Notes under the pieces: generated by a model
Database searches by the model: none
What the model was told of the DNA's origin: nothing
What the model saw: the letters and a program-made list of their open reading frames with translations, nothing else
Assembly: GCF_040739495.1 (NCBI RefSeq)
Contig: NZ_CP145261.1
Location: forward strand, 1-21,426
Direction: 5' to 3'
DNA from: Staphylococcus capitis subsp. capitis
GTDB lineage: Bacteria > Bacillota > Bacilli > Staphylococcales > Staphylococcaceae
Length of the DNA: 21,426 bases
Translations under genes and position numbers: made by a program
Part shown: positions 1 through 21,426 of the stretch, piece by piece
How the letters are laid out: each line of letters begins with the position of its first letter
Position numbering within the stretch: position 1 is the first letter of the stretch

Positions 1-942
1 ATGTCAAACTTTAAAAGAATTACAATACAAGAATTTGAACAAGAAAGATTTTATAAACTATATAAATTTTTATTTGAAGATGATTATTTTAGAAAGCTTA
101 GTGACTCTGCAAAAATTGCTTACTGTATGTTTAGAGATCGATTCGAATTATCTAAAATGAATAATTGGATTGATGACAATGGTAATGTATATTTAATATT
201 TACTACTAAAGATTTATGTGAATTTTTAAATTGCGGAACTCAAAAAGTAACTAAAATCAAAAAAGAATTAGAAAATTTTAACCTTTTAGAACAAGAAAGA
301 CTGGGTTTAAACAAACCAAATAAAATATATATCCTAGAGCCTAAAAAACCTTCTAAAACTAATAATAGTAAGGAATTTCGAAAATCAAAATTCCAGAATA
401 ATGAAAATCAAAATTCCAGAGTTTTGAAAGTCAAAAAACAAGAATTTCGAAAATCAAAATTTAATGATACTGAATTTAATGATACTGAATTTAATGATAC
501 TGATGATAATGATTTGAATGATTTGAATGATATAAATAACAATATTTCTACAACTACTAATCATTCGAATCATTCAAATTATCAAAAAAATAAATTTAAT
601 AATGATGCTTTAAAATTCCAAGTACTTGAAGAATTACCAAACCAAATCAAAGATTATTTAAGCAATTTTGAAATCAGAGAGATTCGTATTATTAAGAGTG
701 TTTTACTTAAAGGGAAAAAGTCTTTTAATAATAAAAATAATACATATTACCGTTTAGAAGATGTTGAATTTGAAATTATTAATGTTTTAAAACGTTTTAA
801 GGCGATGTTGCTACAAAAGAATGAAACAGTTGAAGCTATGCAAGGTTATTTAATGCAATCGATTAAATCAGAACTAGAAGAATTACATGCGTTGAACATG
901 CGTCGCCAAAATATGCATAAATATAATATTTTTAATGAATGA
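1..942 (+). CDS. rep: RepA_N-family plasmid replication initiator
   Basis: This 313-residue protein initiates theta replication by binding iterons inside its own gene. The N-terminal ~115 residues have the winged-helix look of RepA_N initiators of staphylococcal multiresistance plasmids (a tract around FRKLSDSAKIAYCMFRDR, then KVTKIKKELENFNLL). A low-complexity linker rich in K, N, D and T (~118-200) covers the iteron DNA, and a C-terminal domain (~205-313) follows, as in the pSK1/pSK41 type. The ATG at base 1 is supported by the SD-like AAGAGG at 21413-21418, read across the junction of the circular molecule. Expression is probably limited by the antisense RNA and SD-sequestering hairpin at 21235-21419. 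par is divergent on the other side of that region. The family assignment is firm; the exact replicon type would need comparison. Confidence 0.92.
   Translation: MSNFKRITIQEFEQERFYKLYKFLFEDDYFRKLSDSAKIAYCMFRDRFELSKMNNWIDDNGNVYLIFTTKDLCEFLNCGTQKVTKIKKELENFNLLEQERLGLNKPNKIYILEPKKPSKTNNSKEFRKSKFQNNENQNSRVLKVKKQEFRKSKFNDTEFNDTEFNDTDDNDLNDLNDINNNISTTTNHSNHSNYQKNKFNNDALKFQVLEELPNQIKDYLSNFEIREIRIIKSVLLKGKKSFNNKNNTYYRLEDVEFEIINVLKRFKAMLLQKNETVEAMQGYLMQSIKSELEELHALNMRRQNMHKYNIFNE
372..505. repeat. Iterons inside rep: probable origin of replication
   Basis: Within the rep linker the motif GAATTTCGAAAATCAAAATT occurs at about 373 and 442, with related GAAAATCAAAATTCC at about 403 and a degenerate GAAAGTCAAAA at about 426. 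Three tandem 15-bp units (TTAATGATACTGAAT) follow at 461, 476 and 491. RepA_N plasmids of staphylococci carry their origin as iterons in the middle of rep, so this is the likely initiator binding and melting site. The 15-bp repeats encode the FNDTE repeats of the protein. Confidence 0.75.
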
Positions 943-976
943 TTTTATGCATATTTTTAATTTCCATGTAGATAGG

Positions 977-1128
977 CAGTGTCTAAAAAATTCGACACTG
1001 ATTTTGCTCAAATTTTATTTGACTCTTATTTGTGTTTTAAGAGCCAATATGATTTTTTTAAGCGAAATACTATATAACTAAAGACAATTCTTTAAAATAC
1101 CCCCTTAAAATCCCAAATAAGGGTATTT
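977..1128. terminator. Two hairpins downstream of rep
   Basis: CAGTGTC/GACACTG pairs at 977-983 and 994-1000. AAATACCC/GGGTATTT pairs at 1095-1102 and 1121-1128. Neither has a strong U-tract, so they may be weak terminators or transcript-stabilising structures between rep and the next small gene. Nothing else is recognisable in 943-1150. Confidence 0.35.
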
Positions 1129-1173
1129 AAAATAAGGTGTAAGATAAAGTTTGGGAAAAGGAGGGCTTATTTT

Positions 1174-1383
1174 ATGTCGATTAAACAAATATTGGATAAG
1201 TTTTTAAATAAAAAATGGGGATGTAGTGATTTAATTTGGTTAATTTTCTCAATTGTTATAGCAAACATATTTACAACGCCATTATTAGGTATTCCAATTG
1301 GGGTTGCAGTTTATTTTTTATTGTTTAACATTAGCGATGAAACTAAAGAAAACGCCAAAAAGTATGATTTGAAAAAGAAATAA
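1174..1383 (+). CDS. Small membrane protein, unknown function
   Basis: A 69-residue protein preceded by a good SD (AAAAGGAGGG at 1157-1166). It has a basic N-terminus, a hydrophobic stretch at ~17-35 (DLIWLIFSIVIANIF), a second at ~38-51 (LGIPIGVAVYFLLF), and a highly charged, lysine-rich C-tail ending DLKKK. This predicts two membrane segments with a cytoplasmic tail. It lies alone downstream of rep in the same direction. I do not recognise the family. Its size and position resemble the accessory small membrane proteins common in staphylococcal plasmid backbones, but no function can be assigned. Confidence 0.6.
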   Translation: MSIKQILDKFLNKKWGCSDLIWLIFSIVIANIFTTPLLGIPIGVAVYFLLFNISDETKENAKKYDLKKK

Positions 1384-1448
1384 TAGAACACGCATTTATG
1401 CCGAAAAGTTTAGTTAAGGGTTCTTCTCAACGTCAATAAAGCATTAAA

Positions 1449-1477
1449 AATAGCCACTCAATTGTTGAGTGGCTATT
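1449..1477 (-). terminator. Terminator downstream of the toxin-like pseudogene
   Basis: AATAGCCACTCAAT/TTGAGTGGCTATT forms a near-perfect stem. On the minus strand it is followed by a T-rich tail, so it most likely ends transcription coming from the 1652-2203 gene. The phrase TCTCAACGTCAATAA occurs twice (near 1425 and 1622) as a direct repeat around this block; I see nothing else between 1384 and 1651. Confidence 0.6.
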
Positions 1478-1651
1478 GATTGGAATGATAGTTACTTTGT
1501 GTTTAAAGAATTCATACATAATTGGGATAATGCTATAGTTTTACTTTAACACTTATTTAATTACAGTGCATTCAAAAGTATTTAACGATGCGATATGTTT
1601 AGGGATTGTTAAAGGTTCGAAGTCTCAACGTCAATAAGTCATTGCATATAG

Positions 1652-2203
1652 CTATAATACTGGTATAGCGAATGTAATTGTTTTAGCTAATCCAGTAGCA
1701 ATCCAACCAGGAACACCTAAGTCAGTTAAAGCATTTGTTATAGCACCTTCAACATTGTCTCCGAAGTTAGTGTAATGTCCTAATGCTTCTAGTAAAGCAT
1801 CAACTGTAATAACTTTTTTCCAGTGGGCTTTTACTTGTTGAGATAGTGGTAGTTTATCTATTGCGCTATTAATCGTATTTTGTATTTGTGTTTTATATTT
1901 TTTTATACTTTTCATAGCAGTTTTTACTGTCATGCCTACTTTTCCTCTATTTTGCTTTTCTGCTAAGGCATGTTGTCTAGCTTCTGTAGGGTTAATATTT
2001 TGTGAAGATAGGACATCATCTACATATCGATCTTCATTGAAGTTTTTAGGTGGATTTTCAGGTAGTTTATTTGTTTTATTTATAATTTGTGAATTGTGAT
2101 TTTGATTAGTAGGTTCTTGTGATTCACTTGCTGATGCTAGGGGAGTCAATATTGATGTAGCTAATAATGTGCTTTATGCTGCGCTAAAAAATAGTTTTTT
2201 CAA
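1652..2203 (-). pseudogene. Secreted toxin-like protein with premature stop
   Basis: The reading frame is open from a TTG at 2203 with SD GGAGG to 1652, except for one in-frame TAA at codon 10 (2174-2176). The restored N-terminus reads MKKLFFSAA, stop, STLLATSILTPLASAS, which is a clean Sec signal peptide cleaved near ASA-SES. The mature part has an N/Q/P-rich linker, a basic amphipathic middle (~80-130) and a hydrophobic Gly/Ala-rich C-terminus (PGWIATGLAKTITFAIPVL). It resembles what is annotated in staphylococci as SAR2788-family putative toxin, but I name that from memory and am not certain. An internal TTG at 2149 would give a protein without a functional signal peptide. The gene is divergent from 2284-2559, a possible immunity partner. 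Confidence 0.6.
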
Positions 2204-2283
2204 TTTTATTCCTCCAAATTAGTTTTTTAAAAGTTAATTTATAAGTAACATATATTCTAAAAAGATGAAAGAGAGGTAAAAAT

Positions 2284-2559
2284 TTGTTTTCTTTACTTTT
2301 ATTTCAATTATTACTTTTACTTGGAGTATTTTTAATTTTTATTTTGCTAACTTATGGTTACCTGGGATTCGATTATATTGCGCTGATTGTAATGATGGTT
2401 TCAACTGTCTTTTTTGCTTATATTTATTATTTACTAATTTTTAATAAAGATGATAAAGATTCTGACAAAAAAAGAGTATTATGGTCATCTGCTGTATTTT
2501 TCCCCGGTATTATTTTAATGATTTATTTTATTATTAAAGTTTTTCTAAATTTTTATTAA
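2284..2559 (+). CDS. Small multi-spanning membrane protein, possible immunity protein
   Basis: A 91-residue protein starting at TTG 2284 behind AGAGAGGT (2270-2277). It shows three hydrophobic segments: ~2-25 (LLLFQLLLLLGVFLIFILL), ~31-52 (YIALIVMMVSTVFFAYIYYLLI) and ~67-88 (WSSAVFFPGIILMIYFIIKVFL). A charged loop (NKDDKDSDKKR) separates the second and third. It is divergent from the signal-peptide toxin-like pseudogene across an 80-bp gap. Small three-helix membrane proteins beside bacteriocin-like genes are often immunity proteins; that role is inferred only from size, topology and position. Confidence 0.5.
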   Translation: MFSLLLFQLLLLLGVFLIFILLTYGYLGFDYIALIVMMVSTVFFAYIYYLLIFNKDDKDSDKKRVLWSSAVFFPGIILMIYFIIKVFLNFY

Positions 2560-2670
2560 TACGTTTCTTTCTGTGTATTTTGTTAGCATAAATTGGTTTT
2601 TTCGCTTTATTTTTCATATTTTCAACACTACTTTTATTGTTTTTATAAAAGGCAGATAAATTTAAGTAAT

Positions 2671-2699
2671 AAAAAAGCGCTCAAACTGAGCGTCTTTTT
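2671..2699 (+). terminator. Bidirectional terminator
   Basis: Stem CGCTCA/TGAGCG (2678-2683 and 2687-2692) flanked by an A-tract on the left and TCTTTTTA on the right. It can stop transcription from both sides. Confidence 0.75.
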
Positions 2700-2703
2700 A
2701 TGT

Positions 2704-2880
2704 TTTTTGAAACGAGTGGAACGAGTTTCTTCTTGTCTTGAATAGACAAGGTGTCACAATCATTATGGCTACACACAGCCAAAACTTTTTTGATATAGGT
2801 ACAGAATTGATTGATTTAGATGTTCAAAATGCATAACCTATACAATTCCACTACCTATAATTAACTAATTATGTAAATTA
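2704..2880. other. Candidate oriT-like non-coding block
   Basis: No protein is encoded here, but the DNA is densely structured: AACGAGT twice in GAAACGAGTGGAACGAGTTT (from ~2707), the stem CTTGTC/GACAAG at 2733-2751, GGCT/AGCC flanking ACACAC at 2768-2781, and a core ACCTATACAATTCCACTACC (2836-2855) followed by a near-palindromic AT stretch to 2875. A second version of that core lies at 4887-4925. Relaxase-less staphylococcal plasmids often carry oriT mimics of this size and style (accessory repeats, inverted repeats, conserved core), mobilised in trans by conjugative plasmids such as pWBG749 or pSK41. I cannot match the sequence to a specific oriT from memory, so this is a structural inference. 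Confidence 0.35.
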
Positions 2881-2922
2881 AAAATGAGGGAAAAGCTGTA
2901 TAACTGCTTTTTTCTCATTTTT
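2880..2922. terminator. Strong hairpin with U-tract
   Basis: AAAATGAG plus AAAAGC pair with GCTTTT plus CTCATTTT, giving a long interrupted stem ending in T-rich DNA on both strands. It borders the oriT-like block. The rest of the gap to 3154 contains no convincing gene; a short minus-strand run of codons near 2950-3045 looks like a decayed membrane-protein remnant. Confidence 0.6.
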
Positions 2923-3154
2923 ATATACAGTTTAAATTATTATCGCCTTGAGTTAGATATTAAAGATGCAATACCAAATTCAACTAATAGCATTGGAAAT
3001 ATATATACAGCATAGACATCTGTTTTTATATAGAATTTTCCATTAAATCACTCCAAATTCTTAGTCAGGTTTTTATCGATTATAGACGTGCCATCTTATT
3101 TGTAAAAACATTTCAGTTTGTAAACTTTCAAAAAATTATTTATCAAAATAAATA

Positions 3155-4765
3155 TTAACTAAATCTTTTAGTATTATATAGGGCTCTTTGATATATATTT
3201 AAAGGAAATTGAGAAATCCGTAACAATTCAATAGCGTTACGGGTATCAGCTTTACCTTCTTTAATCTTATAATCAAAGTAAATATGATTTTCTTCTATGG
3301 ATTCATTGAAGTGATAATTTTTATAATTACCTTCTAAATATTTTGCTAATTCAATATCATGAGTAGCTGCTATCACTTTATAATTTTCATAAGTATTTAG
3401 ATAACTTAGTACGGACTCAGAAGCAGCAATACGCTCAACGGTATTTGTACCTTTGAAAATTTCATCAATAAAACAATATATTGCGTTTTTACTCTTCGTA
3501 TTTAACAATCGATGAATAGATTTTAGTTCTGCCATAAAATAACTATCTCCTGATAAAACGTCATCTTTATTAGCCATGGATGTATAAACTTCTCCAGGAT
3601 GATAAATAAAGGAGTCTGCTGTAACAGTGTTTAATGTTTGAGCGAGAATAAGATTACTTGCTACTGCTTTCATAAAAGTTGATTTACCAGATGCATTTGA
3701 TCCAGTTAATAATATATTATTATTTACTTTTAAGCTATTTGATACTGCATTTTCGAGTAAAGGATGTACTAAATTTTCAAAGTCTATTTCTTTCTTTTCT
3801 ACAGTAATAGTTGGTTCACAATAATTATCTAATGTCTGTCTATACATTGCTAATGAATAGTGATTATCTAGAGTACTTATATAGTCGTAACAAGTCAGTA
3901 ATTCTTCTTGATATTTGGAGTATGTAGATTGAATTTTATGAAAGAAAAAGTAATCTAACATAAACACTTTTTTAAAGAACATGATAAAGGCGCCACCTAT
4001 ATTTTGTTCATCTGCTTTTCCAAGAAAGCCACTCAATAATCGAACTATATTAAAATGTCTAAAGTTTACATTTGTTTTTGGAGTATTTTCCAAACGATTC
4101 AGTAGATAACTTTGCTTAAGCACTTTAGCAGTATAAAAAAGCGATTTTAAATCTTGATTATAATTTCTTTTTAAAACTGCAGATAAAATAAAATTAAGTA
4201 ATACAGAGAAAAACAATGTAAAGACGCCTATAGCTGGATTAATAAGAATAATAATGATACTCAATAACGGTAAAAATGGACATAACATAAATAACGTATT
4301 TTTATTAGCAGGTTTGATTTGATCAGGAAAAATGGGATAAACTACTTTTCCTATTAAAGCAAGGTGATAGGAAACTTCTTTTCTAAATCGTTCATTATTC
4401 GTAAAGAGATTTAAAAGATTATGATGTTCAATGTGAAACATATTTCTCAATGTAGCATACCACCTCATTTCACCAATAGCCGTAAAATTAAAGTTACTTT
4501 GGTGAAATAGAGCGTCAAAGTTTAAATCAGACCACGTTTTATCATCTACTAGAAAGTTAAAATTGTTATTTCGTCGAAGTTTAAATTGATAATTAAATCG
4601 CGAATTAGGACGTATAAATTCTTCTAATGCTTTCTTCTCTTTCCATAAATTATCTATTTTAGAAATCAAATGTTTTTTGTTTAAAAAAGAAGATATCATA
4701 CTTGTAACTATAGTTAATAGAACTATTCCTAATACAAGATATATGTATACTTGATAACTATTCAT
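3155..4765 (-). CDS. Membrane-anchored MutS-type ATPase
   Basis: A 536-residue protein made of a MutS core/ATPase region without the mismatch-binding domains. Residues ~7-29 and ~159-196 are strongly hydrophobic, so it is probably membrane-bound. The C-terminal ATPase has Walker A GSNASGKST (~355-363), the MutS-type SYFMAEL segment (~408), Walker B plus FIDEIFKGTN (~432-441) and an ATHD loop (~467-470). True MutS also has N-terminal DNA-recognition domains, absent here. The start at 4765 is chosen because AAGGA precedes it; a farther ATG at 4792 lacks an SD. Related short MutS-like ATPases occur in firmicute chromosomes, usually annotated as mismatch-repair proteins, but a repair role is not supported by this architecture. 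It is flanked by the two copies of the 40-bp core repeat. Confidence 0.8.
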   Translation of the reverse strand: MNSYQVYIYLVLGIVLLTIVTSMISSFLNKKHLISKIDNLWKEKKALEEFIRPNSRFNYQFKLRRNNNFNFLVDDKTWSDLNFDALFHQSNFNFTAIGEMRWYATLRNMFHIEHHNLLNLFTNNERFRKEVSYHLALIGKVVYPIFPDQIKPANKNTLFMLCPFLPLLSIIIILINPAIGVFTLFFSVLLNFILSAVLKRNYNQDLKSLFYTAKVLKQSYLLNRLENTPKTNVNFRHFNIVRLLSGFLGKADEQNIGGAFIMFFKKVFMLDYFFFHKIQSTYSKYQEELLTCYDYISTLDNHYSLAMYRQTLDNYCEPTITVEKKEIDFENLVHPLLENAVSNSLKVNNNILLTGSNASGKSTFMKAVASNLILAQTLNTVTADSFIYHPGEVYTSMANKDDVLSGDSYFMAELKSIHRLLNTKSKNAIYCFIDEIFKGTNTVERIAASESVLSYLNTYENYKVIAATHDIELAKYLEGNYKNYHFNESIEENHIYFDYKIKEGKADTRNAIELLRISQFPLNIYQRALYNTKRFS

Positions 4766-4886
4766 AATAATCCTTCCCATATTTAAATTCATTTAATTTT
4801 AAACTTCATATTATCATTCAACAGTATCTCTCTCAATGTTATGAGAATTATATATAAGGATCTATAAAAGTTGTGGTAAATGAATC

Positions 4887-4925
4887 ACCTATACAAAAGT
4901 ACTACCTATAATAGTTAATTATGTT
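4887..4925. repeat. Second copy of the oriT-like core
   Basis: ACCTATACAAAAGTACTACC followed by TATAATAGTTAATTATGT mirrors the block at 2836-2875, with differences only in the short spacer and around the AT palindrome. The two copies are direct repeats bracketing the MutS-like gene, and the right copy ends ~25 bp before the truncated rolling-circle rep. Recombination at such cores could have fused two plasmids. Confidence 0.6.
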
Positions 4926-4933
4926 ACTTTTCT

Positions 4934-5827
4934 TTGATTTCATCGTTTATTACCGGCTACTCTAATAGCCGGTTAGGTGCACAAATTCCGGTACAAACTT
5001 ATCCGAATTTAAGTTTTGATGCTATGACAATCGTTGGGAATCTTAATAAAATTAATGCTCAAAAGCTATCTGAATTCATGAGTACTGAACCACAAATTAG
5101 ACTTTGGGATATACTACAAACGAAATTTAAAGCTAAAGCGCTGCAGGAAAAAGTTTATATCGAATACGACAAAGTAAAAGCAGATACATGGGATAGACGT
5201 AATATGCGTGTTGAATTTAATCCAAATAAACTTACACATGAAGAAATGATTTGGTTAAAACAAAACATCATCGACTATATGGAAGATGACGGTTTTACAA
5301 GATTAGACTTAGCCTTTGATTTTGAAGATGATTTAAGCGACTACTATGTAATGTCAGATAAAGCTTTGAAGAAGACTGTATTCTATGGAATTAATGGAAT
5401 GCCTGAAACAAAATATTTCGGTGTAAGAGATAGTGATAGATTTATTAGAATTTATAATAAAAAGCAAGAGCGTAAAGATAATGCAGATGTTGAAGTTATG
5501 TCTAAGCATTTATGGCGTGTAGAAATTGAACTTAAAAGAAATATGGTTGATTATTGGAAAGATTGTTTTAATGATTTACATATTTTGAAACCAGATTATA
5601 CGATGATTAATAAAACTTCTGAACGTCATACAGTTATGGCTTTACTGTTTGATGAGAGTGAATGGGGAAAATTAAATAGAAATACTAAATATAAATTTAA
5701 AAAGATTTTTAAAGAAATATCTCCAATTAATTTAACGGAATTAATGAAATCGACTTTAAGAGAAAATGAAAAACAATTACAAAAGCAAATAGAATTTTGG
5801 CAGACAAAAAGTAAGAAGCTATTTTAA
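4934..5827 (+). CDS. pT181-family rolling-circle Rep, 5' end replaced
   Basis: This 297-residue open frame is a close relative of RepC/RepD of pT181-family plasmids, which nick the double-strand origin to start rolling-circle replication. Recognisable family blocks include [10 protein letters not shown] (8-17), [51 protein letters not shown] and [11 protein letters not shown], whose tyrosine (~174) corresponds to the catalytic nicking residue. The C-terminus is complete ([14 protein letters not shown]). The N-terminus is not: the family has about 17-25 further residues, and here the frame opens at a TTG with no SD, directly downstream of the foreign repeat at 4887-4925. The leader and countertranscript control region are missing. 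Expression is therefore doubtful; it is probably a remnant of a cointegrated small plasmid. Confidence 0.8.
4952..4980 (+). other. pT181-type double-strand origin (nick hairpin)
   Basis: ACCGGCT/AGCCGGT (4952-4958 and 4967-4973) with loop ACTCTAAT is the hallmark inverted repeat in which pT181-family Rep proteins nick. As in pT181 it lies inside the 5' part of rep. The adjacent GGTGCACAAATTCCGGTACA (from ~4976) would be the plasmid-specific Rep binding region. The origin appears intact although the start of rep is lost. Confidence 0.75.
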
Positions 5828-5828
5828 A

Positions 5829-5990
5829 AATGGCTACCATTTGGCTCCCTTTTAGCTCCCAAATGGCTACCTAATAATGTAGCTATTTGGTATCCATTTT
5901 TGATTTTAGGTATCCATTTGGGAGACATTTTTGATTTTGGGTAGCTATTCGGTAGCTTTTGTGTAGCCGTTCGGGAGACATATAACAATT
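5829..5990. repeat. Cluster of short direct and inverted repeats
   Basis: Immediately after the rolling-circle rep, variants of GGCTACC/GGTATCC/GGTAGC and TTTGGGAGACAT recur many times in both orientations. Examples are GGCTACC at 5832 and 5875, GGTATCCATTT at 5889 and 5909, TTTTTGATTTT at 5898 and 5929, GGGAGACAT at 5920 and 5973, and GGTAGC at 5939 and 5951. A further pair lies in the palindrome at 6005-6085. The spacing is irregular. It could be a multi-site protein binding region or a lagging-strand origin; no protein is convincingly encoded. Confidence 0.6.
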
Positions 5991-6004
5991 TTTATCGCAT
6001 AAAT

Positions 6005-6085
6005 AGGAATCCCATTTGACACTGTCAAATCAATATTTTGCACAGAAATGGCTACCGAATGGAGACATTTCTGTGCAGGATTCCT
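6005..6085. repeat. Nested palindromes (candidate single-strand origin or RNA hairpin)
   Basis: The outer arms AGGAATCC (6005-6012) and GGATTCCT (6078-6085) enclose the palindrome TTTGACACTGTCAAA (6015-6029) and the perfect 11-bp stem GCACAGAAATG/CATTTCTGTGC (6040-6050, 6066-6076). The loop of the last carries the GGCTACC and GGAGACAT motifs of the neighbouring repeat cluster. The whole can fold as a cruciform. Rolling-circle plasmids carry such a structure as their single-strand origin downstream of rep, but I do not see a recognised RSB/CS-6 motif. Confidence 0.55.
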
Positions 6086-6086
6086 C

Positions 6087-6260
6087 TTATGCTCTTGAAT
6101 TACCTATAGTGTTATTATACACTATGATTTCGGACTGTTCAACCGCAGTTTTTAAGATTTCAGAAGAGGGGAGCAACGATAAATTTTTCATTTCTTCAAT
6201 ATTTTTATGTCGCTTCTCGTGATTTTTTTCATCGAACTTTTGAAACTTATTTTTACATTT
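6087..6260 (-). pseudogene. Possible C-terminal gene fragment
   Basis: A minus-strand frame without an upstream start codon runs from about 6260 to a TAA at 6087-6089. It translates to a hydrophilic stretch (KFDEKNHEKRHKNIEEMK) followed by LSLLPSSEILKTAVEQ. The composition is protein-like, and the only ATG (near the middle) has no good SD. It may be the tail of a gene lost when the rolling-circle remnant and the TnpB region were joined. I do not recognise it. Confidence 0.25.
6114..6142 (-). promoter_or_regulatory. Minus-strand promoter with palindrome over -10
   Basis: On the minus strand TTGAAC (6137-6142) and TATAAT (6114-6119) are separated by exactly 17 bp. The -10 sits between the arms of ATAGTGT/ACACTAT (6106-6112, 6119-6125). 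Transcription would run into the nested palindromes, suggesting a structured RNA. The palindrome also weakly recalls the nick region of MobV-type oriT/RSA sites. Confidence 0.4.
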
Positions 6261-6264
6261 AAAA

Positions 6265-6295
6265 TAAAAAAGAGACTTAGAAAGTCTCTTTAAAA
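6265..6295. terminator. Bidirectional terminator
   Basis: Perfect 9-bp stem AAGAGACTT/AAGTCTCTT (6270-6278, 6282-6290), with A-rich DNA on the left (T-tract for the minus strand). It terminates the interrupted gene whose 3' part ends at 6296. Confidence 0.8.
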
Positions 6296-6500
6296 TTAAA
6301 TATGATAATCACCTGCAAAAGATGAAATAACATAAAATGATGTGACATCTTTTTCGTCAAGTTCCCATTTTAATGATTGAATTAACTGTTCCATCGTTAA
6401 ACAATCATTCATGATTTCTTCATCTACATTGATGAATAATCCAGCTGTTTCATTATTTTCCATGTGAGTTAATTGATTATGATTATCTACCAACGATTCA
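6296..6500 (-). pseudogene. 3' part of a gene interrupted by the TnpB element
   Basis: This frame has no SD-supported start and is open right up to the right end of the IS605-type element at 6501. Its product is acidic and hydrophilic (GLFINVDEEIMNDCLTMEQ, ending FYVISSFAGDYHI). If the element is removed with its left boundary after GATGATTT (minus strand), the frame joins exactly in phase with the fragment at 7847-8241. Both halves are acidic, and both contain an NVDEE segment. The reconstructed product would be about 200 residues of unknown function. Confidence 0.5.
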
Positions 6501-6725
6501 GTGAACTACTCAACACTTAGCTAAACCTAAAGGTTTGACGCTTGAAGTGTGAGCTTCTCGGAAACAAAGCATACTTGATAACGTATTTCTTTGTTATCAG
6601 CGGTGTCTTTTTACTACCCGAGCTATCCCCGTAGTCCCTACGGTTCTTCTTTCTAGTTTTGACTTTGTAATCTCATACCTTCGGCCAATATATTCTGACT
6701 TGCGTTGATATCACGGTCATGATGT
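6501..6725 (-). ncRNA. omega-RNA (reRNA) scaffold of TnpB, with adjoining guide
   Basis: In TnpB elements the guide RNA is transcribed from the 3' end of tnpB through the right end, and its guide is the DNA just outside. Here the region from the last ~25 codons of tnpB to 6501 is nearly identical to the two tnpB-less derivatives, showing that this segment is the conserved functional unit. It contains several hairpins (for instance CCGTAGGGACTACGG, and AAACC/GGTTT near the end). The guide of this copy would begin TGAATCGTTGGTAGATAATC, in the interrupted host gene. Confidence 0.65.
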
Positions 6726-7795
6726 ACATGACAATTCGGACACGTCCATTGACGGACATTGAGTGGTTTCTTGCCGTCTTGGTGACCACATTCAGAACAG
6801 ATTTGACTTGATGGATACCATCTGTCTATTTTGATAACTTTTCGTCCATACCATTCTGCTTTATATTCTAACTTTCTAATAAAATGCGACCATGATACAT
6901 CTGAAATGCTTTTAGCCAGTTTACGATTACGCATCATTCCTTTTGTATTTAAGTCCTCAATACAAATAACATCGTGATTTTTGATGATACTTGTACTTAA
7001 CTTATTTAAAAAGTCTGTGCGTTGATTTTTAACCTTTTCATGTAATCGAGCTACTTTTTGTTTTTGTTTTTGATAATTTTTAGCGTCTAATAAATTCACA
7101 TTTCGTTGTTTAGCTAACAATAAACGTCTTGATAATTTACGTTGTTCTCTCGCTAATTTTTGTGACATGCTATGTGTAAATTGATGATTATCATATTTTT
7201 GACCGTCTGAACATATCGCAAAATCACTAATACCCAAATCAATACCGATGGACTGATTGGTTTTTGACATAGGTTGAATATCTTCTTTACACAATAGGGC
7301 AACATAATATTTACCACTCGCATGTTTTGAAATCGTGGCAGACCTAATATCGCCTTTGATTTTTCTGTGAAGTTTAATCTTAACGACTGACTTTAATTTA
7401 GGTAGTTTAATATATTGATTGCCAATCAACGAGATAGAACCTTTTTGATTATTCGTTGTATAACTTTGAATCGGGTGTTTTTTACTTTTGAATTTAGGAA
7501 ATCCTACGGATTTATCACGGAAAAAGTTTTGATAGGCCTTATCTAAATGTTGCTGGGCATTAGCTAAAGCTAGACTGTCTACCTCTTTTAAGAATGGATA
7601 GTCTTTTTTGTACTTGGCAGGTGTCGGTAACTTATTTTGTTTTGACGTGTCTGATTTGTACTGTTGATACGCCTTGATGCGTTCATCTAACATCAAATTA
7701 TAAACTTTACGAACACAACCAAATGATTTGGCGAAAAACACTTCTTGCGTCGTCGTTGGATATATTCTGAATTTATACGCTTTGAGCCTTTCCAT
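6653..7795 (-). CDS. tnpB: TnpB RNA-guided endonuclease (OrfB family)
   Basis: A full-length TnpB of 380 residues. The N-terminus (MERLKAYKFRIYPTTTQ) and the wedge-domain core are typical. The RuvC catalytic residues are all present: D186 in GIDLGISDF, E280 in IEDLNTKGM and D362 in DRDINASQNI. The zinc ribbon is intact (CSEC and CPNC, C333/336/352/355). The protein should therefore be an active omega-RNA-guided DNA nuclease that supports retention of IS605-type elements. ATG 7795 is chosen with SD-like GGGTGG five bases upstream; in-frame GTG 7804 would add three residues. The stop lies inside the omega-RNA, as usual. It is inserted in an unidentified gene. Confidence 0.92.
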   Translation of the reverse strand: MERLKAYKFRIYPTTTQEVFFAKSFGCVRKVYNLMLDERIKAYQQYKSDTSKQNKLPTPAKYKKDYPFLKEVDSLALANAQQHLDKAYQNFFRDKSVGFPKFKSKKHPIQSYTTNNQKGSISLIGNQYIKLPKLKSVVKIKLHRKIKGDIRSATISKHASGKYYVALLCKEDIQPMSKTNQSIGIDLGISDFAICSDGQKYDNHQFTHSMSQKLAREQRKLSRRLLLAKQRNVNLLDAKNYQKQKQKVARLHEKVKNQRTDFLNKLSTSIIKNHDVICIEDLNTKGMMRNRKLAKSISDVSWSHFIRKLEYKAEWYGRKVIKIDRWYPSSQICSECGHQDGKKPLNVRQWTCPNCHVHHDRDINASQNILAEGMRLQSQN

Positions 7796-7846
7796 CAATG
7801 CCACCCGCTTTCTATCTATGATTATTTCCTTGATTTCGTATTTTAG

Positions 7847-8241
7847 AAATCATCTTGATACTTTTCTTCTTCCTTTTCCATCAAAATTTCATAATATTCT
7901 TCATCTACATTGACTAATTCATCAAAGTGAATATGTGAAGTGAAATCAACGACTTCTTTTGTATTTTTAAAAACATCAGTTTGTAATTTCTTACATTGTC
8001 TGTGCTCATCAAACCGGAATATTACTTCTCTAACTATTCTCATATTTTCAAGGTCTAAAGTGACTTGAACTTCAATATTTTCTTCTTCTCCAATTGTTGT
8101 GTAAGCCAAAGGACATTTCAGATTTGAATCAAATAATCCTTCTTATATATTCAATGTCTCTTCAAATTCTCGCAATTTATAATTTCTTATATTTTTACAT
8201 ATGAGCAAATAATCATTAATAAATTCCTTAGTATTTGTCAT
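7847..8241 (-). pseudogene. 5' part of the interrupted gene, with nonsense codon
   Basis: The frame starts at ATG 8241 (MTNTKEFINDYLLICKNIRN) with AAGGTG eight bases upstream. It meets an in-frame TAA at codon 33 (8143-8145) and then continues open (EGLFDSNLKCPLAYTTIGEE and on) to DEEYYEILMEKEEEKYQDDF at the left edge of the TnpB element. A stop at 7843-7845 may belong to the element. The gene thus carries two lesions, a point nonsense mutation and the insertion. The product is acidic, glutamate-rich and probably cytosolic; I do not recognise the family. Its 3' half is 6296-6500. Confidence 0.6.
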
Positions 8242-8268
8242 ACTCCACACACCTTTTACAAAAATATA

Positions 8269-8373
8269 TTAATTATTTTCATGTTCATTAAGTAATGAAA
8301 ACTCTAATAACAAATTGAATAACGCTAATAAAACACTTACCACTTTTAATAGAGTTATAATCTTTTCTTTCAT
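8269..8373 (-). CDS. 34-aa hydrophobic amphipathic peptide
   Basis: MKEKIITLLKVVSVLLALFN is followed by a short leucine-rich and then acidic tail. A strong SD (AAAGGAG) lies seven bases before the ATG, and AT-rich promoter-like DNA (TATTATATCATATAA) lies upstream. Polar residues T7, K10, S13, N20 and E24 recur every 3-4 positions, so the peptide would form an amphipathic or membrane-inserted helix. Candidates are a type I toxin, a small membrane regulator or a modulin-like peptide; no known family is recognised. A terminator-like hairpin (8413-8436) separates it from the similar 28-aa peptide gene upstream in the same direction. Confidence 0.5.
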   Translation of the reverse strand: MKEKIITLLKVVSVLLALFNLLLEFSLLNEHENN

Positions 8374-8412
8374 TGTAAATACTCCTTTATATGATATAAT
8401 AAAATTAAATTG

Positions 8413-8436
8413 AAGGAGGAGCCCAATCTCCTCCTT
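8413..8436 (-). terminator. Hairpin between two peptide genes
   Basis: Perfect 9-bp stem AAGGAGGAG/CTCCTCCTT (8413-8421, 8428-8436), followed on the minus strand by CAATTTAATTTT. The stem itself contains SD and anti-SD sequences, so it may also pair with the SDs of the peptide genes. Confidence 0.65.
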
Positions 8437-8442
8437 ACAGAA

Positions 8443-8529
8443 TTATCTTAGTAATTCTGTAATTAAAGTCACGATAGCTCTTAATAAGTTTATAATACTT
8501 ATTAGGAGCTTTTTCGTGGAGTTCTTCAC
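8443..8529 (-). CDS. 28-aa amphipathic helical peptide
   Basis: GTG start with a very strong SD (AAGGAGG, 9-10 bases upstream) encodes MKNSTKKLLISIINLLRAIV followed by TLITELLR. Polar residues S11, N14, R17, T21, E25 and R28 recur every 3-4 positions with leucine/isoleucine elsewhere: a cationic amphipathic helix like phenol-soluble modulins or type I toxins. No leader is evident. A 47-codon frame overlaps it out of phase (GTG 8578 to 8435; MAVGWVLKEKLKEVVSREEL then a lysine-rich remainder) behind AAAGGAGGTGAT, a perfect anti-SD complement, so two products or translational coupling are possible. The whole region is packed with inverted repeats (AGCTC.TAATAAGT/ACTTATTA.GAGCT, ACAGAATTA/TAATTCTGT, CGTG/CACG), suggesting tight RNA-level control. 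Confidence 0.45.
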   Translation of the reverse strand: MKNSTKKLLISIINLLRAIVTLITELLR

Positions 8530-8669
8530 GAGAAACCACCTCCTTCAATTTCTCTTTCAATACCCAACCAACCGCCACATCTCGTTGGACATCACCTCCT
8601 TTACTTTTTTATTATTTATTTATTTTTTTCTGTGTTGCAAAGCCACAACAACAAGTCGTCATGAGAGAT

Positions 8670-8737
8670 GACAAGGAGACAAGCTAAAATATTTTTCGAC
8701 TGGCGTATGCCTCAAAGAAAAATTTTTGCGCCTTGTC
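8670..8737. other. Long nested stem-loop in a gene-free stretch
   Basis: GACAAGG (8670-8676) pairs with CCTTGTC (8731-8737). Inside, an A/T stem (AAAATATTTTTC against GAAAAATTTTT) leads to an apex GGC-GTAT-GCC (8702-8711). GCATCATC/GATGATGC forms a further hairpin at about 8758-8776. The stretch 8600-9000 encodes no convincing protein. Such a cruciform resembles a single-strand origin or a mobilisation site of a small rolling-circle plasmid, but no diagnostic motif is recognised. Confidence 0.45.
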
Positions 8738-8826
8738 AGATCGAATAGACTTGTTAATAGCATCATCTTTGATGATGCGTGTGAGCGTGCAACACGAAAA
8801 AATAAATAATAAAATTCCAAATAAAT

Positions 8827-8850
8827 AGGGAAGTGATTCCTCACTTCCCT
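8827..8850 (-). terminator. Hairpin terminator
   Basis: AGGGAAGTG/CACTTCCCT perfect 9-bp stem, followed on the minus strand by ATTTATTTGG and T-rich DNA. Confidence 0.55.
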
Positions 8851-8884
8851 TCATTTTCATTAGCATTTTCTTATAGAAAATGCA

Positions 8885-8915
8885 CAAGTGGCTAATGAAG
8901 CACATTAGCCACTTG
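8885..8915. terminator. Hairpin, perfect 13-bp stem
   Basis: CAAGTGGCTAATG/CATTAGCCACTTG (8885-8897, 8903-8915). A plus-strand T-run is present only 20 bp downstream, so it may be a terminator or a structural element. Confidence 0.5.
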
Positions 8916-9003
8916 CCAAAAGTATTAATCAAACTTTTTTCTCTTGATTGATCTTATTATATGTATTATGTTTTAGGTGTGCTCCATGTTTGAATTACAC
9001 TAC

Positions 9004-9035
9004 AAAAGCCTAATGAGGAATTCATTAGGCTTTTT
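9004..9035 (+). terminator. Rho-independent terminator
   Basis: AAAAGCCTAATGA/TCATTAGGCTTTT (13-bp stem) followed by TCCTTT. It isolates the upstream structured stretch from csbD. Confidence 0.8.
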
Positions 9036-9161
9036 CCTTTGTATATACTGTGGCCAAAACTAACCTATAATACAAAAAGCGTATAGTATGAATTTGTGAT
9101 GACTATATGCTATATTATCGTTACCAAACAAATTATTTCAACATTTAAGGGGGGTACAATG

Positions 9162-9341
9162 ATGGCTGAAGATAAGTTTGAACAAGCTAAAGGTAATATT
9201 AAAGAAACAGTTGGTAATGCAACGAATAATGAAGATTTAGAACAAGATGGTAAAAAAGATAAAGCGTCTGGCAAAGCAAAAGAGGTTGTTGATAACGCTA
9301 AAGATAAAGCATCCGAAGTTATTGATAAGTTCAAAAAGTAG
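9162..9341 (+). CDS. CsbD-family stress-response protein
   Basis: A 59-residue, highly charged, lysine/glutamate/aspartate-rich protein ([20 protein letters not shown], later [20 protein letters not shown]) with the repeated AKG/AKE heptads of the CsbD family. These small cytosolic, probably disordered or four-helix proteins are general-stress (SigB-dependent in Bacillus and Staphylococcus) products of unclear biochemical role. ATG 9162 is seven bases after the G-rich SD (AAGGGGGG); ATG 9159 is the alternative. I see no convincing SigB promoter. The gene ends 20 bp before an orphan omega-RNA element and is probably a mobile copy of the chromosomal gene. Confidence 0.85.
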
Positions 9342-9361
9342 AGCTTTGCAATCTTTTTTAA

Positions 9362-9664
9362 CGTAACAAGGCAGAAGTCTACGACCTCTATAGGTGGTAG
9401 ATGAATGCCTATTATTTTTATATATGATATAATCAGTCTCATCATGACCGTGATATCAACGCAAGTCAGAATATATTGGCCGAAGGTATGAGATTACAAA
9501 GTCAAAACTAGAAAGAAGAACCGTAGGGACTACGGGGATAGCTCGGGTAGTAAAAAGACACCGCTGATAACAAAGAAATACGTTATCAAGTATGCTTTGT
9601 TTCCGAGAAGCTCACACTTCAAGCGTTAAAACCGATAGGTTTAGCTAAGTGTTGAGTAGTTCAC
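9362..9664 (+). mobile_element. Deletion derivative of the TnpB element (orphan omega-RNA cassette 1)
   Basis: About 303 bp: a left end (CGTAACAAGGCAGAAGTCTA, preceded by TTTTTTAA), then a direct junction to the last 21-22 codons of tnpB (HDRDINASQ...), the omega-RNA scaffold and the right end ...GAGTAGTTCAC. It is almost identical to 17583-17884, and over the tnpB 3' end plus right end to 6501-6725. Almost all of tnpB is missing. This is the organisation of a miniature, trans-mobilised IS605-type element. The right-end hairpin has AAACCGATAGGTTT, where the other two copies have AAACCTTTAGGTTT. Confidence 0.8.
9425..9433 (+). promoter_or_regulatory. Extended -10 promoter in the left end
   Basis: TGATATAAT (9425-9433) is an extended -10. 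It is placed just upstream of the retained tnpB/omega-RNA segment; the same sequence occurs in the other derivative at 17646-17654. No good -35 is evident, which extended -10 promoters tolerate. Confidence 0.5.
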
Positions 9665-9684
9665 ACTATTAGATATATGGTATA
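9440..9684 (+). ncRNA. Orphan omega-RNA 1 with guide
   Basis: Scaffold sequence matches the omega-RNA region of the full element (copy at 6501-6725). The guide, taken as the ~16-20 nt after the right end at 9664, would begin ACTATTAGATATATGGTATA. The extents are estimates from the shared sequence. Confidence 0.5.
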
Positions 9685-9749
9685 GTGAATTTAGGTAAAT
9701 CCTAATCCTTTTCTTTTGTTCTGTTTTTTCCTAAGTATAGTTAAATTTT

Positions 9750-9775
9750 AAGCCACTCTGAACGAGTGGCTTTTC
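9750..9775 (+). terminator. Rho-independent terminator
   Basis: AAGCCACTC/GAGTGGCTT (9750-9758, 9764-9772) followed by TTCTTATT. It faces plus-strand transcripts, including any from the orphan omega-RNA. Confidence 0.7.
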
Positions 9776-10174
9776 TTATTCAATATTTTGGATGTCCTTC
9801 ATCGGTATTTCCATTGTTTCATTGCCACCTTCGTTACTTATAATCATCGATTGCTTAAGTATATCTACATTTTTAATGTAGGCTTGGTGAGCGTAAAAAT
9901 ATCCTTGCTTCCAATACGTAATAATAGCTTTTTCTCCACTATGCATTTTCCAATATACTTTTTCATTTAAAACATTGAGTTGATCATCTAAAAGCGAAGG
10001 ACGTTCTGCTTTATTTTGATCTTCCATATATTGTTCTATTTGTTGATATTGCTCAGGAATTGTCTTAAAAGCTAGCCATTTAACAAACCCTCTGCCTTTA
10101 GGAACATTAGAATCTAAATACTCTCTAGGAATCTTACGATAATCCGTTTCATCCTTATATTGTTTAGGAATCAT
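9776..10174 (-). CDS. YolD-like protein under a LexA box
   Basis: A 132-residue protein with the YolD-like layout: an N-terminal region (MIPKQYKDETDYRKIPREYL) and a C-terminal small beta-domain (KAIITYWKQGYFYAHQAYIK, then a DILKQSM/MEIPMKDI strand pair). In Firmicutes, YolD-like genes usually sit with a Y-family polymerase (UmuC/UvrX) in an SOS-induced unit; here no polymerase is adjacent. ATG 10174 has SD GAGGTG. A LexA-type box lies 25-38 bp upstream of the start. Function is unknown beyond the association with translesion synthesis. The neighbouring upstream DNA is a decayed toxin gene, so the partner gene may have been lost. Confidence 0.8.
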   Translation of the reverse strand: MIPKQYKDETDYRKIPREYLDSNVPKGRGFVKWLAFKTIPEQYQQIEQYMEDQNKAERPSLLDDQLNVLNEKVYWKMHSGEKAIITYWKQGYFYAHQAYIKNVDILKQSMIISNEGGNETMEIPMKDIQNIE

Positions 10175-10198
10175 ATACAAACACCTCAACCATATAAT

Positions 10199-10212
10199 AG
10201 AACATACGTTCG
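10199..10212 (-). promoter_or_regulatory. LexA (SOS) box
   Basis: AGAACATACGTTCG contains the Gram-positive SOS core GAAC-N4-GTTC as a near-perfect palindrome, directly upstream of the YolD-like gene. Confidence 0.75.
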
Positions 10213-10260
10213 TATATGTAAACCCTTCCTTCCTATAAAATGGCTTTCAAAATTTTGAAT

Positions 10261-10527
10261 GTGTTTTACTTAATCTTTTGACTAAAGAATTCAGCAAAGA
10301 CAGATTTAAAGAAGATAAAACGTTCTAACTTACAAGAACAATTTTTAAAAATCGTAGAAATACTAAAATATGATCCATATCAACAAAGTCAATCCTTTGA
10401 AAAATTGCACCCTAAACATTTAGGACGATACTCAAGACGTATCAATCATCAACATAGAGTTGTCTATACAATTGATGAGGAAAATAAAGAAGTATTAATA
10501 TTAGCAGCTTGGTCTCATTATGAATGA
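10261..10527 (+). pseudogene. YoeB/Txe-family mRNA interferase toxin, degenerate 5' end
   Basis: The frame reads LKNSAKTDLKKIKRSNLQEQ, then a central FEKLHPKHLGRYSRRINHQH and a C-terminus LAAWSHYE. This is the complete catalytic core of Txe/YoeB toxins (RYSRRIN-HRVVY and the terminal W-S-H-Y). In frame upstream there is only GTG 10261 without an SD, followed after six codons by TGA (10279-10281), and the first residues do not match the family. No YefM/Axe antitoxin gene precedes it. The toxin is therefore probably silent. It is followed by an SD (AAAAGGAGA) and an 18-codon frame starting at ATG 10543 that looks like the stump of a lost downstream gene. Confidence 0.75.
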
Positions 10528-10627
10528 AAAGGAGAACTCGTTAATGAAAATTAATGATGAACTCATTGAAAATTTATTGAAAGATAAATCTACTTATTAG
10601 AATTGTATATGCTTCAAAAGGTACAGA

Positions 10628-10636
10628 TGATATAAT
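10628..10636 (+). promoter_or_regulatory. Extended -10 promoter of the Fst-type toxin
   Basis: TGATATAAT at 10628-10636. The leader that follows contains CCTTTCTCTC, complementary to the SD region GAGAGGAGG (10674-10682), and GTCGCCT (10643), complementary to AGGCGAC (10792-10798). This is the 5' helix plus 5'-3' closing helix known from Fst toxin mRNAs. Confidence 0.65.
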
Positions 10637-10690
10637 ATTGGAGTCGCCTTTCTCTCAGGCGTCAATTGACGTAGAGAGGAGGTGCTAAAA

Positions 10691-10789
10691 ATGACAGATA
10701 TTCTTGTTCACATCATGACCACAGCAGCAAGTGGTTGTATCGTTGCGTTATTTTCGTATTGGCTTCGAAAACGCGACAATAATAAGTAA
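10691..10789 (+). CDS. Fst/PepA1-family type I toxin
   Basis: A 32-residue peptide, MTDILVHIMTTAASGCIVAL followed by FSYWLRKRDNNK. The central helix with conserved HI...A.SGC..A.F..WL and the basic tail are diagnostic of the Fst (pAD1) and S. aureus PepA1/SprA family. These peptides insert in the membrane and kill cells that lose the plasmid. The SD (GAGGAGG) is sequestered by leader RNA. The converging antisense RNAII is encoded just downstream and shares direct repeats with the toxin start (CAGATATTCTTGTT at 10695 and 10862). All parts of the module appear intact, so it should work as an addiction system. Confidence 0.9.
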   Translation: MTDILVHIMTTAASGCIVALFSYWLRKRDNNK

Positions 10790-10811
10790 ATAGGCGACAA
10801 TAGCCACACCA

Positions 10812-10876
10812 ACAAAAACCCCTCACTACTGGGAATAGTGAGGGGATTGGTGCATAAAATGCAGATATTCTTGTTA
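10812..10876 (-). ncRNA. Antisense RNAII of the Fst module
   Basis: A minus-strand promoter TTGCAT (10906-10911), 18-bp spacer, TATAAT (10882-10887) would start the RNA near 10875. The RNA carries ACAAGAATATCTG, complementary to the toxin start region, and ends at the hairpin CCCCTCACTA/TAGTGAGGGG (10819-10845) followed by TTTTTG on the minus strand. This matches the known Fst RNAII layout. Confidence 0.75.
10819..10845. terminator. Shared terminator of RNAI/RNAII
   Basis: Perfect 10-bp stem CCCCTCACTA/TAGTGAGGGG. It serves the toxin mRNA and the antisense RNA. A second version of it is at 18207-18233. Confidence 0.8.
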
Positions 10877-10963
10877 ATTAGATTATAACACCATAGCGAG
10901 CAGGAATGCAAAGTTAAATAGTAATAAAATAATTATTAATGATTCTAAAAAGAGTATTTAAAG

Positions 10964-10977
10964 GGTTCTGTTGCAAA
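10964..10977. repeat. Solo IS6-type terminal sequence
   Basis: GGTTCTGTTGCAAA equals the first 14 bases of IS257 but is not followed by the rest of the element. It is one of several solitary IS6-like ends (see 18008-18155 and 20058-20079) and may be a miniature-element or recombination scar. Confidence 0.55.
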
Positions 10978-10987
10978 TTAAAGAAGT

Positions 10988-11108
10988 TTACTTTTTTAAT
11001 AATATTTTAACACCTTTAATGATATTGAATACATATAATACTAGAGCAATTAAGAAAAATAGAATTGTAATTATTATAAATATAACAGATATCAATAATT
11101 GATGATCA
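10988..11108 (-). pseudogene. C-terminal fragment of a membrane protein cut by IS257
   Basis: The minus-strand frame is open from the IS257 end at 11108 to a TAA at 10988. It gives a strongly hydrophobic segment (ISVIFIIITILFFLIALVLY) and a basic end (KGVKILLKK). This is the tail of a small membrane protein whose 5' part was removed by the IS257-mediated rearrangement. The family is not recognised. Confidence 0.4.
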
Positions 11109-11897
11109 GGTTCTGTTGCAAAGTAAAAAATATAGCTAACCACTAATTTATCATGTCAGTGTTCGCTTAACTTGCTAGCATGATGCTAATTTCGTGGCAT
11201 GGGGAAAATCCGTAGATCTGAAGAGACCTGCGGTTCTTTTTATATAGAGCGTAAATACATTCAATACCTTTTAAAGTATTCTTTGCCGTATTGATACTTT
11301 GATATCTTGTCTTTCTTACTTTAATATGACGGTGATCTTGCTCAATGAGGTTATTCAGATATTTCGATGTACAATGACAGTCAGGTTTAAGTTTAAAAGC
11401 TTTAATTACTTTAGCCATTGCTACCTTCGTTGAAGGTGCCTGATCTGTAATTACCTTTTGAGGTTTACCAAATTGTTTAATGAGACGTTTGATAAACGCA
11501 TATGCTGAATGATTATCTCGTTGCTTACGCAACCAAATATCTAATGTATGTCCCTCTGCATCAATGGCACGATATAAATAGCTCCATTTTCCTTTTATTT
11601 TGATGTACGTCTCATCAATACGCCATTTGTAATAAGCTTTTTTATGCTTTTTCTTCCAAATTTGATACAAAATTGGGGCATATTCTTGAACCCAACGGTA
11701 GACCGTTGAATGATGAACGTTTACACCACGTTCCCTTAATATTTCAGATATATCACGATAACTCAATGCATATCTTAGATAGTAGCCAACGGCTACAGTG
11801 ATAACATCCTTGTTAAATTGTTTATATCTGAAATAGTTCATACAGAAGACTCCTTTTTGTTAAAATTATACTATAAATTCAACTTTGCAACAGAACC
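11109..11897 (-). mobile_element. IS257/IS431 copy A
   Basis: A complete 789-bp IS6-family element with terminal inverted repeats starting GGTTCTGTTGCAAAGT and ending ACTTTGCAACAGAACC. The 8-bp flanks (GATGATCA left, TTCAAGTT right) do not match each other, so it did not arise here by simple insertion; it marks a recombination or cointegrate junction. It cuts genes on both sides (10988-11108 and 11898-12352). Confidence 0.95.
11167..11841 (-). CDS. tnp: IS257/IS431 transposase (copy A)
   Basis: A 224-residue IS6-family DDE transposase that forms cointegrates by replicative transposition. It has an N-terminal HTH (RDISEILRERGVNVHHSTVY), then the catalytic residues in RIDETYIKIKGKW (D), VITDQAPSTK (D) and NNLIEQDHRHIK (E), all present. 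The protein is identical to copy B; copy C differs at two residues. The start at 11841 follows AGGAGTC. The element supplies homology for the other two copies and so can mediate deletions and cointegrates of this plasmid. Confidence 0.95.
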   Translation of the reverse strand: MNYFRYKQFNKDVITVAVGYYLRYALSYRDISEILRERGVNVHHSTVYRWVQEYAPILYQIWKKKHKKAYYKWRIDETYIKIKGKWSYLYRAIDAEGHTLDIWLRKQRDNHSAYAFIKRLIKQFGKPQKVITDQAPSTKVAMAKVIKAFKLKPDCHCTSKYLNNLIEQDHRHIKVRKTRYQSINTAKNTLKGIECIYALYKKNRRSLQIYGFSPCHEISIMLAS

Positions 11898-12352
11898 TTC
11901 AAGTTGCAGCTAAGGGTAAAGTTGAAAATAAATCGTTTGAAACCGATACTAAAAATATAGATAGTAATGGTAATACAGTTAATTTATCCTTTAAACAACA
12001 TGATATTAGTAAGTATAAAGAAGAAGCTAAAAAAGAAAAATCAAAAGCAAAAGGGTTTATTAAAGATTATACTGATGAATTAAATGGTGCTTACAAACAT
12101 TCTGATTACCAGTATATTGAAAGATTTATCAAATCTGATAGTTCAGTTGAAAAGCATATGAAAAAAGTTGTGACTGGTAAAGCTAAAAATCATTACACAG
12201 ACTTAAAAATATTAAGTGTTGAACAAAATGATAATAAATTTACGGTAACAGCTTCAAAGAAACTAGATAAAACAACTATTAAATCAAAATATGTTTTAAA
12301 ATATGATAAAGATTTAGACGAATTTAAAATAATTGATTATACAGATATATAA
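11898..12352 (+). pseudogene. TcaA-like protein, N-terminus removed by IS257
   Basis: About 150 residues are open from the IS257 end, with no genuine start. They include a lysine-rich linker (YKEEAKKEKSKAKGFIKDYT) and an NTF2-like region (YKHSDYQYIERFIKSDSSVE ... ILSVEQNDNKFTVTASKKLD ... EFKIIDYTDI). This resembles the extracellular C-terminal domain of TcaA/YvlB-type zinc-ribbon membrane proteins of staphylococci, which affect glycopeptide sensitivity. The zinc ribbon and membrane helix would have been in the missing part, so the remnant is presumably non-functional. The assignment is moderate. Confidence 0.55.
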
Positions 12353-12356
12353 GTTA

Positions 12357-12399
12357 AGAGTCTGGGGCATAATTTTGTCTTAGGCTCTATTTTTATATA
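12357..12399 (+). terminator. Terminator after the TcaA-like fragment
   Basis: AGAGTCT/AGGCTCT (with one G-U pair) around GGGGCATAATTTTGTCT, followed by ATTTTTAT. It is a common staphylococcal intergenic terminator type, also seen at 15121-15174. Confidence 0.65.
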
Positions 12400-12522
12400 G
12401 ACAGTAGATGACTGAATTAAAATGCTCTTGTATCAAGATTCTTTTAATTCTAGTCATTATTGTTGGTGCATGACTACAAAATCTTTTTATAAAAATAAAA
12501 TTTTACCTCTCTTCATTTTTTA

Positions 12523-12551
12523 TTGACAACGAATATAAAAAAAAGTAGTAT
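12523..12551 (+). promoter_or_regulatory. Promoter of the ABC exporter operon
   Basis: TTGACA (12523-12528), 17-bp spacer, TAGTAT (12546-12551). A start near 12558 places the operator at the transcription start. Confidence 0.7.
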
Positions 12552-12561
12552 ATAGATAAAG

Positions 12562-12575
12562 TGAGTGGTCACTCA
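12562..12575 (+). promoter_or_regulatory. Probable TetR-family operator
   Basis: TGAGTGGTCACTCA is an inverted repeat (TGAGTG/CACTCA) between the -10 and the SD. Its place fits repression by the TetR-type protein encoded third in the operon. Confidence 0.7.
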
Positions 12576-12602
12576 TTTTATCGGTGTGAGGAGGAACAAT
12601 TT

Positions 12603-13307
12603 ATGATAGAGGTAAAAAATGTAAGTAAATCCTTTGGTAAACAACAAGTGGTAGATGATATATCTATATCATTTAATGCTGGTGAGGTTGTGGGTCTAAT
12701 CGGTCCTTCAGGTACTGGAAAAACGACATTAATACAGTGCATTTTAGGCATGGAGAAAATTGATGGTGGGCAAGTCACTATTCAAGAACATACAATGCCG
12801 AATAGAAAGATATTATCAAATATTGGTTATATGGCTCAAAATGATGCTTTATATAATGATTTAACTGGACGTGAAAATTTAACGTTTTTCGCAAGAATTT
12901 ATATGCGTGATAAAGAAGATATTAAAAAACGTGTGAACCTATGCAGTTCCATGGTTCAATTAGACAATGATTTAGATAAGAAAGTTGAAATGTATTCTGG
13001 TGGAATGAAACGACGCTTATCTTTAGCTATTAGCTTTTTACAAAATCCTAATATCCTTATATTAGACGAACCTACAGTTGGCATTGATCCTAAATTGCGT
13101 CAGACGATTTGGAAGGATTTAACTAAAGCAAAGGCTGAAGATAAATGCATTATAGTGACAACGCATGTATTAGATGAAGCTACACGCTGTGATAAGCTCG
13201 TATTAATGAATCAAGGAAAGATATTGGCAACGGGTACACCAGATGAAGTGAAAAAACAATATCACACAGATACGATTGAAGGCGTATTTCTGAATATGGA
13301 GGGATAA
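12603..13307 (+). CDS. ABC-2 exporter ATP-binding protein
   Basis: A 234-residue ATPase that powers the adjacent permease. It has Walker A GPSGTGKTT (34-42), a Q-loop at Q79, signature YSGGMKRR (131-138), Walker B ILILDEP (151-157), the D-loop and switch H188 (TTHVLDEA). It is of the DrrA/NatA-like drug and lipid exporter class. ATG 12603 has SD GGAGGAAC; a farther upstream TTG would run over the operator. The stop is one base from the permease ATG, so the two are co-translated. The locus sits between two IS257 copies, implying capture from a staphylococcal chromosome. Substrate unknown; resistance is possible but not shown. Confidence 0.9.
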   Translation: MIEVKNVSKSFGKQQVVDDISISFNAGEVVGLIGPSGTGKTTLIQCILGMEKIDGGQVTIQEHTMPNRKILSNIGYMAQNDALYNDLTGRENLTFFARIYMRDKEDIKKRVNLCSSMVQLDNDLDKKVEMYSGGMKRRLSLAISFLQNPNILILDEPTVGIDPKLRQTIWKDLTKAKAEDKCIIVTTHVLDEATRCDKLVLMNQGKILATGTPDEVKKQYHTDTIEGVFLNMEG

Positions 13308-13308
13308 A

Positions 13309-14439
13309 ATGAATTCGTTGCACATAGCAGGACGTATTTTCAAACAGACGATTCGAGATGTAAGAACATTGGCACTGTTACTTATTGCACCTATATTACT
13401 ATTGTCGCTACTATATTACATTTTTACAGTTGCCGATAATACGAATGGCGTAACAGTTGGGGTTCACGATGTACCAGATTCATTAATGACTGAATTACAT
13501 GATAAAGATATTCACGTTAAACATTATAAAAATGACAATGATATAAGTGATAAAATTAAAGACGACAAATTAACAGGATTTTTGCACAGTGATGGTCAAA
13601 AAGTATCAGTGACTTATGCTAACGATAATCCTACACAAGCAGGAGAACTAACAGGTGCAAATCAAAAATGGTTAATGAGTCATAACATGAATGCCATGAA
13701 AGATAATACTAATAAATTGCATCAAGCGTTAACTAAAATACAACAAAAAATGCCCGGGGATGGGGGAGACACGCCTCATCAAGATATGGCTAAACCATAT
13801 AAACTAACAACGCACTATTTATATGGTTCATCAGATTCTACGTATTTTGATATGATAAATCCTATTTTAATTGGATTTTTTGTCTTTTTCTTTACGTTTT
13901 TAATTTCTGGCATTGGCTTATTAAAAGAGCGTACTTCTGGCACATTAGAACGTTTACTTGCCTCTCCAATAAAAAGAAGTGAAATTATTTTTGGTTATGT
14001 TTTCGGTTATGGTAGTTTTAGCGTTATCCAAACAATAGTTGTCGTATTATATGCAATTTATATTCTGCATATAGACTTAGTAGGTTCGATATGGTTCGTA
14101 CTATTAACGGCAATATTAACAGCGCTTGTCGCTGTGACATTCGGTATATTATTATCTACCTTTGCTTCCTCAGAATTCCAAATGATTCAATTTATACCAT
14201 TAGTCATAGTGCCACAAGTACTATTTGCAGGCATTATACCAATTGAATCAATGAATAAAGGATTACAATACTTTTCACATATCATGCCGTTATTCTATAC
14301 CGGCCAAACGATGCAAAATATTATGATCAAGGGTTATGGATTCAACGATATTTACATTTATTTAATTGTGTTATTCGCATTTTTCATTTTCTTATTGATT
14401 TTAAATATTATAGGCATGAAAAGATATAGAAAAGTTTAG
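13309..14439 (+). CDS. ABC-2 type exporter permease
   Basis: A 376-residue ABC2_membrane_3-type permease. An N-terminal helix (~17-39, LALLLIAPILLLSLLYYIFT) is followed by a long extracellular domain (~40-175). Five further membrane helices follow (~180-202, 226-250, 258-284, 289-311, 345-368), with the conserved cytoplasmic ERTSGTLERLLASPIKRSEI motif (~206-225), typical of ABC-2 drug exporters. The start is one base after the ATPase stop. It forms the pore partner of 12603-13307, probably as a dimer with two ATPases, under control of the downstream TetR protein. Confidence 0.9.
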   Translation: MNSLHIAGRIFKQTIRDVRTLALLLIAPILLLSLLYYIFTVADNTNGVTVGVHDVPDSLMTELHDKDIHVKHYKNDNDISDKIKDDKLTGFLHSDGQKVSVTYANDNPTQAGELTGANQKWLMSHNMNAMKDNTNKLHQALTKIQQKMPGDGGDTPHQDMAKPYKLTTHYLYGSSDSTYFDMINPILIGFFVFFFTFLISGIGLLKERTSGTLERLLASPIKRSEIIFGYVFGYGSFSVIQTIVVVLYAIYILHIDLVGSIWFVLLTAILTALVAVTFGILLSTFASSEFQMIQFIPLVIVPQVLFAGIIPIESMNKGLQYFSHIMPLFYTGQTMQNIMIKGYGFNDIYIYLIVLFAFFIFLLILNIIGMKRYRKV

Positions 14440-14448
14440 TAGGTCAAT

Positions 14449-15099
14449 ATGAACCAAGATATTAAGTCATTAGTTGAAACCATTGTGCCTCAACTTGAAT
14501 ATTTAAGCGATAAACAAAGACGTGTCATAGAAAGTGCTATTGCATTATTCAGTGAACAAGGATTTGATAAAACGAGTACTAAAGAAATTGCGCAGCGTGC
14601 AAATGTCGCAGAAGGAACGGTATTTAAGCAGTTTAAAAGTAAAAGAATGTTATTATACGCAGGATTAATTCCAATTTTAAGAGATCATATCGCACCTGTA
14701 GCTGTTAAACAATTTACAGATGAATTAAACGAAGTAACCCATTTTGATGCATTTATAAATTTATTTGTAGAAAATAGATCTAAATTTATTTATGACAATA
14801 GACGTATTCTTAAAGTCATCTTAAATGAAGCTATTACTAATGAAGATTTTCAAAATATATTAGTTAATATTTTCACCCATAAATTAACGAGTAAATTAAA
14901 AGATAAAATTGAATGGTTTATCGATAATGGTGACATGCGCAATGTTAAACCTGAGTTTTTTATACGTACGGTCGTCGCACAAATTTTAAATTTAAATATC
15001 CCAATAATAGTTAATAATGACTATACTAAGGGTGAAAACTATCAGCAGTTTGCGTTATTCGTAAAAGAGGGCTTATATAGGATGTTTAAGCGAGAATAG
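14449..15099 (+). CDS. TetR-family regulator of the ABC exporter
   Basis: A 216-residue regulator. The N-terminal DNA-binding domain (~20-70) shows the TetR pattern: RRVIESAIALFSEQGFDKTS, TKEIAQRANVAEGTVFKQF, K.KRMLLYAG. The rest is an all-helical ligand and dimer domain. It lies 9 bp after the permease and ends the operon. It presumably binds the palindrome at 12562-12575 and is released by the exporter's substrate, giving autoregulation of the whole operon; this is inferred from position and family. Confidence 0.9.
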   Translation: MNQDIKSLVETIVPQLEYLSDKQRRVIESAIALFSEQGFDKTSTKEIAQRANVAEGTVFKQFKSKRMLLYAGLIPILRDHIAPVAVKQFTDELNEVTHFDAFINLFVENRSKFIYDNRRILKVILNEAITNEDFQNILVNIFTHKLTSKLKDKIEWFIDNGDMRNVKPEFFIRTVVAQILNLNIPIIVNNDYTKGENYQQFALFVKEGLYRMFKRE

Positions 15100-15120
15100 A
15101 CATCATGCAAAATATGAAAT

Positions 15121-15174
15121 AAGAGAGTAAGGGACATAATTTCTAGAGCCAAGAACTTTATGTCACAGACTCTT
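15121..15174 (+). terminator. Terminator of the ABC-TetR operon
   Basis: AAGAG.GT..GGGACATAA pairs with TTTATGTC.CAGACTCTT (15121-15139, 15157-15174), followed by AAAAATTG. It is related in sequence to the hairpin at 12357. Confidence 0.65.
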
Positions 15175-15210
15175 AAAAATTGTGAATTAATGTTACTCAT
15201 TTGGAAATTA

Positions 15211-15240
15211 TTTACTATCGTGATAATATATAGTTATAAT
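15211..15240 (+). promoter_or_regulatory. Promoter of SprF-like RNA 1
   Basis: TTTACT (15211-15216), 18-bp spacer, TATAAT (15235-15240), immediately upstream of the SprF-like sequence. Confidence 0.6.
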
Positions 15241-15246
15241 AAACGT

Positions 15247-15388
15247 ATTTAGAAATACGAAAAAGAGCAACATGCTAATACATGTCGCCCTAGTGAGCCT
15301 GTTAAAAAGACAGTGGCTTGTATTTTACTAATAAGATTAAAATAACCTCTAGTTACTCGCCAAAGTATATGCTAGATGGTTATTTTTT
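15247..15388 (+). ncRNA. SprF-like antitoxin RNA, partner lost
   Basis: It contains the SprF hallmarks: a hairpin over AACATGCTAATACATGT, the block GTGAGCCTGTTAAAAAGACA, and a distal hairpin ATAACC.../...GGTTATTTTTTTT that doubles as terminator. SprF RNAs are cis-antisense antitoxins of SprG membrane toxins, which overlap at their 3' ends on the other strand. Here the sprG gene that should follow is cut off by IS257 copy B at 15391, so the RNA is an orphan. Homology is recognised from memory of S. aureus SprF1. Confidence 0.65.
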
Positions 15389-15390
15389 TT

Positions 15391-16179
15391 GGTTCTGTTG
15401 CAAAGTAAAAAATATAGCTAACCACTAATTTATCATGTCAGTGTTCGCTTAACTTGCTAGCATGATGCTAATTTCGTGGCATGGGGAAAATCCGTAGATC
15501 TGAAGAGACCTGCGGTTCTTTTTATATAGAGCGTAAATACATTCAATACCTTTTAAAGTATTCTTTGCCGTATTGATACTTTGATATCTTGTCTTTCTTA
15601 CTTTAATATGACGGTGATCTTGCTCAATGAGGTTATTCAGATATTTCGATGTACAATGACAGTCAGGTTTAAGTTTAAAAGCTTTAATTACTTTAGCCAT
15701 TGCTACCTTCGTTGAAGGTGCCTGATCTGTAATTACCTTTTGAGGTTTACCAAATTGTTTAATGAGACGTTTGATAAACGCATATGCTGAATGATTATCT
15801 CGTTGCTTACGCAACCAAATATCTAATGTATGTCCCTCTGCATCAATGGCACGATATAAATAGCTCCATTTTCCTTTTATTTTGATGTACGTCTCATCAA
15901 TACGCCATTTGTAATAAGCTTTTTTATGCTTTTTCTTCCAAATTTGATACAAAATTGGGGCATATTCTTGAACCCAACGGTAGACCGTTGAATGATGAAC
16001 GTTTACACCACGTTCCCTTAATATTTCAGATATATCACGATAACTCAATGCATATCTTAGATAGTAGCCAACGGCTACAGTGATAACATCCTTGTTAAAT
16101 TGTTTATATCTGAAATAGTTCATACAGAAGACTCCTTTTTGTTAAAATTATACTATAAATTCAACTTTGCAACAGAACC
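15391..16179 (-). mobile_element. IS257/IS431 copy B
   Basis: A 789-bp element, apparently the same as copy A over its length and in the same orientation. Flanks are TTTTTTTT and AAAAATAG, not a direct repeat. With copy A it brackets the ABC-TetR segment like a composite unit. Its left end abuts the terminator of the SprF-like RNA. Confidence 0.95.
15449..16123 (-). CDS. tnp: IS257/IS431 transposase (copy B)
   Basis: A 224-residue IS6-family transposase with the same sequence as copy A and an intact DDE triad. As the two copies are direct repeats ~3.5 kb apart, homologous recombination or replicative transposition between them can excise or move the exporter operon. Confidence 0.95.
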   Translation of the reverse strand: MNYFRYKQFNKDVITVAVGYYLRYALSYRDISEILRERGVNVHHSTVYRWVQEYAPILYQIWKKKHKKAYYKWRIDETYIKIKGKWSYLYRAIDAEGHTLDIWLRKQRDNHSAYAFIKRLIKQFGKPQKVITDQAPSTKVAMAKVIKAFKLKPDCHCTSKYLNNLIEQDHRHIKVRKTRYQSINTAKNTLKGIECIYALYKKNRRSLQIYGFSPCHEISIMLAS

Positions 16180-16319
16180 AAAAATAGTATCTTAATAATC
16201 TTCGTTTTTGAAACAGATGTATAGCTAAGTAATAATGGATCTTTGTTTCATCGATCTTATCTTACATAAAGTCATAAAAATTAAGCATTTTAAAACAATT
16301 TCTATTTTTTTACTTACAA

Positions 16320-16380
16320 GTATCATATCTTGTATTATTAACAAAGTATTATTTTACCTTTACTTATTGAGATATGATAC
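16320..16380. other. Inverted repeat upstream of the resolvase (candidate res site)
   Basis: GTATCATATCT (16320-16330) and AGATATGATAC (16370-16380) are perfect 11-bp inverted arms separated by 39 bp, ending 47 bp before the resolvase start. Serine resolvases bind such repeats next to their own gene, where they resolve plasmid dimers and repress transcription. The rest of 16180-16427 holds no gene. Confidence 0.5.
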
Positions 16381-16427
16381 AGTAATAGTGAAACAAATAA
16401 CAAAATTTAATAAAGCGTGGTGTACAA

Positions 16428-16976
16428 ATGGCTAAAATTGGTTACGCTCGTGTTTCAACACAAGATCAAAGTTTAGATAGCCAAATCGATACTTTAAAAA
16501 ACTTTGGCTGTTCAAAAATATTTAAAGAAAAAGTGAGTGGTCGAAAAACGAAAAGATCAGAGTTAGACAAATGTCTAGAGTATTTACGTGAAGGAGATAC
16601 ATTAGTTGTTTATAAACTTGATCGTTTAGGTCGAACAACAAAACAGTTAATAGAATTGGCTCAATGGTTAGAAAACAATAACATCGAATTACAGATTATT
16701 GATATGAATATCAATACTAAGGATGCAATGGGAAAAATGTTTTTTACGATGATGAGTGCTTTTGCTGAACTCGAAGCCAATCTTTTAAGCGAACGTACTA
16801 AAAAGGGGCTTGCTTCTGCAAGAGCGAGAGGGCGCGTCGGTGGACGTCCACCCATGCCTGATCATAAAAAAAGAGAAATTAAGTTCCTATATGATGAACA
16901 AAAAATGACCGGTGAACAAATAGCCGAAGCTACTGGCGTAAGTAGGTCAACTGTATATCGTGTAATCAAAAAATAA
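16428..16976 (+). CDS. Serine recombinase (resolvase/invertase)
   Basis: A 182-residue small serine recombinase. The catalytic serine is S10 in GYARVSTQDQ, with R8 and the motif YKLDRLGRTTKQL (~64-76). The long E helix (MGKMFFTMMSAFAELEANLL) and a C-terminal Hin-type HTH (KMTGEQIAEATGVSRSTVYR) complete it. Such plasmid-borne enzymes resolve dimers or invert segments, acting on the inverted repeat upstream. The SD is weak (GTGGTG). IS257 copy B lies 250 bp upstream, and a terminator follows at once. It is closest to the Bin3/Res group of staphylococcal plasmids. Confidence 0.88.
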   Translation: MAKIGYARVSTQDQSLDSQIDTLKNFGCSKIFKEKVSGRKTKRSELDKCLEYLREGDTLVVYKLDRLGRTTKQLIELAQWLENNNIELQIIDMNINTKDAMGKMFFTMMSAFAELEANLLSERTKKGLASARARGRVGGRPPMPDHKKREIKFLYDEQKMTGEQIAEATGVSRSTVYRVIKK

Positions 16977-16980
16977 AAAT

Positions 16981-17009
16981 AATGAAAGATATTTTATAAT
17001 TCTTTCATT
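16981..17009 (+). terminator. Terminator of the resolvase gene
   Basis: AATGAAAGA/TCTTTCATT perfect stem (16981-16989, 17001-17009), followed by TTACT. Confidence 0.6.
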
Positions 17010-17144
17010 TTACTATGTATTAAAGTTGTATCTTTATTTTTTGTGTTTAACTTCTTATTCAAACGTTACCTTTTTATTTGTAAATTTTTAAATAGGATGT
17101 AATAATACTTTTGTATGACACAAAACAAAGAGGTGAAATACATA

Positions 17145-17246
17145 ATGGAAAACGTAGTTAATTTTGTAAAAAAATTAATCGAAGAAGTTCAAAAATTAAT
17201 CAACGGTGGCTCTTCTTCATCTGATAGTGATAATACTTCTAAATAA
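17145..17246 (+). CDS. 33-aa amphipathic peptide, phenol-soluble-modulin-like
   Basis: MENVVNFVKKLIEEVQKLIN is followed by GGSSSSDSDNTSK. The first 20 residues form an ideal amphipathic helix (V4, V5, F7, V8, L11, I12, V15, L18 and I19 on one face; K, E and Q on the other), like alpha-type phenol-soluble modulins, which begin with formyl-Met and have no leader. The serine/aspartate tail is unusual for them. SD AGAGGTG lies eight bases before the ATG, and a clean terminator follows. It is a compact single-gene unit between the resolvase and the SprF/SprG remnants. Alternatives are a type I toxin or a bacteriocin-like peptide. No exact family match is recognised. Confidence 0.6.
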   Translation: MENVVNFVKKLIEEVQKLINGGSSSSDSDNTSK

Positions 17247-17252
17247 TAATTT

Positions 17253-17278
17253 AGACCACTCTTTATGAGTGGTCTTTT
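17253..17278 (+). terminator. Terminator of the modulin-like gene
   Basis: AGACCACTC/GAGTGGTCT perfect 9-bp stem with TTTGAT tail. Confidence 0.85.
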
Positions 17279-17301
17279 GATATAAATATTTATTAAAATA
17301 A

Positions 17302-17330
17302 TTTACAAATAGTATTAAACAGTATATACT
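17302..17330 (+). promoter_or_regulatory. Promoter of SprF-like RNA 2
   Basis: TTTACA (17302-17307), 17-bp spacer, TATACT (17325-17330). Confidence 0.65.
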
Positions 17331-17335
17331 AAAGA

Positions 17336-17459
17336 TGTAAAAGAAAAGACACAAGTGCTGATAACACTCGTGCCTTAGTAAGCCCGTTAAAAAGACGGTG
17401 ACTTTTCAGTGCTTTTAACCATTCTTCCTACTCGTCAAAAGTTGGGATGGTTATTTTTT
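17336..17459 (+). ncRNA. SprF-like antitoxin RNA 2
   Basis: A complete unit: promoter, hairpin GGCACGAG/CTTGTGxC-like (CACAAGTGCTGATAACACTC), the conserved AGTAAGCCCGTTAAAAAGAC block, and the terminator hairpin AACCATTC...GATGGTTATTTTTT. It overlaps the tail of a truncated sprG on the opposite strand (17428-17497), as expected for this type I system. Confidence 0.7.
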
Positions 17460-17497
17460 GGCTTAATCTAATAAGCTCGATTACTAGACCAATGAAA
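17428..17497 (-). pseudogene. Truncated sprG toxin, C-terminal tail
   Basis: The minus-strand frame reads IGLVIELIRLSQKITIPTFD then E and stop. The first part matches the C-terminal helix of SprG-type toxins (IGLVIKLIELS in S. aureus). The upstream part of the gene is replaced by a second SprF copy (from ~17497), indicating recombination between tandem modules. Confidence 0.6.
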
Positions 17498-17574
17498 ATG
17501 TAAAAGAAAAGGCACAAGTGCTGCTAACACTCGTGCCTTAGTAAGCCCGTTAAAAAGACGGTAGCCTAAATTAA
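17497..17574 (+). ncRNA. SprF-like RNA 3, promoterless and 3'-truncated
   Basis: It is a near-copy of 17336-17408 (TGTAAAAGAAAAGGCACAAG, then the AGTAAGCCCGTTAAAAAGAC block). It lacks its own promoter and terminator because the orphan omega-RNA element begins at about 17583. Originally it would have been antisense to the sprG at 17865-17957. Confidence 0.6.
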
Positions 17575-17582
17575 TTTTTTAA

Positions 17583-17884
17583 CGTAACAAGGCAGAAGTC
17601 TACGACCTCTATAGGTGGTAGATGAATGCCTATTATTTTTATATATGATATAATCAGTCTCATCATGACCGTGATATCAACGCAAGTCAGAATATATTGG
17701 CCGAAGGTATGAGATTACAAAGTCAAAACTAGAAAGAAGAACCGTAGGGACTACGGGGATAGCTCGGGTAGTAAAAAGACACCGCTGATAACAAAGAAAT
17801 ACGTTATCAAGTATGCTTTGTTTCCGAGAAGCTCACACTTCAAGCGTCAAACCTTTAGGTTTAGCTAAGTGTTGAGTAGTTCAC
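17583..17884 (+). mobile_element. Deletion derivative of the TnpB element (orphan omega-RNA cassette 2)
   Basis: A 302-bp near-identical copy of 9362-9664, with the same left end after TTTTTTAA and right end GAGTAGTTCAC. The right-end hairpin variant agrees with the full-length TnpB element. Removing it rejoins the sprF side to the sprG side and restores a sprG frame ending ELIKKLI-stop (if the TTTTTTAA belongs to the target). The empty site is therefore readable, and insertion without target duplication is supported. Confidence 0.8.
17646..17654 (+). promoter_or_regulatory. Extended -10 promoter in the left end
   Basis: TGATATAAT, identical in sequence and place to the one in the first derivative (9425-9433), facing the omega-RNA. 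Confidence 0.5.
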
Positions 17885-17904
17885 TAAGCTCGATGATAAG
17901 ACCA
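17661..17904 (+). ncRNA. Orphan omega-RNA 2 with sprG-derived guide
   Basis: Scaffold as in the other copies. The guide downstream of the right end starts TAAGCTCGATGATAAGACCA, the antisense strand of the sprG coding region. Extents are inferred from the shared sequence. Confidence 0.5.
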
Positions 17905-17957
17905 ATGAGTGCAATGAGAAAAATCCCAAATTGCAACATGGTACTTATATCAACCAA
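17865..17957 (-). CDS. SprG/PepG1-type toxin with element-encoded C-terminus
   Basis: From TTG 17957 with SD AAAGGAG seven bases upstream, the product is MVDISTMLQFGIFLIALIGL then IIELSELLNT (30 residues). A longer form from ATG 17996 adds MVVSIKSLERRRL, closely matching S. aureus PepG1 (SLERRRL...STMLQFG.FLIALIGL), which also has long and short forms. These membrane-active toxins are controlled by SprF antisense RNA. The residues after IIEL come from the right end of the inserted omega-RNA element, and the overlap with SprF has been displaced. The promoter side is also altered: the miniature IS257-end element begins 12 bp upstream of the long start. Whether it is still toxic or expressed is unknown. 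Confidence 0.65.
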   Translation of the reverse strand: MVDISTMLQFGIFLIALIGLIIELSELLNT

Positions 17958-18007
17958 AAGGCGTCTCCTTTCTAAAGATTTGATTGATACCACCATAGGC
18001 ATCACAC

Positions 18008-18155
18008 GGTTCTGTTGCAAAGTTAAAAATCATATAATATTTATACTGAAAAACGGAAAATAATTAATACTAACAAAACTCTTTACTGTTAAAACAATAT
18101 TTGTTTTTATAGTTTTGTATAGATGCGCATATAATTTTAACTTTGCAACAGAACC
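18008..18155. repeat. 148-bp miniature element with IS257-like ends
   Basis: Perfect 21-bp terminal inverted repeats (GGTTCTGTTGCAAAGTTAAA plus A, and its complement) enclose ~106 bp of AT-rich non-coding DNA. The outer 16 bp equal the ends of IS257; the interior is unrelated. This is the structure of a MITE that an IS6-family transposase could mobilise. The 8-bp flanks (CATCACAC, TAAACATT) do not match. Confidence 0.65.
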
Positions 18156-18194
18156 TAAACATTTATAATAGATGTAACGAGATATCAAAAAAAT

Positions 18195-18268
18195 GTATAC
18201 ACCAATCCCCTCACTACCGCTAATAGTGAGGGGATTTTTTTGGTGTGGCTACTTAAGGTCGCCTATTT
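18195..18268. pseudogene. Remnant of a second Fst module (3' part with terminator)
   Basis: The minus strand reads AATAAATAGGCGACC, then TAGCCACACCA, then the hairpin CCCCTCACTA/TAGTGAGGGG (18207-18233). This is the same order as the 3' end of the intact Fst module at 10781-10850. The toxin coding part is gone, replaced by pemK. The hairpin, with TTTTTT on the plus strand, may now help terminate pemIK. Confidence 0.65.
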
Positions 18269-18269
18269 A

Positions 18270-18608
18270 TTAAGATGATGGTTTTATATACGTCTGTATT
18301 GCTTGTAAGACGACGTTTTTTAAGTTGTCTTGTAATTCATCTTTATAGTTATGGTTACGCTCGTTTAAATCTAATGCACGTATCTGTAGCGTGTCTATGA
18401 CGCCTGTGACTAATCCTTTTTTAGTTTTTACTTCAATATCTGATGGATAACGTTTTTTGCGATTTGTAATTGGTAATGCCCAAACAAAATTTGTCCCTTT
18501 AATAGTCATATTGTTGTTTACTATTAAGCACGGTCTGATTTTTTGTTTTTCACGACCTCTTGTGGGGTTTAGGTCGATATAGTAGATATCAAACTGTTTG
18601 ATACTCAT
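18270..18608 (-). CDS. pemK: PemK/MazF-family mRNA interferase toxin
   Basis: A 112-residue endoribonuclease toxin. It has the MazF/PemK fold motifs: FDIYYIDLNPTRGREKQKIR (strand 1 and the substrate loop), PCLIVNN, a central ALPITNRK strand and the C-terminal TLQIRALDL segment. It cleaves cellular mRNA when freed from the antitoxin. Its ATG overlaps the antitoxin stop by four bases, the typical arrangement for co-translation. It resembles PemK of staphylococcal plasmids. The stop codon overlaps the start of an Fst-module remnant. Confidence 0.9.
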   Translation of the reverse strand: MSIKQFDIYYIDLNPTRGREKQKIRPCLIVNNNMTIKGTNFVWALPITNRKKRYPSDIEVKTKKGLVTGVIDTLQIRALDLNERNHNYKDELQDNLKNVVLQAIQTYIKPSS

Positions 18609-18853
18609 ATTTCGCGACCTACACTTTCGCCAAAGTCAATTTCAGGTTCAGTGTATTTGCCACCGTTTTTGAAGAAGGCTGTGATTTCATCTTCAATTGA
18701 TTGTTCTTTCTTTTTGATAAACAAACCACCGTTGGTTTTAGATACTTCAACCTTATCTCCGACTTCAAAATCAGTAAGTTGTATCGTTTGTTTGCTTAAA
18801 CTAATTGCTTTACTGTTTCCACTTTTAAAAATGCGTTCAGATGTTTTAACCAT
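18605..18853 (-). CDS. pemI: PemI/MazE-family antitoxin
   Basis: An 82-residue antitoxin with an N-terminal AbrB/MazE swapped-hairpin DNA-binding domain (FKSGNSKAISLSKQTIQLTD, then VGDKVEVSKTNGGLFIKKK) and an acidic C-terminal tail (EPEIDFGESVGREI) that would fill the PemK active site. ATG 18853 is chosen because it lies nine bases after AAGGAG; ATG 18862 touches the SD. It is autoregulated with PemK from the promoter just upstream. Confidence 0.9.
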   Translation of the reverse strand: MVKTSERIFKSGNSKAISLSKQTIQLTDFEVGDKVEVSKTNGGLFIKKKEQSIEDEITAFFKNGGKYTEPEIDFGESVGREI

Positions 18854-18874
18854 TGGTATCATCTCCTTATATTC

Positions 18875-18904
18875 ATTATATCAATATGTACTTACGTATG
18901 TAAA
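18875..18904 (-). promoter_or_regulatory. pemIK promoter and operator
   Basis: Minus strand TTTACA (18899-18904), 18-bp spacer, TATAAT (18875-18880). The palindrome-like TACTTACGTATGTA (18889-18902) overlaps the -35 and is a probable PemI-PemK operator. Confidence 0.7.
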
Positions 18905-19036
18905 TACATTACAAGTATGAAAAAGAGTAGCAACTCGAAAGCTACTACAGCTACTACTCGAAAGACGCTTCATATTATACCTACTGCCATCAGACTAGAT
19001 GAGATTTTTTGGAGTGAAAATGTTAAAAAATAGATG

Positions 19037-19167
19037 TTAAAATGTATTTATTTTATCAACGTAATCTTTTATTTCGTCGATTTTCTTATCAAATTCATCT
19101 ATTTTGTTTTCTGCTGGTTTTGGATTATATTTGTCGTACATATCATCTAAGTAATTGTAAAAATTAC
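19037..19167 (-). pseudogene. C-terminal gene fragment cut by IS257 copy C
   Basis: An open minus-strand frame from the IS257 edge to TAA 19037: NFYNYLDDMYDKYNPKPAEN, then a coiled-coil-like KIDEFDKKIDEIKDYVDKIN. The start was lost on the other side of IS257. The heptad-like charged tail suggests a DNA-binding or structural protein; family not recognised. Confidence 0.45.
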
Positions 19168-19956
19168 GGTTCTGTTGCAAAGTAAAAAATATAGCTAACC
19201 ACTAATATATCATGTCAGTGTTCGCTTAACTTGCTAGCATGATGCTAATTTCGTGGCATGGGGAAAATCCGTAGATCTGAAGAGACCTGCGGTTCTTTTT
19301 ATATAGAGCGTAAATACATTCAATACCTTTTAAAGTATTCTTTGCCGTATTGATACTTTGATATCTTGTCTTTCTTACTTTAATATGACGGTGATCTTGC
19401 TCAATGAGGTTATTCAGATATTTCGATGTACAATGACAGTCAGGTTTAAGTTTAAAAGCTTTAATTACTTTAGCCATTGCTAACTTCGTTGAAGGTGCCT
19501 GATCTGTAACTACCTTTTGAGGTTTTCCAAATTGTTTAATGAGACGTTTGATAAACGCATATGCTGAATGATTATCTCGTTGCTTACGCAACCAAATATC
19601 TAATGTATGTCCTTCTGCATCAATGGCACGATATAAATAGCTCCATTTTCCTTTTATTTTGATGTACGTCTCATCAATACGCCATTTGTAATAAGCTTTT
19701 TTATGCTTTTTCTTCCAAATTTGATATAAAATTGGGGCATATTCTTGAACCCAACGGTAGACCGTTGAATGATGAACGTTTACACCACGTTCCCTTAATA
19801 TTTCAGATATGTCACGATAACTCAATGCATATCTTAGATAGTAGCCAACGGCTACAGTGATAACATCCTTGTTAAATTGTTTATATCTGAAATAGTTCAT
19901 ACAGAAGACTCCTTTTTGTTAAAATTATACTATAAATTCAACTTTGCAACAGAACC
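19168..19956 (-). mobile_element. IS257/IS431 copy C
   Basis: 789 bp, same orientation as copies A and B but a distinct variant with several base changes (for example ACTAATATATCATG near the left end and ACTACC in the transposase gene). Flanks AAAATTAC and ATTTTAGT do not match. It separates the pemIK side from the par/rep backbone and probably marks where another plasmid was joined. Confidence 0.95.
19226..19900 (-). CDS. tnp: IS257/IS431 transposase (copy C)
   Basis: A 224-residue IS6-family transposase with intact DDE residues. It differs from copies A and B by I to V in QKVVTDQAPSTK and V to L just after (STKLAMAK). This, together with silent changes, shows that it came from a different source than the A/B pair. 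It should be functional. Confidence 0.95.
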   Translation of the reverse strand: MNYFRYKQFNKDVITVAVGYYLRYALSYRDISEILRERGVNVHHSTVYRWVQEYAPILYQIWKKKHKKAYYKWRIDETYIKIKGKWSYLYRAIDAEGHTLDIWLRKQRDNHSAYAFIKRLIKQFGKPQKVVTDQAPSTKLAMAKVIKAFKLKPDCHCTSKYLNNLIEQDHRHIKVRKTRYQSINTAKNTLKGIECIYALYKKNRRSLQIYGFSPCHEISIMLAS

Positions 19957-20015
19957 ATTTTAGTTATATTTAATTTACTATTTAAAAAATATTTACAAGC
20001 AATAGTGAGTTCCTT

Positions 20016-20027
20016 GATAGCGCTATC
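20016..20027. repeat. Perfect 12-bp palindrome
   Basis: GATAGCGCTATC stands out in otherwise AT-rich, gene-free DNA between IS257 copy C and par. It may be a protein binding site. Confidence 0.4.
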
Positions 20028-20057
20028 TTTATTATTTTATTTATTTGTTATATTATA

Positions 20058-20079
20058 AGTTCAACTTTGCAACAGAACC
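20058..20079. repeat. Solo IS6-type right end
   Basis: AGTTCAACTTTGCAACAGAA plus CC equals the last 22 bases of IS257 with one change, without a matching element. The 123 bp between it and IS257 copy C hold no gene, only the palindrome at 20016. Likely a deletion scar or the end of a vanished IS6-family element. Confidence 0.6.
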
Positions 20080-20220
20080 TTACTATGACTCTGGTTGATA
20101 TTTCAATCCATCCACTTTATAAAGTGTTAGAAATAGATACTAATTAGAAAAAATATTGAAGAATATATTCATTTTTCAATTAACATAATCGATGATTATC
20201 AGAAGTTTGATTCACATTAA

Positions 20221-20257
20221 AAAGGCACGACAAGTTCATGAAATTGTTGCGCCTTTT
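20221..20257 (-). terminator. Terminator of par
   Basis: AAAGGC.CGACAA pairs with TTGTTGCGCCTTT, with T-tracts on both strands; it ends transcription of par ten bases after the stop. Nothing else is seen in 20080-20220. Confidence 0.75.
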
Positions 20258-20266
20258 TAATTGTAA

Positions 20267-21007
20267 TTAGTTACCAAACAAACGGCTCCAAAACCCTTTT
20301 TTAGGTGGTTGTTCTACCTTATCATCATAGTCGTTCTTTGTTTCTTCAGATGCATTATTGTTTTTAAGTAACTCATTTTCTTCTAAGTTGCTATCATTGC
20401 TCTCTTCGGGAACCTCTTTATTTCTATCTCCAACATCTTCTGCAGTTTGATTTTCGTATTGTTGATTAACATTTTTAACTTCTTCAGTGAATTTTGCTTC
20501 TTGTGCATTGATATTTCCTCTATCATTCGTAGATGGATTAAAAGAATAATTAAGTTGCCTTTCTTCTTCCAATTGATTCTCCAATTTTTGAATTTTTTTA
20601 TTACTTTCTAAAGCTAATATTTGTTGATTTTCAAGTAACTTTGATCTTTCTTGTAATTCTTTTCTATAGAATTCTATTGTTATTTCATAACGGCTTTCTT
20701 GTTTTTCCATCTGACTATTTAAGGTATCAATTTGATTTTTAAGTATTTCTATTATCTGAGTATCACTTTTAGATTCAACATTAATCTTATCTGATTCATT
20801 CTTTTTTCTATCCTCTGTATTAATTTCGAACCCATATTTCTTTTTATTTTCATTCACCCTTTTAATGATTTTTTCTACATCAGTATCATCTTTAATGAAC
20901 GAGGTGTTTTCCTGTTTTACTGTCTCTATATTTAGTCGCTTAATATTATTAAAAATTGTTTGTTTACTAACCTCTAATTCTTCACTCAACTTTTTTACAC
21001 TCTTCAC
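20267..21007 (-). CDS. par: pSK1-type single-protein partition factor Par
   Basis: A 246-residue protein with the three-part layout of pSK1 Par. There is an N-terminal HTH (KSVKKLSEELEVSKQTIFNN), a long central coiled coil (~75-150, rich in Q, E, K and L, including NQIDTLNSQMEKQESRYEIT), a hydrophilic acidic linker, and a short C-terminal GFWSRLFGN amphipathic tail that likely contacts the membrane or nucleoid. Such proteins stabilise plasmids without a ParA-type ATPase. Translation starts at GTG 21007 behind AAAGGG. The SD itself lies in one of the repeats to which Par probably binds, implying autoregulation. The gene is divergent from rep, as in pSK1. Confidence 0.88.
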   Translation of the reverse strand: MKSVKKLSEELEVSKQTIFNNIKRLNIETVKQENTSFIKDDTDVEKIIKRVNENKKKYGFEINTEDRKKNESDKINVESKSDTQIIEILKNQIDTLNSQMEKQESRYEITIEFYRKELQERSKLLENQQILALESNKKIQKLENQLEEERQLNYSFNPSTNDRGNINAQEAKFTEEVKNVNQQYENQTAEDVGDRNKEVPEESNDSNLEENELLKNNNASEETKNDYDDKVEQPPKKGFWSRLFGN

Positions 21008-21010
21008 ATA

Positions 21011-21175
21011 ATCAACCCTTTATAAATAGTTTATCAACCCTTTGCAATACATTATAAGACTATAAGTCCCCAAATATAAAGTTATTTGGCACAGACAAAA
21101 TATATCTTATCAACGCTTTATCTAGGGTTTATAGTTTTATCAAAGGTTCGTAAAGGGTTGACACACCTTTGATAA
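21011..21175. repeat. Par-binding (centromere-like) repeat array
   Basis: ATCAACCCTTT occurs at 21011-21021 and 21033-21043, a one-mismatch copy ATCAACGCTTT at 21109-21119, and the inverted form AAAGGGTTGA at 21152-21161. TTATCAAAGGT (21137-21147) and ACCTTTGATAA (21165-21175) form an inverted pair. The array lies between par and rep, the expected place for the pSK1 par site and par autoregulation. Confidence 0.65.
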
Positions 21176-21210
21176 CCATACACTTTCTCCTTTTATAACC
21201 CTATTTAAAA

Positions 21211-21219
21211 TGCTATAAT
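21211..21219 (+). promoter_or_regulatory. rep promoter (extended -10)
   Basis: TGCTATAAT is an extended -10. A start near 21226 would give a ~200-nt rep leader containing the RNAI target. Confidence 0.6.
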
Positions 21220-21234
21220 ATACTTAACATATCA

Positions 21235-21308
21235 AAAACCCCCAACTACTGGTAATAGTCGGGGGGCTGGTAATAAAACGCCGAAAACGTTTATTTATAT
21301 AATTGATA
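21235..21308 (-). ncRNA. Antisense RNAI controlling rep
   Basis: The minus-strand promoter TTGCAC (21337-21342), 17-bp spacer, TATAAT (21314-21319) predicts a start near 21307. The RNA ends at the stem of CCCCCAACTA and TAGTCGGGGG (21238-21266), followed by TTTTTGAT. It is complementary to the rep leader, as in pSK1/pSK41 copy control. Confidence 0.75.
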
Positions 21309-21419
21309 CTTGTATTATATAATGATTTTCTTCTTAGTGCAAGCACCTAGACTATTAAATAAACGTAAATGATTGTAACCGTTTTATTACCTCTTACCAA
21401 ACTATATTTCGGAAGAGGT
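21269..21419 (+). promoter_or_regulatory. rep leader: long-range pairing and SD-sequestering hairpin
   Basis: GGTAATAAAACG (21269-21280) is complementary to CGTTTTATTACC (21380-21391), and ACGTTTATTTA (21288-21298) to TAAATAAACGT (21356-21366), forming a long leader stem. The alternative 7-bp hairpin ACCTCTT/AAGAGGT (21389-21395, 21413-21419) hides the rep SD. The two folds share bases 21389-21391, so RNAI binding to the upstream arms could switch rep translation off. Confidence 0.7.
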
Positions 21420-21426
21420 TTTTATT

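Follow-up and report, generated by a model that had tools for sequence, protein, structure and literature searches.

Can a transposon copy that has lost both of its genes go on supplying guides to a nuclease encoded elsewhere on the same plasmid? The question is raised by a 21,426-nt stretch of a Staphylococcus capitis plasmid (hereafter the window, meaning the whole stretch of DNA analysed), in which an earlier note, made from the letters alone, had described two elements that keep an ωRNA unit without tnpB. In every stretch compared, the window is 100% identical to the S. capitis plasmid NZ_CP103050.1 (DSM 20326, 21,427 bp), and an Rfam search of it matched only an Fst antitoxin at gathering score.

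Anatomy of the cassettes

Two TnpB-less cassettes are present where the earlier note had placed them, at 9362–9664 (303 bp) and 17583–17884 (302 bp). Each consists, in order, of a left end, an extended −10 element (TGATATAAT), two odd bases, the 3′ end of tnpB, the ωRNA scaffold and a GTTCAC right end; its own flank is its guide, and both protein genes, tnpA and tnpB, are gone.

9357–9361, + strand: TTTAA on the left flank of cassette 1, the insertion target and putative TAM; the empty site in AP031468.1 reads TTTTTTAA/ACTATTAG
9362–9437, + strand: left end of cassette 1 with a subterminal hairpin at about 9370–9409; 76/76 identical to the parental left end in AP031468.1
9425–9433, + strand: extended −10 TGATATAAT of cassette 1, read in the sequence and present in the parent too; not listed by a consensus scan
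9438–9439, + strand: deletion junction, two bases (CT) matching neither the parental left end nor tnpB, from comparison with the parent
9440–9511, + strand: last 23 tnpB codons and stop, cassette 1; tblastn 100% over residues 361–383
9518–9664, + strand: ωRNA scaffold and right end of cassette 1; 163.9 bits with covariance model R1, this sequence being among those used to build R1; aligned with 17 relatives
9665–9684, + strand: guide (flank) of cassette 1; 20/20 with TTTTAA at the AP031468.1 empty site
17578–17582, + strand: TTTAA left of cassette 2, read in the sequence
17583–17658, + strand: left end of cassette 2 with the extended −10 at 17646–17654; identical to cassette 1
17661–17732, + strand: last 23 tnpB codons and stop, cassette 2, by tblastn
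17739–17884, + strand: ωRNA scaffold and right end of cassette 2; identical to the scaffold of the tnpB copy; R1 160.7 bits
17885–17904, + strand: guide (flank) of cassette 2, inside a pepG1 toxin locus; 16/16 (19/20) with ATTTAA in S. pasteuri pSNJS701

The extended −10 that the earlier note had placed in the left ends can be read in both of them, at the positions given above, and the copies do retain a promoter-like left end and a complete guide-RNA unit; beyond what the note had claimed, tnpA is lost as well. The junction into tnpB is as precise as described, but it falls at codon 361 of 383 and leaves 23 codons where about 22 had been counted. A sigma-70 consensus scan of 7700–9800 did not list the TGATATAAT site, because its −35 is weak.

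The cassettes share 277 identical nt, and cassette 2 is identical to the tnpB copy over 225 nt; with the 76/76-nt left end, these identities rule out chance as the source of the similarity, and we regard the anatomy of the cassettes as proven. Cassettes 1 and 2 differ by 3 substitutions and 1 indel, all confined to some 13 nt in the terminal hairpin of the right end. At this hairpin cassette 1 (9628–9640) is of the type found in a second Staphylococcus species (genome G012), and cassette 2 (17848–17860) is of the type of the parent and the tnpB copy. Such clustering resembles the outcome of recombination or gene conversion.

Origin by internal deletion

S. capitis plasmid pSKB0123-1 (AP031468.1) carries a full ISEfa4-family IS200/IS605 copy (left end, tnpA, tnpB, right end) with a Y1 tnpA. 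Its left end matches that of the cassettes without a difference, its right end is 98–100% identical to theirs, its tnpB is 99.2% identical to the tnpB of the window, and the scaffold and right end are the same. The cassettes can therefore be accounted for by one internal deletion, which removed tnpA and most of tnpB and was later present at two loci; judged by these identities, they are internal-deletion copies of an ISEfa4-family IS200/IS605 element.

The csbD/yolD-like locus of AP031468.1 is an empty site and reads TTTTTTAA/ACTATTAGATATATGG, which fixes the insertion point of cassette 1 behind TTTAA, without target duplication. In a second plasmid, NZ_CP110785.1, the same site is occupied by cassette 1, which differs there at 1 of 303 nt. 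The search for an empty site of cassette 2 gave diverged relatives with extra sequence and nothing closer. The features of a non-autonomous IS200/IS605 element (MITE or PATE) are thus in place: left and right ends of an autonomous relative, insertion of cassette 1 3′ of a short fixed target without duplicating it, no transposase or nuclease gene inside apart from the 23 tnpB codons, and occupation of two loci. Taken together, the comparisons establish that the cassettes derive from a tnpA-tnpB element by one internal deletion, that at least one inserted cleanly behind TTTAA, and that both keep a full scaffold matching that of the resident TnpB.

AP031468.1 also contains, at 6088–6152 (L037), a near-perfect palindrome of two inverted left-end halves with TTTAA on both sides, a 55-bp palindromic copy that is apparently a minimal hairpin element. 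Elsewhere in the window, 11109–19900 holds three IS257 copies, the first two of which enclose an ABC transporter pair and a TetR-type regulator.

The site of cassette 2 offers an explanation in which the guide RNA is irrelevant: the cassette would matter solely by altering the pepG1 type I toxin-antitoxin locus. The annotated pepG1 (record position 3421–3552) overlaps the right end of cassette 2, and about 56 bp that lie between the two TTTAA-type flanks in pCAPBN21 are absent at cassette 2, so the left flank there seems deleted. Cassette 1, which lies between csbD and yolD-like genes, is left unexplained by such a local effect, and we hold it most improbable as the whole account. Around the same locus, a pepG1-type toxin frame at 17865–17996 (− strand) has its end supplied by the right end of cassette 2, a neighbouring pCAPBN21 stretch with a terminator-like hairpin is missing beside this frame, and a 68-bp type I toxin-antitoxin segment is duplicated (17332–17399 and 17495–17562).

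The resident TnpB and the missing transposase

The earlier note had named one intact TnpB with all RuvC residues, and this holds for the whole genome (4 contigs, 2.48 Mb), in which the protein of the window is the single PF07282 match.

6653–7804, − strand: intact tnpB, 383 aa from GTG (380 aa as annotated in NZ_CP103050.1); Pfam OrfB_IS605, Cas12f1-like_TNB and HTH_OrfB, PDB TnpB matches, motifs
6501–6646, − strand: ωRNA scaffold and right end of the tnpB copy; R1 160.7 bits
6481–6500, − strand: guide of the tnpB copy, the flank of its right end
7808–7841, − strand: tnpA 3′-end remnant upstream of tnpB, the left end and remaining tnpA being absent; comparison with the parent and NZ_CP110785.1

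The motifs GIDLG, IEDLN and HDRD and two CxxC pairs are present, and the protein matches the solved TnpB structure 8h1j at E 5.9e-77. TldR proteins, nuclease-dead TnpB repressors that work with a guide RNA, are defined by loss of RuvC residues; TldR was ruled out as an identity for this protein, the only TnpB, since its RuvC motifs are intact.

The tnpB copy is itself truncated and promoterless. It has no left end, keeps about 30 nt of tnpA, and breaks off near 7840/7841 relative to NZ_CP110785.1. When an empty site of this copy was sought in NZ_CP110785.1, the result was a diverged region in which TCTTAG and some 1.4 kb of unrelated sequence stand. The Y1 TnpA of the AP031468.1 parent has no counterpart here: searching the 4-contig, 2.48-Mb genome gave no Y1 transposase match, with positive controls detected. 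Nothing should therefore move now in this strain, and with three scaffolds, one nuclease and no mover the system would be frozen. The earlier note had spoken of a small guide array made by transposition; because no transposase was found, the array was not built by movement in this strain.

Scaffold RNA

The right end of the resident tnpB copy carries the same 146-nt scaffold as cassette 2, and the scaffold of cassette 1 departs from it solely near the terminal hairpin; it is therefore very likely that the one TnpB can accept the cassette scaffolds. An alignment of scaffolds from Staphylococcus, Macrococcoides and Enterococcus yields a common fold of 41 pairs, 9 of them with double changes, and a cassette transcript starting at 9443 has a better fold than all but one of 200 shuffled versions (z −2.36). 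Covariance model R1, which like model R2 below was built in this analysis from few related sequences, found scaffolds in 11 of 84 Staphylococcus genomes and, with at most the best seven candidates per genome considered in the class search, in 96 of 398 Bacilli genomes. By tblastn, a TnpB adjoins the scaffold at 21 of 28 class loci (L068–L095); of the 7 without one, 2 run off the end of a contig. Two marks of a TnpB ωRNA can be seen here: a conserved scaffold that ends at the right end and lies next to tnpB in relatives, followed by a flank-derived guide for which a matching target with the TAM beside it exists.

With three scaffolds to one TnpB gene, the orphan ωRNAs might act as decoys, titrating TnpB and shielding elements or host from the nuclease and directing no cuts. 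Decoy and guide are indistinguishable from sequence. Against decoys stand the perfect or near-perfect TAM-flanked targets on related plasmids described below, although targets of this kind would accompany every insertion into a conserved locus; we consider this explanation very unlikely.

Guides, TAM and targets

TTTAA lies on the left flank of both cassettes, of the AP031468.1 copy and of the cassette in G012, and from this recurrence we infer that it is the TAM. Nine loci and the window were scanned for guide targets. The guide of cassette 1 matches 20/20 at the AP031468.1 empty site, behind TTTTAA, and that of cassette 2 matches 16/16 (19/20) in the pepG1 locus of S. pasteuri pSNJS701, behind ATTTAA; S. 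epidermidis NZ_CP121500.1 and S. capitis pCAPBN21 match it with a single mismatch over 16 nt. Within the window itself, the orphan guides have no TTTAA-flanked match at up to 3 mismatches in 16, and the guide of the tnpB copy has no TAM-flanked match in the nine loci and the window. Matches of this kind would follow from insertion into any conserved locus and demonstrate no more than the existence of targets. Of the earlier proposal of one nuclease with three guides, the three different guides are there, cassette 2 and the tnpB copy have a scaffold in common, and that of cassette 1 departs from it only near the terminal hairpin.

Relatives in Staphylococcus and on plasmids

Among 84 Staphylococcus species genomes, the cassette has a match of some kind in 9 (the strain's own included); full left-end-plus-scaffold cassettes are confined to the strain's own genome and G012. 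Of 72,556 plasmid records, 638 have any match and 2 match at least 80% of the cassette, one of these being the same plasmid. The G012 cassette has a different junction, just upstream of the scaffold, with the same −10, a left end 91% identical and a scaffold 97% identical; it arose by an independent deletion. G012 has no match to the TnpB of the window, one distant PF07282 match and one Y1 match. Decayed elements in G041 have tnpB cut after about codon 36, with the scaffold kept and with stops and frameshifts, and G012 holds decayed pieces besides its full cassette. The earlier note had considered that genome searches might show only rare decaying fragments: rarity and decay are both found, but not to the exclusion of full cassettes, as the two genomes above attest.

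In genomes G062 (L050) and G063 (L049) a scaffold-like stretch of about 102 nt, ending in GTTCAC, occupies the same place, and neither has a PF07282 protein; it may be either a fossil or an independent small RNA. Many S. epidermidis plasmids carry a diverged left-end-like stretch between two genes; with no right end in the vicinity, these stretches (L035, L036, L038 and similar) were classed as solo left ends and left out of the comparison.

The rarity bears on a serious rival to any use of the guides in trans, namely that the cassettes are inert miniature elements. Their scaffold would remain only through recent deletion and through overlap of the element's 3′ end with the right end needed for transposition, and any RNA would have no trans function. 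The near identity of the cassettes, the scarcity of full ones and the decayed pieces in G041 and G012 all fit such a by-product. So does their persistence where a cognate TnpB is missing in cis: on NZ_CP110785.1, cassette 1 is the sole match to the query, and G012 has no match to the TnpB of the window. In the other direction, two independent deletions both retained the −10 and the whole scaffold. Inertness is a strong contender, which we place somewhat below an even chance in view also of the elements described next.

Guide-only elements with a leader RNA in Bacilli

Orphan R1 matches in unrelated Bacilli led to multi-copy elements in which a left-end hairpin is followed by a conserved leader RNA and then the scaffold. 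The leader contains boxA-like motifs (GTTCTTTGAAAACTG and GCGAAAACCAAGC). A query with the left end and leader, scoring the best two candidates per genome, gave 30 loci, 14 of them with a downstream scaffold and no TnpB. A leader model (R2) found 40 of 398 Bacilli genomes, in 24 genera, among the best seven or fewer candidates per genome. In 30 R2 loci that were read, one per genome, R1 was found immediately after the leader in 27, and none of the 30 had a TnpB nearby. A pattern scan of named genomes gave 86 stretches with leader-type elements; 80 stretches (81 matches) were read, and R1 follows in 68. The remaining 13 comprise 7 in which the scaffold is visible by eye, 2 with part of it, 2 that are cut off and 2 that lack it. 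No TnpB lies within 2 kb of any of the 81, as judged by an HMM built from 13 TnpBs. Hosts include Exiguobacterium, Seinonella, Lederbergia, Heyndrickxia, Domibacillus, Geobacillus and Clostridium tepidiprofundi. Loci L178–L207 and L211–L290, from Bacilli and Clostridia genomes, can be described as non-coding, multi-copy IS605-type elements with the leader RNA fused to the ωRNA scaffold and no TnpB nearby. Those tested against Rfam (L096–L101) had no match at E 0.01.

Across 24 distinct scaffolds from TnpB-free copies, pairing is kept in 96.2% of cells, and double changes occur at 15 of 31 pairs; 0 of 500 shuffles reached either value. The alignment was fitted to the model's structure, one pair failed in 14 of its 24 rows, and among the five covariation measures the number of pair types did not rise above the shuffles (131/500). 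A PF07282 protein is encoded in 40 of 40 leader-bearing genomes vs 171 of 358 others (Fisher p 1.8e-12, uncorrected for kinship); this co-occurrence may merely reflect a need for TnpA. Within the Exiguobacterium group, TnpB-linked scaffolds are 77, 88, 90, 90 and 94% identical to a guide-only element of the same genome, with identities equally high between genomes as within them. The TnpB-linked scaffolds sampled in G302 and G363 are at most 73% and 69% identical to the resident guide-only elements, and a first comparison, with one co-resident TnpB-linked scaffold per genome, gave 58–73% with no within-genome preference.

The breadth of these TnpB-free elements, with their covarying pairs, tells against inert remnants. 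Genome G239 has two IS605-type copies of about 180 bp (L168 and L169) at different sites, with both ends and no scaffold match, so that the scaffold seems dispensable for movement; with the 55-bp palindrome of AP031468.1, they suggest that a far shorter sequence suffices. The R2 leader has no match in the S. capitis genome, and its cassettes are without a conserved leader.

We tentatively suggest, at somewhat under even confidence, that guide-only transposons are a real and widespread class. Such elements would have shed both genes and kept a stand-alone ωRNA gene, to which many Bacilli add a boxA-like leader, and would rely on borrowed TnpA for movement and on borrowed TnpB for the destruction of their own empty sites. 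One nuclease would then serve dispersed, self-reprogramming guides, amounting on plasmids to an attack on related element-free plasmids, and the S. capitis cassettes would be a newborn independent instance.

A model for guide use in trans

For the S. capitis plasmid itself, we favour the view that the cassettes are non-autonomous guide-only elements that borrow a transposase and a nuclease and enjoy TnpB-driven retention, a reading to which we give an even chance. The TnpA of another element would have moved the cassettes. Transcription from the left end through the scaffold into the flank would produce the guide, and the TnpB of the plasmid would use all three guides. As each guide would point at its own cassette's empty site, copies of the plasmid, or related plasmids, that lack the cassette would be cut by TnpB, and a guide-only element would thereby gain the retention of a gene drive on plasmids. 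The model rests on published mechanisms: the ωRNA of TnpB is the 3′ end of tnpB plus right end plus flank (PMC8612924), TnpB matures its ωRNA from its own mRNA (PMC10278001), and TnpB drives insertion sequences through plasmids as a plasmid gene drive (PMC11870625).

Speaking for guide use in trans are the parent, the deletion and the empty site, a single TnpB with intact motifs and the same scaffold, and the fact that both orphan guides have targets with a TAM beside them on other plasmids of staphylococci. The independently deleted cassette of G012, the comparable guide-only elements of other Bacilli with their TnpB co-occurrence, the high scaffold identities in the Exiguobacterium group and the scaffold-free copies of G239 count on the same side. 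It is plausible that the orphan guides act in trans: they carry the scaffold of the resident TnpB itself, they have targets, and similar elements are found repeatedly. On the other side, the cassettes are too young to show selection, since cassette 1 differs by so little between plasmids and the two cassettes share so long an identical run. Without TnpA, moreover, no fresh empty sites arise in this strain. Also on this side are the −10 that the promoter scan passed over, cassettes that persist with no cognate TnpB in cis, the low scaffold identities in G302 and G363, and the lack of the conserved leader in S. capitis.

If orphan ωRNAs work in trans, TnpB is not tied to one guide per element. 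A resident nuclease would gain further guides from gene-less transposon copies. Such an arrangement would stand, without having been planned, midway between transposon nucleases guided in cis and CRISPR-like systems with many guides, and would give plasmids a simple means of acting against one another. The model also predicts why non-coding IS605 elements often keep a whole guide-RNA gene that is dispensable in shorter relatives.

Comparison with known systems

A literature search found no paper on TnpB-less ωRNA elements or the leader RNA, which does not establish their absence from print. Stand-alone trans-acting IscB ωRNAs in Ktedonobacter racemifer and PATEs in Geobacillus were reportedly described by Altae-Tran in 2021 and Meers in 2023; they resemble the cassettes in that the guide RNA or the transposon ends have no nuclease gene beside them. 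Rfam Ref70 (Enterococcus sRNA 70) gives a full-length but weak match to the scaffold (35.5–36.9 bits, E 0.003–0.007), far below its gathering score of 115, which makes it a lead and not a membership.

The AP031468.1 ISEfa4-family element shares with the cassettes the 76-nt left end, the scaffold and the TTTAA target, but keeps tnpA and tnpB, both of which the cassettes lost. The anatomy of the cassettes has a precedent in a PATE-like element of Halanaerobium hydrogeniformans of about 271 nt, with a 28-nt left end, no tnpA, the last 58 nt of tnpB and the entire 160-nt right end (PMC7290912). The architecture is almost the same, but that element is single-copy and, in section 3.8 of the 2020 description, is presented as ends only, with no reference to a guide RNA and no promoter or guide analysis (PMC7290912). 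In ISDra2, the TnpB ωRNA (reRNA) likewise consists of the tnpB 3′ end, the right end and about 16 nt of flank, and the TAM equals the transposon target; its tnpB is in cis, however, and its TAM is TTGAT where TTTAA is the putative one here (PMC8612924). In the TnpB plasmid gene drive, cutting of IS-free plasmid copies favours IS-bearing plasmids, much as proposed for the cassettes; the tests there had TnpB and guide in one element and not guide-only copies such as the S. capitis cassettes (PMC11870625).
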